Shown here: positions 1 to 64,000 of the stretch, piece after piece | Layout: each line of letters opens with the position of its first letter | Position numbering within the stretch: the first letter of the stretch is position 1 | Assembly: GCF_005116455.1 (NCBI RefSeq) | Contig: NZ_SWBP01000002.1 | Coordinates: 124,001 to 188,000, forward strand | Origin: Pedobacter cryophilus | GTDB taxonomy: Bacteria > Bacteroidota > Bacteroidia > Sphingobacteriales > Sphingobacteriaceae | Length of the DNA stretch: 64,000 bases | Reading direction: 5' to 3' | Program-made: the position numbers and the translations under genes | The notes under the pieces: generated by a model | The model's input: only the letters and a program-made list of their open reading frames with translations | The model's database searches: none | Told to the model about the DNA's origin: nothing

Positions 1-629
1 ATTAATAATTGAACGCCAAAAGTAACCAAAAAAGCTAAATCACGGTATTTAGTAGTCATGGCTGTAATAATAAGGCCAATGCCTAAACCTTGGATACCCA
101 TTAAGATAACCAACAAAGGAAATAGCATTACATAAAAAGTGATATTAAAATTTGCTCCGGTAAAATAATAGTAAGTCAATAACAATATAAATAAGAGCAT
201 TTGAACACCAAAGCGCACCAAATTACTAACCACAATACTTAAAGGCATAATTAAACGAGGGAAATAAACTTTTCCAAAAATATTGGCATTATCTTTAAAT
301 ACGGTACTGGTTTTGGTTAAACAATCTGCAAAATAATTCCATGCCGTAATGCCAGCCATGTAAAAAAGCGGTTGAGGTAAACCATCTGTTGAAATACCTG
401 CTAAATTACCAAAAATGAAGGTATAAATAATGGTGGTAAATAAAGGCTGTATAAAAAACCATAATGGACCTAAAATGGTTTGCTTATAAAAACTAACAAA
501 ATCTCTTCTTACCAATAATCCTAAAAGGTCACGATAGCGCCAAACATCAGCTAAATGTAATTCAAACAGATTATTTTGAGGCTTAATTTCTAAATCCCAT
601 GATTCATCCTGAGCGTTTTGTAATGGCAT
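1..629 (-). CDS. ABC-2 type polysaccharide export permease (Wzm-like), C-terminus cut by window edge
   Basis: The reading frame starts at an ATG at 629 on the minus strand and is still open at base 1, so about 209 residues are visible. The N-terminus carries a short hydrophilic stretch ending in an ADVWRYRDLL segment, followed by LVRRDFVSFYKQTILGPLWF. This is the typical amphipathic entry of ABC-2 polysaccharide/O-antigen permeases, and several hydrophobic membrane segments follow. The family exports lipid-linked glycans across the inner membrane together with a Wzt-type ATPase, which is not in the window and may lie just beyond base 1. It is last in the visible minus-strand polysaccharide operon, 116 bases after the GT4 gene. 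The family call is solid; the exact substrate is unknown. Confidence 0.85.
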   Translation of the reverse strand, partial: MPLQNAQDESWDLEIKPQNNLFELHLADVWRYRDLLGLLVRRDFVSFYKQTILGPLWFFIQPLFTTIIYTFIFGNLAGISTDGLPQPLFYMAGITAWNYFADCLTKTSTVFKDNANIFGKVYFPRLIMPLSIVVSNLVRFGVQMLLFILLLTYYYFTGANFNITFYVMLFPLLVILMGIQGLGIGLIITAMTTKYRDLAFLVTFGVQLL

Positions 630-745
630 TTTTTTAGAGTTAATAGGCTGCAAATGTAATTTTTTGTTTTGTTAAAATTAATAATTGTGTTTACTTAGGG
701 CTTAAGCTTATTAATAATTTATTTATTCATTATTTTTTTTAACAA

Positions 746-1852
746 TTAATGGAGCAGTATCTTGATTTTTTGGGCATAATTTTTAAACCCATAATTATTT
801 ATGGTGCTGTTTTGAATTTCTATAGTCTTTTGGTTAAAATTTAATAAATCTACGATGGTTTTTAAAATTTCTTTAGGTTTTTTTGGATCACATAAAAGGC
901 CTGTCTGTCCTGATATTACAGCATCACGGCTACCATCGCTATTTCCGGCAAGTACAGGAACACCACAAGCACTGGCTTCAATAAAAGTGATACCAAAACC
1001 TTCTCCCTCACTGGGCATCACATAAACATCTGCCAATTGATAATGCGCTATGAGTTCATCTTCTTGAATAAAGCCTAAAAACTTTACATATTTATTTACT
1101 TTGTATTGATTAACTAGCTGTTTTAATCTGATGATTTCTTTTTCATCAGCTTTGCCTGCAATGAGATAAACAACATTTTGATTTGTTTTGATTAGCTCTG
1201 GCAATAGTTGTATGATTTTATCATAACCTTTATATTGTTCTGTAAATGATAACCTAGCTAATGTTAAAAGTACTTTTTGAATAGGTTTAATTTGATAACG
1301 AGCCAATAGATAATTTGGCTTATCTAATATTTTTGGGATTTTAAAATAAGGGTCTAAAGCATTTGGAAATACTGCAATTTTATTTTCATCAACTTGATGT
1401 TTATTTACTAATTGTTGTTTTGTAAAATGGCTAACCGCTAATATTTGAGTACTAGCCTGTATTACTTTTTGTTGTACAGCGTTGAGGTTACCCCAAACTT
1501 CTATGCCATGGGCATGTAAAATAAGCTTAGTTTTAGGCTTTAAAAGCATGATCATCCATGCTACAGGAGCTAAATGAATATGGCTTAAAATTAAAGTATC
1601 GGCCCAAAAACCACTTAAAATGCTGTAAATACTAAATAGTAATTTACGACCTTTAAAACCTTTAAAATGGAATTTTTCTATGTATTTTTTATCAGGTTTA
1701 TCATCTAATAAGATAGCGGCTTTAATTTTAAATTCAGGATTTTCTTGATTTATTATAGTCAGAGATCTTAACCAACTTTTATTCACCTTTTCTATGCCTC
1801 CAGCCTGCGAAAAGGCACTCAAACCCAGAAATAAAATTTTCTTCTTATTCAT
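746..1852 (-). CDS. Glycosyltransferase family 4 (GT-B fold)
   Basis: This 368-residue protein probably transfers a sugar from a nucleotide-sugar donor to a growing surface glycan at the cytoplasmic face of the membrane. The C-terminal half has the GT4 donor site: EGFGITFIEASACGVPVLAG around residues 285-303 with the E-x7-E arrangement, and the VLLTLARLS strand that opens the second Rossmann domain near residue 193. The N-terminus shows the LGLSAFSQAGGIEKVN glycine-rich loop. It lies 19 bases downstream of the asparagine synthase-like gene on the same strand, so the two are very likely cotranscribed. Donor and acceptor cannot be read from the sequence. Confidence 0.88.
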   Translation of the reverse strand: MNKKKILFLGLSAFSQAGGIEKVNKSWLRSLTIINQENPEFKIKAAILLDDKPDKKYIEKFHFKGFKGRKLLFSIYSILSGFWADTLILSHIHLAPVAWMIMLLKPKTKLILHAHGIEVWGNLNAVQQKVIQASTQILAVSHFTKQQLVNKHQVDENKIAVFPNALDPYFKIPKILDKPNYLLARYQIKPIQKVLLTLARLSFTEQYKGYDKIIQLLPELIKTNQNVVYLIAGKADEKEIIRLKQLVNQYKVNKYVKFLGFIQEDELIAHYQLADVYVMPSEGEGFGITFIEASACGVPVLAGNSDGSRDAVISGQTGLLCDPKKPKEILKTIVDLLNFNQKTIEIQNSTINNYGFKNYAQKIKILLH

Positions 1853-1871
1853 AACCTAGATTTTGCACTTA

Positions 1872-3710
1872 TTATTTAAAATCTAAAGCATCTTTACCCC
1901 CAAACTTTTCCAACACAATTAAACTCATAATTTTAGACCAATGTAATTGGTCTTCTTCATAGGCTTTGAATAAGGAAGTTAAAGATTTGTTTTTTAAATA
2001 AGACTGCTTGGTTTGTAGATATAGAGGATGTTCTTTAAGCCAATATTGAAAGGGAAATGTAAAACCCATTTTTGGGCGGTCCCAAATCTGTTGTGGTAAT
2101 AAATTATCAAAAGCATGAATTAATAAATGCTTTGCGGGTTTATTTTTATTGAAAATGAGAGATGCAGGTAAGCTATTACAAAGTTGTACCAAATCTTGAT
2201 CTAAAAATGGGACCCTAACTTCTAAACCATGTTGCATACTCATATAATCTGCATCTTTCAATAATTGGTTTTGCATAAAATAATGCTGTTCATACCAAGC
2301 TGCTTTTTTGCCATCGTAAGTGAATGGTTTAACTATTGAAGGTTCGGGGATAAAATGCAATGCTTTTTCTTGTTGTTTATTATCTATATTAAAGAAATGC
2401 TGTAATTGTTGTGGATTAAAAAAACCTCTTAAAAAAAGATATTCATAAATACTATTCTCTCTGTGCTTTAAATAACTGACTCTTTGTAAGGCGTCTTTAT
2501 GAATTAATTTAGCTCCAGCAACAATTAAGCTTCTAAAATTTCTGGCTAAAGGGATATTTTTTATTCTTTTAAAAGAGGGGTATCCTCCAAATAATTCATC
2601 GGCTCCGATACCAGAGAGTACTGCTTTTAGCCCAGCATCTTTGGCGGCTTTAGATACAAACCAAGAGTTTATACCATCTGTACTAGGCTGATCCATGGCT
2701 GCAATAATTTCCTCAAAATATTGGTCAAAGTCTTGCTTGCTAACCTCTTTTGCAATATGTTTCCCTGGTAATTTGGCGGTAATAGTATCCTGATATTTCT
2801 TTTCAGAATATTGAGCCTCTGGAAAATGTAAAGAAACAGTAATTAATTTATCTTCTTGATATTTTGAAGCTTGTAAAGCTAACAGAGAGCTATCTATTCC
2901 GCCACTTAAAAAAACGCCAATAGAAGCATCAGCAACTAATTGTTTCTGAATGGCTTGGTCTAATGCTCTATCTACTAATATTTGTGCTTCTAAAGCTGAT
3001 ACCTTTAACGCTTCAATCTCTTTATTAAAAAAAGGGACTAAATTTTCAATATTCAGCTTTTTTGAAGTTAAATCAATTTTTAAGAAATGACCTTTTTTAA
3101 GCATCCAAACATTACTTAAGGTAGTCATGGGTTCAGGCAAATGCCCCATACTTAAAAATGCAATAGGCCAATCCTTGTTTACGGCGATTTTAAAAGGTAA
3201 TTGACTAAATGCTTTAACTTCAGAAGCAAAATATAAAGAATCTTGTTGTTGAGTATAATATAGCGGCTTAATTCCCTGTGGGTCTCTTACTAAGTAAAGT
3301 TCTTTTTTTAAATGATCAATAAGGGCAAAGGCAAACATCCCCTTTAATTTTTTAAATGCAACAACACCCCATTCAATAAAGGCATTTAATATGACCTCTG
3401 TATCCGTACTGCTTTTAAAAACATAACCTATATTACACAACTCAGTTTTTATGTCTTGGTAATTATAAATTTCGCCATTAAATATGATTCCATATTGCTG
3501 GTGCATATCAAACATAGGTTGATGACCAAGATTACTCAAATCTAAAAGGGATAATCTACGATGACCTAATGCTAAACCGCTACTTTCATCAATATAAAAT
3601 CCCTCATCATCTGGTCCGCCATGCTGTTGTATGGTAGTCATCGCTCGCACACAAAAAGTGAGTTCTTGTTTTGAATAATTCTTATTGATGATACCTGCTA
3701 TTCTACACAT
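1872..3710 (-). CDS. asnB: Asparagine synthase (glutamine-hydrolysing) family amidotransferase
   Basis: This 612-residue two-domain enzyme begins MCRIAGI, so Cys2 is the expected N-terminal glutaminase nucleophile after Met removal. The glutaminase domain contains NGEIYN and the STDTEVIL segment. The synthetase domain has the pyrophosphate loop SGGIDSS at residues 269-275 and the later GIGADELFGGY segment. Family members use glutamine nitrogen and ATP to amidate a carboxylate, classically aspartate. Copies inside polysaccharide loci are often thought to amidate sugar uronic acids or act in glycan modification. The position between the wzc-like gene (119 bases upstream) and a GT4 gene (19 bases downstream) supports a glycan role, but ordinary asparagine synthesis cannot be excluded. 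Confidence 0.88.
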   Translation of the reverse strand: MCRIAGIINKNYSKQELTFCVRAMTTIQQHGGPDDEGFYIDESSGLALGHRRLSLLDLSNLGHQPMFDMHQQYGIIFNGEIYNYQDIKTELCNIGYVFKSSTDTEVILNAFIEWGVVAFKKLKGMFAFALIDHLKKELYLVRDPQGIKPLYYTQQQDSLYFASEVKAFSQLPFKIAVNKDWPIAFLSMGHLPEPMTTLSNVWMLKKGHFLKIDLTSKKLNIENLVPFFNKEIEALKVSALEAQILVDRALDQAIQKQLVADASIGVFLSGGIDSSLLALQASKYQEDKLITVSLHFPEAQYSEKKYQDTITAKLPGKHIAKEVSKQDFDQYFEEIIAAMDQPSTDGINSWFVSKAAKDAGLKAVLSGIGADELFGGYPSFKRIKNIPLARNFRSLIVAGAKLIHKDALQRVSYLKHRENSIYEYLFLRGFFNPQQLQHFFNIDNKQQEKALHFIPEPSIVKPFTYDGKKAAWYEQHYFMQNQLLKDADYMSMQHGLEVRVPFLDQDLVQLCNSLPASLIFNKNKPAKHLLIHAFDNLLPQQIWDRPKMGFTFPFQYWLKEHPLYLQTKQSYLKNKSLTSLFKAYEEDQLHWSKIMSLIVLEKFGGKDALDFK

Positions 3711-3829
3711 ATTTTTTTCATCCTGAATTTATGTCAGAATCTTATCAGCTATGAGACACTTATTTAAGTGAGATGCGGTGATAAATACCACATAACATGG
3801 CGGTCAATAGAGGGAATTATTAATCTGAT

Positions 3830-6274
3830 TTAAGCTTGATCATTATTTTTTGATCGTTTCCAAAACTTCCACCAAGATTTTTTATCATCATCAGAATAAT
3901 AGCCGTAACCAGAGTAACCACTATAGTCGGAATAATAATAACCATTATAATGACCAGTATATTTAGTGCTGTAATAACGTGAATGTAGTGCATCTTCAAT
4001 AAAGGCATTTAATACAATTACCGTATTATTTAATCCATATTCTTGTTCTATTCTTTGTGGAATAGTAGCTGCATTATATTTGGATACACCAGCTCTAATA
4101 ATGAAAAGATTGATGTCACTTTGTCTGATGATTGGGATGGCGTCTGATACTAAGCCAACTGGAGCTGTATCTATCATTACATAATCATAGCTAAGTTTTA
4201 ACTTCTCAATCATTTCTGTAAATCTTTCACTATATAAAAGCTCAGACGGATTAGGAGGAACCGGGCCAGATAAAATAAAATCAAGATTTTTTTGAGATGA
4301 AGAATGGATAATGCGTGATAACTCATTTTCTTGCCTAGATAGGTAAGAACTTAATCCATTGTCGTTTTTAACATTAAAAACTTTAAAAAGTTTAGATCTT
4401 CTTAAATCCCCAGCAATCAAAATAACTTTTTTATCAATCATCGCAAGTGTACTTGCCAAATTTAAAGTGACAAAGGATTTCCCTTCGCCAGATATTTCTG
4501 ATGTAATACAAACTACTTTACTACCTTTTTCTGTAGCTAAGAAAGAAAGATTAGTTCTTACAGATCTTACTGATTCTGCGAAAATAGATTTAGGTTTTAA
4601 TAAAGTTAAAATTTCCTTGGTTTCTTTATCGTTAGAATCAGTATATTTTCTTATTACTCCTATAATAGGCACATTGGTAATACTCTCTACAGTTTCTTTA
4701 TCATAAATATAAGGGTTAACACTTCTATTTAAAAATATTAAGCCAATACCTACTAAAATACCTAATATCCAAGCAGATCTATAAATTTTAACTCTATCTG
4801 GACTAATAGGTGTTGTTTTTGCTACCGCGGGCTCTATAATAGAGGCACTACTTAAAATAGATGCTTTAGTGATTTGAGCTTCTAATCTTTTTTCTGACAA
4901 GTAAGAGTAAATTTTTTGATTAATATTAAAATCCCTATCTAAAACTTCCATGTTTTTTGATGCAGTTGGTAATTTGTTTAACTCGGCGTAGAAGACATTG
5001 ATCCTTGTATTAAGAGATTTAATTTGAGTATTTAAGCGTTCAATTTGTGAGTTGATATTTTTATAAATCGTGTTTTTTAAAATGGTGAGTTGGTTGTTAA
5101 TTTCTTTTAAAGGGGGTGAGTTTTCATTATAAATTGACAGTGCATCTAGTCTTTTAAAAACGAGTAGGTTATATTGTGAAATAAGACTTCCAATCATTGG
5201 ATCAACAGAACCAAAAATATCCAGATTTAAATTCTTGCTATTATCACTATTACTTATTTGTTCTTTTAATTGCTGATAATTAAGCAATTGAACACGTGAA
5301 TCATAAACTTCTGTTTCTGTTCTTTCAATGAATAATTGTTTATTCGAAGTATATTTATCTATATCGCCAATTTTTAATTCTTTTTGGTATTGTTCAATTT
5401 CAGTTGCTGACAAATTGACTTCCTTTCCTAGCCTACTTAACTGGTTATTAATAAAGGTTATAATTTGGTCAGAAGATTTGGCTTTTTGAAGGATATCGTA
5501 ATTGAGATAAGTTTCTGCAACAGCATTAACAGCGTCTTTTGCAAAGTAGGGGTTAGTATCCGTGATACTTAAACTGGCAATATTACTAAATTTGGAAGTT
5601 TCGTTTAAGCTTACTCCATTCCTAATACGCTGAAATAATTCTTCCTCAGTATTAAATTTAAAGGAATATTCAGAGTCTTCATTTGGGCTACTTGTTTTAT
5701 CTAAAGAAAACTTGAAGTTTTGTATGATTATTGGTTCATTATATTGGTATTTTTTTATTATTATAATGCCTTCCTTAGGATAAGCTAAGGTAAAATCATT
5801 ACCTCCTAAATATTTAAAAATGAATAGATTGCTAGGTCTGTATGCATCTTTATTTAATACATTTACTAAAAAGGGTTTATTTGGATAAGTTTCTGTGTTT
5901 CTTACTTTGCCTTTAAAGTAATAGCTTACCTGCCAATCCATTTTTTTTAGTGCTTCTATAATTACTTCTCTACTTCTAACCACATAACTCTCATTTTGAA
6001 TTTTAGCAGCACCCCTATCTCCAGAACTAATTATGGTTACCATATCAGTAAATTCTGATTTTTTCTCATCGTATTTAATATTGGTACTAGTAGAGTAGAT
6101 TTCAGGCGTGTACCATAAGTATAAAAAGGAAGTGGTCAGTGCAATAATTAATGTCCCTGCTATCCAATACCACCTACTACCAATAATCTTAATTATTTTT
6201 GTGTAGTCTAATTCCTGTTCTGGTAATTTACCTTCATTAGGGAGTGGTTTTCTTGAGAGGAAGGGCTGCGCCAT
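3830..6274 (-). CDS. wzc: Wzc-like polysaccharide co-polymerase with BY-kinase domain
   Basis: This 814-residue inner-membrane protein should control polysaccharide chain length and export by phosphorylation cycles. The N-terminal Wzz domain follows a membrane helix near residues 37-55. A long periplasmic coiled-coil region follows, and a second membrane helix sits near 500-520. The cytoplasmic bacterial tyrosine kinase has Walker A SGEGKS at about 595-600, Walker A' VILIAGDLRR at about 617-626 and Walker B VMIDTAP at about 699-705. The C-terminus is a tyrosine-rich tail with twelve Tyr between about 766 and 793, the expected autophosphorylation cluster. It starts two bases after the stop of the wza-like gene, so the two are translationally close and act as partners. 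Confidence 0.92.
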   Translation of the reverse strand: MAQPFLSRKPLPNEGKLPEQELDYTKIIKIIGSRWYWIAGTLIIALTTSFLYLWYTPEIYSTSTNIKYDEKKSEFTDMVTIISSGDRGAAKIQNESYVVRSREVIIEALKKMDWQVSYYFKGKVRNTETYPNKPFLVNVLNKDAYRPSNLFIFKYLGGNDFTLAYPKEGIIIIKKYQYNEPIIIQNFKFSLDKTSSPNEDSEYSFKFNTEEELFQRIRNGVSLNETSKFSNIASLSITDTNPYFAKDAVNAVAETYLNYDILQKAKSSDQIITFINNQLSRLGKEVNLSATEIEQYQKELKIGDIDKYTSNKQLFIERTETEVYDSRVQLLNYQQLKEQISNSDNSKNLNLDIFGSVDPMIGSLISQYNLLVFKRLDALSIYNENSPPLKEINNQLTILKNTIYKNINSQIERLNTQIKSLNTRINVFYAELNKLPTASKNMEVLDRDFNINQKIYSYLSEKRLEAQITKASILSSASIIEPAVAKTTPISPDRVKIYRSAWILGILVGIGLIFLNRSVNPYIYDKETVESITNVPIIGVIRKYTDSNDKETKEILTLLKPKSIFAESVRSVRTNLSFLATEKGSKVVCITSEISGEGKSFVTLNLASTLAMIDKKVILIAGDLRRSKLFKVFNVKNDNGLSSYLSRQENELSRIIHSSSQKNLDFILSGPVPPNPSELLYSERFTEMIEKLKLSYDYVMIDTAPVGLVSDAIPIIRQSDINLFIIRAGVSKYNAATIPQRIEQEYGLNNTVIVLNAFIEDALHSRYYSTKYTGHYNGYYYSDYSGYSGYGYYSDDDKKSWWKFWKRSKNNDQA

Positions 6275-6276
6275 GT

Positions 6277-7071
6277 TTATTTGGAGATATTGTTAATAAT
6301 AATGTAGGCGTTAACTGCCGCAAGTAAGGTTTGAAGGATTGTATTTACACCAATTAATCTATCCGAAGATCTAAATAAGCCAACTGGTTCTGCGTATATG
6401 ATATCGTTGTTTTGTAAAATTAAGCGCTTATCAGAAAGACTATTAATATCAGATAAATTAGCAATAATAATAGTAGGGTTTTCTAAATCACCTCTAATGA
6501 TCTTTATTTTCTTTTTATTTGCTCTTGCATTTAGCCCGCCCACAGTACCTAGTAATTCTACTAAATGTGTTTGGTCTTTAGTAAGCAATACATTGGTTTG
6601 AGATACAAATTCACCTAAAAAGGTCACTTTTGCATTCGTAATATTAATATCAATTATAGGGTCTTTTAAAAGCTTCTCTTTATATTGATCTTCCAGAAAT
6701 TTTTCGGCCTCCACTCTTGTCATTCCAATAAGTTTTAACTTACCTAACACTGGGATATTTACAGTACCGTCGTTTTCAACCAAGAATGTTTGTATTTCTA
6801 ATTGTCCGGTATTTACAGCCCCTCTTTCGCCAGTTAATTGTACTGTACTTTGTAAATTTTTTATCGCTAAAATATTCCCAGCTTGTATTCTTTGAGAAGT
6901 ACTAGCTATATTTTGATCACCTTGTATGACAGTAACAGGCTCTTTGGCCAACTTTTCTTTTCCTGTTATAAATAAAAGATTTTTATTCTTAGGGCTGCAA
7001 GAGCTAAGAATCAGGATACCAATAAAAAAAAAGAGGATATTTTTAAATTGGTAAATAGGTGTGATTTTCAT
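6277..7071 (-). CDS. wza: Polysaccharide export outer-membrane lipoprotein (Wza-like)
   Basis: This should be the outer-membrane translocon that pairs with the Wzc-like protein. A longer frame reaches 7170, but the ATG at 7071 is preferred. It starts MKITPIYQF followed by a hydrophobic stretch and the lipobox LILSSCS, a good signal-peptidase II site. The 33 residues upstream are basic and unlike a leader. The mature part has the Poly_export/SLBB layout, with IQAGNILAIKNL near the start and then VENDGTVNIPVLGKLKL. A hydrophobic C-terminal helix is followed by a short tail. At about 264 residues it is shorter than enterobacterial Wza, as is common in Bacteroidota. It is the first gene of the minus-strand operon running to base 1. 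Confidence 0.9.
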   Translation of the reverse strand: MKITPIYQFKNILFFFIGILILSSCSPKNKNLLFITGKEKLAKEPVTVIQGDQNIASTSQRIQAGNILAIKNLQSTVQLTGERGAVNTGQLEIQTFLVENDGTVNIPVLGKLKLIGMTRVEAEKFLEDQYKEKLLKDPIIDINITNAKVTFLGEFVSQTNVLLTKDQTHLVELLGTVGGLNARANKKKIKIIRGDLENPTIIIANLSDINSLSDKRLILQNNDIIYAEPVGLFRSSDRLIGVNTILQTLLAAVNAYIIINNISK

Positions 7072-7266
7072 TTTCGCGTATCTATTTCGATTCCAATGAT
7101 AATTAAATTTTGTGCAAACATAAAATTTTTTGAAGGAATGGTTGGAGATTGTTAAAATTATTAAGAGCACTCTTAAGAACGAGTAGTTGCTTTGGAAAGT
7201 ATTAATCTTCGAAACCTAACAAATCTTTTGGGGATACTTTTTATTATTGTAGAAAGTTTTAACAAA

Positions 7267-7295
7267 AAAAGAAGGTGAATTTTCACTTTCTTTCT
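7267..7295 (-). terminator. Rho-independent terminator of the XRE regulator gene
   Basis: A 12-base stem (AAAGAAGGTGAA against TTCACTTTCTTT, with one G-T wobble) is followed on the minus strand by a run of seven T. It sits between the XRE gene stop at 7324 and the wza-like gene, so it insulates the polysaccharide operon from the regulator. Confidence 0.7.
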
Positions 7296-7323
7296 ATTTC
7301 AATTAACTGAAATATCTATTCAA

Positions 7324-7551
7324 TTAAAAATCTAATAAATCTTTAGGATTCACACGTAGAGCCTCAGCAATTTTGGCTATATGACTTATATTCGTATTAG
7401 TTTCTCCTCTTTCAATCCTTCCGATTTGCTTTAATTCAAACCCTGTTTGTTCAACTAAATATTCTTGAGTAAGCTTTTTTTCTTTTCTTATTTCAATAAT
7501 TTTATTTCCAACTTTATTAATAAAGTCCTGGTCTCTATAATGTTTTCTCAC
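7324..7551 (-). CDS. XRE-family HTH regulator, single domain
   Basis: This 75-residue protein is essentially one Cro/CI-type helix-turn-helix domain. The LTQEYLVEQTGFELKQIGRI segment gives the two HTH helices, followed by ERGETNTNISHIAKIAEALRV and the terminal NPKDLLDF typical of small stand-alone XRE proteins. It has no sensor domain. It is transcribed alone on the minus strand, with its own terminator separating it from the polysaccharide operon, so a link to that operon is possible but unproven. Confidence 0.88.
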   Translation of the reverse strand: MRKHYRDQDFINKVGNKIIEIRKEKKLTQEYLVEQTGFELKQIGRIERGETNTNISHIAKIAEALRVNPKDLLDF

Positions 7552-7719
7552 ATGCTTAATGTGCCACTTAAAAAAAATAATTGTTAGGTCATATTTGACT
7601 TATTTAGAAATAATTATATATTTGTTAAACAATGAATTTAAAATATATTATTACTAATAGTTTTGATTTTATAGATTAGCGAACTTCCTGAAATTTGAAG
7701 CATTCGCACTTAGAGTCTT

Positions 7720-7827
7720 GTTCTAGAAAACTGGTAATTTTTAAGACAACAAGAAGATAAGTGAAATGCTCACGCTAAAGGCGTGGGCTCACTTATTTGT
7801 TGTCAGGTATACCAGTACCTCTAGAAC
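7720..7827. repeat. 108-base imperfect palindrome with hairpin apex
   Basis: The outer arms GTTCTAG...CTGGTA (7720-7736) and TACCAG...CTAGAAC (7810-7827) pair. The inner arms around 7745-7764 and 7789-7804 (GACAACAAG...AAGTGA with TCACTTATTTGTTGTC) also pair. The apex holds CACGC-TAAAG-GCGTG (7771-7785). A further CCACGCCTTTAGTG at 7841-7854 could pair with the apex instead. No protein-coding frame was seen in 7552-8282; a small hairpin at about 7876-7902 and a terminator-like CCC...GGG plus T-run near 7946-7977 also lie there. The palindrome may be a REP/IS200-like remnant. Confidence 0.6.
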
Positions 7828-8282
7828 GATAAGTTGAGTTCCACGCCTTTAGTGTTTCTAAACTTATTAAAAAAGGCTCCTTAATATTTACCAATATGGA
7901 GCAAGCAAAAATCATTTACGCCCTTAAAATTTGCGCACCAGAATAACCCTTTTTTAAAGAGGGCGTGGTTTTTTTGTTAATTAGTTTCAGTGTTTTAAGC
8001 CAGCCCTCTTTTTTATTCCTTTAAAGGCATTAACTCCACCTGCTACGAGCAAAGGAATCTTCTTTTTTTTTACCCTCAACAAATTTAAAATGAAGCAAAA
8101 AATACTTGCTATGGCCACGCTTTGGACTTTTTTAAGACATAAGGATTTTGAAGGTAAAAGGCTTTTTGAAGGGCATAAGGCAGAAGGCATAAGGCGAAAG
8201 GCCTTGGGGCTTGTGCTTAAAAATTGGGAATGGTTTGTCACGCAAAGATGGCCACAGGTTTCAGCTTGCAAAGCATGGAGAT

Positions 8283-9690
8283 TACAAAGGTTCACCACTT
8301 ATTTAAGCCAGTGGGTCAAAACTCAAAACCCTTCGACTCCGCTCAGGGTGACAAGTAATGCGGTGAGTTCGTCATGCAAAGGACTACATTTCAATTGGAA
8401 TAAATATTTCAAATTAAGCTGTAGCGCTAGCCCGAACAACCAAAGTACAGCGTCTTATTCCGCCTTGGCGATTGCGGATAGCCCAACAGAAGTTAACGCA
8501 GAATCTTTCGAAGCAAACGGCGCCATGCCTGCCGGCAGGCAGGTAGCGGTGGCTCTTTGGTCACTTTCCAGCTATAGGGACCTGCGTAAAGCATGCTTGA
8601 GAGCAATTAAAAATATAAAAACCTGCGAAAAAAGGACTAGCCTCCACGGCAATGAGTGGCGAGAGTATCATTGGAAAACTAATTTCCAAAGGTTCACCAC
8701 TTATTTAAGCCAATGGTTAAAAACCCAGAACCCTTCGACTCTCCCGATGAAAAATCGGGACAGGCTGCTCAGGGTGACAAGTAATACGGAGAGTCCGTCT
8801 TTCAAAGGGGTGGTATTCAAAAGGTTCACCACTAAATTAAGCCAGAATTCCACACCACGGGGATCCCGAAATGAATTCGGGATGACAGCATGGGAGGTAG
8901 GTTCGTCTTGCAAAGGGTTGGGATTTCATTGGAATAGAATTTTGAATGTAATCGAGATTCTTGAGCGTGGGGTTGGTAAAACGCCGAGCCGGGAGTTGGC
9001 CTGTGAAAGGAAGGATCGTTTTACCTTGATTTTTTGGTGCCTTTTTCATCTAAGGAAAAAGACACGAGCCTCCGCGGCGATAGAGCGGCGAGAGTATAAC
9101 TGGAAAGCAGATTTCCAAAGGTTTACCACTAAAGTAAGCCAGTATTCTAAAACACACAACCCTTCGACTCCGCTCAGGGTGACAGATAATGCGGTGAGTC
9201 CGTCTTTCAAAGGATTGTGGTTAAAAAGGTTCATCGCTTATTTAAGCCAGTATTCCAAACCGCGGGGATCCCGAAATGAATTCGGGATGACAGCAAGGGA
9301 GGAAGGTTCGTCTTGCAAAGGATTGTGGTTCAAAAGGCTCAGCGCTTATGTAAGCCAGTATTCCAAACCACGGGGATCCCGAAATGAATTCGGGATGACA
9401 GCATGGGAGGAGGGTTTGTCTTGCAAAGGGTTGGTGTTCAAAAGGTTCACCACTAAAGTAAGCCAGTATTCCAAACCACGGGGATCCCGAAATGAATTCG
9501 GGATGACAGCAAGGGAGGAGGGTTCGTCATGCAAAGGGTTGGTGTTCAAAAGGTTCATCGTTTATGTAAGCCAGTGGCTCGTTATCCAAAACCCTTCGAG
9601 TCTCCCGATGAAAAATCGGGACAGGCTGCACAGGGTGACAGCATGGGAGGAGGGTTCAGCTTTCAACAAATCAACAAATCATCAAATTTC
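8283..9690 (+). repeat. Composite non-coding repeat array
   Basis: The stretch is built from modules in one orientation. One is an AAAGGTTCACCACTTATTTA-type scaffold. A palindromic cassette follows, either REP type 1 (CCCTTCGACTCCGCTCAGGG then TGACA) or type 2 (GGATCCCGAAATGAATTCGG then GATGACA), and then a GGTTCGTCTTGCAAAGG-type scaffold. A longer module (8390-8700) contains TTCCGCCTTGGCGATTGCGG. The same modules recur at 20.2-21.3 kb and 28.2-29.5 kb. A 544-codon open frame (8090-9724) crosses the array but its translation is only the repeat read through, so it is not called as a gene. Confidence 0.9.
9224..9547 (+). repeat. Tandem array of three 108-base units
   Basis: The AAAAGG that opens each unit occurs at 9224, 9332 and 9440, exactly 108 bases apart. 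Each unit holds one type 2 palindrome (GGATCCCGAA/TTCGGGAT) between identical scaffold pieces. A fourth unit starts at 9548 but carries a type 1 REP with an inserted palindrome instead. Confidence 0.92.
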
Positions 9691-9713
9691 AAACCATAAA
9701 AACCTAATAATTT

Positions 9714-11306
9714 ATGAAAATTAACATCCCTATTATCACCAAACTCTGGCGCTTGTACAAAGAACGTCAGGAATACAAGAAACAAATCAAAATTCGTCTT
9801 TTAAGAAGGCAATTAAATAAAGGCCGTAAAGTAGTAGAAACGGAACATTGGACAAATCGGTACTTGGAGGAGGATAGAGAGGGGGAACAAGGATTAAAGA
9901 ACAAGGAGCAAGGAACAGAGATTAAGGAGGAAAAGTATGCTGCTATTGGAGCGCAGTTTTCAGTATTTGCGTTTATAGGCATCATTCCTGATGCGAAATC
10001 TGTTTTAGGCTGGAAATTTATTATCCCTATTTTCCTTCTGCTATTATTGCTGGCTTTTCTTCCGGTGATGGTGAAAGCAGAATTGAAATCAGATAGTAGC
10101 ACCACTTTAAAAATAGGAGACCAGGTTCCTGATCTGACCTTAAAGAACATCACTAATTATAAAAGCGCAACCGCTAAACTGTCTGATTTTAAAGGAAAGC
10201 TGGTGATTCTGGATTTTTGGGCTACCTGGTGTGGGGCTTGTGTAGCGCACCTGCCTGATGTTGCGAAATTACAACAAGAGTTTGATGGGCGTTTACAAGT
10301 GATTTTGGTAAATGCAGAGGCTAAAGCTTCAGAACAGCAATTACAATCTTTTTTGAAAAAGCATATAGGAACTTTCCCTCCTTTGCCGCTGATCTTAAAT
10401 GATCATCAGCTGAAACCTTTATTTCCATTTACTTCTATTCCCCATTATGTATGGATTAGTCCGGAAGGTAAATTATTAGCCATTACAGGAGCTGCGGAAC
10501 TGAATAGAGAACAGGTGAGCCAAAGCCTTCAGCAACCGTCTGCTGTGAAATTTGTGACCAAAGTCAACCTCGACTTAAAACAACCTTTGTTTTTAAAAGA
10601 AAATGCCACCCTGTCACAAGTACAGGCTTATCAGATCGTCTTAAAAGGATGGATTAGTGGACCAGGCAGTGGGGTGCATTTTAGAAAAAATGGGACTACT
10701 GTTTTTGGGCTTTCTATCACCAATAAATCATTAGAGAGCCTTTATCGCTTTATTAATAACCATCAAAAAGGGCTGATGCCCATGATGAATGTAAAGGAGG
10801 TAGCTGGTGATTTTGCCGAACCAAAAGAAGCATCACAAAAGGCCCTTTGGAATAAGGAAAATTTGTGGAGTGTGGATGTTCAGGTGCCTTTAAATCAAGC
10901 TCACTTACTGTATGACCGTTTGTTAGAAACACTCAATCAGAATTCTCCTTATATGGCTCAAATAGAAACCAGGCAATTGCCAGCATGGGGGCTAGAAAAA
11001 CTGCCGGATTTCGGAAAAACAGCAAAAGCAAAAGCAACATTGCAAAGCGGAGGGCTGATGATCCAACAGCAATCGACTTCTTTTTTAGTGAACTGCTTAA
11101 ATGCACAAGGACTTTCCTTGCCTGTTGTAGATAGAACCAATTTTGAAGGATTGCTGGATTTGCAGCTGAGCGGAGCCCTCCATACAGTAGATGCCATTAA
11201 CCAGGAACTGCTGCCTTATGGCCTTTGCCTTAAAGAAGGAGTTTATCCGGTAAAGCTATTTTCTATCTCAAAAAAAGAATCACCTCTTCAAACCCAAACT
11301 AAATAA
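9714..11306 (+). CDS. Membrane-anchored TlpA-like thioredoxin fused to a DUF3738-like C-terminal domain
   Basis: The 530-residue protein has a basic, charged N-terminal region (about 1-95), one membrane helix (about 102-122, IIPIFLLLLLLAFLPVMV) and an extracytoplasmic thioredoxin domain (about 130-275). That domain carries the redox motif WCGAC in FWATWCGACVAHLP. The C-terminal 250 residues end in a VVDRTNFEGLLDLQL segment and a PVKLFSIS strand, which resemble the end of DUF3738 proteins. It should act as a periplasmic thiol-disulfide protein. The SusC gene follows after four bases, so it is part of that operon. The ATG lies just past the repeat array, so transcription probably starts within or near the repeats. 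The DUF3738 assignment is by recalled pattern only. Confidence 0.8.
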   Translation: MKINIPIITKLWRLYKERQEYKKQIKIRLLRRQLNKGRKVVETEHWTNRYLEEDREGEQGLKNKEQGTEIKEEKYAAIGAQFSVFAFIGIIPDAKSVLGWKFIIPIFLLLLLLAFLPVMVKAELKSDSSTTLKIGDQVPDLTLKNITNYKSATAKLSDFKGKLVILDFWATWCGACVAHLPDVAKLQQEFDGRLQVILVNAEAKASEQQLQSFLKKHIGTFPPLPLILNDHQLKPLFPFTSIPHYVWISPEGKLLAITGAAELNREQVSQSLQQPSAVKFVTKVNLDLKQPLFLKENATLSQVQAYQIVLKGWISGPGSGVHFRKNGTTVFGLSITNKSLESLYRFINNHQKGLMPMMNVKEVAGDFAEPKEASQKALWNKENLWSVDVQVPLNQAHLLYDRLLETLNQNSPYMAQIETRQLPAWGLEKLPDFGKTAKAKATLQSGGLMIQQQSTSFLVNCLNAQGLSLPVVDRTNFEGLLDLQLSGALHTVDAINQELLPYGLCLKEGVYPVKLFSISKKESPLQTQTK

Positions 11307-11310
11307 GCTT

Positions 11311-14300
11311 ATGAAAATGAATAAATATGTTTTAATCATCTTATTAGGAGTCTATTTGCTATGCGCTGCAAGTGGACTTAAAGCCCAGCAAATGTTGAGC
11401 GGGCAATTAACAGATAGCCTAAGTGGGAGCCCTCTGCTAGGGGCAACTTTAAAAGTTTTACCCCAGGATAAACTATATAAGAGCAATAAAGATGGTCGCT
11501 TTAATTTTCCTGTTACTGGAGCACAAGTTCAACTCTTGATTAGCTATACGGGCTATCGCTTAAAAGTGCTGAATCTGAAAAGCCCTTTTCCAGCTACTTT
11601 AAATATAGCCATGGTACCGAGTACCCTGCAATTGAATGAAGTAGTGGTGAATACGGGTTATCAGGTAGTCCCGCTAGAACGTTCAGCAGGTTCATTCAGT
11701 TTAGTCTCGGCAAAGCAATTGGAAACCCAGGTTGGCAGTGATGTTTTAAGCAGGTTAGAGACTTTAGCCAGTGGATTAAGTTTTGACCGTACCGAACCCT
11801 TTGCACCAAAATTAGTGGTAAGAGGCTTAAGTACCATTAATGGTCCCAGAAGTCCATTGATTGTGGTTGATCAATTTCCTTATGAAGGCGATTTGAATAA
11901 CCTGAACCCCAATGATATAGAAAGTGTAACGGTGTTAAAAGATGCTTCTGCCGCTTCTATATGGGGAAGCAGGGCAGGAAACGGTGTGATTGTGATCACT
12001 ACTAAAAAGGGGGTATACAACCAGCCTTTAAAAGTAAGTTTTAACAGTTTTGCACAAAGCAGTGCGAAACCTGATTTAGGACAAATTCCCACCATGAGTG
12101 CTACCAACTTTATTGATGTAGAGCAAATGTTGTATGCTAAAGGATTTTATAATAGCGATTATCAGGCTGCCGATAAACCTCCCCTTAGCCCTTTAGTAGA
12201 AATGTTTTTTGCCAGGGATGAAGGTAAATTGACTGCACAAGAGGTAAATGATGCCTTGGCCATTTACCGAAAGGTAGATGTGCGCAGAGAATTATTGGAC
12301 AAGGTGTACCAGCAACGGTTTTTACAACAGTATCATTTAGGTTTAAGTGGAGGAAGTGCAAAACAGCGATGGAATTTTTCTGGAGGTTTTGATGATGGAC
12401 GCAGTGAATTGGATGCGCCTAATAAACGCTATAATTTGTTGGTGAACCAGGAAATTAAATTTTCTCCGAAGATAGATTTTCGTATGAATTTGGCTTATAC
12501 TCGCCAGCAGGCCGAAGATGGAAAAGATGGAATCAATACCATAAGTACCGCTAAAGGCAGTAATATTTATCCTTATGCTACTTTAAGTAATGAGCAGGGA
12601 GAACCCTTAGCACTCCCCAGAAATTATAGCCTCAACTATTTAGAAAGTCAGCAGAATAAAGGATTGCTCAACTGGTTTTATTATCCTTTAACAGATCATC
12701 AATACCGACAAGCATCTTCTAGTACACAGCATTTCACAGGTTCAGCAGAAGCGAGCTATCGAATTTTAAAGGATCTTAAATTTTCGATGCTTTATCGTTA
12801 TGAAAAGCAGGATGTTCAAAGCACTCAATTACAACAAGAAGAGGCTTATGCGGTCAGAAACTTGATCAATAGCTATTCCCGTAAAGCCACTAATGGAGAG
12901 ATCATTTATGGGATACCCCGAGGAGCGATCAAAGATGATGAAAGGAGTACTTTAAATATACAGCAGCTCAGGGCGCAGCTCAATTACCAGCACCAGTGGA
13001 AAAAAGGAGAATTATATGCGCTGGCTGGCGTAGAAAGAAGAAGTCTTGATCGTTTTAGTCAAAGTCAGCGTTTATATGGTTTTGATCAGGATACCTATAC
13101 CTATGGAAGTATCAATCCATTAACGCCTTATCCTACATGGGTAACGGGGTCTAACTCCTTTATTAGCGATGGCAATAGTATTGCAGCCGGAGCAGATCAT
13201 TACCTTTCTTTTTTTGCCAATGGTTCTTATACCTATCTCCAAAATTATAGCCTTACTGCAAGTGTACGCAGAGATGCTTCCAATTTATATGGCTTAAGCA
13301 CCAACAAGAAGTGGAACCCATTATGGTCTACCGGATTTGCTTGGAATATATCTGGCGAGGATTTTTATGGTTTAACAGCTTTACCTTATTTAAAGTTGAG
13401 GACTAGTTTTGGTTATAGTGGCAATTCAAATGCAGCACAAACAGCAGTAACTACTATACGCTACCGAGGGAGTTCATTATATACCGGTTATCCTTATGCT
13501 ACTTTCAATCAGTTTGAAAATCCTGAACTCCAATGGGAAACCGTAGGGATGTGGAATATAGGATTAGATTTTAGTAGCAAGGGAAATAGAATTTCTGGCA
13601 GTTTAGAAGGGTATAGAAAAAGAGCAAAAGACCTTTTTGGAACTTATCCTGTAGACCCTACAGCCGGAGTGGGGGCTTCGGTAACCCGTAATGTAGCGGC
13701 CATGCAAGGCTGGGGAGCAGATCTTCAGCTGAATACGATCAATACCAAAGGGAAGCTGCGCTGGGAAAGCCAGCTCAACCTGAGCTGGTATAAAGATAAA
13801 GTCACTGATTATTATTTGCCAAACGTACAGGTGAGTGATTTTGTAGGCAGTGTGCAACCTGGGGTAAGTGGTTTAGCCGGAAAGCCAGTTTATGCTATCT
13901 TTTCTTATCCATGGGCAGGTTTGAGTGCCACAGATGGCAGTCCACAGGGATTACTAAACGGCAGCCCTTCTGTCAATTATCAAACGATAATGGGGTCGGA
14001 AGCACAATTATCAGATTTGGTGTATCATGGAAGTGCTATTCCTTTATGGAATGGGGCATTCACCAATCGCTTTGCTTATAAAAGATGGGATTTGGAAGTC
14101 GCACTCCACTTTAAGTTCGCTTACTTTTTTAGAAGAGAAGCACTTTCTTATTCCTCACTTTATAATAATTGGGAAGGTCATCCAGAATTTGCACAAAGAT
14201 GGTTAGCACCGGGAGATGAGGTCAACACCAATGTTCCTTCTTTGGTTTATCCTGCTTCCATTAGTCGGGATATTTTTTATGCAGGAGCCCAAATTCAGGT

Positions 14301-14517
14301 AGAGCAAGGAGATCATGCCCGTATACAGTATGTAAATATGGCTTATAAAATCCCATTAAAACAAGCCCCCATCAGCCAATTGCAGGTTTATGCCAATATG
14401 GCTAATCTGGGGATTCTTTGGAGGGCAAATGATAAAGGAATTGATCCGGAATACAGATATAGTAATTCATTGCCTCCCATGCGTAGCCTGTCTTTGGGTT
14501 TGAGAGCTAATTTTTAA
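11311..14517 (+). CDS. SusC/RagA-family TonB-linked outer-membrane protein
   Basis: This 1068-residue protein starts with a signal peptide (MKMNKYVLIILLGVYLLCAA, cleaved after about residue 26). A carboxypeptidase-regulatory-like beta domain follows (GQLTDSLSGSPLLGATLKVL), then the plug with VVVNTGYQ and the SusC-typical GSRAGNGVIVITTKKG. The rest is a long beta-barrel ending in aromatic-rich LSLGLRANF, a normal barrel-assembly C-terminus. It imports oligomeric nutrients through the outer membrane with TonB energy and pairs with the SusD-like lipoprotein encoded 18 bases downstream. Length and domain order are normal for the family. The substrate is unknown, and no glycoside hydrolase or peptidase gene is adjacent. 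Confidence 0.95.
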   Translation: MKMNKYVLIILLGVYLLCAASGLKAQQMLSGQLTDSLSGSPLLGATLKVLPQDKLYKSNKDGRFNFPVTGAQVQLLISYTGYRLKVLNLKSPFPATLNIAMVPSTLQLNEVVVNTGYQVVPLERSAGSFSLVSAKQLETQVGSDVLSRLETLASGLSFDRTEPFAPKLVVRGLSTINGPRSPLIVVDQFPYEGDLNNLNPNDIESVTVLKDASAASIWGSRAGNGVIVITTKKGVYNQPLKVSFNSFAQSSAKPDLGQIPTMSATNFIDVEQMLYAKGFYNSDYQAADKPPLSPLVEMFFARDEGKLTAQEVNDALAIYRKVDVRRELLDKVYQQRFLQQYHLGLSGGSAKQRWNFSGGFDDGRSELDAPNKRYNLLVNQEIKFSPKIDFRMNLAYTRQQAEDGKDGINTISTAKGSNIYPYATLSNEQGEPLALPRNYSLNYLESQQNKGLLNWFYYPLTDHQYRQASSSTQHFTGSAEASYRILKDLKFSMLYRYEKQDVQSTQLQQEEAYAVRNLINSYSRKATNGEIIYGIPRGAIKDDERSTLNIQQLRAQLNYQHQWKKGELYALAGVERRSLDRFSQSQRLYGFDQDTYTYGSINPLTPYPTWVTGSNSFISDGNSIAAGADHYLSFFANGSYTYLQNYSLTASVRRDASNLYGLSTNKKWNPLWSTGFAWNISGEDFYGLTALPYLKLRTSFGYSGNSNAAQTAVTTIRYRGSSLYTGYPYATFNQFENPELQWETVGMWNIGLDFSSKGNRISGSLEGYRKRAKDLFGTYPVDPTAGVGASVTRNVAAMQGWGADLQLNTINTKGKLRWESQLNLSWYKDKVTDYYLPNVQVSDFVGSVQPGVSGLAGKPVYAIFSYPWAGLSATDGSPQGLLNGSPSVNYQTIMGSEAQLSDLVYHGSAIPLWNGAFTNRFAYKRWDLEVALHFKFAYFFRREALSYSSLYNNWEGHPEFAQRWLAPGDEVNTNVPSLVYPASISRDIFYAGAQIQVEQGDHARIQYVNMAYKIPLKQAPISQLQVYANMANLGILWRANDKGIDPEYRYSNSLPPMRSLSLGLRANF

Positions 14518-14535
14518 TATTAAAATGAGATAAAA

Positions 14536-15882
14536 ATGAAAAGAACATATATTTTATTGGGCATTTTATCAGCCTTCAGTAGTTGTGATAAATTTTTAGC
14601 AGAGAAACCAGATGCAAAACTGGCGGTCATTAATAGTTTAGAGGATGCGCAAGCATTATTAGATTATTATCCCAATGTGGATAGGAATGATGTAGGAGTA
14701 AGTGAGGCCAGTGCCGACAGCTATTTTCTTTCAGATGCCGAATGGGCTAGAAGAGCAGAATCAGATCAACGCATTTACCTATGGGAAAAAGATCAGCTTT
14801 TTATGCCCGATTCTCGTGATTGGAGACAAAGTTATGCCAATATTTATACGGCTAATGCGGTATTAGAAAGTTTAAAGAAAATTAAACGGACCACACAAAA
14901 TGCACTGCAATATGACAATGTAGCCGGACAGGCACACCTGTTAAGAGGTCGTACTTTTCTCATGCTGGTTTGGACTTGGGGTTTAGCCTATGATGAACAA
15001 ACAGCTGCTCAGAATTTGGGAGTCCCACTGCGGTTAAATACCAATTTTAATGAAAAAGTGCCCCGAGCAAATTTAGAGCAAACCTATCAGCAGGTGATAG
15101 ATGACTTGAAGGCAGCAAGTAAGTACCTCCCTTTACGTGGAAATTCTAAATTGAGGGGAAGTAAATTGGTGGCTTGGGGATGGCTATCCAGAACTTATCT
15201 GAGTCAGCGGGTTTATGAGCCGGCGGCAAGCTATGCCGATTCTGTATTGCAAGTGCAGAACACCTTATTAGACTACAATCAATTGAATAGTGCCGCTGCT
15301 TTTCCTATACCAGAACTGAATGCAGAGATTGTAATGGATACCAGATTATCTACTCCGGCAACATTGGCTCAATCCCGAGCTAAGATGGATTCTACCTTGA
15401 TATTATCTTATGCTGCAAATGATTTAAGAAAGAAGATTTATTTTAGAATAAATACGGATAAAAGCTATGCATTTAAGGGAAATTATGCAGGCGGACCTAC
15501 TTTCTTTAGTGGGATTGCGGTGGATGAAATGTACCTCAACCGAGCGGAGGGATTTGCCAGAACAGGTTTGCTGCAAAAAAGTATGGATGATTTAAATACC
15601 CTGCTGCTTAAAAGACATAGTACTGGAACCTATGTGCCTTTACAAAATTTGAATCAAACCTTACTGATTGAAAGGGTATTGGAGGAGCGAAAGAAAGAAT
15701 TAATCTTTAGGGGTTTAAGGTGGATGGACATCAAAAGATGGAATGCCGGTGGTGCTCAGCTCACTTTAAAAAGGAGGATCAATGGGCAGGAATATGTGTT
15801 GCTTCCTAATGATTTAAGGTATGCCATAGCCATTCCGCAGAATGCATTAGAATTAGGTGGTATTGAAGATAATCCCAGATAA
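14536..15882 (+). CDS. RagB/SusD-family nutrient-binding outer-membrane lipoprotein
   Basis: The 448-residue protein starts with a short leader and the lipobox AFSSC, placing the lipidated Cys at about residue 17. The EKPDAKLAVINSLEDAQALLDYY segment and the later AGQAHLLRGRTFLMLV helix match the SusD TPR scaffold. The ERKKELIFRGLRWMDIKRWN segment near the end is a hallmark of the family. It forms the lid of the SusC-type transporter encoded just upstream. The gene ends at a strong bidirectional terminator, so the operon is TlpA-SusC-SusD. Confidence 0.93.
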   Translation: MKRTYILLGILSAFSSCDKFLAEKPDAKLAVINSLEDAQALLDYYPNVDRNDVGVSEASADSYFLSDAEWARRAESDQRIYLWEKDQLFMPDSRDWRQSYANIYTANAVLESLKKIKRTTQNALQYDNVAGQAHLLRGRTFLMLVWTWGLAYDEQTAAQNLGVPLRLNTNFNEKVPRANLEQTYQQVIDDLKAASKYLPLRGNSKLRGSKLVAWGWLSRTYLSQRVYEPAASYADSVLQVQNTLLDYNQLNSAAAFPIPELNAEIVMDTRLSTPATLAQSRAKMDSTLILSYAANDLRKKIYFRINTDKSYAFKGNYAGGPTFFSGIAVDEMYLNRAEGFARTGLLQKSMDDLNTLLLKRHSTGTYVPLQNLNQTLLIERVLEERKKELIFRGLRWMDIKRWNAGGAQLTLKRRINGQEYVLLPNDLRYAIAIPQNALELGGIEDNPR

Positions 15883-15891
15883 AATGAAATA

Positions 15892-15925
15892 AAGAAAAGG
15901 GGTGTTTTAAACCCCTTTTCTTATC
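15892..15925. terminator. Bidirectional terminator between SusD and the convergent DUF6520-like gene
   Basis: A perfect AAGAAAAGGGGT / ACCCCTTTTCTT stem with a short loop, A-rich on the left and T-rich on the right. It lies ten bases after the SusD stop and just before the stop of the minus-strand gene. Confidence 0.85.
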
Positions 15926-15931
15926 ATATAC

Positions 15932-16264
15932 CTACTCTGCTTTAGTAGCGAAGGCATCATCAACTACAGCTTGATTGCTGCCATAACCATTAAGAATGGT
16001 TTGTAATTCTGACTGCGTATCAACGCTTTGGTCAACTTCCAATACACAAGGAATCTCATCTAGCTGGTCGCATGAAGGAATGTCCATGGCATCAATTAGC
16101 GTATACTCACTGCTGGTTTTGCTTTGACTTAAGGCATTGCCATCAAATCTCCAATAGGCATTTACCCTTTTAGATGATTTTACGGGTTTGAATGCAACAG
16201 TACTCACTGCTAAAATGATTCCTAAAAAGAGTGCGCTTGCACCCATAATTTTTGATCTATTCAT
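15932..16264 (-). CDS. Small exported protein, DUF6520-like
   Basis: This 110-residue protein has a hydrophobic leader (ALFLGIILAVSTVAF) and a short mature part with two Cys (IPSCDQLDEIPCVLEV) that could form a disulfide. In size and layout, and in having a MauE/DoxX-like gene next to it, it resembles the DUF6520 family of Bacteroidota, whose function is not known to me. It is downstream of and co-directional with the MauE-like gene (137-base gap) and converges on the SusD gene. The Cys pair and the redox-type neighbours (TlpA and MauE) suggest that the group handles thiols outside the cytoplasm, which is inference. Confidence 0.7.
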   Translation of the reverse strand: MNRSKIMGASALFLGIILAVSTVAFKPVKSSKRVNAYWRFDGNALSQSKTSSEYTLIDAMDIPSCDQLDEIPCVLEVDQSVDTQSELQTILNGYGSNQAVVDDAFATKAE

Positions 16265-16401
16265 GATATTAATTTTTAATAATTACTGTTTTTAATGAGG
16301 TGAACAGCCTCACCTTGGCTTTAATGATCCCTGGAGATCCTGATCATTTCAGTCGGATTTGTTTTGGGGGGTGGAGCCGGATCCGATGTTCCTTTGCGGT
16401 T

Positions 16402-16869
16402 TCAGGTTTTGTTGCCCATGTTTCTCCTTTCTGCTATAGCATCAGCTGGTGAATGCTTTAATTTTTCAAAATATATTGCTGTTATCGATAAAGCCAGGAA
16501 GAAAAGATTAAAAAAAAGATGTTGTGTCCAGCTCATTTCCGAGAGGACGCCACCACAACTACAGGGTACCCTATCAAAAACCAGCAGCTTTACCAAAATA
16601 ATGTACAGGGTAAAGGCGGTCAATAAAAGGGTAGAAAGATAAAGTCCAACTTTATAGGTGTACTTCACTAACAATAAAGTCACCAATAGCAATTCTAAAA
16701 AAGGGAGTGCAAAGGCGAGCACATCAGCCATCCAATTTGGGAACACCTGGTTACGCATTTGCGAAAGACTGAGTGAAGGATCTAATAATTTAGCGATGGC
16801 GGCATAGCTCCAAAGCAGGGTTAAAAAGAAAGTAGTGCTTACTCTTATGGACGAATAGTTCATCATCAT
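16402..16869 (-). CDS. MauE/DoxX-like redox-associated membrane protein
   Basis: The frame extends to a TTG at 16884, but the first ATG is at 16869, giving 155 residues. The hydrophobic profile suggests four membrane helices. The FFLTLLWSYAAIAKLLDP start and the VPCSCGG motif near residue 105 are characteristic of the MauE/DoxX-like group. Members are thought to maintain or transfer redox equivalents to periplasmic thioredoxin-like proteins. The nearby TlpA-like fusion on the opposite strand is a natural partner. A hairpin with a T-rich tail (AAAGGA...TCCTTTT, about 16898-16920) lies just upstream of it. Confidence 0.78.
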   Translation of the reverse strand: MMMNYSSIRVSTTFFLTLLWSYAAIAKLLDPSLSLSQMRNQVFPNWMADVLAFALPFLELLLVTLLLVKYTYKVGLYLSTLLLTAFTLYIILVKLLVFDRVPCSCGGVLSEMSWTQHLFFNLFFLALSITAIYFEKLKHSPADAIAERRNMGNKT

Positions 16870-17104
16870 CTGTTTTTTTATCAAATAAAACAGACCAAAA
16901 GGAGGAAAAACTTCCTTTTATTTTTATGAAAAAAAATTAATGTAAGAACCAGAAGAAAGCCTTTTTTTGAAGAGCAAACATTTTTTTTACCCCAACAGAC
17001 CAAAAAGCTTGCTCAAGGCTAAAAAATAAACAGAGGAGGGATGACCGATCTCTTTTTGCAGCATTTAACTTCAACCTATAAAAAAACGCTGCTGAATAAA
17101 ATCT

Positions 17105-17374
17105 ATGAAAGAAGACTTTATCAACGACTCTTCAGTAATTGCTTACCTCCATGAGCTATTAGAAATGCAGTATGAAATGTTACAATTACTCAAGAAACTG
17201 AGCAGTCCAAAAACGGCTACCTGGTTGGATAACAACGACATTAAAGCATTGCTCAAGATCAGTGATAGTACGCTCTATCGCCTCAAAAAAAACAGGCAAT
17301 TAAAGGTCCGTCTTATTGGTGGGAAACAATTCTATTTACTTTCGGAGTTGGAAGAGGTCATCAAAACGGTTTAG
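17105..17374 (+). CDS. Helix-turn-helix DNA-binding protein, excisionase-like
   Basis: This 89-residue protein has an N-terminal helical stretch (YLHELLEMQYEMLQLLKKL) and then a MerR/excisionase-type HTH (WLDNNDIKALLKISDSTLYR) ending in GGKQFYLLSELEEVI. This layout is common in small Bacteroidota proteins linked to mobile elements. No integrase is next to it. It precedes a REP-hairpin region and the DUF6266 cassette, so it might act on that cassette, but nothing in the sequence proves it. Confidence 0.78.
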   Translation: MKEDFINDSSVIAYLHELLEMQYEMLQLLKKLSSPKTATWLDNNDIKALLKISDSTLYRLKKNRQLKVRLIGGKQFYLLSELEEVIKTV

Positions 17375-17394
17375 AAAAACCTAGCCCATTGCAT

Positions 17395-17910
17395 TGAATT
17401 TTTGTCAGGCTAAGCGGAGTCGAAGCCTCTCTCTTGCATTGTGGATAGATAAAACGCAGGGTCAGCTAAAGCGAGACCCTGCTGGGACAGATTGCTGTAA
17501 TTTGAAATTATTGTCAGGCTGAGCGGAGTCGAAGCCCATTCTTTTGATACCGGAAACCCCTTCGACTCCACTCAGGGTGACACAGTGGTGGATTTGAAAT
17601 TATTTGTCAAATCCTAAAAAAAACCACCCCCTAACCCCCGCCAGCGGGGGACACTTTGCGTAATGGCCATTTAACAGAATCTTAATTTAAAACAAAAACG
17701 TTGCTTACGAATCCCAATTTTTGTCAGGCTGAGCGGAGTCGAAGCCCATATCTTGTAAAACGCATAACCCTTCGACTCCGCTCAGGGTGACATAGTGGTG
17801 GATTTGAAATTATTTACTTAAAAAACGCAGGGTCAGCTAAAGCGAGACCCTGCTGGTACAGTTGCTGTAATTTGAAATTATTTGTCAGGCTGAGCGGAGT
17901 CGAAGCCCAT
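17395..17910. repeat. REP-like hairpins and other small palindromes
   Basis: The 780-base gap to 18155 has no gene in its first 600 bases. It contains the REP arm GTCAGGCTGAGC...GTCGAAGCC at about 17403, 17514, 17724 and 17881. Partner arms CCCTTCGACTCC...CTCAGGGTGACA lie at about 17560 and 17768, so 17514-17582 and 17724-17792 form REP-pair hairpins. The palindrome CAGGGTCAGCTAAAGCGAGA-CCCTG occurs at about 17458 and 17825. A CCCCCGCCAGCGGGGG hairpin lies at about 17635-17650 and recurs at about 21183. Confidence 0.88.
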
Positions 17911-18020
17911 TTCTTTTGCTCTCCTTATACCCAAGCTTTGAACTTCTTTTGAAATCAGGCTGTTTTGAAAAGCACTCCAAAAGAAATCCCGAATCATTCC
18001 AAAGCAATGTCCTATAAATA

Positions 18021-18060
18021 GCAGTCAAATGCAGTCAGGATCAGTCAATTTCATTCAGCG
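18021..18060 (+). promoter_or_regulatory. Four CA(G/T)TCA direct repeats with 10-base period
   Basis: CAGTCA occurs at 18022, 18032 and 18042, and CATTCA at 18052, so the repeats lie on one face of the helix. A TACATTTG box matching the Bacteroidota -7 consensus TAnnTTTG is at 18085-18092, and the DUF6266 start is at 18155. The layout suggests an activator or repressor operator for the cassette. Confidence 0.6.
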
Positions 18061-18154
18061 TTATTTTATTTATAATCAGCTATTTACATTTGATTCAAGC
18101 AATAAAAAAACCGGTTTGATGCTTTAAAAATAATTATCATTAAAATTTAAAAAA

Positions 18155-18796
18155 ATGGGAAAATTTCAAAAAGGAATCCTGGGTGGATTCTCCGGCAAGG
18201 TCGGAACAGTGATTGGTAGTAACTGGAAAGGCATAGATTATATGCGCAGTTTACCAAGAAGGAACAAAAAAGATCCTACACAAAATCAGGTAGATGTGAG
18301 GATTAAATTTCTGTTGGCTATCAATTTTTTAAAACCAGCCAGCAGTATCATCACCAATGGTTATCGCAACATTACGGGTTCTTTAACCCCGCTTAATTAT
18401 GCGGTTTCCTACCATCTTAAAAATGCCATTATAGGCAACAGTCCAAATTTCGAATTAGATATGGCAAAGGTGGTGATTAGTCGTGGCGAACTCACTGGCA
18501 TTTCACAGCCTGTATTGAGTAGCGCTGTTGCGCAAACCATCAAGTTTGCCTGGACTGATAATTCTATGGTAGGTTTAGCAAAAGCAGATGATCAGGTGAG
18601 TGTATTGGTGTATCAGAAAGACTTGAACCTTCATATTATTTTAGAAAATGGAGCAGCAAGAGCTAGTGGCGAATTGGTGCTGGCTACCCCGGTCGAGTTT
18701 TCTGGTAAAGATGCAGATTGCTGGATGACCGTAAAAAGTGCGCAAGGCAAATTGATTGCTACTAGTGCTTATTTAGGTAAGATCACGGTGCTTTAA
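18155..18796 (+). CDS. DUF6266-family protein
   Basis: This 213-residue protein starts MGKFQKGILGGFSGKVGTVI, the glycine-rich N-terminal signature I associate with DUF6266 in Bacteroidota. The NWKGIDYMRSLPRR segment follows. The remainder is predicted beta-rich with no catalytic motif or membrane segment. The function of the family is not known to me. The gene has its own promoter-like box upstream and a terminator (18818-18846) downstream. It is followed by a membrane protein, a CHAP-type hydrolase and a lipoprotein with a C-terminal anchor, which suggests a structural or effector component of a lysis or release cassette (inference). Confidence 0.75.
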   Translation: MGKFQKGILGGFSGKVGTVIGSNWKGIDYMRSLPRRNKKDPTQNQVDVRIKFLLAINFLKPASSIITNGYRNITGSLTPLNYAVSYHLKNAIIGNSPNFELDMAKVVISRGELTGISQPVLSSAVAQTIKFAWTDNSMVGLAKADDQVSVLVYQKDLNLHIILENGAARASGELVLATPVEFSGKDADCWMTVKSAQGKLIATSAYLGKITVL

Positions 18797-18817
18797 AATT
18801 AATCAAATGTTTAACCT

Positions 18818-18846
18818 AAGTCCCGGGCGATGTTCCGGGACTTTTG
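18818..18846 (+). terminator. Terminator after the DUF6266 gene
   Basis: Stem AAGTCCCGG / CCGGGACTT with a T-run. A possible TTG start at 18844 for the next gene falls inside this terminator, which argues for the later ATG at 18859. Confidence 0.8.
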
Positions 18847-18858
18847 ATCAAAAAAATT

Positions 18859-19218
18859 ATGAAACAGATTATTCATCAAATACAGGTTAGTCTTCGGCAG
18901 GAATACCTTTTGGCTATCATTTTATTTTTGCTCTTATTTCTTATGCCCAATTGGTTTCAACAATGGTTTCCCACTGCTGCTTGGATTGACCAAGGAATAT
19001 GGTCGGTATTATTATTGGCCATGCTGAGCTATATGTTTGTTCTTGGTTTAAGCTTTTGGCTCTATAAGCGCACCTGGAAAATTTTGGGTTTACCCAGTTT
19101 ATTATTTATGGTTTCACAATTTAAATACTTAACGCTATGGCAACAATTCGTGTTATACTGGTTATCTTTTGCTTTACTGCTTTTGGCAGGGATACTGTGC
19201 CTGTTGGCAATATTTTAG
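18859..19218 (+). CDS. Small three-helix membrane protein, holin-like by context
   Basis: This 119-residue protein is almost entirely hydrophobic. Helices are predicted near residues 15-32 (LLAIILFLLLFLMPNWF), 45-68 and 95-118 (the C-terminal FALLLLAGILCLLAIF), with a basic KRTWK loop between the last two. No family was recognised. Its size, three-helix topology and position directly before an overlapping exported CHAP hydrolase and a spanin-like lipoprotein match class I holins, but this is inference from context. The 3' end overlaps the hydrolase gene by 82 bases in another frame, a coupling often seen in lysis cassettes. Confidence 0.6.
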   Translation: MKQIIHQIQVSLRQEYLLAIILFLLLFLMPNWFQQWFPTAAWIDQGIWSVLLLAMLSYMFVLGLSFWLYKRTWKILGLPSLLFMVSQFKYLTLWQQFVLYWLSFALLLLAGILCLLAIF

Positions 19219-19682
19219 CAGATGATGTACAAAGGAGAAAGCATTTACTGTCTTATGCCCAACTGCAAATAGGGGTAAGAGAAGCCAGCGGAAATAATGA
19301 TGGGAAAGCGGTAGAAATGTATTTGCAAACTGTGGGTTTAAAAAAGGGCCCTCCCTGGTGTGCGGCATTTGTGAGTTGGGTATTTCAGCAAGCTGGTTAT
19401 TCGAAGCCTCGTACGGCTTGGTCACCAGCCTTATTTGGACCTAAAGTGAAATCCAAAGAAATTATTCCAGGCAATTTATTTGGGATATGGATGGTCCCTT
19501 TAAATAGGATTGGTCATGTTGGATTGATAGAAAGTAGGCAAGGCCATTGGATCATGACGATAGAAGGGAATACCAATTTAGCTGGAGGGAGAGAAGGAGA
19601 TGGGGTATATCGTAAAAGGAGAGCTATTAAATCTATCCATCAGTTTTCAGATTGGCTTCCGCCATTGGAGGTAGTGCCATGA
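19137..19682 (+). CDS. Exported CHAP-type cysteine peptidase/amidase, probable peptidoglycan hydrolase
   Basis: The 181-residue protein starts with a short hydrophobic leader (MATIRVILVIFCFTAFG). The domain shows GPPWCAAFVSWVFQQAG (nucleophile Cys near residue 75), RIGHVGLIES with the catalytic His near 127, and the following TIEGNTN. This is the usual CHAP Cys-His-polar arrangement. Such enzymes cut peptide or amide bonds in peptidoglycan. No in-frame Met lies between the chosen start and the catalytic domain, so the start at 19137, inside the preceding gene, is the only sensible one. The stop overlaps the next start by four bases (ATGA), indicating coupled translation. Confidence 0.8.
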   Translation: MATIRVILVIFCFTAFGRDTVPVGNILADDVQRRKHLLSYAQLQIGVREASGNNDGKAVEMYLQTVGLKKGPPWCAAFVSWVFQQAGYSKPRTAWSPALFGPKVKSKEIIPGNLFGIWMVPLNRIGHVGLIESRQGHWIMTIEGNTNLAGGREGDGVYRKRRAIKSIHQFSDWLPPLEVVP

Positions 19683-20149
19683 TAAAGTTTTTGGGATGGT
19701 TGCTGCTGCTGACTCTTTTTTGTTCCTGTAATTTAATCAGAGGAGTAAAAAGCCATATGCAGAGAGAAAAGACAATAATGGAAGAAAATCTGGTGCTTTT
19801 GATGAAACAGGATAGCTTGAGCGTGGAGCAAAAAGACAGCTTTAGTGTAGCACAGCACAAATTAATGCTCACCATTTTTCCGGAGGGGGAATATAGTTTG
19901 GATTTAAAAAGCGGAATGAAAGCTAAAGGCGGCAAAATTATGGTCGCTATGGAAACCCAACAATTGGTCAAACTTTTGGAAAAGCAGGCTTTTCTGAACT
20001 CTTCCCTAAAAATAGGGATACAACAGGCTAAAAGAATAGCAGTCAGTAAACAGGAGAAAAAAGAGGTGGAAAAGCCCTTAAAGGGTTTTTGGTTGTTTTT
20101 GCTCCTGCTCATTTTATTGGGAGGGTTTATTTATAGGAAGATGAAATAG
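19679..20149 (+). CDS. Lipoprotein with C-terminal membrane anchor, u-spanin-like by architecture
   Basis: The frame opens at 19652, but the ATG at 19679 has a GGAGG site 8-13 bases upstream and begins a true leader (MIKFLGWLLLLTLFCSC). The protein is then 156 residues. A lipobox near residues 14-17 predicts lipidation. The middle is helical and charged, with AVSKQEKKEVEKP near the end, and GFWLFLLLLILLGGFIYRKMK forms a C-terminal membrane helix with a basic tail. An N-terminal lipid anchor plus a C-terminal inner-membrane helix is the design of single-gene spanins that fuse the two membranes of phage hosts. No sequence family was recognised, and the role is inferred from shape and neighbours. 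Confidence 0.6.
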   Translation: MIKFLGWLLLLTLFCSCNLIRGVKSHMQREKTIMEENLVLLMKQDSLSVEQKDSFSVAQHKLMLTIFPEGEYSLDLKSGMKAKGGKIMVAMETQQLVKLLEKQAFLNSSLKIGIQQAKRIAVSKQEKKEVEKPLKGFWLFLLLLILLGGFIYRKMK

Positions 20150-20159
20150 GGCGGATAAT

Positions 20160-21289
20160 TATGGGTTTAAAGTTAAAACGCAGGGTCAGCTAAAGCGAGA
20201 CCCTGCTGGGACGAGAAAGGATTGGATTCCAATTGGAAAACCTGTTTCAAATTAAACTACAGAAATAGCAAGACGAACCAAAGTACAGCGTTTTATTCCG
20301 CCTTGGCGATTGCGGTTAGCAGAGGAGAAGTTAAAGCAAAAACTTACGAAGCAATCGGCGTAGCGGGGAGTTTTTGGGTACTTTTTTCGGAAAAAAGTGC
20401 CTTGAGTTGGCCGCTCAAGAGGCCGGAAAGCCTTGAGTGCAAATGCCTTGATTTTTAGTTTTTTAGAAAAAAAGTCAATGGTAGCGGAGTCGAAGCCCAT
20501 TTTCTTGCAAGACGCATAACCCTTCGACTCCGCTCAGGGTGACAGCTAATGAGAGGGGTTCAGCTTTCAAAGGATTGTGGTTAAAAAGGTTCACCACTAA
20601 ATTAAGCCAGTGGTCCAAACCACGGGGATCCCGAAATGAATTCGGGATGACAGCAAGGGAGGTAGGTTCGTCTTGCAAAGGGTTGTTATTCCAAAGGTTC
20701 ATCGCTTATGTAAGTTAGTATTTTAAAACAAACAACCCTTCGACTCCGCTCAGGGTGACAGGTAAAACGGTAGGTTCAGCTTGCAAAGGATTGGATTCCC
20801 ATTGGAATATCTATTTCAAATCAAGCTACAGAACTAGCCAGACAAACCAAAGTATAGCGTCTTATTCCGCCTTGGCGATTGCGGGTAGCATAACAGAAAT
20901 AAAAGCAGAACCTTTCAAAGCAATCGGCGCCATGCCTGCCGGCAGGCAGGTAGCGGCGGCGTTTATTCATAATGTCTATTGTTTTTCAAAGGCCTTCATG
21001 CTTTCGTTACACTCAAGATGGTATCTTTTGCGCTGAAGCAACCTGCGGAGCATGCTTGAGAGCAAATAAAAATATAAATACTTGCGAAAAAAGGACTAGC
21101 CTCCAAGGCAATGAGTGGCGAGAGTTTAATTTGAAAGCCCATATCCAAAAGTTGACTACTTCCATAAAAAAAACACCCCCAACCCCCGCCAGCGGGGGAC
21201 ACCTTGCAAAATGGCCATTTAACAGAATTCTTAGTTTAAAACAAAAATGTTGTTTGCACATATTAATTTTTGTCAGGCTGAGCGCCTGC
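20160..21289. repeat. Composite repeat region upstream of the IS4 element
   Basis: No gene seen. The region has the GACCCTG hairpin at about 20180-20210 and two copies of the long TTCCGCCTTGGCGATTGCGG module (about 20230-20420 and 20805-21150). Type 1 REP arms lie near 20520 and 20738, and a type 2 palindrome at about 20623-20650. The CCTGCCGGCAGG palindrome is at about 20934-20952 and the CCCCCGCCAGCGGGGG hairpin near 21183. The module content matches 8.3-9.7 kb and 28.2-29.5 kb. The last REP arm (from about 21271) is interrupted by a small palindrome and then by the insertion sequence. Confidence 0.88.
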
Positions 21290-21300
21290 CTGTCCGGTAG

Positions 21301-22750
21301 CTACCATTAGGACACATCTTAAGTTTTAAAAGCAGCAAGTTTCCAACCTTGATAAATATTTTCAAATTTATCAAGACCTCTTTTTATGATGATAGGACCT
21401 GCGGCCTGTGATTTACGATTTCCTTTCCACCCCCCTAATCTTGCGATAATCCAACTTGCCCAGGAGAGTTTATTTTTTGGATAAGGATTACTTGTTTTAG
21501 CGGTTCCATTTAAATGATTTTTTTCAATTGCTTCTAAACAATTAATTTCTTGATGATCAAACACTTCGCTAAGATCTTGACTGTCCTCTTTTCCATATGC
21601 TAGATAAAGCTGCATCACTCTTAATGCAGAATTTAATACCATCAAAAACAGTTTTCTAATCGCCCATCCAGTCTCTAATTGACTATCTTCTATCTGAAAA
21701 CCTTGTTTTTTTAGTATCCGAAACAATTGTTCAATATACCATCGCTGTTTATAGCGGTAAACTACCATCAAGGCTTCCTCTAAGCTTAAGGTGACTTGGT
21801 CCGTTAGTAATCTCCAGCAAATACAATCTTTAGAATCATTGTTTTTTTCTTTTACCTCTATAGCATACAATTCTTTTTCGTCTATTATTCCTTCGGTAAC
21901 ACCTTTAGTAGGCTTTTTGATGCTTACTCTTTGGTACCTTACCTCCATCTCCACAACTCTTTTGGTTTTATCTTTACGCAGGTCGGCTGGTAGAGCCAGT
22001 AAATATTCTCCGCAAACAGGAGCCTCTTTCAATACCGAATATAATTTAGACCCATCGGCTAATCTTCGGTTGTCTCTACTTCGAATAATCAAACTGGTCC
22101 GATGATCCGGAATTAAGCAGAACTGTTCATAAATATCTCCTTCTCTATCCTGAATAATAGTGATATGAGTGGCTTCTGCTAAAGTGGCTTTGGCTTTGTT
22201 ACTCGCTTTAATCCACTTGTAAGATTCCTTTTCTTCTATAGGTTCTGTTTTATAAACCTTGGTAGTATTATTTGATTTGTCCTTTGTGCGATGCCATAAC
22301 TGGAGATCACAAAAGCCAAGCATGCTTTCGTTATTGGCATCCAGCACCAAGCTTACATGAGTAAGAAATCCTAATCCTACTTTATTTCCCACCAAACCTA
22401 ATCCACTAGCTGGTTTGATGTTAGCATTGTTACTTAACCCCAGAGAACTGCTGTCTTGAATCACCAAAACCTCTCTGCCTACTGTGTTTTTAGCACAACG
22501 CTGAGTCATTTCCCTAATCAAATCAGATTCCTTAACAGACTCATTACCTAAAAATCGATAAAACCCTTTCTGCTCTGCTTCACTTTTTGTTGCTGAATGG
22601 ATAATAGAAGATCTGCTCAGCAGTAAGGATGATGAGATCATCTCTGCTCGACGCTCTAAGCGCTTATCTCCTAAAATACCTTCAAAATCAGGCTTATGCC
22701 CTATATGCTCCATGCCTCAAAGATATTTTTTATTTGTGTCCTAATGGTAG
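21301..22750 (-). mobile_element. IS4-type insertion sequence, 1450 bases, apparently intact
   Basis: Perfect 16-base terminal inverted repeats: CTACCATTAGGACACA at 21301-21316 and its complement at 22735-22750. The element is flanked by an 11-base direct repeat CTGTCCGGTAG (21290-21300 and 22751-22761), a typical IS4-family target duplication. One transposase gene fills it on the minus strand. The uninterrupted target reads as a CCTGCC...GGCAGG palindrome inside a REP arm. Confidence 0.92.
21319..22713 (-). CDS. IS4-family DDE transposase
   Basis: This 464-residue protein has the IS4/Tn5-like layout. An N-terminal DNA-binding region (GDKRLERRAEMISSSLL) is followed by a catalytic core with Asp87 in VLVIQDSSSL, Asp189 in TIIQDREGDIYE and Glu328 in RWYIEQLFRILKKQGFQIE, the YREK-type signature. 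All three catalytic residues are present and the frame is uninterrupted, so the enzyme is probably active. It lies between perfect terminal inverted repeats with little extra sequence. It is unrelated to the neighbouring gene clusters and simply landed in a repeat region. Confidence 0.93.
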   Translation of the reverse strand: MEHIGHKPDFEGILGDKRLERRAEMISSSLLLSRSSIIHSATKSEAEQKGFYRFLGNESVKESDLIREMTQRCAKNTVGREVLVIQDSSSLGLSNNANIKPASGLGLVGNKVGLGFLTHVSLVLDANNESMLGFCDLQLWHRTKDKSNNTTKVYKTEPIEEKESYKWIKASNKAKATLAEATHITIIQDREGDIYEQFCLIPDHRTSLIIRSRDNRRLADGSKLYSVLKEAPVCGEYLLALPADLRKDKTKRVVEMEVRYQRVSIKKPTKGVTEGIIDEKELYAIEVKEKNNDSKDCICWRLLTDQVTLSLEEALMVVYRYKQRWYIEQLFRILKKQGFQIEDSQLETGWAIRKLFLMVLNSALRVMQLYLAYGKEDSQDLSEVFDHQEINCLEAIEKNHLNGTAKTSNPYPKNKLSWASWIIARLGGWKGNRKSQAAGPIIIKRGLDKFENIYQGWKLAAFKT

Positions 22751-22792
22751 CTGTCCGGTAGGCAGGGAGTCGAAGCCTCCCTATTTATCACC

Positions 22793-23008
22793 TTAATCTT
22801 CTTTTGGATTTTCATAGCAATACTTTTGTAAAGACCTGCTGTATTTGATTAAATGTCCTTCTTCTTTTAGTTCATTGATCCATTTGCCTATAGTTTCAGG
22901 GGTACAGTTAAAATAATTTGCAGCATAATTTCTTGAAATTAATCGACCTTTTTTGATCATGATTAAAACGATATGCAAATTTTCGCGGTGTTGCCGATAT
23001 GTTGACAT
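22793..23008 (-). CDS. Small HTH DNA-binding protein divergent from the LanB genes
   Basis: This 71-residue protein is a single winged or simple HTH domain. The MIKKGRLISRNYAANYFNCT helix-turn and the PETIGKWINELKEEGHLIKY recognition helix and turn are visible. It has no sensor domain. It is divergently oriented from the dehydratase genes, with a shared 143-base spacer holding a GGGGTAA/TTACCCC palindrome, so it is a plausible local regulator of the RiPP locus. No named family was recognised. Confidence 0.68.
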   Translation of the reverse strand: MSTYRQHRENLHIVLIMIKKGRLISRNYAANYFNCTPETIGKWINELKEEGHLIKYSRSLQKYCYENPKED

Positions 23009-23047
23009 GAGGAACTCAATAGATCATAAATTTGCATGTTTGGTGTA

Positions 23048-23069
23048 GGGGTAAGAAATTTATTACCCC
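23048..23069. promoter_or_regulatory. GGGGTAA/TTACCCC palindrome in the HTH-LanB divergent spacer
   Basis: A 7-base perfect inverted repeat with an 8-base spacer, midway between the HTH gene start (23008) and the first LanB gene (23152). It lacks a T-run, so an operator is more likely than a terminator. Confidence 0.45.
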
Positions 23070-23151
23070 AAAGCGAGTTTTTACTTGCTGAAAGGAGAAT
23101 ATAATCCTTATCAATCTGGTTTTGACAGGGATTTGTGCAGTTAATTTGTCC

Positions 23152-23814
23152 ATGATGGAAACACTTCAATTTCATGAACAATTATTAGTTCGTATCCCAC
23201 GCTTAAGTATAGGCGATGCAGCTCAAAGTCCTGATCAATACCTTGATCATCCGGTTTTTAGAGAAGCCATTTATTTGGCCAGTGATGTGGTCTATCAAAA
23301 ATTAGTCAAACATGATTTTTTATATCATGATTTAGAACCTAAATTGTTAGTCACTTTGCAACGATATCATCAACGAATGTGCTATCGCAGCACACCATTT
23401 GGTGGTTTTTCTGCAGTCTCTACCCTTCCATGGAATACAGGTAATACAACTTCCACACCTTTACTGTTAGACCTAGATCGTTTTCGTATTCATTATCAGA
23501 AGGCTGCAGTTTTTAAAAAAAGGAAAAGATTTAGTGTAAAACAATGCTACTGCGTGAACCCTAGTCTTTATGTTTATGGAGCGCACTATCGCTATTACCT
23601 TTTGGCCGACCAAACTACCAAACGCTGGGTTTTTGCTTTAAATGAAATTGAAATCAACCCTTTAATCGCCTTTCTCGTACAATTACGAAAGCCTTTAAAT
23701 GTAGGGAGCTTTAAATCTATCAGGCAATTTCAAAAGTATGGAGCATACCAGTTGCAAAAGTTTTTCCAAAATCTTTGTCGTTTACAATTCTTAGTACCCT
23801 GTGATGTCGATTAA
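23152..23814 (+). CDS. Lantibiotic dehydratase (LanB) N-terminal fragment
   Basis: The frame opens at a TTG at 23122, but the ATG at 23152 is preferred (220 residues). It covers the start of the LanB tRNA-dependent glutamylation domain: LLVRIPRLSIGD, then FREAIYLASDVVYQKL, then YHQRMCYRSTPFGGFSAVS, which corresponds to the family signature R-x-TPFG-x-F. Full LanB enzymes (about 1000 residues) glutamylate Ser/Thr of a precursor peptide from Glu-tRNA and eliminate to dehydro-residues. Here the gene stops within the glutamylation domain, 14 bases past the start of the next frame, which continues the same protein. Either a natural two-subunit form or a frameshift or deletion explains this. Confidence 0.75.
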   Translation: MMETLQFHEQLLVRIPRLSIGDAAQSPDQYLDHPVFREAIYLASDVVYQKLVKHDFLYHDLEPKLLVTLQRYHQRMCYRSTPFGGFSAVSTLPWNTGNTTSTPLLLDLDRFRIHYQKAAVFKKRKRFSVKQCYCVNPSLYVYGAHYRYYLLADQTTKRWVFALNEIEINPLIAFLVQLRKPLNVGSFKSIRQFQKYGAYQLQKFFQNLCRLQFLVPCDVD

Positions 23815-25939
23815 TAAATTTATAGATAAGCCTTCAGTTTCAGGCAGTTCTTTTAATGCCTGTACATTTTTTAGGGTAGATGGAGCGCTTGATCCTATCA
23901 TTAAAGAAAAATTGCGGATAGGCATAAAGCTATTGCAGCAACTATCTTTTCGGGATGATTATTCTGCTTTTCAGCTGTTTAAAAATGAGTTTAAACAAAA
24001 ATATGATCAAAGATTTGTGCCCTTATTGCAAGCTTTAGACCCTGATATGGGGATAGATTATCTTCAGCTTTCAGATAAAACAAAGCTGATGAATAGGCAA
24101 TGGTCAAAAGTCCATTCCGTTTTAATGAATAAATGGACGGCATTAGGTGTTTGTAGCCATGCAAAGATTGAACTGACTGACGAGGATTTGCTTTTAATAG
24201 GGGGAAGTACAAAGGAGCCATTTTCACCAAGCTTGATGGTTTTGTTCCAAGTGCTTGACGAGCGGGTTTTTGTTATTGCTGCCGGTGGTCCAAGTGCCTT
24301 ACAAATGATGGGACGCTTTACGAAATTTGATGCGGATTGTTTTGCATTAGCAAAGTCTGTTATCCATCAAGAAGAAAAGAATAATCCGGAGGTGATATTT
24401 GCCGAATTGAATCATCAGGAAGAATTGAATACTGAAAATATAAGTGGTCAGCAACTGCGTACTTATCAAATTTCTTTGATGTTAGCACACTATCACATTG
24501 GACCTTATGAAATAGCTTTAAGTGACCTTTATTTGGGTTTGGAAAAGGATATGCTTATTCTTTATTCTAAAGCACATCAAAAAAGAATTATCCCTAGATT
24601 GAGTAGTGCCTATAATTATCAAAGAAGTGATTTTGGTCCTTTTAGATTGCTTTGTGATTTGCAAAAAGAAGGTTTGAATGGTCAGTTGTCTTTTAAGATG
24701 GAAGAATACTTTCCAAATCTTCATTATTATCCGAGGGTGTGTTATCAGGATGTGATTTTATCGCCAGCACAATGGCATTTGAATAGTATGCTATTTGAAA
24801 TAGTGGGCAATAGCCATCAGAGACAAGATCATTTCTTTAAGATCATGAAGGAATACCAATTGCCTGTAATATTTGTATGGGTACAAGGGGATCAAAAATT
24901 AGTAGTAGATACGTTAAGACAGCAGGATGTGGAGCTTTTTTTACAAAGTATGAAAGGTGTAGCGACTTTGATAATAGAGGAGCATTTTGTGGCAGATCAT
25001 CCATTGATCAAAACAGCTGAAGGAGCAACTTATCAGCATGAGTTGATGGCCATTATGGTTCAGCAAAAAGCAGTTTATCAGCATGTAGAGAGGGTAATTG
25101 TTGATGAGCAGGTTGAAGATGAACGCTTTAAACGAGATTTTTTTCCAATGAGTGACTGGTATTATTTGATCATTGAACTTCATCCCTCGCAATGCAATGA
25201 GTTGCTATTGACCTGTATAATTCCTTTTGCTGAATTATTAAAGGCTAAAAATTTAATCTTAGAATGGCATTTTTTACGGTATGCAGACCCACAACCCCAA
25301 TTACGTTTCCGATTTAGACCCAAAATTTTGAAGAAAGCTGGTCATGTAGTTTTGCAAGATCAGTTCACCAAATTGTTAAAGCAAATGGAACGATACCCAT
25401 TTGTGAAAAATGTAAGCATTGCCATCTATAAGAGAGAACTGGAGCGATATGCTATTCTGGGAATGGCACATACAGAACAATTGTTTACTTTCAGTAGCGC
25501 ATACGTTGCTAAATTATTAGGAAAAAAAGAGCATCAAGAGGCCTTATTTACCCTTCAGTTGTGGGCTTGTTTTGAATGTTTAGGTTTGGAAAGTACTGAA
25601 ATTGGAAAGATCTGTTTTGAGCAGTATGTGCACATGAAAAATTTATATGGTTTAGCTGTAGATCAAAAGATAATGGGACTGCGCTTTAGAACAGAACGAG
25701 TTCAATGGCAACAGTACAGGTTTGCCCACCAGCGCATAGCTTTGATTCAGGATATTTATCATTTGGCGCTAATAGAGAAATTAAATAAAATAGGTTTAAA
25801 TCATAAAATTAACATGTTGTTTACCTTTTCTCATTTACTGTACAACCGATATTTTGAAAAAGATCCTTTACGGGAGGAAATTTTTATTTATTACGCATTG
25901 AGTCAGCTGGTAAAAGATCCTAGAATGATAGGTGCTTGA
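23804..25939 (+). CDS. Lantibiotic dehydratase (LanB) remainder with SpaB-C elimination domain
   Basis: About 711 residues from the ATG at 23804 (a GTG at 23801 is also possible). The first part continues the glutamylation domain: FKNEFKQKYDQRFVPLLQAL matches the VPLL-x-LDP region, and IALSDLYLGLEKDMLILYSK then IIPRLSSAYN matches the conserved PRL-x-SA-x-N region. The C-terminal third has WYYLIIELHPSQCNELLLTC and WHFLRYADPQPQLRFRFRP, typical of the SpaB-C / thiopeptide-type elimination domain. The first 60 residues look shorter than the usual linker after the N-terminal part, so some sequence may have been lost at the junction. It overlaps the upstream gene, supporting coupled translation. 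Confidence 0.8.
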   Translation: MSINKFIDKPSVSGSSFNACTFFRVDGALDPIIKEKLRIGIKLLQQLSFRDDYSAFQLFKNEFKQKYDQRFVPLLQALDPDMGIDYLQLSDKTKLMNRQWSKVHSVLMNKWTALGVCSHAKIELTDEDLLLIGGSTKEPFSPSLMVLFQVLDERVFVIAAGGPSALQMMGRFTKFDADCFALAKSVIHQEEKNNPEVIFAELNHQEELNTENISGQQLRTYQISLMLAHYHIGPYEIALSDLYLGLEKDMLILYSKAHQKRIIPRLSSAYNYQRSDFGPFRLLCDLQKEGLNGQLSFKMEEYFPNLHYYPRVCYQDVILSPAQWHLNSMLFEIVGNSHQRQDHFFKIMKEYQLPVIFVWVQGDQKLVVDTLRQQDVELFLQSMKGVATLIIEEHFVADHPLIKTAEGATYQHELMAIMVQQKAVYQHVERVIVDEQVEDERFKRDFFPMSDWYYLIIELHPSQCNELLLTCIIPFAELLKAKNLILEWHFLRYADPQPQLRFRFRPKILKKAGHVVLQDQFTKLLKQMERYPFVKNVSIAIYKRELERYAILGMAHTEQLFTFSSAYVAKLLGKKEHQEALFTLQLWACFECLGLESTEIGKICFEQYVHMKNLYGLAVDQKIMGLRFRTERVQWQQYRFAHQRIALIQDIYHLALIEKLNKIGLNHKINMLFTFSHLLYNRYFEKDPLREEIFIYYALSQLVKDPRMIGA

Positions 25940-26067
25940 TCCCAGATCAATATTTTAACCATAGCGGGACCTTAAATAATGGTTTTTAAGCATTAAACTT
26001 CACTTTGTTGACCATGGAGATTATATTTTAACAGCAATATTTCTGCGCCTAGCTGATGGAAACGACC

Positions 26068-26817
26068 TTAATGGTCACCTTTCTTATTTGCTCTTCTATC
26101 CGTAGTCAATAATTTGGTGTTTAACTGCATTTGTAATTGTGCTCTGCAAGCAGAACCAACGGGAAGTTTAGCGCCATTTTCCATTTGGACTTCATGGTAT
26201 TGAAAAGTGCTCATCTTATCTATATTGATCAGATATGATTTATGTATTTTGACAAAATTCTCTTTGTTGAGTTTATATTCTAATTCTTTAAGGGTGAAAT
26301 AAGCGATATATTTACCCTGTAGCGTGTGTAGGGACACATAATTATGTAAAGATTCTATATAAAGCAGGTCCTGATAGTAAATTTTAATGATTTCTCCTTG
26401 TTTATTTCCTTTGATTAAGAAGTATTGATTGTCTAATTCTACATAATTTGTTTTTGCGGTTTGTAAACGGCTTTTCACTTTGATGACTGCTTGAAGAAAT
26501 CGGGCATAAGAAATGGGTTTTAATAAATAGTCGTAAGCGTCTTTCTCAAAAGCTTGAATCGCGTAATTTGGATAGGAAGTAATAAAGATTACTGCGGTAT
26601 GTCCTTGTATCAGACTGGCCAGTTCCAAACCATTGATGCCAGGCATATCAATATCTAAAAAAGTAATTTGATTTTTACCTGGTGCGGTAATCAAAGGGAG
26701 GATATCCCTTGGATTAGTAGTGGCTTTTTGTAGAAAAAGGTGTGGAGTCTCTGAAATATAATCACTGATAATTTCTAATGATGCGGGTTCATCATCTACA
26801 ATAAAACAATTAAACAT
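26068..26817 (-). CDS. LytTR-family response regulator
   Basis: This 249-residue protein has a receiver domain with the acidic pair in FIVDDEP, the phospho-acceptor Asp in TFLDIDMPG near residue 54-56, and the conserved Lys in YLLKPISYARFLQAV. The C-terminal LytTR DNA-binding domain shows LLYIESLHNYVSLHT and FVKIHKSYLINIDK. It should bind direct repeats upstream of target genes when phosphorylated by the partner kinase, whose stop codon overlaps its start by eight bases. It lies between the LanB genes and the candidate precursor, so it likely controls RiPP expression (inference). Confidence 0.92.
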   Translation of the reverse strand: MFNCFIVDDEPASLEIISDYISETPHLFLQKATTNPRDILPLITAPGKNQITFLDIDMPGINGLELASLIQGHTAVIFITSYPNYAIQAFEKDAYDYLLKPISYARFLQAVIKVKSRLQTAKTNYVELDNQYFLIKGNKQGEIIKIYYQDLLYIESLHNYVSLHTLQGKYIAYFTLKELEYKLNKENFVKIHKSYLINIDKMSTFQYHEVQMENGAKLPVGSACRAQLQMQLNTKLLTTDRRANKKGDH

Positions 26818-27922
26818 AAGCTTGAGGTTTAGATAGGTTAATTTTTAAACGTAAAAAGAAAGTATGATTTTTTTGGTAGTAAACCATTTCATGTTGTTGA
26901 GGATAAAACAATGCCAGTCTCTTGGTCAGGTTTAATAATCCTAAGCTATTTCCTGATTGTTGATCCTTTCTGATAGGGTTACTTGTTTTTAATAAAAAAT
27001 ATCCCTTACGGAAGGATAAATGTATTCGCCCTGGTTGTTTAGCATCACTAAGTTCACCATGTTGAAACATGTTTTCGACCACGGTAATTAAAATATAGGG
27101 GAGGATGAAAGGGTTTTTATCTTGTGGTTCAATGAAATTTTTCACAACAATATGAAACGACTTTCTTAGTAATTGTAATTTAATGAAATGAGAAATATAG
27201 TTTAATTCGTCTTTTAATGGAACCGTAGAGGTAGAACTTTTACCCATTAAATTATAGCGCATCAATTCTGCAAATGAAAGTAAATGTGAGGCTATGTTTT
27301 TATCGACTTTCCGGATTTCGTTATACAAAAAATTTAGTTGATTGAATAAAGCATGAGGATGGATTTGTGCTTTGATAAAAGCATTTTCTGTAAGTAATAA
27401 ATCAGTTTTTAATTGTATGGCCTCTAATTCACTGGTTAATTGTGTTTTTTCTAATGCGGAGATGTTTTTGTTTTTTTGAATCACAGTTAATGCCGTCCAA
27501 TATGCTGTACTTAAACCCAAAATATAGAGCGCTCTATAAATACTGGCCAATAGGAAAACAGGGTTAGTGGGCGATAGGGCAAGAGGGTTAATTTGTAAAT
27601 AAAAGAGCAAATAATAAATTCCATATCCGCACAGATAATAAAAAAAGAGTTCTAAAATTATAGCAAGGGCTAGTTTATGAATTGATTTTAAGGTTTTTTT
27701 GACCATCCTGTTTAATACCAGATAAGTATGGATATAAAACAAAGTGGCATAAAGTAGATAATGGATTAAGTAATCTAAGAAATGATGAAAATAGCCATAA
27801 AAACTAGCGGCTAAACTTACCTCATAAGTGATGAAAATTAACCACCCCAGTAGATGAAAAAATATCGTTTTCGAATTTTTTAAATCCAATAATAGATCAC
27901 TGATATCACGCATTGTTTTCAT
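26810..27922 (-). CDS. LytS/YehU-type sensor histidine kinase
   Basis: The frame extends to 28021, but the ATG at 27922 (or 27913) fits better: the upstream residues are atypical, and a later start leaves about 90 bases of divergent promoter space before the small gene on the other strand. The resulting protein is about 370 residues with four to five membrane helices in its first 170 residues. The phospho-acceptor region AQIHPHALFNQLNFLYNEIR is the His_kinase family motif. The ATPase domain has ILPYILITVVENMFQHGEL and the later NSLGLLNL. It has no large periplasmic sensor, so the signal may be membrane-associated, for example a peptide. It forms an operon with the LytTR regulator. Confidence 0.88.
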   Translation of the reverse strand: MKTMRDISDLLLDLKNSKTIFFHLLGWLIFITYEVSLAASFYGYFHHFLDYLIHYLLYATLFYIHTYLVLNRMVKKTLKSIHKLALAIILELFFYYLCGYGIYYLLFYLQINPLALSPTNPVFLLASIYRALYILGLSTAYWTALTVIQKNKNISALEKTQLTSELEAIQLKTDLLLTENAFIKAQIHPHALFNQLNFLYNEIRKVDKNIASHLLSFAELMRYNLMGKSSTSTVPLKDELNYISHFIKLQLLRKSFHIVVKNFIEPQDKNPFILPYILITVVENMFQHGELSDAKQPGRIHLSFRKGYFLLKTSNPIRKDQQSGNSLGLLNLTKRLALFYPQQHEMVYYQKNHTFFLRLKINLSKPQAYV

Positions 27923-28009
27923 TTCAGCAAACGAAAGATGTTGTTCGGGTAAAAAACTTGTAATTAAAGGAGTTGCGTTATAAATTAAATGTAAATAAAA
28001 TAATATAAA

Positions 28010-28144
28010 ATGATGAAACAATTAGAGGAATTGCCCAAAATCAAGGTCAAAAGACGATTCATTTCTGAATCTAAAAAGAAGGAGAGTAAGTGTTTTACAG
28101 ATCCTACAGTAATTATTCTAACAACAGTAACTTATGTTGGTTAA
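28010..28144 (+). CDS. Candidate RiPP (lanthipeptide-like) precursor peptide, 44 residues
   Basis: This small frame is too short for the usual gene length cut-off. It reads from ATG 28010 (or 28013) to TAA 28142. The first half is charged and helical (KQLEELPKIKVKRRFISES), like a leader. The second half is a short hydrophobic segment with one Cys and five Thr (KCFTDPTVIILTTVTYVG), the residues that LanB and cyclases would act on. No double-glycine cleavage site is seen. It is divergent from the LytTR two-component genes, lies 2.1 kb from the split LanB, and is followed by a strong terminator at 28168-28202. This supports a real, separately transcribed gene. No LanC, protease or exporter gene is in the window. 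Function is inferred from context. Confidence 0.55.
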   Translation: MMKQLEELPKIKVKRRFISESKKKESKCFTDPTVIILTTVTYVG

Positions 28145-28167
28145 TAATTTATTTTAGTCTTTGAATG

Positions 28168-28202
28168 CCCCGAATAATTAATTTTTTTCGGGGTGTTTTT
28201 TT
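28168..28202 (+). terminator. Terminator of the candidate precursor gene
   Basis: Stem CCCCGAA / TTCGGGG followed by TGTTTTTTT, 23 bases after the small frame's stop codon. A dedicated terminator supports transcription of the small gene. Confidence 0.85.
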
Positions 28203-28211
28203 AACCTAAGA

Positions 28212-29540
28212 TTAGGTACCAGCTTCCGCGGCGATGAGCGGCGAGAGTATCATTAGAAAACTGATTCCCAAAGGTTCACCACTAAAGCAAGCCAGTATTC
28301 CAAACCACGGGGATCCCGAAATGAATTCGGGATGACAGTAATAGAGGAGGGTTCGTCTTTCAAAGGGTTGGTGTTCCAAAGGTTCATCGTTTATGTAAGC
28401 CAGTGTGTCAAAACTCAAAACCCTTCGACTCCGCTCAGGGTGACAAGTAATACGGTGGGTTCGTCTTGCAAAGGCCTAGATTTCCATTGGAATATGAATT
28501 CCAAATCAAGCTACAGAACTAGCCAGACAACCCAAAGTACAGCGTCAAATTCCGCCTTGGCGGTTGCGGATAGCAGAACAGAAATAAAAGCAGAACCTTT
28601 GGAAGCAAGCGGCGAAGCGGTGGCTTTTTGGTTCCTTTTCAGCTAAAGGAACCTGCGTTAGCATGCTTGAGAGCAAAAGAAACAATAAAAAACCTGCGAA
28701 AAAAGGAACTAGGCCTCCACGGCAATGAGTGGCGAGAGTATCATTGGAAAACTAATTTTCAAAGGTACATCGCTTCTTAAAGCCAATGTTCAATACGACA
28801 AAACCCTTCGACTCCGCTCAGGATGACAGGAGGGTCAGAGTTCGTCTTGCAAAGCATCGGATCTCCAAAGGTTCACCACTAAATTAAGCCAGTATTCCAA
28901 ACTGCGGGGATCCCGAAATGAATTCGGGATGACAGCAAGAGAGGAGGGTTCGTCTTGTAAAGAGTTGTGGTTCAAAAGGTTCATCGCTGATGTAAGCCAG
29001 TGGTTAAAAAACCAGAACCCTTCGACTCCGCTCAGGGTGACAATTAATACGGTGGGTTCGTCTTGCAAAGGATTGGATTCCCATTGGAATACCTATTTCA
29101 AATCAAGCTACAGAACTAGCCAGACAACCCAAAGTACAGCGTCAAATTCCGCCTTGGCGATTGCGGATAGCAGAACAGAAATAAAAGCAGAACCTTTGGA
29201 AGCAAGCGGCGAAGCGGTGGCATTTTGTTACTTTTTTGCTAAAGAATCCTGCGTAAGCATGCTTGAGGGCAAAAGAAACAATAAAAAACCTGCGAAAAAA
29301 GTAATAGGCACCCGCGGCCATGAGCGGCGTGAATATCATTGGAAATCGGATTTTCAAAGGTTCACCACTTATTTAAACCAGTATTCCACAACCCAAAACC
29401 CTTCGACTCCGCTCAGGGTGACAGGAAAGGGGCAGGGTTCGTCTTGCAAAGAATCGAATTCCCAAAGGTGCATCACTAAATTAAGCCTTATTCCTCACCA
29501 CAGAGATCCCGAAATGAATTCGGGATGACAGCAAGGAGGG
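28212..29540 (+). repeat. Composite repeat array
   Basis: No gene seen in the 1.4 kb up to the GT2 gene. It has the same modules and orientation as 8.3-9.7 kb. Two near-identical long TTCCGCCTTGGCG(A/G)TTGCGG modules lie at about 28485-28770 and 29078-29365, in the form GGCGAAGCGGTGGC without the CCTGCCGGCAGG insert. Type 1 REP arms lie near 28420, 28803, 29017 and 29399. Type 2 palindromes lie near 28308, 28907 and 29506. Open frames here are repeat translations. Confidence 0.88.
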
Positions 29541-29595
29541 GAAGTTAAACAAATCCAATTTTTTTATTCCCTATAATTTCTTTAAAATTGAACCC

Positions 29596-30354
29596 ATGCT
29601 GATTTCCATTATCACTGCGACTTATAATTCTGAAGAATATCTAGCAGAGGCCATTAATTCTTATCAAAAGCAAACTCATGTAGAGAAAGAATTGATCATC
29701 ATAGATGGAAAATCCACAGATAAAACATTAGAAGTAATTAAAGAACATGCTGCACAAATAAATTATTTGGTTTCCGAAACCGATCAGGGAATTTATGATG
29801 CACTAAATAAAGGAATTAAGGTAGCCAATGGTCAAATTATAGGGATTCTTCATTCCGACGATCTTTTTTATAGTCAGGATGTCTTATCCGAAGTGAGCAA
29901 AGTTTTTAAAGAAAACCCAAATTTGGAAGCCGTTTATGGCGATTTACAATACGTGAAACGAAATGATACCACCACCATTATCCGAAAATGGATTTCTGGT
30001 TCTTTTAGTAAAGAAAAAATGAGCTGGGGTTGGATGCCCCCTCATCCTGCACTTTTTATCAGAAAAGAATGTTTTGAGAAATTTGGAGACTATGATCTTA
30101 GATATAAATCTGCGGCAGATTACGATTTGATTCTGCGTTTTTTATATAAAAACAACATCAAAACTGAATATATTCCCAAGGTGTTGGTAAAAATGAGAGT
30201 GGGTGGTTTAAGTAATTTATCCTTAAAAAACAGATGGAGAGCTAACCGAGAAGATTATAAGGCTATGCAAGAAAATGAGATTCCTTTTGCTTTTTTTGTG
30301 GCGATATTAAAACCTTTAAGAAAATTGAATCAATTCTGGAACAAAAATGCCTAA
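29596..30354 (+). CDS. Glycosyltransferase family 2
   Basis: This 252-residue GT-A enzyme has the N-terminal SIITATYNSEEYLAEAINS, the donor-binding ELIIIDGKSTDKTLEVI and the metal-binding region GILHSDDLFYS (HSDD in place of DxD), followed by the acceptor segment PHPALFIRKECF. It transfers a sugar from an NDP-sugar at the cytoplasmic membrane face. No membrane helix is evident. It lies nine bases before the WecA-like gene, so the two probably form an operon that starts lipid-linked glycan assembly and adds the next sugar. It is isolated from other glycan genes by repeats. Confidence 0.9.
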   Translation: MLISIITATYNSEEYLAEAINSYQKQTHVEKELIIIDGKSTDKTLEVIKEHAAQINYLVSETDQGIYDALNKGIKVANGQIIGILHSDDLFYSQDVLSEVSKVFKENPNLEAVYGDLQYVKRNDTTTIIRKWISGSFSKEKMSWGWMPPHPALFIRKECFEKFGDYDLRYKSAADYDLILRFLYKNNIKTEYIPKVLVKMRVGGLSNLSLKNRWRANREDYKAMQENEIPFAFFVAILKPLRKLNQFWNKNA

Positions 30355-30363
30355 TTTTAAATC

Positions 30364-31476
30364 GTGAATTTTGATTTGTCTATATTCGATACAGAGTGGC
30401 TGTATTATTTAGTGGTGATAGTGATCTCTGGTTTGGTATCATTCATTGCTATACCCTCCATTATTTTTGTGGCCCGAGAGCGGCATTTATACGATGATTT
30501 ACAGAGCGATAGAAAAGAACATGATCATGGCATTCCAAGGTTAGGGGGAGTGGCGATCTTTTGTAGCTTCACTATTGTTTCGTTGCTTTTTGCTAAATAC
30601 GATGCTTTTTTACCCACCAATATTTTGCTCACCTCATGTATCATTCTATTTGCCGTAGGTTTAAAAGATGATTTGGCAGGAGCAGGACCAGGGACAAAAT
30701 TTATGATGCAGTTTTTGGTTGCGGCCATTTTGGTGGTTTTAGGAAACGTACGTTTAACTAGTTTGTATGGTGTTTTTAATGTGCAGGAAATTCCATTTTC
30801 AGCAAGTATTATCTTATCAGTTATCATTATTATGTTTGTGGTGAATGCTTTTAATTTAATTGATGGAATTGATGGTTTAGCGGGAACCATTGGATTGGTG
30901 GTTTGCCTTACTTTTGCTGTACTATTTATTCACATGGGGCAAGTAGAAATGGCTTCTTTGGCTTTCAGTATGGTGGGTGCATTGGTCGGTTTTCTTTATT
31001 ATAACTACAGTCCCGCCCGTATATTTATGGGTGATACAGGGAGTTTGCTTTTAGGTTTGATCTCAGTTGTATTAGGAATAAAATTCATAGAACTCAATAA
31101 GTTCAGCCCTTCCAATTACGATCCTGTTTTTTCCTCTGCACCTGCAATTGCCGTGGCGGTTATTATTATCCCTTTATTTGATACTTTCAGGGTTTTTTCT
31201 TTACGGATTTTAAAAAGAAAATCTCCTTTCGCAGCCGATCGTAATCATATTCATCACCGTATTTTACGCTTAGGGTTCAGCCATATTCAAACGACTTGTC
31301 TGTTGGCATTAACCAATTTAATTTTTATTTATTTAGCCCTTGAATTCCGAGATTGGGGTAATTTTGTATTGATATTTCTTTTCTTAGGGATCTGTTTTCT
31401 TATCAATTGGGTCACAACTGTTTTAATCAGAGTTAAAGACAGAAAGAGCTTTAAATTGGTTTATTTTTTTAAGTAA
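30364..31476 (+). CDS. WecA/MraY-family undecaprenyl-phosphate GlcNAc-1-phosphate transferase-like enzyme
   Basis: The 370-residue polytopic membrane enzyme uses a GTG start at 30364, nine bases after the GT2 gene. It shows the family landmarks in order: HDHGIPRLGGVAI, the Asp pair in [36 protein letters not shown] and the C-terminal HHRILRLG. About ten membrane helices are expected. Family members move a sugar-1-phosphate from a UDP-sugar to undecaprenyl phosphate, starting O-antigen, teichoic acid or exopolysaccharide synthesis. It is distinct from the mraY gene in the dcw cluster. The HHR motif fits WecA/TagO more than MraY, but the sugar is not certain. Confidence 0.9.
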   Translation: MNFDLSIFDTEWLYYLVVIVISGLVSFIAIPSIIFVARERHLYDDLQSDRKEHDHGIPRLGGVAIFCSFTIVSLLFAKYDAFLPTNILLTSCIILFAVGLKDDLAGAGPGTKFMMQFLVAAILVVLGNVRLTSLYGVFNVQEIPFSASIILSVIIIMFVVNAFNLIDGIDGLAGTIGLVVCLTFAVLFIHMGQVEMASLAFSMVGALVGFLYYNYSPARIFMGDTGSLLLGLISVVLGIKFIELNKFSPSNYDPVFSSAPAIAVAVIIIPLFDTFRVFSLRILKRKSPFAADRNHIHHRILRLGFSHIQTTCLLALTNLIFIYLALEFRDWGNFVLIFLFLGICFLINWVTTVLIRVKDRKSFKLVYFFK

Positions 31477-31499
31477 TCAGAGAATCCATTCCAATTCCA

Positions 31500-33500
31500 A
31501 TTAAATTTACGCAGAGCGACAAAGCAAGGCAGTTTTGCAGAGCGACAAAGCAAGGTCGGCCTTTGAAGATTTGGAAAGGAAGTCCAATAAATCTTTTGTA
31601 GAAACTTACCTAAAGCAGTATCCTCAGCACACCGACGAGTGTTGCATGAACTTTGTTAATTCACTGCCGTTCCCACGGCTTCGGTTTGCCTGCCTGCCGG
31701 CAGGCGCTTAAAGATTTATTGAGGCTAACTGAGTAAATATTCATCAGCCTTGATTTTTTGGTTCCTTTTTCATCAAGGAAAAAGTGACTAGGCTTAGCCC
31801 GCCAATGAGGGCTGGAAAGCCTTGAGGGAGAAGGCAAATAGCATTTCAATTGAAATAAAGTAATTCAATTCATAATCTCGCCGCTCATAGCCGCGGAAGC
31901 ATATTACTTTTTCTTTAGCAAAAAAGTAACAACTTGAGTGTAACGAAAGCATGAAGGCATTTAAAAAACAATAAACATGATGAATAAATGCCACCGCTTC
32001 CTGCCTGCCGGCAGGCATGGCGCCATTAGCTACAAAGTTTCTGCTTAAACTTCTTCATCACCACCGCTAATGCCAAGGCGGAATAATACAGTTATGAATG
32101 GTTAGTGCTAGATGTTCTGAATTTAATTTTGAAATTCACTATTCCAATTAAGATTATGCCTTTGCAAAGCCCATATGCATATAGATAAAGCAGAGCGACA
32201 AAGCAAGGCCGGCCTTTGAAGATTTGGAAAGGAAGTCCAATAAATCTTTTGTAGAAACTTACCTAAAGCACTACCCTCAGCAAACCGACGAGTGTTGCAG
32301 AAACTTTGTTGATTCACTGCCGTTCCCACGGCTTCGGTTTGCGCTTAAAGATTTATTGAGGCTAACTGAACAAATATTCATCATCCTTGATTTTTTGGTT
32401 CCTTTTTCATCAAGGAAAAAGTGACTAGGCTTAGCCCGCCAATGAGGGCTGGAAAGCCTTGAGGGAGAAGGCAAATAGCATTTCAATTGAAATAAAGTAA
32501 TTCAATTCATATACATCCGCTCATAGCCGCGGTTTGCCTAGTCCTTTTGCTTCAGCGCAAAAGGACCAAAACGCCGCCGCTACGCCGATTGCTACGAAAG
32601 GTTCTGCAAATATTTCTTCAATGCTACCCGCAATCGCCAAGGCGGAATAAGACGGTTATGAATGGTTAGTGCTAGATGTTCTGACGTTAATTTTGAAATT
32701 CATTATTCCAATTAAGATGGTGTCTTTGTAAAGTCATTATGCAGAGCAATTAAGCATATCAACAATGCAGAGCGACAAAGCAAGGACGGCCTTAAAGGAT
32801 TTGGAGGGAAAGCCCATAAATCTTTTGCATTGCCATACGTTTAGCACAAGCTTTAAACCTGCCTACCGGCAGGCAGGCAATCCGTAGAAGTGCTGTAGAA
32901 ACTTTATGCTTGCACTGCCCTTCCCACGGCTTCGGTTTGAGGTTAAAGATTTATTGAGGCTAACTGATCAAATATTCATCAGCCTTGATTTTTTGGTTCC
33001 TTTTTCATCAAGAAAAACTGCGAAGCACTCTTGAGAGCCTTTAAAAAACAATAAACAACTCGAAAAAAGGAACTAGGCTTAGCCCGCCAATGAGGGCAGG
33101 AAAGCCTTGAGGGAGAAGGCAAATAGCATTTCAATTGAAATAAAGTTATTCAATTCATAATCTCGCCGCTCATTAGCCGCTGAGGCCTAGTCCTTTTGCT
33201 TCAGCGCAAAAGGACCAAAACGCCGCCGCTTCGCCGATTGCTATGAAAGGTTCTGCAAATATTTCTTCAATGCTACCCGCAATCGCCAAGGCGGAATAAT
33301 ACGGTTATAAATGGTTAGTGCTAGATGTTCTGAATTTAATTTTGAAATTCACTATTCAATTGAGATGGTGGCTTTGCAATGTGGTATAGCAGAGCGACAA
33401 AGCAAGGCCGGCCTATTAGTCCCGATACGTATCGGGATGGAAAGGAAGTCCAATAAATCTTTTATAGAAACTTACTTAAAGCACTACCCTCAGCATAGGA
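31500..33500 (-). repeat. Three tandem copies of a ~580-650-base composite repeat, reverse orientation
   Basis: No gene seen in 2.1 kb. The start motif CAGAGCGACAAAGCAAGG occurs at 31512, 31538, 32191, 32768 and 33390, so the period varies (653, 577, 622). Each unit carries the TTCCTTTTTCATCAAG segment, a GCCCGCCAATGAGGGC hairpin and, in reverse, a relative of the long module (CGCCAAGGCGGAATAA). Copies differ by inserted palindromes: a CCTGCCGGCAGG type at 31690-31705 and TCCCGATACGTATCGGGA at 33420-33437. Confidence 0.88.
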
Positions 33501-33613
33501 GAGACCCTGCTTGAACAATAACACTACCAATCATCACTAAAAAATGATAAAAACAACAATACGCAAACCAGAAAAATTAATCCCATTTGGTAACTTGCAC
33601 AAAATTTTAGAAG

Positions 33614-34606
33614 ATGAAGGTTGCGATCAATGGGTTTGGGCGAATAGGGAGGACGGTTTTAAGGATTTTAGCAGAAAGAAGTAAGGTGGAAGTGGTTGCT
33701 ATCAATGATTTGACTGATACAGAAACTTTGGCACACCTGCTAAAATACGATTCCGTACATGGAAATTTCAAAGGAACCGTTACTTATGATCAAAATCACA
33801 TCATCATTAATGGTCAAAAAATTAAGGTTTTTGCCGAAAAAGATCCTGAAAATCTTCCTTGGTTAGCCTTAGATATAGATGTGGTGATAGAAGCAACAGG
33901 TAAATTTTTAACATCAGCTTTAGCTAACAAACATATAAAGGCAGGTGCTAAAAGAGTGATCCTTTCGGCTCCTTCTCCAGATAAACAAATCCCAACAATA
34001 GTATTAGGTGTGAATGATCAAGAGATAGATTGGAGTTTACCCATCATTTCAAATGCATCTTGTACCACTAATAATGTGGCCGCTATGGTGAAGGTTTTAG
34101 ACGATCATTGGGGAATTAAAGAAGGCTACATCACCACCGTACATTCCATGACGGGTGATCAAAATTTACATGATGCTCCGCATCGTGATTTAAGAAGAGC
34201 AAGAGCAGCTTCCTCCTCTATCATTCCAACCACTACAGGAGCGGCAAAAGCTATTACTAGTATTTTCCCTCATTTAGAAGGAAATTTAGGAGGTGCAGGA
34301 ATTAGGGTTCCGGTATTAAATGGCTCGCTGACCGATTTTACCTGCGTTTTAAAGAAACAACCTGCTTCGGTAGAAGAAATAAACCAAGCTTTTAAGGCTG
34401 CTGCCGATGGCGAATTACAGCATATATTAGAATATACCGAAGACCCCATCGTCTCCATAGATATTATTGATAATCCTCATTCCTGTATTTTCGATGCACA
34501 ATTAACCTCTATTGTGGGTGGAATGGTAAAAGTAGTAGGCTGGTATGATAATGAATATGGCTATTCCAGTAGATTAGCCGACCTTACCGAGAAAATTAAG
34601 CTTTAA
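33614..34606 (+). CDS. gap: Glyceraldehyde-3-phosphate dehydrogenase
   Basis: This 330-residue cytoplasmic enzyme oxidises glyceraldehyde-3-phosphate to 1,3-bisphosphoglycerate with NAD(P) in glycolysis. The Rossmann start is MKVAINGFGRIGR. The catalytic Cys150 sits in SNASCTTN, and the His lies in TVHSMTGDQ. The C-terminal WYDNEYGYSSR is conserved. Length is normal. Asp in the NDLTD stretch near residue 32 favours NAD. The next glycolytic gene, pgk, lies 1.5 kb downstream on the same strand, separated by a GNAT gene, a DUF559 gene and repeats. The two were probably once adjacent and later split by insertions. Confidence 0.96.
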   Translation: MKVAINGFGRIGRTVLRILAERSKVEVVAINDLTDTETLAHLLKYDSVHGNFKGTVTYDQNHIIINGQKIKVFAEKDPENLPWLALDIDVVIEATGKFLTSALANKHIKAGAKRVILSAPSPDKQIPTIVLGVNDQEIDWSLPIISNASCTTNNVAAMVKVLDDHWGIKEGYITTVHSMTGDQNLHDAPHRDLRRARAASSSIIPTTTGAAKAITSIFPHLEGNLGGAGIRVPVLNGSLTDFTCVLKKQPASVEEINQAFKAAADGELQHILEYTEDPIVSIDIIDNPHSCIFDAQLTSIVGGMVKVVGWYDNEYGYSSRLADLTEKIKL

Positions 34607-34616
34607 TTGCGCCAAA

Positions 34617-35051
34617 ATGATCAAATTTATACCAACAGTTGCAGTGCTTCCGCTTAGAAATAGCGTATTAAGAGAAGGAAAATTAAAAGACGAAGAATGT
34701 GTATTCTTAAATGATGATGCCTTAGATACCTTTCATTTAGGATATATTTTAGATCAAGAAGTAATTTCTGTAGTTACTTTTCATCACCAATCTCGACCAG
34801 GTTTTCCAGGAGAAGCCTTTCAGTTAAGAGGGATGGCAACTGATGCTGCATTTCAGGGCAAGGGTTACGGCAATCAATTGGTTAACTTTGCCATCGTATA
34901 TCTAAAAGGTCAAAAAGTAAATTATATATGGTGTAACGCCAGGCAAAAAGCATTCAAATTTTACCAAAGTTTAGGCTTCGAGTTCATCAGCGAAGAATTT
35001 GACATCCCCGGAATAGGCATTCACAAAGCCATGTATTTAAAAATTCAGTAA
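34617..35051 (+). CDS. GNAT-family N-acetyltransferase
   Basis: This 144-residue protein has the acetyl-CoA binding motif in GMATDAAFQGKGYGNQLVNF (Q-x-x-G-x-G) and the usual C-terminal AFKFYQSLGFEFISEEF. It transfers an acetyl group from acetyl-CoA to an unknown amine. It starts 10 bases after gap and could be cotranscribed with it. Nothing indicates a specific substrate. Confidence 0.88.
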   Translation: MIKFIPTVAVLPLRNSVLREGKLKDEECVFLNDDALDTFHLGYILDQEVISVVTFHHQSRPGFPGEAFQLRGMATDAAFQGKGYGNQLVNFAIVYLKGQKVNYIWCNARQKAFKFYQSLGFEFISEEFDIPGIGIHKAMYLKIQ

Positions 35052-35103
35052 ATAAAAAATCATCCATTCCAAGGCAATACAAAATTAACCACAATCTAGG
35101 TAT

Positions 35104-35230
35104 CCCCCTCACGGAGGGGGTTAGGGGGAGGATTCTCGCTGTTCTCATTAAAAACTCATCCATTTTAATCTAATACTCTTTTTAAACCACAATCTAGGTA
35201 TCCCCCTTACGGAGAGGGTTAGGGGGAGGA
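35104..35230 (+). repeat. Two CCCCCTCACGGAGGGGG-type repeats upstream of the DUF559 gene
   Basis: Copies at about 35104-35131 and 35200-35230. Each is preceded by an ACCACAATCTAGGTAT lead-in and followed by TTAGGGGGAGGA. Each forms a strong CCCC...GGGG hairpin. Three more copies lie downstream of the next gene. Confidence 0.9.
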
Positions 35231-35306
35231 ATAATGTAAAAAATATTCCAACTTATAGTTTAATTATCTATTTTAGTATCTCTAATCCGCTTAAAAACAA
35301 GCAACT

Positions 35307-35747
35307 ATGATTCCTGCGAGCAAAAATAATATCTGGCATTATAATAAAAATCTTAAATCATTTGCTTCTGCGAATAGAAAAGACATGACTAAAGCAGAAG
35401 CTTGTTTATGGAAATTCGTCTTAAGTGGCAGACAAATGATGGGCTATCAATTTAGAAGGCAGCGACCTATTTTAAACTATATCGCAGATTTTATGTGTAA
35501 AGAGTTAATGTTGATTATTGAAGCTGATGGTTTAACTCATCAATGGGAGGAGAATGCTAAAAAAGATATGATAAGAGAAGAAGTGTTAGAATCTTTAGGA
35601 TTTACTGTGATTAGATTTACTGATCAAGAAATACTAAGAGATATTACAAATGTAATTAGGGTGGTAGAATATTATATTGAAGATTTTAAGGAAAAATCAG
35701 TTTTACTACCTCCTTTAATTCCTCCGCCAGCGGATAAGAATACCTAA
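35307..35747 (+). CDS. DUF559-family endonuclease-like protein
   Basis: This 146-residue protein has the Vsr/PD-(D/E)XK-like core of DUF559. ANRKDMTKAEACLWKFV is followed by the FRRQRPILNYIADFMCKELM motif, then LIIEADGLTHQWEENAKKD with the expected acidic residues, and LGFTVIRFTDQEIL. The family is thought to cut DNA, but its biological job is unclear to me. The last dozen residues (LLPPLIPPPADKNT) are encoded by sequence resembling the surrounding C-rich repeats, and the gene is flanked by two such repeats upstream and three downstream. Confidence 0.82.
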   Translation: MIPASKNNIWHYNKNLKSFASANRKDMTKAEACLWKFVLSGRQMMGYQFRRQRPILNYIADFMCKELMLIIEADGLTHQWEENAKKDMIREEVLESLGFTVIRFTDQEILRDITNVIRVVEYYIEDFKEKSVLLPPLIPPPADKNT

Positions 35748-35794
35748 ATAGCTTACATCTCAAACGTACTATTATCCATTATCGACAATCTAGG

Positions 35795-36020
35795 TATCCC
35801 CCTCTCGGAGGGGGCAGGGGGAGGTTTTCATTCTCAATTTTAAAAAACTAAATTTGAAACCTACCACAATCTTTAAACCACAATTTAGGTATTCCGCCTC
35901 ACGGAGGGGGTTAGGGGGAGGATTCTTGATTTTTCCGTTAAAATAAAATCTATCTCAAACAAGATATTTAAATCACAATATGGGTATCCCCCTCACGGAG
36001 GGGGTTAGGGGGAGGTTTTT
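35795..36020 (+). repeat. Three CCCCCTCACGGAGGGGG-type repeats downstream of the DUF559 gene
   Basis: Copies at about 35797-35825, 35891-35922 and 35983-36018, with the same lead-in and GGTTAGGGGGAGG tail as those upstream of the nuclease gene. The 370-base gap before pgk holds no gene. Confidence 0.9.
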
Positions 36021-36117
36021 TAATTCACTCAAAAAAAACATAAAAACGGAGGGGCGCATTTCAAAATTAACCCAAAATTTAATCTAATTCCTTAGTTTAG
36101 CACCTCAAATTTAGAAC

Positions 36118-37308
36118 ATGAAAACAATAGACGATATAAATTTTTCGAACAAAAAAGCACTCATCAGGGTAGATTTTAATGTGCCTTTAGATGCTGATTT
36201 TAATATTACCGATGATAAAAGAATGACGGCAGCTTTGCCAAGTATTCAAAAAATATTGAACGATGGCGGTAGCGTGATATTGATGTCTCACCTGGGTCGA
36301 CCAAAAGACGGACCTACTGATAAATACTCTCTAAGGCACATTGTGGCTCACCTTTCTAAATTATTAAATAAGGAAGTGGCTTTCGCCGATGACTGCATAG
36401 GCGCTCAGGCAATAGAGAAAGCAGCGAGTTTAAAAAGTGGCGAAGTGTTGCTTTTAGAAAACCTGCGTTTTTACAAAGAAGAAGAAAAAGGCGATGTGGC
36501 TTTTGCCGAAAAGCTTTCTAAACTAGGAGAAATATACGTGAACGATGCTTTTGGTACCGCACACAGGGCACATGCTTCCACCTCTATTATTGCTCAGTTT
36601 TTCCCTCAAGCCAAATATTTTGGTTATTTAATGGGTGCTGAACTAGCTAATGCCGAGAAAATTCTGAATCACGCCGAAAGACCTTTTACTGCGATTATGG
36701 GTGGAGCAAAGGTTTCGGATAAAATATTACTGATCGAAAAATTATTAGATAAAGTAGATTATCTTTTAATTGGAGGCGGAATGACCTATACTTTTATTAA
36801 AGCAGCAGGTGGCGAAATAGGAAATTCTTTAGTGGAATTGGATAAAGTAGATTTAGCCAAAGAATTGGTGAAGAAAGCCGAAGCAAAAGGTGTGAAACTA
36901 TTAATCCCTACCGATTCTCTTATTGCAGATGCTTTTTCAAATGATGCCAAAACAGAAAGAGCTTTGAGTAAAAATATTCCAGAAGGCTGGATGGGTTTAG
37001 ATATTAGTGACGATACCATTGCAACTTTTAGCGAGGTGATCAAAAAATCTAAAACCGTTTTATGGAATGGTCCTATGGGTGTTTTTGAAATGTCTAGCTT
37101 TGAAAAAGGCACCAAAGAAGTGGCTTTTGCAGTAGTGGAGGCCACAAAAAATGGAGCTTTCTCTTTAATAGGTGGTGGAGATTCGGCAGCAGCAGTAGCT
37201 AAATTTGGTTTAGAAGATGAAGTAAGTTATGTTTCTACCGGTGGCGGGGCATTATTAGAATATATGGAAGGAAAAGAACTGCCAGGTGTAAAAGCCATTT
37301 TAGATTAA
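36118..37308 (+). CDS. pgk: Phosphoglycerate kinase
   Basis: This 396-residue two-domain cytoplasmic enzyme transfers phosphate from 1,3-bisphosphoglycerate to ADP. The N-terminal domain has [12 protein letters not shown] and [10 protein letters not shown], and the hinge region has [11 protein letters not shown]. The nucleotide domain has the [13 protein letters not shown] loop and GGGDSAAAV. Length is typical. It has its own terminator at 37363-37398. It works one step after the GAPDH encoded upstream. Confidence 0.96.
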
Positions 37309-37362
37309 TAAACATGAATAAAAGGTCTTTTTCCTAAAGGCTCTAATTTTTTAAAATAAATA

Positions 37363-37398
37363 ATAAACATCATCTAGCATTAGCTGGGTGATGTTTAT
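37363..37398 (+). terminator. Terminator after pgk
   Basis: Stem ATAAACATCA / TGATGTTTAT with inner TCTAGC/GCTGGG pairing, 54 bases after the pgk stop. Confidence 0.65.
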
Positions 37399-37436
37399 GT
37401 TTACAGTAAATCCATTCAAATGCTATTTTAAATTGT

Positions 37437-37980
37437 ATGTCACCCTGAGCAGCCTGTCCCGATTTTCTTATCGGGAGAATCGAAGGGTCAGTAAGCATAA
37501 GGCTTCGACTCCGATCAGCCTGACAAACATTGAATCTTTATTTTATTAAACAATTTGAATTACAGCACTATGTCACCCTGAGCGGAGTCGAAGGGTCAGT
37601 AAGCATAAGGCTTCGACTCCGATCAGCCTGACAAACATTGAATCTTTATTTTATTAAACAATTTGAATTACAGCACTATGTCACCCTGAGCGGAGTCGAA
37701 GGGTCAGTAAGCATAAGGCTTCGACTGCGCTCAGCCTGACAAACATCTTACTTCGCTCAGCTTAAACAATATTAGACTCCACTTCAGCAATAGAGTAATA
37801 TTTTTAATTACAACACTGTGTCACCCTGAGCGGAGTCGAAGGGCTATGCATTAAGGTAAGAAAGGGCTTCGACTGCGCTCAGCCTGACAAACATTGAATC
37901 TTTATTTTATTAATAATTTGAATTTCAGCACTTTTGTACCCTGAGCGGAATCGATTGTCACCCTGAGCGGAGTCGAAGGG
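37437..37980. repeat. REP-pair hairpins in tandem, 108-base period
   Basis: Right-side arms TGTCACCCTGAGC...GTCGAAGGG alternate with inverted left-side arms CTTCGACTCC...CAGCCTGACA. Units begin at about 37437, 37570 and 37678. The latter two are exactly 108 bases apart; the first is 25 bases longer because its REP apex carries a CCCGATTTTCTTATCGGG palindrome. A less regular pair follows at 37819-37890 and a single arm at 37957. No gene lies in 37309-38077. Confidence 0.92.
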
Positions 37981-38077
37981 CTATGCAATTAATTGAGATA
38001 GAAATCATCAATAAAAAAAGCATTTATTTGGAATTGGAATAATTAATATATTTGTATGAGTAGCTAAAAAAATCATC

Positions 38078-38314
38078 ATGTATACTGAAGCTAAAAAATT
38101 ACACCTTATCGAAGAGGTTCTCAAAATAAAAAGCGACATCACTTTAGATGCTGTAGAAAATTTTCTAAAGCATGCTGTTAAGAGTGTCAAAAAAAATAAA
38201 AAAGAATCAAGTTTTAGCGAATTCTCTGGGATCTGGTCGAAAGGAGAAGCTTCAGAGATAGAGCAAATTATTACTGAATCCTGTGAAATAATTAACCCTG
38301 ATGACTGGAAATGA
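38078..38314 (+). CDS. Putative antitoxin of a VapBC-like pair
   Basis: This 78-residue protein is mostly helical (AKKLHLIEEVLKIKSDITLD) with a basic middle (KSVKKNKKESSFSEFSG) and an acidic C-terminus. It resembles small antitoxins that precede PIN-domain toxins in Bacteroidota. It overlaps the following truncated VapC gene by 14 bases, the typical coupled arrangement. No clear DNA-binding fold could be recognised, so the call rests mainly on context. Confidence 0.6.
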   Translation: MYTEAKKLHLIEEVLKIKSDITLDAVENFLKHAVKSVKKNKKESSFSEFSGIWSKGEASEIEQIITESCEIINPDDWK

Positions 38315-38564
38315 CATAATAATAGATACCAATGTTGTCATAGAATTATTTAAGGGTAATACTATTATGTCCATATTATTGATTGCAGATAAAGAAACCG
38401 CTAATCAATATGGTTTAATAAAAACGCAATTGCTTCAAAAAGGGAAACCTATCCCTGAAAATGATATTTGGATTGCAGCTACAGCTAAACAACATCAAAT
38501 CAAATTGATCACCCTTGATAAACATTTCCTTGAAGTTGAAGGTATTCTTTTGGAGAAGATTTAA
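38301..38564 (+). pseudogene. vapC: VapC-like PIN-domain toxin with internal deletion
   Basis: This 87-residue frame has the N-terminal PIN motif IIIDTNVVIELFKGN and the C-terminal half IPENDIWIAATAKQH with LITLDKHFLEVEG. These carry the first Asp and the last acidic residues of the active site. Family members are about 130 residues. The middle segment, which normally carries the conserved Glu after VSVITLGEL-type residues, is missing, leaving a direct jump from NTIMSILL to IADKETANQYG. An in-frame deletion of about 40-45 residues is the simplest reading. The protein is probably inactive as an RNase, though it may still fold or bind its antitoxin. Confidence 0.72.
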
Positions 38565-38579
38565 AGGCTATTCACACTG

Positions 38580-38870
38580 TCCTAGCAGGTTCTCATTTTA
38601 GCTAATCCTGCGTTTTATTAATCAATTTGAATTACAACACTGTGTCACCCTGAGCGGAGTCGAAGGGCTATACATTAAGGTAAGAAGGGGCTTCGTCTCC
38701 ACTCAGCCTGAGAAACATTCGACACTTTTAAATCTAGCATTTTTCTGTCTCAGCAGGGTCTCGCTTTAGCTGACCCTGCGTTTTAGTAGTCAATTTTAAT
38801 TATTAATCAATTTAATCACACCGCTATGTCCACCCTGAGCAGCTTGTTCCGATTTTCTCATCTGGAAAGT
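38580..38870. repeat. REP arms and GACCCTG hairpins upstream of the dcw cluster
   Basis: Two copies of the CAGCAGGGTCTCGCTTTAGC-type hairpin lie near 38586 (decayed) and 38752. A REP pair lies at about 38641-38712. A further arm near 38826-38870 is interrupted at its apex by a decayed TTCCGATTTTCTCATCTGGA palindrome. No gene lies between 38565 and 39211. Confidence 0.85.
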
Positions 38871-39143
38871 CGAAGGGTATTCCTCCTATAGGTTTAATAT
38901 AGCCAATTCTTAAAAATGAAATCAAATTGAGATGCATATTGAAATCTTCTCCCACCAATCTTAATTTCCCTATTCAATTCCGTTCAATTTTCCCACTTCT
39001 GCTTAAAACGTTAGCAATGACTTGTTTTTCAATGAATTAATGAGGCTGTTGAGGAGTGGTTTGTAGCTTTTTAAGTAAATCACTTTTACAAATATTGTTT
39101 AAACGATCAGTTAAAGAGGCTTTTTGATTGTTGAAAACTTTTT

Positions 39144-39169
39144 GTGGTAGAAAGTGGGAAAAAGTGGAG
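39144..39169 (+). promoter_or_regulatory. MraZ-type operator, three GTGG repeats at 10-base spacing
   Basis: GTGGT, GTGGG and GTGGA begin at 39144, 39154 and 39164. MraZ is known to bind TGGGN-type direct repeats spaced by ten bases upstream of its own gene. The site is 43 bases before mraZ. Confidence 0.75.
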
Positions 39170-39211
39170 ACATTATTTACTTTTACATAAGAAATTGTCA
39201 AACCTGTAAAT

Positions 39212-39676
39212 ATGTCCCATCTCATTGGAGAATTTGATTGCAAGTTGGATGCGAAAGGCCGTTTAATGGTTCCTTCCGGTCTTAAAAAGCAATTGCCTGC
39301 TGTTGATGCAGAGGGCCTGGTAATTAACAGGGGTTTTGAAAAGCATTTAACCATTTACACTAAAGCCGAATGGGATAAGATTACTGCTGAATTAGCGGCT
39401 TTAAATCAATACGAAAAGAAAACCAGAGATTTTATCAGATATTTTACCCGTGGCGCATCAGAATTATCATTAGATGCTTCAGGTAGGGTTTTATTGCCAA
39501 AGTCTTTGTTAGAATATGCCGGTGTAGGTACGGAAGTAGTGCTTTCTTGTCAGTTTGATAAGATAGAACTTTGGGCTAAAGATGCTTATGAAGCGCAATT
39601 AGATAATGAGCCAGAGAGCTTTGCAAATTTAGCTGAAGAAGTAATGGGAAGTAAAAGAGGAGGTAATGATGTCTAA
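39212..39676 (+). CDS. mraZ: Transcriptional regulator MraZ
   Basis: This 154-residue protein carries two SpoVT/AbrB-like units: the first begins GEFDCKLDAKGRLMVPSGLK, the second has ELSLDASGRVLLPKSLLEYA. MraZ assembles into rings and regulates the division and cell-wall cluster it leads. The GTGG repeat operator lies just upstream. Its stop overlaps the rsmH start by 11 bases. Confidence 0.95.
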   Translation: MSHLIGEFDCKLDAKGRLMVPSGLKKQLPAVDAEGLVINRGFEKHLTIYTKAEWDKITAELAALNQYEKKTRDFIRYFTRGASELSLDASGRVLLPKSLLEYAGVGTEVVLSCQFDKIELWAKDAYEAQLDNEPESFANLAEEVMGSKRGGNDV

Positions 39677-40571
39677 TTATCATATACCGGTGATGCTAAA
39701 AGAGTGTATAGATGCTTTGGATATACAGCCATCTGGGGTGTATGTAGATGTGACTTTTGGTGGCGGTGGTCATTCAAAAGAAATCATGAAGCATTTAGGT
39801 GATGATGGCGTTTTGGTAGCTTTTGACCAAGATGTGGATGCACAAAAAAATGTAATAGCTGATGAACGTTTTGTGTTTATTGATCAAAACTTCAGGTATT
39901 TAAAAAATAATTTAAGGATGCATGATTTGCTCCCTGTGAATGGAATTTTAGCTGATTTAGGAGTTTCTTCTCATCAGTTTGATGTGCCGGAGCGTGGTTT
40001 TTCTACTCGCTTTGATGCGGATTTGGATATGAGAATGGATCAAGCTGGATCATTAACTGCAAAAAAAGTGGTGAATGAATATTCTGAAGATCAATTGCAT
40101 AAAATTTTCGGCATTTACGGAGAAATTCAAAATGCTAAATCTTTGGCAAAGGCGGTAGTTACCTCAAGATTAGCCAAACCTATTGAAACCATTGCCGATC
40201 TAAAATCGGCTATAGCCAAATTAATTCCTAAAGGAAAAGAGAACAAATACTTAGCACAAGTTTTTCAGGCTTTACGCATAGAAGTAAATCAAGAAATGGA
40301 AGCTTTAAAAGAGTTTTTAGAGCAAACGGTTGATGTTTTAGCCAGCGGTGGAAGGTTAGTGGTGATGTCTTATCATTCTTTAGAAGATCGTTTGGTGAAA
40401 AACTTTATGGCCAAAGGAAAATTCTCTGGTACGGTAGAAAAAGATTTTTTTGGAAATGAAATTAAGCCTTTTGATTTAGTAGTGAAAAAATCAATTACTG
40501 CTTCAGAAGATGAAATAAAAATAAACAACAGAGCAAGAAGTGCAAGGTTAAGAATAGCAGTGAAGAGATGA
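39666..40571 (+). CDS. rsmH: 16S rRNA (cytosine-N4)-methyltransferase RsmH
   Basis: This 301-residue protein methylates C1402 of 16S rRNA using S-adenosylmethionine. The N-terminus HIPVMLKECIDAL and the SAM-binding loop VDVTFGGGGHSKEIM are characteristic, followed by ADLGVSSHQFD, the AQVFQALRIEVNQEM segment and the terminal NNRARSARLR. It overlaps mraZ upstream and ftsL downstream (ATGA, four bases), as in standard dcw operons. Confidence 0.96.
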   Translation: MMSNYHIPVMLKECIDALDIQPSGVYVDVTFGGGGHSKEIMKHLGDDGVLVAFDQDVDAQKNVIADERFVFIDQNFRYLKNNLRMHDLLPVNGILADLGVSSHQFDVPERGFSTRFDADLDMRMDQAGSLTAKKVVNEYSEDQLHKIFGIYGEIQNAKSLAKAVVTSRLAKPIETIADLKSAIAKLIPKGKENKYLAQVFQALRIEVNQEMEALKEFLEQTVDVLASGGRLVVMSYHSLEDRLVKNFMAKGKFSGTVEKDFFGNEIKPFDLVVKKSITASEDEIKINNRARSARLRIAVKR

Positions 40572-40972
40572 CAAATAGGTTAAGATCTGAAATAGAGGAA
40601 GAGGAAATTATTGAGCCACAGCCGGTAAAACAGGAAACCCCTGCGCCGTCATCAGGTTCTTTTATATCCTTCCTTTCTAAAGGATCAATATCTAAAGAAG
40701 CTGCAACAGAAGCGTTACCCTTCATTATTTTTCTGGCTTTTTTAGGGATGATGTACATCGGCAACAGGCATTCGGCAGAGAACAACATTCGGAAAATAGA
40801 TAAGCTGGGCAAAGAAGTGAAAGAGTTAAGTTGGGATTTTAAGACGCTGAAAGCTGATTTAATGTTTAAAAGCAAACAAACAGAGGTGATTAAAAGAGTC
40901 GACTCTGTATTAGGATTAAGAGTATCTATTAAACCGCCAATTAAAATAAAAGTAGTAAACAATGAACATTAG
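40568..40972 (+). CDS. ftsL: FtsL-like division protein
   Basis: This 134-residue bitopic membrane protein has a cytoplasmic N-terminus of about 55 residues (acidic, Pro-rich), one membrane helix (LPFIIFLAFLGMMYIG) and a periplasmic coiled coil (IRKIDKLGKEVKELSWDFKT). The position between rsmH and ftsI and the topology identify it as the FtsL equivalent, which links FtsQ/DivIB to the septal synthase FtsWI. Sequence similarity to classical FtsL is low, as usual in this phylum. Confidence 0.85.
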   Translation: MTNRLRSEIEEEEIIEPQPVKQETPAPSSGSFISFLSKGSISKEAATEALPFIIFLAFLGMMYIGNRHSAENNIRKIDKLGKEVKELSWDFKTLKADLMFKSKQTEVIKRVDSVLGLRVSIKPPIKIKVVNNEH

Positions 40973-43064
40973 AACCAATATTCTGCTTCGTGTTTATGCA
41001 GCTTTCGGGCTCATACTCTTATTTGCTTGTGCAGTAATTGGGAAAATGGTGCATGTACAAGTGGTACAAGGCGAAAAGTACCGTTCAATGGCGGATAGTT
41101 TAAGTACTAAATATGCAGAGGTAGAGGCCGCCAGAGGAAATATTTATTCTATAGACGGAAGTTTATTAGCGACTTCAGTTCCTGAGTATGATATCAGAAT
41201 GGATTTGCTGGCTGGCGGAATAGAAGATGATCAGGTTTTTTATGCAAAAGTAGATTCTTTAGCTTATGACCTATCTCGTTATTTTAATGATAAGTCCGAA
41301 AGAGAGTATTCCAGGTTATTGCGTAACGCCAGACAAGACAGAGAACGTTATTTTTTATTGAAAAGAGACATTACTTATCAAGATTTAAAAGCTTTAAGAA
41401 AGTTCCCAATTTTCAACTTAGGCAGGTATAAAGGCGGAATGATTTCGGTTCAACAAAATAAAAGAATATTACCATTTAGAGATTTAGCTTCAAGAACCAT
41501 AGGTTATTATAATGCCAATTCTAACGCCGCTGTAGGTTTAGAAGGTGCTTACGGCGATTATATTAATGGAGAAACCGGAAAGCGCTTGGTACAAAGAATT
41601 GCTGGCGGTGTTTGGATGCCGGTAAATGAAGATGCAGAAATAGCGCCAAAGGATGGCGCAGATATCATATCTACCATTGATGTGAATATGCAAGATTTGG
41701 CACAAAATGCTTTAAAAAAGCAGTTGATTAAAAGTGCGGCAGATTTTGGTTGCGTAATGGTGATGGATGTGAAAACCGGCGAAATTAAAGCTATTGCAAA
41801 CTATACCAAAGTTGCTGAAGACGATTATCAAGAAACTTTTAATTACGGAATTGCACAAAGTGCCGAGCCGGGTTCTACTTTTAAATTAGCCTCATATTTA
41901 GTCGCCATAGAAGATGGAAAATTTGGTTTAAATGATATTGTGACTACAGATGGCGGTCAGTATCGTTTGTATAACCACACCATTAAAGATCATGAAAATG
42001 AAGGCACTATTCCTATGAAAGTGGCTTTTGAAAGATCTTCAAATGTGGCTATTGTAAAGCAAATTTATAAGCACTACAAAGATAATCCCGATGCTTTTAC
42101 CAGCAAGTTAAAAGCATTGCATTTAGATGAAAAACTGGGTTTACAAATCTCTGGAGAGGGAGCGCCCCTCATAAAAACCACTAAAAGTAAATCGTGGAGT
42201 GGCTTAACATTGCCTCAAATGGCTTATGGCTATGAATTAAAAATGACACCGCTTCAAATTCTCACCCTATATAATGCAGTAGCCAATAACGGTAAAATGA
42301 TTGCCCCACTATTTGTACATGAAATTAGAAGATTGGGTAATACGGTCGAATTATTTAAGGCCCGTACCATTAAAGAACAAATATGCTCTGATAAAACTTT
42401 AGGCTTATTAAAAGAAATGTTAGAAGGCGTAGTTACACAAGGTACGGCAAGCGCAATCAATAATCCATTATATAAAATTGCTGGTAAAACCGGTACAGCT
42501 CAAGTTGCTGATGGTGCAAATGGTTACAAGGGGAAAAGAAAATACCAAGCTTCATTTTGTGGTTACTTCCCGGCAGATAACCCTAAGTATTCTATGATTG
42601 TGGTGGTGCAAAACCCTACTAAAGGATCTTATTACGCCGCACAAGTTGCCGGTCCAGTGTTCAGAGAAATTGCCGATGTAGTTTTTGGTAGTGATTTAAA
42701 TATGGAAAGCAATGAGAAATTACCGCAATTGGTAGGCAATACCAAGCTGCCTGCTGTTAAGGGAGGCTATAAAAAATCGGCTCAAAAAGTTTACAGTGCT
42801 TTTGGCATAAAAGCTTTGTATGCTTCTAACAGTCAGGATCAAATGAGCTTAGATACCAACAACGGCATTGCTTATAAAGAAGTAAAATTAAATAAAGGCA
42901 TGGTGCCGGATGTGGTAGGTATGGGATTAAAAGATGCGCTTTTTGTTTTAGGAAACTCAGGTTTAAAGCCTGTAGTTCAAGGGCAAGGGACTGTTAAAAA
43001 TCAATCACTAGCATCAGGAACACCAATTTATAAAGGGACAAGAATTTTAATTGAATTACAATAA
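40962..43064 (+). CDS. ftsI: Septal peptidoglycan transpeptidase FtsI (PBP3) with PASTA domain
   Basis: The 700-residue protein has one N-terminal membrane helix (ILLRVYAAFGLILLFACAVI), a PBP dimer region with the AARGNIYSIDG motif, and the transpeptidase. Active-site motifs are STFK in EPGSTFKLAS, SSN in ERSSNVAIV and KTG in AGKTGTAQVA. A single C-terminal PASTA-like domain (VPDVVGMGLKDALFVLGNSG) is usual in Bacteroidota. It cross-links septal peptidoglycan with FtsW. The gene overlaps ftsL by 11 bases and abuts murE directly. Confidence 0.95.
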   Translation: MNIRTNILLRVYAAFGLILLFACAVIGKMVHVQVVQGEKYRSMADSLSTKYAEVEAARGNIYSIDGSLLATSVPEYDIRMDLLAGGIEDDQVFYAKVDSLAYDLSRYFNDKSEREYSRLLRNARQDRERYFLLKRDITYQDLKALRKFPIFNLGRYKGGMISVQQNKRILPFRDLASRTIGYYNANSNAAVGLEGAYGDYINGETGKRLVQRIAGGVWMPVNEDAEIAPKDGADIISTIDVNMQDLAQNALKKQLIKSAADFGCVMVMDVKTGEIKAIANYTKVAEDDYQETFNYGIAQSAEPGSTFKLASYLVAIEDGKFGLNDIVTTDGGQYRLYNHTIKDHENEGTIPMKVAFERSSNVAIVKQIYKHYKDNPDAFTSKLKALHLDEKLGLQISGEGAPLIKTTKSKSWSGLTLPQMAYGYELKMTPLQILTLYNAVANNGKMIAPLFVHEIRRLGNTVELFKARTIKEQICSDKTLGLLKEMLEGVVTQGTASAINNPLYKIAGKTGTAQVADGANGYKGKRKYQASFCGYFPADNPKYSMIVVVQNPTKGSYYAAQVAGPVFREIADVVFGSDLNMESNEKLPQLVGNTKLPAVKGGYKKSAQKVYSAFGIKALYASNSQDQMSLDTNNGIAYKEVKLNKGMVPDVVGMGLKDALFVLGNSGLKPVVQGQGTVKNQSLASGTPIYKGTRILIELQ

Positions 43065-44528
43065 GTGGCTATACTAAAAGACATATTATATGGAGTTGCG
43101 TTAGAGCAAGTAGTGGGTGCTACCGATGTGGAAGTGGAAGCCCTGCAATTTGATTCCAGAAAAGTTGCGCTTCAATCTTTATTTATAGCCATTAAAGGAA
43201 CCCTTTCTGACGGGCATCAGTTTATGGCAACAGCCATAGAAAAAGGGGCGGTTGTGATTGTTTGTGAAGCAATGCCTGCTGTGTTTGATCTTCAGGTGAC
43301 TTATGTGAAGGTTCAAAATTCGGCGAAAGCCTTAGGAATAATAGCGGCCAACTTTTATCAGCATCCTTCAAAAAAATTAAAATTAGTAGGGGTAACAGGC
43401 ACCAATGGAAAAACCACGGTAGCCACCTTATTGTATAAACTTTTTAGAGATTTGGGCTACAAAGCCGGACTCATTTCTACGGTAGAGAATCAAATTAATG
43501 ATCAGGTAATTCCTTCAACACATACCACTCCAGATCCTATTGCACTCAATATTTTATTGAATGAAATGCTTGTAAAAGGCTGCGATTACTGCTTTATGGA
43601 GGTAAGTTCTCATGCAATAGCGCAATACAGAATAGAAGGATTAAGCTTTAGCGGCGGAATTTTTACCAACATTACGCATGATCATTTAGACTTTCATATC
43701 ACTTTTGATAACTATTTAAAAGCTAAAAAAGCATTTTTTGATGGTTTAGATAAATCAGCTTTTGCTTTAACCAATGCCGATGATAAAAACGGATTGGTGA
43801 TGTTGCAAAACACCAAAGCCCATAAAAAAACCTATGGTTTAAAGTCTCTAACAGATTTTAAAGCAAAAATTATAGAGAACCAATTTTCGGGTTTACACCT
43901 GGATATGGATGGGGAAGAAGTGTATTTTAAACTGGTAGGCAGCTTTAACGCATCTAATTTATTAGCAGTTTATGGTGCAGCTTTATTGCTAGAGCAAGAT
44001 AAAACCAAAGTGCTTACCATTTTAAGTCGCTTAAACGGTGCCGAAGGGCGTTTTGATTATATCATTTCTCCTAACGGGATCATCGGAATTGTGGATTATG
44101 CCCATACGCCAGATGCGATAGAAAATGTATTAAGTACGGTAGATAATATCCGCTCTAAAAGCGAACAAGTGATCACCATTGTGGGTTGCGGTGGCGATAG
44201 AGATAAAACTAAACGCCCATTAATGGCAAAAGCCGCTTGTGAGTGGAGTGATAAAGTGATATTGACTTCAGACAATCCAAGATCAGAAGATCCTGAGCAA
44301 ATTATTAAAGATATGCAAGCCGGTGTTTCTCCGGTTCATCAAAAGAAAGTTTTATCAATTACAGATAGAAAAGAAGCGATAAAAACAGCAGTTCATTTGG
44401 CTAAACCCGGAGATATTATTTTACTAGCCGGAAAAGGACATGAGAAATACCAGGAAATAAAAGGGGTAAAAAGTGATTTTGATGATAAAAAAATATTAAA
44501 CGAATGTTTTCAGCAATTGAGTTCATAA
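43065..44528 (+). CDS. murE: UDP-MurNAc-L-Ala-D-Glu:meso-DAP ligase
   Basis: This 487-residue Mur ligase starts at a GTG immediately after the ftsI stop. The ATP-binding loop is VTGTNGKTTVATLL, and the catalytic region has EVSSHAIAQYRIEG. The C-terminal DNPR motif in TSDNPRSEDPEQI is the meso-diaminopimelate-recognition motif, so the organism has DAP-type peptidoglycan. It adds the third amino acid of the stem peptide in the cytoplasm. Confidence 0.96.
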   Translation: MAILKDILYGVALEQVVGATDVEVEALQFDSRKVALQSLFIAIKGTLSDGHQFMATAIEKGAVVIVCEAMPAVFDLQVTYVKVQNSAKALGIIAANFYQHPSKKLKLVGVTGTNGKTTVATLLYKLFRDLGYKAGLISTVENQINDQVIPSTHTTPDPIALNILLNEMLVKGCDYCFMEVSSHAIAQYRIEGLSFSGGIFTNITHDHLDFHITFDNYLKAKKAFFDGLDKSAFALTNADDKNGLVMLQNTKAHKKTYGLKSLTDFKAKIIENQFSGLHLDMDGEEVYFKLVGSFNASNLLAVYGAALLLEQDKTKVLTILSRLNGAEGRFDYIISPNGIIGIVDYAHTPDAIENVLSTVDNIRSKSEQVITIVGCGGDRDKTKRPLMAKAACEWSDKVILTSDNPRSEDPEQIIKDMQAGVSPVHQKKVLSITDRKEAIKTAVHLAKPGDIILLAGKGHEKYQEIKGVKSDFDDKKILNECFQQLSS

Positions 44529-44561
44529 ACGCTAAAAATTTTCACTTAAAAAACTAAAAGG

Positions 44562-45857
44562 ATGTTATACTACCTATTCAATTATTTAGATAAACAATTT
44601 GATTTCCCCGGAGCAGGTGTATTTCAGTTTATCTCTTTTAGAGCAGGAATGGCTATGATTCTTTCTTTAATTATCACTACCGTTTATGGTAGCAGGTTAA
44701 TTAATTATTTGAGATACAAACAAGTTGGTGAAACCGTAAGGAATTTAGGTTTAGAGGGGCAAAACCAAAAGCAAGGCACCCCTACAATGGGTGGTTTAAT
44801 TATTATTGCAGGGATACTAATTCCTACTTTATTATTAGCCAGAATAGAGAATATTTACATTATTTTAATGATAGTGACCACCATTTGGATGGGAGCAATA
44901 GGTTTTTTAGATGATTATATTAAAGTATTTAAAAAGAATAAAGAAGGCTTAGCCGGAAGATTTAAAATTATTGGGCAGGTAGGATTGTCTCTTATTGTGG
45001 GTTATACCATGTTTTTTCATCCTGATATTTTGGTAAGACAAACCATTACTGAAGCGCCTGCATCTACTAACGTGAGATCTATTCCTGGTGGTTTTAAAGA
45101 AGAAATTATCAATGAAAAAGGAGAGAAATTAATTCGTGTTGAAAAATCTACAGGGGTTTATTATGCAAAGGATGTAAAATCAACCAAAACAAACATTCCT
45201 TTTTATAAAGACAATGAGTTTGATTATGCAAAGGTTCTTAAATTTTTAGGCGACGATTATGAAAAATATGCTTTAGTCGTATTTCTTTTATTCGTTATCG
45301 TGATTATTACTGCCGTATCTAATGGGGCTAACATTACCGATGGGATTGATGGACTGGCAACAGGGACTTCGGCAATTATCGGAATTACTTTAGCGCTTTT
45401 GGCTTACGTTTCTGGTAATACCATTATTGCAGATTATTTGAAGATCATTTATATCCCAAACTCGGGAGAATTGGTGGTTTTTGCAGCTGCTTTTGTGGGT
45501 GCTTGTATTGGGTTTTTATGGTACAATGCTTATCCGGCTCAGGTTTTTATGGGCGATACGGGTAGTTTAACCATAGGAGGAATTATAGCCGTATTAGCCA
45601 TTATGATTCGTAAAGAATTATTGATTCCAATTTTATGTGGAGTTTTTCTAATCGAAAATCTCTCTGTCATTATGCAAGTTTCGTGGTTTAAATACACCAA
45701 AAGAAAATATGGCGAAGGCAGGCGCATATTCCTGATGTCTCCATTGCATCATCATTTTCAGAAAAAGGGCTACCACGAATCTAAAATTGTCAGTCGTTTT
45801 TGGATAGTCGGAATTTTATTAGCCATTATCACTATAGTGACATTGAAATTGAGATAA
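44562..45857 (+). CDS. mraY: Phospho-MurNAc-pentapeptide transferase
   Basis: The 431-residue polytopic enzyme forms lipid I. Motifs: [41 protein letters not shown] and [15 protein letters not shown], with the terminal [15 protein letters not shown]. It is longer than the roughly 360 residues usual in Proteobacteria because of a hydrophilic insert of about 70 residues ([15 protein letters not shown] through [13 protein letters not shown]) between membrane helices, a feature I associate with Bacteroidota MraY. Confidence 0.95.
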
Positions 45858-45998
45858 GAGTATCGAGATGTAAGTATCAAGTATCAAGAACAAAGACAAA
45901 AGAATCAAGACAAAAGAAACAAGATGAAGAATAACCAACAACATATTCCACATAGTGCTCCCTCTCCTTTGGAGAGGGCTGGGGTGAGGCCTGTTGGG
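45858..45998 (+). repeat. Repeat tract between mraY and murD reaching the murD start
   Basis: Repeated AGTATCAAG-type words (45863-45923) are followed by CCCTCTCCTTTGGAGAGGG then CTGGGGTGAGG (45960-45989) and a second GGGGTGAGG. The same two-part layout lies upstream of murG at 48514-48673. The hairpin part falls within the first 25 codons of the murD frame if translation starts at 45924. Confidence 0.75.
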
Positions 45999-47333
45999 GT
46001 GAGGCTCGTTATTCTTGGAGCTGGAGAAAGTGGAGTTGGTGCGGCAATATTGGCGCAAAAGCAAGGATTTGATGTTTTTGTCTCAGATTTTGGAGTGATT
46101 AAAGAGGCTTATCAATTAGAATTAGAAAGCTATCATATTCCTTTTGAATCAGCTCAACATACCGAAGAATTGATTTTAAATGCTGATGAAGTGGTAAAAA
46201 GTCCGGGTATTCCAGATAAAGCACCCATCATCAAAAAATTGAAAGAAAAAGGCATTTCCATTATTTCTGAGATTGAATTTGCAGGAAGATATACTGATGC
46301 AAAAATGATTTGTATCACAGGTTCTAATGGTAAAACTACCACCACTTTGTTAACCTATCATATCCTTAAAAATGCAGGCTTAAATGTGGGTTTAGGCGGT
46401 AATATTGGAAAAAGTTTTGCCAAACAAGTCGCTTTAGAATCGTTTGAATATTATGTTTTAGAGATCAGCAGTTTCATGTTAGATAACATGTATGCTTTTA
46501 AAGCGCATTTGGCCGTATTGCTTAATATCACTCCAGATCATTTAGATAGATATGATTACCAAATGGCAAATTATGTGGTATCTAAGTTCAAAATCACCCA
46601 AAATTTAACAGCACAAGATCATTTCATTTATTGCGATGATGATATAGAAATTGCTAGTTTTTTGGCTTCCGCCGATGTAAAAGCACAACATCATCCTTTT
46701 TCAATAGAACATGAAACTATAAATGGAGCATGGCTTCAGCAAAATAACCTCACCATTCAACTTACCAATTCAGATCAATTCGATATGTCAATTCAAGATT
46801 TAGCACTTCAGGGGAAACACAATGTGTACAATTCTATGGCTTCTGGTATAACAGCCAAAGTTCTGGAGATCAGAAATGAAACCATCCGCGAAAGCATGGG
46901 GAATTACAAAAATATCGAACACAGGTTAGAGCATGTGGCTAATATTTCTGGAATCAGCTTTATCAATGATTCTAAGGCCACCAATGTAAATTCTACTTGG
47001 TATGCTTTAGAAAGCATAAATACTGATGTGATTTTAATAATGGGTGGAGTTGATAAAGGCAATGACTACAGTATGCTAACTGATTTGGTTAGACAAAAAG
47101 TGAAAGCAATTATTTGTTTAGGGAAAGATAATAAAGCTATTCATGATGCTTTTGAAGATGAAGTGGAAGTGATTGTAAATACCTTTTCGGCAAGTGAAGC
47201 AGTGATTATTGCTTATCATTTAGCCAAAAAAGGGTCTACAGTTTTGTTATCTCCGGCTTGCGCAAGTTTTGATTTATTCAAAAGCTACGAAGACCGTGGA
47301 AACCAGTTTAAAGCAGCAGTAAAAGAATTATAA
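45924..47333 (+). CDS. murD: UDP-MurNAc-L-alanine:D-glutamate ligase
   Basis: This cytoplasmic Mur ligase adds D-Glu to UDP-MurNAc-Ala. The ATP loop is ITGSNGKTTTTLL, with NITPDHLDRYDY and the later FINDSKATNVNST. The frame is 469 residues from the ATG at 45924, but normal MurD begins at the RLVILGAGESGVGAAIL segment. The first 25 residues (HIPHSAPSPLERAG and so on) are encoded by an interspersed hairpin repeat. The GTG at 45999 would start directly at VRLVILG and is a likely alternative. Which start is used decides whether the repeat is leader RNA or a protein extension. Confidence 0.93.
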   Translation: MKNNQQHIPHSAPSPLERAGVRPVGVRLVILGAGESGVGAAILAQKQGFDVFVSDFGVIKEAYQLELESYHIPFESAQHTEELILNADEVVKSPGIPDKAPIIKKLKEKGISIISEIEFAGRYTDAKMICITGSNGKTTTTLLTYHILKNAGLNVGLGGNIGKSFAKQVALESFEYYVLEISSFMLDNMYAFKAHLAVLLNITPDHLDRYDYQMANYVVSKFKITQNLTAQDHFIYCDDDIEIASFLASADVKAQHHPFSIEHETINGAWLQQNNLTIQLTNSDQFDMSIQDLALQGKHNVYNSMASGITAKVLEIRNETIRESMGNYKNIEHRLEHVANISGISFINDSKATNVNSTWYALESINTDVILIMGGVDKGNDYSMLTDLVRQKVKAIICLGKDNKAIHDAFEDEVEVIVNTFSASEAVIIAYHLAKKGSTVLLSPACASFDLFKSYEDRGNQFKAAVKEL

Positions 47334-47334
47334 T

Positions 47335-48513
47335 ATGATTAAAGCAATACTTAATCAAACTAAAGGAGACAGGTGGATATGGCTCATTATCATCTTGCTT
47401 TCGCTGATTTCTGTTTTGGCAGTGTATTCCGCTACCGGAACGCTGGCTTATAAAAGAGGCGTAGGTTCTGAGTCTTTAATGTTTAAGCACTTGATTTTTA
47501 TTGTCTTTGGTTTTGTACTCATTTATTTTGCCCATCTATTAAATTACCGTTATTACGCTGGTATTTCTAAGGTTTTAATGGTAATTACTATACCGTTATT
47601 ATTATACACCTTGCTTTTTGGGAGTAATGTAAATGATGCCAGCAGATGGATTGCAATACCCGGAACTGGTTTAACTTTCCAAACCTCAGATTTAGCTAAA
47701 TTGGCATTAATTACCTTTTTAGCAAGAACACTTACTAAAAAGCAAGAAAACATAAAGGATGTAAAAACATCTTTTATCCCAATCATGGGCTCGGTTTGTT
47801 TAGTGTTTATCCTCATAGGTTTAGCTAATTTATCAACTGCATTAATGCTTTTTGGCGTAAGTATTTTGATTCTATTGATTGGAAGAATCAGCATGAAGCA
47901 AATCGCTATTGTATGTGTAGGAGGGGCAGCATTGTTAACCATATTGGTGTTATTTGGTCCTAGAAGAGAGACTTATAAATCTCGTATTAAAGCCTACTTT
48001 AATCCCGAGATGCAACACTCTGACAAAACTTTTCAGCAAGATCAATCAAAAATTGCCATTGCATCTGGCGGTATTATGGGTAAAGGCCCGGGGAATAGTA
48101 CACAAAGAAATTTTCTTCCTCACCCTTACTCAGATTTTATTTTTGCCATCATTGTAGAAGAATATGGCATGGTTGGTGGTGTTACCGTAGTACTGCTCTA
48201 CATGCTGTTGATGTATCGAATTACAAAAATTGTTACTCAAGCCCCAAAAGCTTTTGGGGCATTATTGGCAGCAGGATTAGGTTTTAGTTTAACCATACAA
48301 GCATTAGCCAACATGGCGGTTGCCGTTAATCTTTTCCCTGTTACCGGGGTGCCTTTGCCATTGGTAAGTATGGGTGGAACCTCCATTTTATTTACTAGTG
48401 TGGCTTTTGGTATCATCCTTTCGGTAAGTAAAGATGTGGAAGAATATAAATTAGAAAATAAAGGCAGCAAAGCCGAAAAAGTAATTATTGGAGAAATACC
48501 AGCATTAGCTTAG
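47335..48513 (+). CDS. ftsW: Septal glycosyltransferase FtsW (SEDS family)
   Basis: The 392-residue membrane protein has about ten helices. SEDS features include SVLAVYSATGTLAYKRG near the start, DASRWIAIPGTGLTFQTSDL, a PHPYSDFIFAIIVEEYG periplasmic region and FPVTGVPLPLVSMGGTSI. It polymerises lipid II at the septum together with FtsI. It starts one base after the murD stop. Confidence 0.95.
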   Translation: MIKAILNQTKGDRWIWLIIILLSLISVLAVYSATGTLAYKRGVGSESLMFKHLIFIVFGFVLIYFAHLLNYRYYAGISKVLMVITIPLLLYTLLFGSNVNDASRWIAIPGTGLTFQTSDLAKLALITFLARTLTKKQENIKDVKTSFIPIMGSVCLVFILIGLANLSTALMLFGVSILILLIGRISMKQIAIVCVGGAALLTILVLFGPRRETYKSRIKAYFNPEMQHSDKTFQQDQSKIAIASGGIMGKGPGNSTQRNFLPHPYSDFIFAIIVEEYGMVGGVTVVLLYMLLMYRITKIVTQAPKAFGALLAAGLGFSLTIQALANMAVAVNLFPVTGVPLPLVSMGGTSILFTSVAFGIILSVSKDVEEYKLENKGSKAEKVIIGEIPALA

Positions 48514-48674
48514 ATAAGTATCAAGATATGAGTATCAAGTATCAAGATGCAAGCATCAAGATACTGATTTGAAGATTTGGAAATAAGATAATTTGAAGAT
48601 GCTTAGCGGCATCAATATTAAATAAATTAAACATGGAAGTCCTTCTCTTTTGGAGAAGGATTTAGGATGAGGCT
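48514..48674 (+). repeat. Repeat tract between ftsW and murG reaching the murG start
   Basis: AGTATCAAG-type words (48517-48562) are followed by CCTTCTCTTTTGGAGAAGG and then ATTTAGGATGAGGCT, which ends at the murG ATG. It is the same repeat pair as in front of murD. The GGATGAGG tail lies where a ribosome-binding site would be. Confidence 0.75.
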
Positions 48675-49775
48675 ATGGCAAAAAGAATAATCATTAGTGG
48701 AGGCGGCACCGGAGGACATATCTTCCCGGCGATAGCGATAGCTAATGCCTTGAAGAAAATTGATGCCAAAACCGAGATATTATTTGTGGGTGCTAAAGGC
48801 AAAATGGAAATGGAAAAAGTGCCTGCCGCTGGTTATTCAATTATTGGTTTAGATATTCAAGGTCTTCAAAGATCTTCTATCACCAAAAACTTGCTTTTGC
48901 CTTTTAAAATTATTAAAAGTGTGATGACGTCTTTAAAAATCATCAAAAACTTTAAGCCCGATGCCGTAGTAGGGGTTGGAGGCTATGCCTCTGGTCCTTT
49001 GTTGTTTGCCGCATCTTTAAAAAACATACCCTACCTCATTCAAGAACAAAATTCTTATGCAGGCATGACCAATAAATATTTAGCAAAAAAAGCAAAGAAA
49101 GTTTGTGTAGCTTTTGATAACATGGCTAACTTTTTTCCTGCTGATAAAATTGTTAAAACGGGTAATCCGGTAAGAAGAGAATCTGTTAATATTGAAGGCA
49201 AACTAGATGAAGCTGCTGCATTTTTTGAGTTAGAGACTTCTAAAAAAACTATTTTAGTTATTGGCGGAAGTTTAGGTGCCGGGACTTTAAATACCAGCAT
49301 GATGGCAGGCTTAACCCAATTACAGGAAGCCGGAATACAGGTAATCTGGCAAACTGGAAAATATTACTATAAAGGAGTGATAGAAAAATTTGGTAACCAG
49401 CCTAAAGATTTGGGAATTAGAATTTTTGAGTTTTTAAATCGAATGGATTTAGCTTATGCGATGGCAGATGTTATCATCTCTAGAGCTGGAGCCGGAACCA
49501 TATCTGAGCTTTGCTTAATTAAAAAACCCGTTTTGTTAGTTCCATCGCCAAATGTGGTAGATGATCATCAAACAAAAAATGCTCACGCCTTAATTAATAA
49601 GGAAGCAGCAATTTTAATCTCAGATAAACATGCAGAATCTGAGCTAATAGATCAAACTTTAAAATTATTGGCCAATGAAGAGCAAATGAAATTAATTTCA
49701 GAGCGAATTGGTGCTTTAGGATTACCCAATGCCGACGAACAGATTGCTGATGAAATATTAAAAATTGCGATATAA
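48675..49775 (+). CDS. murG: MurG, lipid II-forming GlcNAc transferase
   Basis: The 366-residue GT28 enzyme adds GlcNAc to lipid I at the inner membrane face. Motifs are ISGGGTGGHIFPAIAIANAL, GVGGYASGPLLFAA, LVIGGSLGAGTLN and the donor site ADVIISRAGAGTISELCLI. The ATG follows a repeat hairpin directly. Its stop overlaps the murC start by one base. Confidence 0.96.
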   Translation: MAKRIIISGGGTGGHIFPAIAIANALKKIDAKTEILFVGAKGKMEMEKVPAAGYSIIGLDIQGLQRSSITKNLLLPFKIIKSVMTSLKIIKNFKPDAVVGVGGYASGPLLFAASLKNIPYLIQEQNSYAGMTNKYLAKKAKKVCVAFDNMANFFPADKIVKTGNPVRRESVNIEGKLDEAAAFFELETSKKTILVIGGSLGAGTLNTSMMAGLTQLQEAGIQVIWQTGKYYYKGVIEKFGNQPKDLGIRIFEFLNRMDLAYAMADVIISRAGAGTISELCLIKKPVLLVPSPNVVDDHQTKNAHALINKEAAILISDKHAESELIDQTLKLLANEEQMKLISERIGALGLPNADEQIADEILKIAI

Positions 49776-51136
49776 TGATAGCACTGGCAGACATAAAAAG
49801 AGTTTACTTAATCGGTATAGGCGGTATCGGGATGAGTGGTCTTGCCCGATATTTCCATCATCAGGGTTTATTAGTTTGTGGTTACGATAAAACAGCAACT
49901 CCTTTAACTCAGGCCATGGCTAATGAAGGAATTTGTATGCTTTATGAAGATGAAGCCAGTTTAATTCCTTTGTCTTTTCAGGGAAAAGATGATGCTACTT
50001 TATTGATTTATACGCCTGCCATTCCTAAAGACAGCAAAATTTTAAATTATTTTAAAAACAGGGCCTTTAAGCTATACAAAAGATCAGAGGTTTTAGGGAT
50101 CATCTCAAAAGGGATGTTTTGCATTGCGGTAGCTGGTACACACGGTAAAACCACTACCAGTTCTTTAATAGCGCATTTGCTTAAAGAAGGCGGTATAGAT
50201 TGTTCGGCTTTTTTAGGCGGAATAAGTACCAATTATCAAACTAATGTATTGTTTGGTAAAAGTGAAGTGATGGTGGTAGAAGCTGATGAATATGATCGTT
50301 CATTTTTAACACTTCATCCAAATATTGCTGTAATAACCTCTATGGATGCAGATCATTTAGATATTTACGGAGAGGAAAAGGAATTGCATGAATCTTTTAG
50401 ATTATTTGCCAAACAGGTTAAACCTGATGGAAAGCTGATTAGAAAAATTAATTTGCCTTTAACAGGAGGTAAAACTTATGGAATTAATCAGCCAGAAGCA
50501 CAAGCAGAAGGATTAAACATTAAAATAGAAAATCAAAGTTTCTCTTTCGATTTTAGAAATGAAGACTTGAAAATGGAGGCACTGGTTTTGGGTTTGCCAG
50601 GTCAACACAATATAGAAAACGCAGTAGCTGCAATTGAAGTGGCATTGGCTTTAAACATCAGTTTAGAGGATATCAGAAAAGGACTAGCTTCTTTTTTAGG
50701 AGTAAAAAGACGTTTTGAATACGTAATCAAAGAAAAGTCTTGCGTTTTTATTGATGATTATGCTCATCATCCCGAAGAATTAAAAGCCTGTTTTAAAGCG
50801 GTTAGGTCTTTATATCCTGAGCATAAATTAACGGTTATTTTTCAACCCCATTTGTTTAGCAGAACCAGAGATTTTGCTGCCGATTTTATTTCTGTATTAA
50901 ACACGGTTGATGAATTGCTTTTGTTAGAGATTTATCCGGCCAGAGAATTGCCAATAGCTGGTGTAAATAGTCAGATGCTGGCTAGTAAAATGGATGTTGA
51001 TAAAGTAAGGGTTTGTGGAAAAGAAGAAGCATTACACATCATCAGGAATGAAAAACCTACTCTACTTTTGACCGTTGGTGCCGGAGATATAGATACATTG
51101 ATTCAACCTTTAAAAAATATTTTGCAAAATGCTTAA
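49775..51136 (+). CDS. murC: UDP-N-acetylmuramate:L-alanine ligase
   Basis: The 453-residue Mur ligase attaches L-Ala to UDP-MurNAc. The N-terminal IGIGGIGMSGLARYFHHQG binds UDP, the ATP loop is VAGTHGKTTTSSLI, and VEADEYDRSFLTLHPN and DDYAHHPEELKACF are conserved. Length is normal. It overlaps ftsQ by eight bases. Confidence 0.96.
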   Translation: MIALADIKRVYLIGIGGIGMSGLARYFHHQGLLVCGYDKTATPLTQAMANEGICMLYEDEASLIPLSFQGKDDATLLIYTPAIPKDSKILNYFKNRAFKLYKRSEVLGIISKGMFCIAVAGTHGKTTTSSLIAHLLKEGGIDCSAFLGGISTNYQTNVLFGKSEVMVVEADEYDRSFLTLHPNIAVITSMDADHLDIYGEEKELHESFRLFAKQVKPDGKLIRKINLPLTGGKTYGINQPEAQAEGLNIKIENQSFSFDFRNEDLKMEALVLGLPGQHNIENAVAAIEVALALNISLEDIRKGLASFLGVKRRFEYVIKEKSCVFIDDYAHHPEELKACFKAVRSLYPEHKLTVIFQPHLFSRTRDFAADFISVLNTVDELLLLEIYPARELPIAGVNSQMLASKMDVDKVRVCGKEEALHIIRNEKPTLLLTVGAGDIDTLIQPLKNILQNA

Positions 51137-52001
51137 AAGAATAAACTGGAGGGCGGTTTTAATTGGGTTTGCTTGGGTACTTAGCCTTAGCAGCGTAATC
51201 GCACTCATGAGTTTTATCGAGATTAAAAAGGCAGAGAGTACTTGCGAAAAAGTACAGGTTATTTTGCCGGGAAATCAATTTTTTATTGAAAGAGCAGAAG
51301 TAGATCAAATTTTAACTTATAAAAATGGCTTATTGGTAGGCCGAAGATTAGGTGGCATTAACATACAAGATTTAGAAAACAAGCTAAAAGCAAATCCATT
51401 TATAGAATACGCCAAGGTTTATATTGATATGAATGGCGTGATACATGCAGATATTAAACAAAGAGTACCTGTTTTAAGAATTTTTAACTTATCAGGGCAA
51501 GATTTTTATGTGGATCAAAATGGTTTAAAAATTCCATTATCAGATCATTTTACCGCAAGGGTTTTGGCTGCAAATGGCTCCATTTTAGAAGATTTTGGCG
51601 GGAATGTAGATACTTTAAAAACGCAGTTGGGTAAAGATTTATTTAACACAGCCAAATACATCGCATCAGACTCTTTATGGAACGAGCAAATTGTACAGGT
51701 TTTTGTGAATAACAATAATGACATAGAATTGGTGCCACGAGTGGGTAATCAGAAAATTATATTAGGTAATGCCATAAATATGGAAGAAAAGTTTAGGAAC
51801 CTTTTACTTTTTTATAAAAACGCATTGCCAAAAGTAGGTTGGGATACCTACAGTACTATCAATCTAAAATTTAAAGGGCAAATTGTTTGCGAGCGTAGAG
51901 ATTCTACTTTGTTAAAGAATGCATCGGCCAACAAAAACATTTTAGACAGTACAAAAACACCATCAATAGCAACACAGGATTCAATACAAAATATACTTTA
52001 A
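51129..52001 (+). CDS. ftsQ: Cell division protein FtsQ/DivIB-like
   Basis: The 290-residue bitopic membrane protein has an N-terminal helix (AVLIGFAWVLSLSSVIALMSF), then a POTRA-like segment (NQFFIERAEVDQILTYK through FIEYAKVYIDMNGVIHADI) and the FtsQ beta region. It bridges early and late divisome proteins in the periplasm. Placement between murC and ftsA is standard. The last 25 residues are Ser/Thr/Asn-rich with no domain. Confidence 0.9.
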   Translation: MLKRINWRAVLIGFAWVLSLSSVIALMSFIEIKKAESTCEKVQVILPGNQFFIERAEVDQILTYKNGLLVGRRLGGINIQDLENKLKANPFIEYAKVYIDMNGVIHADIKQRVPVLRIFNLSGQDFYVDQNGLKIPLSDHFTARVLAANGSILEDFGGNVDTLKTQLGKDLFNTAKYIASDSLWNEQIVQVFVNNNNDIELVPRVGNQKIILGNAINMEEKFRNLLLFYKNALPKVGWDTYSTINLKFKGQIVCERRDSTLLKNASANKNILDSTKTPSIATQDSIQNIL

Positions 52002-52003
52002 AC

Positions 52004-53356
52004 ATGGAAAAAGGTATCACTAAACAATCAAAAAGCTCACCTATTGTAGTCGGTTTAGATATCGGAACTACAAAAATTTGTGTGATCATTGGGAGAAGAA
52101 ATGATCATGGCAAAATTGAGGTTTTAGGTCTCGGTAAAGCAGAGTCTGCAGGGGTAACTCGTGGCGTTGTATCTAATATTGCTAAAACAGTAAAAGGTAT
52201 TTTACAGGCAGTAGAAGAAGGGAGCTCGCAGTCTAACGTTGATGTAAAAATAGTAAATGTGGGTATCGCTGGTCAGCATATCAAAAGTTTACAACATCGC
52301 GGAATTTTTACACGTAAAGACCTAAGTAACGAGATCTCCAGAAACGATATTGATCGTTTAATTGACGACATGTTTAAATTAGCTATGAATCCCGGTGAAG
52401 AAATCATCCATGTGCTTCCGCAGGAATTTACAGTAGATAATGAGCCTGGCGTTAAAGATCCGGTAGGAATGGCTGGTGTAAGGTTAGAAGCTAACTTCCA
52501 TATCATTACTGGTCAGGTTACGGCTATCAAAAATATTATGAAATGTGTAGATCAGGGGGGATTAGAAACTCAAGATCTTATTTTAGAGCCTTTGGCTTCT
52601 TCAGAATCTGTGTTGAGTGAAGAAGAAAAAGAAGCTGGAGTAGTTTTAGTAGATATAGGTGGTGGTACTACTGATGTCGCCATTTTCCATGAAGGCATCA
52701 TCAGACATACTGCTGTTATTCCTTTCGGAGGCAATAGCGTAACAGAAGATATTAGAGAAGGCTGTTCGGTAATGCGTAACCAAGCCGAATTGTTAAAAGT
52801 AAAATTTGGATCGGCTTTGGCCGAAGAAAATAAAGAAAACGAAATTATTTGCGTTCCGGGTTTAAGAGGCAGAGATCCTAAAGAGATTTCTGTTAAAAAT
52901 TTAGCGTTCGTCATTCAAGCTCGTATGGAAGAAATCATAGAGCATGTTTATTACGAGATTAAATCATCAGGATACGAAAAGAGGCTAATTGGTGGAATTG
53001 TAGTGACTGGAGGTGGTGCATTGTTAAAGCATTTACCTCAATTAATAGAATATGTTACTGGTTTAGATTGTCGTGTGGGTTATCCAAATGAGCACTTAGC
53101 AAAAAATGAAAGCCTACCAAAAAATGTGTACGAAGATTTAAAAAGCCCAATGTATGCTACCGGTATAGGCTTGTTAATTAAAGGAATAGAGAAAGTAGAA
53201 CATGAGCTTCACAAAGAGAAATCATCTTCTAAACCAAGCCAAGTGGTGGTGCAAACATCAGTAACCGGCAAACCAAGAGGTTTATTTGCTTCGTTGTTAG
53301 AAGGAACTAAGAAGTTTATTAAGGATGATATTCCAGATCAAGACTTTTTGAAATAA
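52004..53356 (+). CDS. ftsA: Cell division actin-like protein FtsA
   Basis: The 450-residue actin-fold protein tethers FtsZ to the membrane. It has VVGLDIGTTKICVIIG (phosphate 1), VVLVDIGGGTTDVAIFHEG (phosphate 2) and GGIVVTGGGALLKHLPQL (adenosine). The C-terminus (GLFASLLEGTKKFIKDD) contains an amphipathic helix suited to membrane binding. It begins two bases after ftsQ. A 125-base gap with DnaA-like boxes separates it from ftsZ. Confidence 0.96.
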   Translation: MEKGITKQSKSSPIVVGLDIGTTKICVIIGRRNDHGKIEVLGLGKAESAGVTRGVVSNIAKTVKGILQAVEEGSSQSNVDVKIVNVGIAGQHIKSLQHRGIFTRKDLSNEISRNDIDRLIDDMFKLAMNPGEEIIHVLPQEFTVDNEPGVKDPVGMAGVRLEANFHIITGQVTAIKNIMKCVDQGGLETQDLILEPLASSESVLSEEEKEAGVVLVDIGGGTTDVAIFHEGIIRHTAVIPFGGNSVTEDIREGCSVMRNQAELLKVKFGSALAEENKENEIICVPGLRGRDPKEISVKNLAFVIQARMEEIIEHVYYEIKSSGYEKRLIGGIVVTGGGALLKHLPQLIEYVTGLDCRVGYPNEHLAKNESLPKNVYEDLKSPMYATGIGLLIKGIEKVEHELHKEKSSSKPSQVVVQTSVTGKPRGLFASLLEGTKKFIKDDIPDQDFLK

Positions 53357-53374
53357 TTTTCAACAAAGCATAAG

Positions 53375-53416
53375 TTTTCCACAGTATCAACAATTGTGGA
53401 TAACTAGTGTGGAAAA
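53375..53416. promoter_or_regulatory. Three DnaA-box-like 9-mers between ftsA and ftsZ
   Basis: TTTTCCACA (+) at 53375-53383, TTATCCACA (read on -) at 53395-53403 and TTTTCCACA (read on -) at 53408-53416. The middle one equals the E. coli consensus; the others differ by one base. They lie 66-107 bases upstream of the ftsZ start. Confidence 0.6.
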
Positions 53417-53481
53417 TTTTATATAATTACAAGTAGATTAAAATAGAATTTATCAAAACTTAATAGCTGATAATTAAGGAT

Positions 53482-55098
53482 ATGCAGTTTGAAATGTTAA
53501 AAGAAAAGTCATCAATCATCAAAGTAATTGGTGTTGGCGGTGGCGGAGGCAATGCAGTTAACCACATGTACCGTCAAGGAATTACAGGTGTAGACTTCAT
53601 TATTTGTAATACTGATGCGCAAGCGTTAGAGTTAAGCCCAATTCCCAACAAAGTACAATTAGGTGCAAGCCTAACTGAAGGAATGGGAGCAGGCTCTATC
53701 CCTGAGGTAGGTAAAAACTCTGCCATAGAAAATATTGATGATGTAAAAGATATGTTGGGTAGCAATACCCGTATGCTTTTTATTACTGCAGGAATGGGTG
53801 GTGGTACCGGAACAGGTGCTAGCCCTATTATTGCAAAAGCTGCAAAAGAATTAGATATCCTTACTGTTGCTATTATTACCACTCCATTTTCTTTTGAAGG
53901 CAAGCGTAGAAGAATGCAAGCCGAAGAAGGTTTAGAAGAATTGAAGAAATACGTAGATTCTTACTTAGTAATTTCTAATGATCGCTTACGTGATATTTTC
54001 GGAAATTTAACTCTAGGATCTGCATTTGGAGAGGCCGATGATATTTTAACCACTGCCGCAAAAGGAATTGCCGAGATTATTACTGTGCCCGGCTATATTA
54101 ACGTGGATTTTAAAGATGTGCGTACCGTAATGAAAGACAGCGGTGTAGCCATTATGGGAAGTTATTCTGCAGAAGGCGATGACCGAGCTTTAAAAGCAGT
54201 AGAAGGAGCATTATCTTCTCCATTACTAAAAGATAATGAAATTGAAGGAGCTAGATATATTTTACTAAACATTAGCTCTGGAGAAAAAGAAGTCACCATG
54301 GATGAAGTAAGTATCATCACAGACTTTATTCAGGAGCAAGCAGGTTTATCAGCAGATTTAATTTGGGGTAACTGTAGCGATGCTTCATTAGGAGATAATA
54401 TATCCGTAACCATTATTGCTACCGGTTTTCAAACAAAAGAAGAAAGAGAGCAAACCAAACAAAGTGCGCCTAAAAAGCAATTTTTAACTTCTGATACGCC
54501 TTTAATTAAGCCTATTAATGAGTTTTCTAAAAAAAGTGTAGAGCCCGTAATAGAAGATAGAATTCAAGTTCCAATGCTAAAAGCAGAAGAAACTGCTATT
54601 CCACAAGCAGATTTATTTGCAGATATGTTTACTACTAAAGATCACTCATTTAATGAGCCAACATCAGCCGTTGTAAAACATCAATTAATAGAAGAAGAAA
54701 AAGAAGAAGAGCCAGTAAAAGAATTAGATGGTTTTGAATTTAATTTAAAATTATCCGAATCAGAATTCTCTCAACCCTTAGCTTTTGAAGAAGAAGTAGA
54801 ACAAGTAGTGTTGGCATCTGTAAATGTAGATGAACACAAAACAGATGAATCTATGGAAGAGCAATTGCGTAAGTCTAAAGAGCGTATTTTACGTTTGAAA
54901 GACTTGAGCATGAAATTACGTTCTACCAGTGGTTTGCAAGAATTAGAAAATGAGCCAGCTTATAAAAGAAAGCAAATGCAACTAAAAGAGGTTCCGCATT
55001 CGTCAGAATCTCAGGTGTCTAGGTTTACATTAAGTAATGAAGATGGTCAAACAGAAATTAGACCAAACAACTCTTTTTTGCATGATAATGTAGATTAA
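53482..55098 (+). CDS. ftsZ: Cell division GTPase FtsZ
   Basis: The 538-residue tubulin homologue forms the Z-ring. The GTP-binding motif is AGMGGGTGTGASP near residue 105, the T7 loop region is INVDFKDVRTVM, and the N-terminus has IKVIGVGGGGGNAVNHMYRQ. The core ends near residue 320 and is followed by a long, acidic, unstructured linker (about 330-490). The terminal ENEPAYKRKQMQL and RPNNSFLHDNVD are the conserved ends I associate with Bacteroidota FtsZ. It is the last gene of the dcw cluster, with a strong terminator downstream. Confidence 0.97.
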   Translation: MQFEMLKEKSSIIKVIGVGGGGGNAVNHMYRQGITGVDFIICNTDAQALELSPIPNKVQLGASLTEGMGAGSIPEVGKNSAIENIDDVKDMLGSNTRMLFITAGMGGGTGTGASPIIAKAAKELDILTVAIITTPFSFEGKRRRMQAEEGLEELKKYVDSYLVISNDRLRDIFGNLTLGSAFGEADDILTTAAKGIAEIITVPGYINVDFKDVRTVMKDSGVAIMGSYSAEGDDRALKAVEGALSSPLLKDNEIEGARYILLNISSGEKEVTMDEVSIITDFIQEQAGLSADLIWGNCSDASLGDNISVTIIATGFQTKEEREQTKQSAPKKQFLTSDTPLIKPINEFSKKSVEPVIEDRIQVPMLKAEETAIPQADLFADMFTTKDHSFNEPTSAVVKHQLIEEEKEEEPVKELDGFEFNLKLSESEFSQPLAFEEEVEQVVLASVNVDEHKTDESMEEQLRKSKERILRLKDLSMKLRSTSGLQELENEPAYKRKQMQLKEVPHSSESQVSRFTLSNEDGQTEIRPNNSFLHDNVD

Positions 55099-55112
55099 AA
55101 CACAATATATTT

Positions 55113-55155
55113 AAATAGCAAAGCCATTCCCTTAACAAGAATGGCTTTGCTATTT
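55113..55155. terminator. Terminator at the end of the dcw cluster
   Basis: A perfect 17-base stem, AAATAGCAAAGCCATTC / GAATGGCTTTGCTATTT, with a 9-base loop, 14 bases after the ftsZ stop. Confidence 0.88.
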
Positions 55156-55183
55156 ACACCGCTTTTGATCTTTGGAATCAAAG

Positions 55184-55214
55184 TTGCTATTCCATCATAT
55201 AAAGCGTAAATTTG
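55184..55214 (+). promoter_or_regulatory. Bacteroidota-type promoter of the spt gene
   Basis: TTG at 55184-55186 and TAAATTTG at 55207-55214, 20 bases apart, match the TTG / TAnnTTTG consensus. The gene starts 41 bases later. Confidence 0.7.
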
Positions 55215-55254
55215 CGCAGTTTTTTAGATTAACAATTTATTAAAATATAACAAC

Positions 55255-56496
55255 TTGGATATTTTCGAGAAGATAGCAAAAAACATGGGACCTCTTGGTC
55301 AGCACCAAAAATGGTCGCATGGGTATTTCTCTTTTCCAAAACTGGAAGGAGAAATTGGCCCTCACATGAATTTTAGAGGGAAAGAACATTTAGTGTGGAG
55401 CTTAAATAATTATTTAGGTTTAGCTAATCATCCAGAAGTAAGAGCAGCAGATGCGCAAGCAGCACTAGATTACGGAATGGCTTACCCAATGGGCGCCAGA
55501 ATGATGTCTGGTAATTCAAATCATCACGAAGCTTTAGAACAATCATTAGCAGAGTTTACCGGTTTTGAAGATGCATTTCTTTTAAACTACGGTTACCAGG
55601 GTATTTTATCAGCTATAGATGCTTTAGTTGATAGAAATGATGTGATTGTTTACGATGCAGAATCACATGCTTGTATTATTGATGGTGTTCGTTTGCACAT
55701 GGGCAAGCGCTTTGTATATCAGCATAATGATATGGAAAGCCTACAAAAGCAATTAGAAAGAGCAACTAAATTAACAGAATTAAGTGGCGGTGGTATTTTA
55801 GTGATTACCGAAGGCGTTTTTGGAATGTCGGGTGCACAAGGTAAATTAAAAGAAATCATTGATTTTAAAGAGAATTTCAAATTCCGTTTATTAATTGATG
55901 ATGCACATGGTTTTGGTACCATGGGTGAAACGGGATCAGGAACTCATGAGCAGCAAAATTGTGGAGAAGGGGTTGATATTTATTTTGGAACCTTTGCTAA
56001 ATCTATGGCGGGTATAGGTGCTTTTATTGCATCAACAGAAGAAATCACAAATTATCTTCGCTATAATATGCGTTCTCAAACCTTTGCAAAATCTTTACCT
56101 ATGCCAATGGTTTTGGGTTTAAAAAAGCGTTTAGAGTTATTAAGAACCAAGCCAGAGCTTAAAGCTAAACTTTGGGAAATTGCAACAGCATTACAAACAG
56201 GTTTAAAAGATAAAGGCTTTAATATAGGAACTACCAACTCTGTAGTTACCCCAGTTTTCTTAAAAGGCGAGTTAAGTGAAGCAACAGCTATCACTATGGA
56301 TTTAAGAGAGAATTATGGAATTTTTTGTTCAATAGTTATCTATCCAGTTATTCCAAAAGGATTAATTATGTTAAGATTAATTCCTACAGCTATGCACACT
56401 TTGGAAGATGTACAAAAAACAGTCGCTGCTTTTAGTGAAGTAAGAGATAAATTAGAAAAAGGGTATTACAAAGAGAAAAAAGAAGTGAATTTATAG
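55255..56496 (+). CDS. spt: Serine palmitoyltransferase-like alpha-oxoamine synthase
   Basis: This 413-residue PLP enzyme joins serine and an acyl-CoA to start sphingolipid synthesis. The start is a TTG at 55255 giving MDIFEKIAKNMGPLGQHQKW, the N-terminus I associate with Bacteroidota members. Further motifs are NNYLGLANHPEVR, YDAESHACIIDG, the cofactor-binding DDAHGFGTMGETG and the PLP lysine in GTFAKSMAGIG. Related enzymes (Kbl, BioF) share the fold, but the N-terminal sequence and taxon favour Spt. It has its own promoter and terminator. Confidence 0.82.
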   Translation: MDIFEKIAKNMGPLGQHQKWSHGYFSFPKLEGEIGPHMNFRGKEHLVWSLNNYLGLANHPEVRAADAQAALDYGMAYPMGARMMSGNSNHHEALEQSLAEFTGFEDAFLLNYGYQGILSAIDALVDRNDVIVYDAESHACIIDGVRLHMGKRFVYQHNDMESLQKQLERATKLTELSGGGILVITEGVFGMSGAQGKLKEIIDFKENFKFRLLIDDAHGFGTMGETGSGTHEQQNCGEGVDIYFGTFAKSMAGIGAFIASTEEITNYLRYNMRSQTFAKSLPMPMVLGLKKRLELLRTKPELKAKLWEIATALQTGLKDKGFNIGTTNSVVTPVFLKGELSEATAITMDLRENYGIFCSIVIYPVIPKGLIMLRLIPTAMHTLEDVQKTVAAFSEVRDKLEKGYYKEKKEVNL

Positions 56497-56513
56497 TTAA
56501 ACGCTAAGAGTTC

Positions 56514-56554
56514 AAAAAACGCCTTTAACATCATGTTAAGGGCGTTTTTGTTTT
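56514..56554 (+). terminator. Terminator after spt
   Basis: Stem AAAAACGCC / GGCGTTTTT with further TTAACAT/ATGTTAA pairing, then TGTTTT. Confidence 0.88.
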
Positions 56555-56757
56555 AAAATATTTTTATGTATCTGATTATTAATAGTTTAATAAATTAGGC
56601 CAATTTTAGAAATGTTAAGAGTTGCTGTAATGTGGATAAAAAAGCATTTTAAAGCAGATTTTAATATTTAAAACGATTTTTTTTTACGAAAAAACATTAT
56701 ACATTAGCTTTAATAAGTATTAATACTAACCATAAAAACTAAAAGGAGTATTTTAAA

Positions 56758-56943
56758 ATGAAAAAATTTGAAGAAGTAAAAAAATTAGTTGCAGAACTAG
56801 AAGGCGACGCAGATAAGTTTTACAACAAAGGTAACAGCGCAGCAGGTACTAGAGTTAGAAAAGGTATGCAAGACCTAAAAAATCTTTCTCAAGCTATTCG
56901 TCTTGAAGTTCAAGAGATGAAAAACAAAGAAGCTGGTAATTAA
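56758..56943 (+). CDS. Histone H1-like small basic protein
   Basis: This 61-residue, lysine-rich helical protein (MKKFEEVKKLVAELEGDADK, then GNSAAGTRVRKGMQDLKNL) matches the small histone H1-like proteins of Bacteroidota that are presumed to bind the nucleoid. A good AAAAGGAG site precedes the ATG, consistent with high expression. It is monocistronic, with its own terminator. DNA binding is family knowledge, not visible directly. Confidence 0.85.
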   Translation: MKKFEEVKKLVAELEGDADKFYNKGNSAAGTRVRKGMQDLKNLSQAIRLEVQEMKNKEAGN

Positions 56944-56962
56944 TAAAAACTTTACCTTACAT

Positions 56963-56995
56963 AAAACTCGTGAGCCCTGCTTACGAGTTTTTTTT
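56963..56995 (+). terminator. Terminator after the histone-like gene
   Basis: Stem AAAACTCGT / ACGAGTTTT followed by a long T-run. Confidence 0.9.
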
Positions 56996-57083
56996 ATTTT
57001 ATATCCTTTCTAAAACCTATTGCTTTAAAACAATTTCTTAAGATTTGTATTTCATTAATAACAAATTTTTGTTTTACATACCC

Positions 57084-58040
57084 ATGAAATTAGATTTAGA
57101 CCAACATAGAAAAACTGGCGACCAACCTGCTGACGACTTTGTGAATGACTATTTTTTAGATCAACAGAAAAAATTAAAGCTCGATTTGGCTTTAAAAAAT
57201 TTGATCAAAAATTCAGACTGGTCTTCTTTTATTCTTGAAATCCCCGAAGCCGCATGGTTTGATAAAACGTTTAATGATCTCAATTTTATTCAGCCACAAA
57301 TTAGAACTAAAGCGCTTCAGTTTTACAACAAAAAATCAGCTTATATACTTCAGCTTTTGGGTTTACTTTCTTTACCCTATTGTTATGCTGCCGCAGATGG
57401 TGCAAAAGTACTTTATCAAACAGAAAGAATGTATAAAGATGTGGCTAAGAGATTAGAAGAAACCGGATTGTTTGTAGCAGAAATGATGAATCCTAAAGCT
57501 TTTGAAGCAGAGGGTTCAGGTAAAATTCAACTCTTTAAAGTAAGGTTAATGCATGCTGCCGCCCGATTTTATATTCAGAAGGGGAATTGGGATATGAAAT
57601 TAGGCCTGCCAGTTAACCAAGAGGATATGGCTGGTACAAACTTATCTTTCTCACTCATAGTGATAAGAGGTCTAAGGAAAATGGGTTTTGTGATTAATCA
57701 AGATGAGCAAATGAGCTACATTAAATATTGGAGTTGGATAGGGGCTATGTTAGGATTAAATCCCACTTTGCTTCCTCAAAATGGTAAAGAAGCTCACGAT
57801 TTAGAGATTGCCATTAATCAGCGCCAATTTAAAGCTTCCGCAGAAGGCACTCAACTGACCCAATCTCTTTTAAAATGTTTTTACAGTTTAAACGATGAGA
57901 AGCAAATTAAGAATGTAGAAATAGCAGGCTTTATGCGATTTTTATTGGGCAATCCGGTATCTAATATTTTAGACTTACCAAAAGCTAATTTCCCGGTTTC
58001 TAAACAAATACTTTTAAAACTAAAAGTGAGCGTAGTTTAA
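57084..58040 (+). CDS. MpaB/rubber-oxygenase-like (DUF2236) protein
   Basis: The frame opens at a TTG at 57045, but the ATG at 57084 is a better start (318 residues). The segment KVRLMHAAARFYIQKGNWD, followed by LGLPVNQEDMAGTNLSFSLI, matches the conserved R-x3-H and P-x-NQ-x-D pattern of the DUF2236 / latex-clearing protein group, thought to be haem oxygenases. No signal peptide is seen. The substrate is unknown, and the surrounding genes give no pathway clue. Confidence 0.75.
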   Translation: MKLDLDQHRKTGDQPADDFVNDYFLDQQKKLKLDLALKNLIKNSDWSSFILEIPEAAWFDKTFNDLNFIQPQIRTKALQFYNKKSAYILQLLGLLSLPYCYAAADGAKVLYQTERMYKDVAKRLEETGLFVAEMMNPKAFEAEGSGKIQLFKVRLMHAAARFYIQKGNWDMKLGLPVNQEDMAGTNLSFSLIVIRGLRKMGFVINQDEQMSYIKYWSWIGAMLGLNPTLLPQNGKEAHDLEIAINQRQFKASAEGTQLTQSLLKCFYSLNDEKQIKNVEIAGFMRFLLGNPVSNILDLPKANFPVSKQILLKLKVSVV

Positions 58041-58047
58041 AACAAAA

Positions 58048-58077
58048 AAAGAAGGGGAGTTTTACCTCACCTTCTTT
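58048..58077. terminator. Bidirectional terminator between MpaB-like and OmpA-family genes
   Basis: Stem AAAGAAGG-GAG / CTC-CCTTCTTT with one mismatch, between convergent genes. Confidence 0.75.
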
Positions 58078-58129
58078 GTCAAACTTATTAATTGTACTTA
58101 AGTCTATTAAACTTTAGTGTTTTTAACCT

Positions 58130-60067
58130 TTATTTGGCTGGGATAATATCTATAATCACCGTTCTGTTATAGAAACGTTCTTCAGGAGTGCTATTATCAA
58201 AAGGAGCATTATTAACGTCTTCTCCAAAACCAAGAGTTTCGAATTTTACATTATTCTTTCCACTACTTTTTAAAGCATTGTTTAAAAGCTTTTGTGTTTC
58301 CATAGCTCTTGTTCTAGACAAAGTATAGTTGTAATCTTCGCTTCCAATAGCATCGGTATGACCATGAATAATCACAGTAGAACCATCAGCTATTAATGGT
58401 GCAACAGTAGTTTTTAAGAAATTATCATAAGATGCAATGGTTTTAGTTTTGTCAAAATCAAATAAGATACTGTAACGGTATCCTTTATCTATTAAGTCAT
58501 CTTGACGAACTAAACGAACAGTACTTTCTTTTTTAACAGTTTCTCCTTTTTTGGTGATACCTGTCATCACTACTTTGTAATCTCCAGTAGAACGATTGCC
58601 TAAAATTGTTTTTCCAGGAAAACTACCTTGATTTTTAGTGAAAGGACCAAAATTTTGAACCGTTCCATTTTCATCTGTCATAGCAATAGACCATGATCTT
58701 AATACATCTTCAGCACCATCTACATTAAAAAGAACGTGGCTATCTAAAGGATCTACCTGATTGGCAGTAATCTGAATTGGTTTCATCATTCCACCACCAA
58801 CTTCTAACAACAATTCAGGAGAAGAACTTGTAATATCAACTCTGCGATCGCCAGTTCTCAATAAAGTAAGTTCTTTAGATCCACCTGGTTGTTCTGAAGG
58901 TACAAGTGGTTTAACACGTCCTTGTGTGGTAATTCTTGAGCTATTGATTCCAAAAACAGAAACCAAATATTCTTTAATTTCCTCTGCAAATACTTTTCCT
59001 TCTTCAGCACCATTTAATGAAGCACCGCTTAAAGAAATTGTAGCTTGTGGATTAGATCTTAAACGATCACCTAAGATGTTTAAAATGTTATGATAAACAT
59101 TTATTTGTCTGGCAGAACGGCCAGTCATGTTTGCGGTTTCTTCTTTTTCTAACTGCTCTTCTTTAAAATTAGAAGCTTGACTTTGGTTTAATAAAATATA
59201 TCTACTAGGTATTTTATTAGATTCGTTATCAAAAAACACATAATTTAAAAGAGGTAAAGTTTCACTTACCTGACGTTTTTGTGGAATTACTTTAGGTGCT
59301 CTTACAGAGAAATCAACATCACGATTAGGTACAACTACGTTATTGTTTTCTGTAACAGTTTGATTAGATCCTTTTCCAAATTTAAGCGCTAAACCAGTTC
59401 TTACTGTAGATATAGATAAACTTTCTATAGTACGTGGTTCTTGACCAAAATATGGATGAAAAGACATAAAAGGAGAAAGAACTACTGCTGTTTTAGCGTT
59501 AGGAGTAGAAATTAAATAATCATAACCTATACCCACCTGACCAGAAAATATTGTTTTATCTATAGCACTAAAATCGCCGTCTCTATCTTCTTGTTTTAGT
59601 TGAGTGTATTCATAATCTTTTGATAAGTTAAAGGCAACTCTTGGGCCTGCAAAGAAGTAAAAATTAGTTGCTCCAGCGTTTACACGTAAGCTAGGCTCTA
59701 TAGTAACGTAACTCAAATTACTTTTTAATGTAGCAGGGCAATCACAAGGTGCAATTACATCGTCAAATTTTGCACCTCTTCCATCGTAACCAATATTTAA
59801 CATTCCGCCAAATAATTTTCCAGAATTGTATTCCATTAATATTGATCCGAAAGGACGTACGCCAGTTCCTTTATGAAAAGCAGTAGGTACAAAGTAAGCA
59901 TTATCTAGTCTTTGGGTTGTACCAGAGTAATAATTTAAGTTTCCTGCTGCAGATACGCCAAACCACCATGTTGGTGATGAGCTAATTTTTTGGGCAAAAC
60001 TACTTGCTGATACAAACATCAATAAGCAGAGGATGATTTTTTTTGAGATTTTATTTTTGGGTGACAT
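58130..60067 (-). CDS. OmpA-family outer-membrane protein with N-terminal barrel
   Basis: The 645-residue protein starts with a signal peptide (IILCLLMFVSASSFAQ). An N-terminal beta-barrel-like domain (about 30-240) follows, with WWFGVSAAGNLNYYSG and FYFFAGPRVAFNLS and two close Cys (PCDCPA). The middle holds a second peptidoglycan-like region (about 270-420). The C-terminal OmpA/MotB domain has YSILFDFDKTKTIASYDNFL, IIHGHTDAIGSEDYNYTLSR and FYNRTVIIDI. It should anchor the outer membrane to peptidoglycan. It lies downstream of the ice-binding-like lipoprotein gene on the same strand, 83 bases away. Confidence 0.88.
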   Translation of the reverse strand: MSPKNKISKKIILCLLMFVSASSFAQKISSSPTWWFGVSAAGNLNYYSGTTQRLDNAYFVPTAFHKGTGVRPFGSILMEYNSGKLFGGMLNIGYDGRGAKFDDVIAPCDCPATLKSNLSYVTIEPSLRVNAGATNFYFFAGPRVAFNLSKDYEYTQLKQEDRDGDFSAIDKTIFSGQVGIGYDYLISTPNAKTAVVLSPFMSFHPYFGQEPRTIESLSISTVRTGLALKFGKGSNQTVTENNNVVVPNRDVDFSVRAPKVIPQKRQVSETLPLLNYVFFDNESNKIPSRYILLNQSQASNFKEEQLEKEETANMTGRSARQINVYHNILNILGDRLRSNPQATISLSGASLNGAEEGKVFAEEIKEYLVSVFGINSSRITTQGRVKPLVPSEQPGGSKELTLLRTGDRRVDITSSSPELLLEVGGGMMKPIQITANQVDPLDSHVLFNVDGAEDVLRSWSIAMTDENGTVQNFGPFTKNQGSFPGKTILGNRSTGDYKVVMTGITKKGETVKKESTVRLVRQDDLIDKGYRYSILFDFDKTKTIASYDNFLKTTVAPLIADGSTVIIHGHTDAIGSEDYNYTLSRTRAMETQKLLNNALKSSGKNNVKFETLGFGEDVNNAPFDNSTPEERFYNRTVIIDIIPAK

Positions 60068-60150
60068 GATTTATCTTTTTTAAATGAGGTTAAAATAACT
60101 TTATAATAACCTCTATCTCCACATGTGGAGATAGAGGTATTTAAGAATGA

Positions 60151-62196
60151 TTATTGAGGTTGAGTAACTGTGTTAGCGTTTAAGGTAACCTCTGTTTGAG
60201 CTAATAACCTTCCGTTAACCTTAGCTCCTGTTTTTAGAGAGATCAAAGTTTTACCTAGTATGATACCGCTAAAATCTGCTCCAGTATCTAACAAAGCCTG
60301 ACCAGATACCACCCAGTAAATATTCTTTGCTTGTACACCTGGTCCTAAAGTGATTTTCGCATTGCTATTCACCGTTAAATCATTGGTAATGGTGAATACC
60401 CATGTGTCATTTGCATTACCAACTAGCGTAACCCCTTGGCTAGAGATTAATAACCCAGTAGTAAACTTATATAACCCTGGAGGAACAACCAACCCGCTTA
60501 TATTTCCTGCACCTAAATTGATAACAGGAGCTGGAGCCGTTAAATTGTTTGATGATGTAAAAGCGGTTTCCATATTGCTTATGGCTGTTATCAAGTTTGC
60601 AGGTGTTGGTGCTGCATAAGTGGCGGCGTAAACTTTTCCGGTAACTATTGGTGTGGTAGATGATTGACCATTAGTATCCATTATTAAACCAAAACCTGTA
60701 ATTGCAGTTGCTGCAATTGGGCTCACCCCTATATTTCCTATAATTGAAGTAACACCGGTTGTGGTGATTCCTGTTTTGGTAAGAATTGCATAATTACCAG
60801 CTAAGCCTAGATTAGGAAGAACTGGTCCTATACCCGTACCTGTTGGTAGCAATACAAAATTTGCAGTGATATTTTTGTTAACAATCATATCTACTGTTAA
60901 CGGACTTACTGTACCAGAAGCATCTCCGCTCCAAAAACTAAAAGCATATCCTTGACTTGGTTGCGCAGTTAATACTACATCAGTTCCATAATTATAAGTC
61001 AATTGATTTGGTGTTTTAAGAACCATACCATTTACAGCAGTCACATTTAAAGTGAAAGTTCTAACTGTGAAATTAGCAACTAAAGTTCTGTTGTTATTTA
61101 ATGAGAATGTATAATTAGGACTTGTAGAAACAATAGCTCCATTTTCTGTCCAATTAGCAAAAGTATAACCAGTATTTGCCGTAGCTATTGCGGTTACAGA
61201 TGTTCCAGAATTGTAAGCGCCTTCTCCATCTGTCATACCACCAGCAGCTGGGCTTGATGATAAAATTAATGCAAATTGAGATGAAGGAATTAATCTGAAA
61301 TTAGCCACTAAAGTTCTATTACCAACTAAAATGAATTGATAACTTGAACTGGTAGAAACAACTACATTATTATCTGTCCAGTTAACAAAAGTATAACCTG
61401 CATTTGCCATAGCATTTACAGTCACTCTAGAACCTGTTGGATAAGCTCCAGAACCGTTACTATTACCGCCTATAGCAGGACTAGAAGATAAATTAACCGA
61501 AGAGTTTCCTACTGGGATTGGGATAAAGTTGGCAACTAATGCTCTGTTTCCATTTACTTTAAATGAATAACTAGCACTTGTAGAAACAATAGTTCCGTTT
61601 TCTGTCCAATTTGTAAATGCAAAAGTTGGTAATGCGGTAGCCGTTACAGTTGCTGTAGAGCCTTGTGCAAAGTTTCCAGCACCATTAGGAATTCCACCAT
61701 TTGTTGGATTAGCAGTTAAAGAAATACGTGGAATTGAAGTGAATGTCCAATCGTAATCAGCCGCCATAGCCGTACGTAAAGTATCTTTAGCTCCAGTTGT
61801 AACTTTTCCTGTATAAGTAAGGAAAGGATTAAATGGTGCATCTGGTGTAAAAGTAAAAACAGCAGCGTTAGCAGTTGGAGCTACTGTTCCTCCAATTACA
61901 TTATTACCTTGTTTGATGCTGAATGTGCCATTATTAATAGAAGAGGCATTCATTGGAGTGTTAAAGGTAATGGTAACAACTTTATCTAAAACAACGTCTA
62001 CTGCTTTATCCATAGGGTCTGAAGTTACCGTTGGGCAAAGGCCAACAACTTCTCCTGCAAATTCGTCTTTTTTACAGCCGGAAATAAAAATTCCGAATAA
62101 TATTAGTAAGGCTCCGAATGTCTTATAAAATTTCGAATAACTTCTTTTTTTGGGTATTTGAATACCGTCCAAATTCAAAGTAGGTTTCTTGTTCAT
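60151..62196 (-). CDS. Surface lipoprotein with Ig-like repeats and DUF3494 ice-binding-like domain
   Basis: The 681-residue protein has a 20-residue basic N-terminus, a hydrophobic leader and lipobox FISGC. It continues CKKDEF, which fits the lipoprotein export signal (K then two acidic residues) that sends lipoproteins to the cell surface in this phylum. Domains: a Big_5-like unit (about 50-155, ITFNTPMNASSINNGTF). Four bacterial repeat units of about 75 residues follow, the first three ending NRALVANF or NRTLVANF and the last NITANF. The C-terminal DUF3494 domain (about 460-675) begins LGLAGNYAILTKTGITTTGV and ends GKTLISLKTGAKVNGRLLAQ. DUF3494 proteins bind ice or adhere; which applies here is not known. 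Confidence 0.88.
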   Translation of the reverse strand: MNKKPTLNLDGIQIPKKRSYSKFYKTFGALLILFGIFISGCKKDEFAGEVVGLCPTVTSDPMDKAVDVVLDKVVTITFNTPMNASSINNGTFSIKQGNNVIGGTVAPTANAAVFTFTPDAPFNPFLTYTGKVTTGAKDTLRTAMAADYDWTFTSIPRISLTANPTNGGIPNGAGNFAQGSTATVTATALPTFAFTNWTENGTIVSTSASYSFKVNGNRALVANFIPIPVGNSSVNLSSSPAIGGNSNGSGAYPTGSRVTVNAMANAGYTFVNWTDNNVVVSTSSSYQFILVGNRTLVANFRLIPSSQFALILSSSPAAGGMTDGEGAYNSGTSVTAIATANTGYTFANWTENGAIVSTSPNYTFSLNNNRTLVANFTVRTFTLNVTAVNGMVLKTPNQLTYNYGTDVVLTAQPSQGYAFSFWSGDASGTVSPLTVDMIVNKNITANFVLLPTGTGIGPVLPNLGLAGNYAILTKTGITTTGVTSIIGNIGVSPIAATAITGFGLIMDTNGQSSTTPIVTGKVYAATYAAPTPANLITAISNMETAFTSSNNLTAPAPVINLGAGNISGLVVPPGLYKFTTGLLISSQGVTLVGNANDTWVFTITNDLTVNSNAKITLGPGVQAKNIYWVVSGQALLDTGADFSGIILGKTLISLKTGAKVNGRLLAQTEVTLNANTVTQPQ

Positions 62197-62957
62197 GATT
62201 GATTAATTAAGTGATATGAGTTTTTAATTTTTTAAATCCGTTTTGTGAGGTTTTATGGATCTGATACATGCAAAGCAAAGCAAGTGCTTGTTTTAAATAG
62301 GCTATGTTAAAAATAAATAGGACTTGAATATTTTGGAGCAGTTAAATGTGCTTCTTGATGCGAAGAAGCAGGTTCTTAGCATCAATTATTAGTTTATAAA
62401 ATGATGATATTTATTTTATAATTACTTTAAATTTATTAATTATAACTAAAATTAACTGTGTTTATGCCCTGTTTTAGGGAATAAGTGTAGTGAATGGACT
62501 AAATAAATCTATAGGTATTAAAAACTTTAAATCTAGGGAAGTGATTTTTTAGTTTAAACATTGGTAATAGATAGGTCGCAGTAGTATTTAGGTGCGTTAG
62601 CGGTGGTAGCGATATCCTTTTTGTTTTTTACAAAAAGATACAGCGGACAACGCGACCCTTTTGGGGAACGCCCTTATTTTAAAGTTTGTACAAAAGAAAT
62701 AGTCAATTAATAACTTTTTCTATTTAATTTAAATCAGCTGCTACGGCACAAATACCACTATCTATTATAATTATTGCTATTATCTATACTGCTGACTTCG
62801 TTCTGTCAATTGTTGACACTATAAATCAAAAATATTTCTCACAACCTATTGAAAATCAAAAAATAAAATCCTACTTTTGCAATCCTTTTGCTTGGGTATG
62901 TTATGAACCATAGGAAAAGAATTAAAGAATTAATAAAAAACACTTAAACAAAGCTTA
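62197..62957. other. 760-base intergenic region before the str operon
   Basis: No gene seen. It is AT-rich, with one GC-richer block at about 62590-62690 (GCGGTGGTAGCGATATCC, then a CTTTTTGTTTTTTACAAAAAG hairpin and GCGACCCTTTTGGGGAACGC) that looks like an interspersed repeat. The 3' part carries the rpsL promoter. Confidence 0.6.
62849..62879 (+). promoter_or_regulatory. Promoter of the rpsL-rpsG-fusA operon
   Basis: TTG at 62849-62851 and TACTTTTG at 62872-62879, spaced by 20 bases, match the Bacteroidota TTG / TAnnTTTG consensus. About 78 bases of leader precede rpsL. Confidence 0.65.
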
Positions 62958-63371
62958 ATGCCAACCATTCAACAATTAGTTAGGAAAGGTAGAGTAGCTC
63001 TGGTGGATAAGAGTAAATCCCCAGCGTTGGACAGCTGTCCACAGCGAAGAGGAGTATGTACCCGTGTATATACTACTACCCCTAAAAAACCAAACTCAGC
63101 AATGCGTAAAGTTGCTCGTGTACGTTTAACCAATGGAAAAGAGATCAATGCTTATATTCCAGGTGAAGGTCACAATTTACAAGAACACTCAATTGTTTTA
63201 GTGCGTGGTGGAAGAGTTAAAGATTTACCAGGAGTACGTTACCACATCGTTCGTGGTGCATTAGATACTGCAGGTGTAGCGGGTAGAAATCAACGTCGTT
63301 CTAAATATGGTACTAAGAAACCAAAACCAGGACAAGTTGTTGCAGCACCAACAAAAGGTAAAAAGAAATAA
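62958..63371 (+). CDS. rpsL: 30S ribosomal protein S12
   Basis: This 137-residue protein of the decoding centre starts [12 protein letters not shown]. The [18 protein letters not shown] loop has Lys at the position linked to streptomycin sensitivity, so it looks wild type. [20 protein letters not shown] and [10 protein letters not shown] are conserved. The C-terminus is extended by a short basic tail, usual in the phylum. It leads the str operon. Confidence 0.97.
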
Positions 63372-63390
63372 TTAAACGGAGGACAAGACA

Positions 63391-63858
63391 ATGAGAAAAT
63401 CGAAACCAAAAAAGAGAATCATCCTGCCTGACCCAAAGTTTAACGACGTTATGGTTACCAGATTCGTAAATAATATGATGTTTGATGGAAAAAAATCTAT
63501 CGCTTATGACATCTTTTACAAAGCTATTGAAATGGTGGAAACTAAAACCACTGAAAATGGCTTAGAACAATGGAAAAAAGCTTTAAATAATGTAATGCCT
63601 GCTGTAGAGGTTAAATCTAGAAGAGTAGGTGGTGCAAATTTTCAAGTTCCAACAGAAGTAAGACCAGAGCGTAAAATTGCTTTAGGTATGAAATGGTTAA
63701 TTAGCTATTCTAGAAAGCGTGGAGAAAAAACCATGATGGAAAAATTAGCAGGTGAAATCATTTCTGCAGCAAAAGGTGAAGGTGCAGCTGTTAAGAAAAA
63801 AGAAGATACACATAAAATGGCAGAGGCTAATAAAGCATTCTCTCACTTTAGATTCTAA
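63391..63858 (+). CDS. rpsG: 30S ribosomal protein S7
   Basis: This 155-residue protein nucleates assembly of the 16S 3' domain. [19 protein letters not shown] at the start, [36 protein letters not shown] and the terminal NKAFSHFRF are all conserved. It follows rpsL after 19 bases with a GGAGG site upstream. Confidence 0.97.
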
Positions 63859-63883
63859 TTTAAAAGATTACATAGATTAATTT

Positions 63884-63926
63884 GATTACACCGATTTTTG
63901 GCTTAAAACTAAAAATCGGTGTAATC
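63884..63926. repeat. Perfect 16-base hairpin between rpsG and fusA
   Basis: GATTACACCGATTTTT and its exact complement are separated by an 11-base loop. No T-run follows, so it is a hairpin or attenuator candidate rather than a plain terminator. Confidence 0.7.
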
Positions 63927-63953
63927 ATTTAAAAAATCAAAGAAATCCATAAA

Positions 63954-64000
63954 ATGTCAAGAGATTTAAGATTCACAAGAAACATTGGAATTGCTGCCCA
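63954..64000 (+). CDS. fusA: Elongation factor G, N-terminal fragment
   Basis: The frame starts ATG at 63954 and reads MSRDLRFTRNIGIAAH up to the window end. This is the conserved EF-G N-terminus just before the P-loop. The position after rpsG completes the str operon order. Only 15 residues are visible. Confidence 0.88.
   Translation, partial: MSRDLRFTRNIGIAA

Follow-up and report, generated by a model that had tools for sequence, protein, structure and literature searches.

Within the 64,000-nucleotide stretch of the Pedobacter cryophilus genome analysed here (the window), we found an unannotated gene for a 44-residue peptide, in a locus that also encodes a LanB-like dehydratase, a winged-HTH protein, a LytTR response regulator and a LytS-type histidine kinase. 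It belongs to a widespread family of loci in Bacteroidota in which a Cys-poor, Thr-rich peptide is accompanied by a LanB enzyme and by a dedicated pair of sensor kinase and regulator; most likely the family is a peptide signalling system. Our preferred explanation of the whole locus, held with moderate confidence, is a self-regulating peptide signalling module; dehydration, export and sensing of the peptide are the steps that we infer. A preliminary description of this DNA had proposed a short peptide gene as the substrate of the dehydratase, and all the genes that it named are present.

An unannotated precursor peptide with a conserved Thr-rich core

The peptide gene (28010-28144, forward strand) encodes MMKQLEELPKIKVKRRFISESKKKESKCFTDPTVIILTTVTYVG. 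It is divergent from the kinase gene and, as previously described, is followed by a terminator of its own, a hairpin with a T-run (28163-28198, forward strand; fold -16.6 kcal/mol, z -4.55). The peptide consists of a basic leader (KLxKKTxFxFK-like) and then a Thr-rich core around DPT. The core, TDPTVIILTTVTYVG (28097-28141, forward strand), contains five Thr and no Cys and is conserved, with DPTV----TVTY identical in three same-genus peptides although their LanB enzymes share only 26-30% identity. The end of the peptide had been called rich in both Cys and Thr. The latter is correct, but the sole Cys of the window peptide is absent from both same-genus relatives, which also rules it out as part of the active core.

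The first search covered 18 same-genus genomes. The two best-matching peptide relatives each lie beside a LanB gene, and their genomes are the only others of the genus, among those searched, that have a LanB. We built a profile from the three seed peptides and searched 251 genomes of the family with it, which yielded 11 more matches (E up to 0.013) outside the three seed loci. All 11 immediately adjoin a LytS/LytTR pair and eight adjoin a LanB gene; the positions of kinase and LanB genes played no part in this search, so this step is unbiased. Later peptides were chosen near kinase genes by a Thr-rich rule. This larger set is therefore partly circular, and its independent checks are dN/dS and the promoter tests described below. 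Every one of the 13 genomes with checked peptide loci carries a LanB gene, versus 115 of the 251 in the whole sample. The kinase is the more constant neighbour: five peptide loci have no adjacent LanB gene (it is encoded elsewhere in those genomes), compared with none of the 11 profile matches without a kinase.

Purifying selection is strong: close pairs of relatives have dN/dS values of about 0.03-0.26, and the coding test suggested in the preliminary description came out in favour of a gene. In one pair (L106a/L109a) an indel prevented a codon-by-codon alignment. Precursor genes also occur in tandem arrays of up to six copies that share one core, and in one family the core of paralogous tandem copies shows 12 synonymous and no nonsynonymous changes. 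Many core positions differ between subfamilies. The locus L195 (7701-8658) has six precursor genes in tandem, mostly 151 bp apart, with the common core FSTDPTANTILMTQSSMSNI(F/Y)NK.

Relatives occupy the equivalent kinase-side position in the two same-genus genomes and in many others, and changes in close pairs are mostly synonymous, which places the small frame beyond chance. The 44-residue frame is a real, previously unannotated precursor gene, and we are nearly certain of this. The opposite reading, a functionless chance frame, could appeal to its shortness and to the lack of any Pfam or NCBIfam model matching the peptide or its relatives, but its probability is negligible in view of the conserved sequence, position, operator and terminator; the profile matches beside kinase genes and the dN/dS values in relatives rule it out.

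A conserved leader and Thr core next to LanB homologues, which had been put forward as a supporting comparison, were found in about 75 loci. The same layout occurs in Pedobacter, Mucilaginibacter, Daejeonella, Hufsiella, Olivibacter, Flavihumibacter, Niabella and Pontibacter. When the whole phylum was searched with the peptide profile, the matches were confined to the same family, plus one marginal match. However, LanB-anchored searches find the system outside that family as well (e.g. in Flavihumibacter, Niabella and Pontibacter), so divergent members escape a search that uses only the peptide profile.

The LanB enzyme and its probable substrate

As had been noticed, the window's LanB is encoded in two overlapping frames. 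The first (23152-23814, forward strand; PF04738 positions 2-195) contains the N-terminal part, in which RMCYRST corresponds to R83, R87 and T89 of NisB. The second (23804-25939, forward strand; PF04738 positions 279-648 and PF14028) contains the rest of the glutamylation domain and the elimination domain, with R464, R786, R826 and H961 kept. These assignments come from the NisB alignment and from conservation: across 55 kinase-linked LanBs, R83, R87, R464, R786 and H961 are invariant, while T89 is kept in 51 and R826 in 54. The active-site residues for glutamylation and elimination are thus intact in the window LanB, split over two frames.

In same-genus relatives LanB is a single open reading frame of 885-940 residues, and the split within a variable linker leaves the activity of the window's enzyme uncertain. 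The break could have inactivated this copy, though not the family, leaving the peptide unmodified. Such strain-specific decay would fit with the single frame in relatives, with the IS4-family transposase gene that adjoins the HTH gene (21319-22713) and with the second LanB of L099, which is interrupted by a stop. We nevertheless regard decay as unlikely, if the most serious of the competing readings, because both parts are intact, their roughly 930 codons contain no further stop and every catalytic residue is kept. The break lies in a hypervariable linker, the second frame has its own start codon inside the short overlap, and the operators and the peptide are intact. The window LanB may be a working split gene, or the break may be a recent frameshift or a sequencing error. 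Among the LanC-type LanBs of L223-L240 (Bacteroidales, Chryseobacterium, P. borealis), two overlapping frames are frequent, split near the boundary of the elimination domain.

A kinase and regulator were found in 38 of 40 LanB neighbourhoods; these were taken from the top of a list ranked by similarity to the seeds and hence do not sample the LanBs at random. As controls we used lower-ranked and out-of-family LanBs, which mostly adjoin LanC or a C39 exporter, are mostly without the kinase, and have precursors that match NF038153. Both kinds lie close together in Pedobacter psychrodurus (L186), one LanB with Cys-rich NF038153 precursors and the other with the kinase, the regulator and a Cys-free peptide. 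The LanB tree shows clustering by kind (6 changes versus 15.6 when shuffled), without each kind forming a single clade.

Peptides with similar leaders tend to have similar LanBs, also when the other genes are allowed for (partial r 0.15, p 0.003), a correlation expected if LanB recognises the leader. With the linkage described above, this makes the peptide very probably the substrate of LanB.

A predicted linear dehydropeptide

The preliminary description had reported no LanC, and this extends beyond the window: no LanC (PF05147) was found in the window's own genome, and none was found by motif in the 40 LanB neighbourhoods. Lanthionines are not expected, since only 9 of 51 peptides have a Cys within the last 25 residues. 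Thr accounts for 28% of the last 20 residues. The catalytic residues are invariant or nearly so, and the LanB enzymes should therefore dehydrate Thr; as LanC is missing, the product should remain linear. We thus consider a linear product containing dehydrobutyrine (Dhb) to be likely, in agreement with the earlier suggestion of a non-cyclised dehydropeptide, which the absence of LanC from the whole genome and related loci favours. Such a LanB-dependent linear dehydropeptide should show a LanB genetically linked to a conserved, Thr-rich, Cys-poor candidate substrate, and this is what the loci contain.

None of 36 peptides matched the NCBIfam leader families (FNLD-type, NF038153/NF038158), whereas control LanC-type precursors match NF038153 at about 1e-12. 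Membership in the class I lanthipeptides was rejected, given that LanC, a conserved Cys and a known leader are all lacking. The peptide loci have no linked or recurrent exporter or leader peptidase, and the window's own genome has no C39 peptidase, in line with the lack of such genes noted before.

The two-component system as the most constant partner

The kinase gene (26810-27922, reverse strand; PF06580) encodes a LytS-type protein with about four N-terminal transmembrane helices. In its structural model (pLDDT 86), the kinase part resembles GanS (6swk). The LytTR response regulator (26068-26817, reverse strand; PF00072 and PF04397) has a counterpart in all 54 kinase loci whose genes were clustered into families. 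The only near-universal gene families around these 54 loci are the regulator, the kinase and LanB; no immunity or export gene is among them.

LanB enzymes usually make antimicrobial RiPPs, and the product might accordingly be a bacteriocin-like linear dehydropeptide, with the two-component system serving only to control production or self-protection. The differences in core sequence between subfamilies and the tandem precursor copies would suit an antimicrobial. We judge this unlikely, however, since no immunity or export gene is near-universal, the cores are under purifying selection and identical between paralogues, and the kinase is a steadier neighbour of the peptide than LanB is.

The signalling reading requires that the kinase sense the peptide product, which we think somewhat better than an even bet. 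Co-variation between the core and the sensor region of the kinase was not significant (p 0.27), and we rejected it as proof of sensing. A PDB fold search with the sensor domain returned only kinase domains as top matches. In the model, the loops between the kinase helices are very short, which suggests recognition within the membrane. These modelled loops, like the lack of a linked exporter or C39 peptidase, could also mean that the peptide is never secreted and acts, modified or not, as an intracellular or envelope regulator of the kinase that LanB modification would tune. That alternative seems improbable to us: a leader-core layout with LanB linkage is typical of peptides that are matured and cleaved, and unlinked general proteases and exporters could serve.

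A shared putative operator

When the regions upstream of 49 peptide genes were sampled for motifs, a LytTR-like box emerged, TTGGTGTAATAAATT, with an information content of 12.6 bits versus 8.1-8.6 bits in shuffles. The box is found in 40 of the 49 promoters, in most about 50 nt 5′ of the start codon, and scores of at least 9 were reached in 39 of 49 peptide promoters versus 0 of 49 in the comparison. A partial repeat, a TTTATC-like half-site, lies 21 bp upstream of it. LytTR sites usually take the form of a direct repeat spaced in this way.

A scan of the window placed one box, TTCGGGTAAAAAACT (27944-27958, forward strand; 10.8 bits), 51 nt upstream of the ATG of the peptide gene, with the half-site TTCAGCAA at 27923-27930. 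Another, TTGGGGTAATAAATT (23057-23071, reverse strand; 18.3 bits), lies 48 nt upstream of the HTH gene and has the identical half-site (23085-23092) at the identical distance of 21 bp. The latter box is the best-scoring in the window by a matrix from which the window's own site was left out. A genome-wide operator search gave six matches versus three with a control pattern, and the HTH box is the only match in a clear promoter position. A weak LytTR-like box also lies upstream of the MauE gene (16981-16995, reverse strand). A sigma-70 scan was uninformative.

The HTH gene (22793-23008, reverse strand; 71 residues) is divergent from LanB, and proteins 53-60% identical to its product are divergent from LanB in L048, L049 and L095. 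Daejeonella-type loci conserve this protein as a partner of LanB; the preliminary description understated this, and also that the HTH gene has the same putative operator as the peptide gene. The LanB-HTH intergenic box is strong in L049, but its scores in L048 and L095 are weak. In L095, LanB and the HTH gene are on a different contig from the peptide and kinase genes, yet the box is still there; in some relatives the box is upstream of lanB itself. Judging from these sequence patterns, the HTH gene is probably an output regulator, and its co-regulation with the peptide gene through the box is likely.

The two-component system is not only the peptide's most constant partner but is tied to the peptide promoter by the putative box. 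Two features by which a peptide-pheromone two-component system would be recognised are found: peptide promoters that carry a putative LytTR-like direct-repeat operator, and a peptide gene that is consistently linked to genes for a membrane kinase and a regulator (all 11 best profile matches; about 25 named loci).

Genomic neighbourhoods and conjugative elements

In some Mucilaginibacter loci, L098 among them, the peptide gene is followed on the same strand by a gene for a protein of about 390 residues, then by rteC and conjugal-transfer genes. Proteins of about 390 residues without a Pfam match are encoded directly 3′ of the peptide gene in L098 (12337-13512) and L111 (12316-13509), and in L098 this gene sits between the peptide gene and rteC.

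The window's own locus is without transfer genes; like others, it has a SusC/SusD/MauE cluster nearby. This cluster (9714-16884: thioredoxin-like protein, SusC, SusD, a small secreted protein and MauE) recurs in about ten loci, and its equivalent directly adjoins LanB in P. psychrophilus (L012). A DUF6266 gene is followed by genes for a small membrane protein, a CHAP-type amidase and a lipoprotein-like product (18155-20149), and in P. glucosidilyticus the LanB locus has a similar trio nearby (L013, 4684-6037). The window's locus is flanked by dispersed repeats with CCTTCGACTCCGCTCAGGGTGACA (28200-29560 and 17400-17900).

Proposed mechanism and relation to known systems

We propose that the 44-residue gene product is a precursor whose basic leader would be recognised by LanB, which would glutamylate the core Thr residues and then eliminate to give Dhb. 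The product would stay linear, there being no LanC and no conserved Cys, and would be exported and trimmed by enzymes encoded elsewhere. The four-helix LytS-type kinase would sense the trimmed product and phosphorylate the LytTR regulator, whose binding to the direct-repeat operator at the peptide gene would provide positive feedback, and whose binding to the operator at the divergent HTH gene would provide output. In the Mucilaginibacter elements, the order of peptide gene, 390-residue gene, rteC and transfer genes plausibly means that the peptide module gates conjugation.

Several known systems share parts of this arrangement. The pinensin-type class I lanthipeptides of Bacteroidota (NF038153) also combine a LanB with glutamylation and elimination domains and a short precursor with a basic, Lys-rich leader, but our loci lack LanC, a conserved Cys, a double-Gly leader and a linked C39 exporter. 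The leader of Bacteroidota class I lanthipeptides has the form LxLxKx5L (PMC7268733). As in the Agr-type and nisin NisRK systems, a small peptide gene adjoins the gene for its own membrane kinase and has a promoter architecture of the autoregulated kind, and the regulator is of the LytTR type, as in Agr. Unlike in Agr, the hosts are Gram-negative Bacteroidota, LanB takes the place of AgrB, the predicted product is linear and contains Dhb, and signalling is here a proposal; unlike in nisin, there are no lanthionine rings. Goadsporin and the thiopeptides are RiPPs made with LanB only or a split LanB, by Ser/Thr dehydration without LanC. The predicted chemistry resembles that of these and of the dehydrazoles (PMC10676384), but azole-forming enzymes are not among the recurrent neighbours, Thr takes the place of Ser, and there is a dedicated kinase and regulator. 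The Mucilaginibacter loci, with a two-component system adjoining rteC and transfer genes, recall conjugative elements of the CTnDOT type, in which RteA/RteB and RteC exert control, but a LytTR system with peptide and LanB occupies that slot, and the window locus has no transfer genes.

Our literature search found no paper describing the peptide-LanB-kinase system, and since no Pfam or NCBIfam family covers the peptides either, the peptide family appears to be undescribed. One survey was built around lanthipeptide precursors and LanC (PMC7268733) and another was limited to Bacteroidales (PMC10352776), so both would be expected to miss the system. Bacteroidales records do contain LanB with a LanC-like gene, contrary to the latter survey.

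To our knowledge, little is known about peptide quorum sensing in Bacteroidota. The loci may represent a widespread quorum-sensing class in this phylum, in which a LanB-made, Thr-dehydrated linear pheromone acts through a dedicated LytS/LytTR pair, on the chromosome or on conjugative elements where it would control rteC and transfer; we give this broader proposal an even chance. As a candidate signal family, with about 75 loci here, it is missed by LanC-based lanthipeptide mining, and it would give LanB a use without ring formation. Even if the signalling half fails, a new family of LanB substrates would stand. The peptide, kinase and putative operator offer a testable handle on regulation in these bacteria, including the transfer of conjugative elements.
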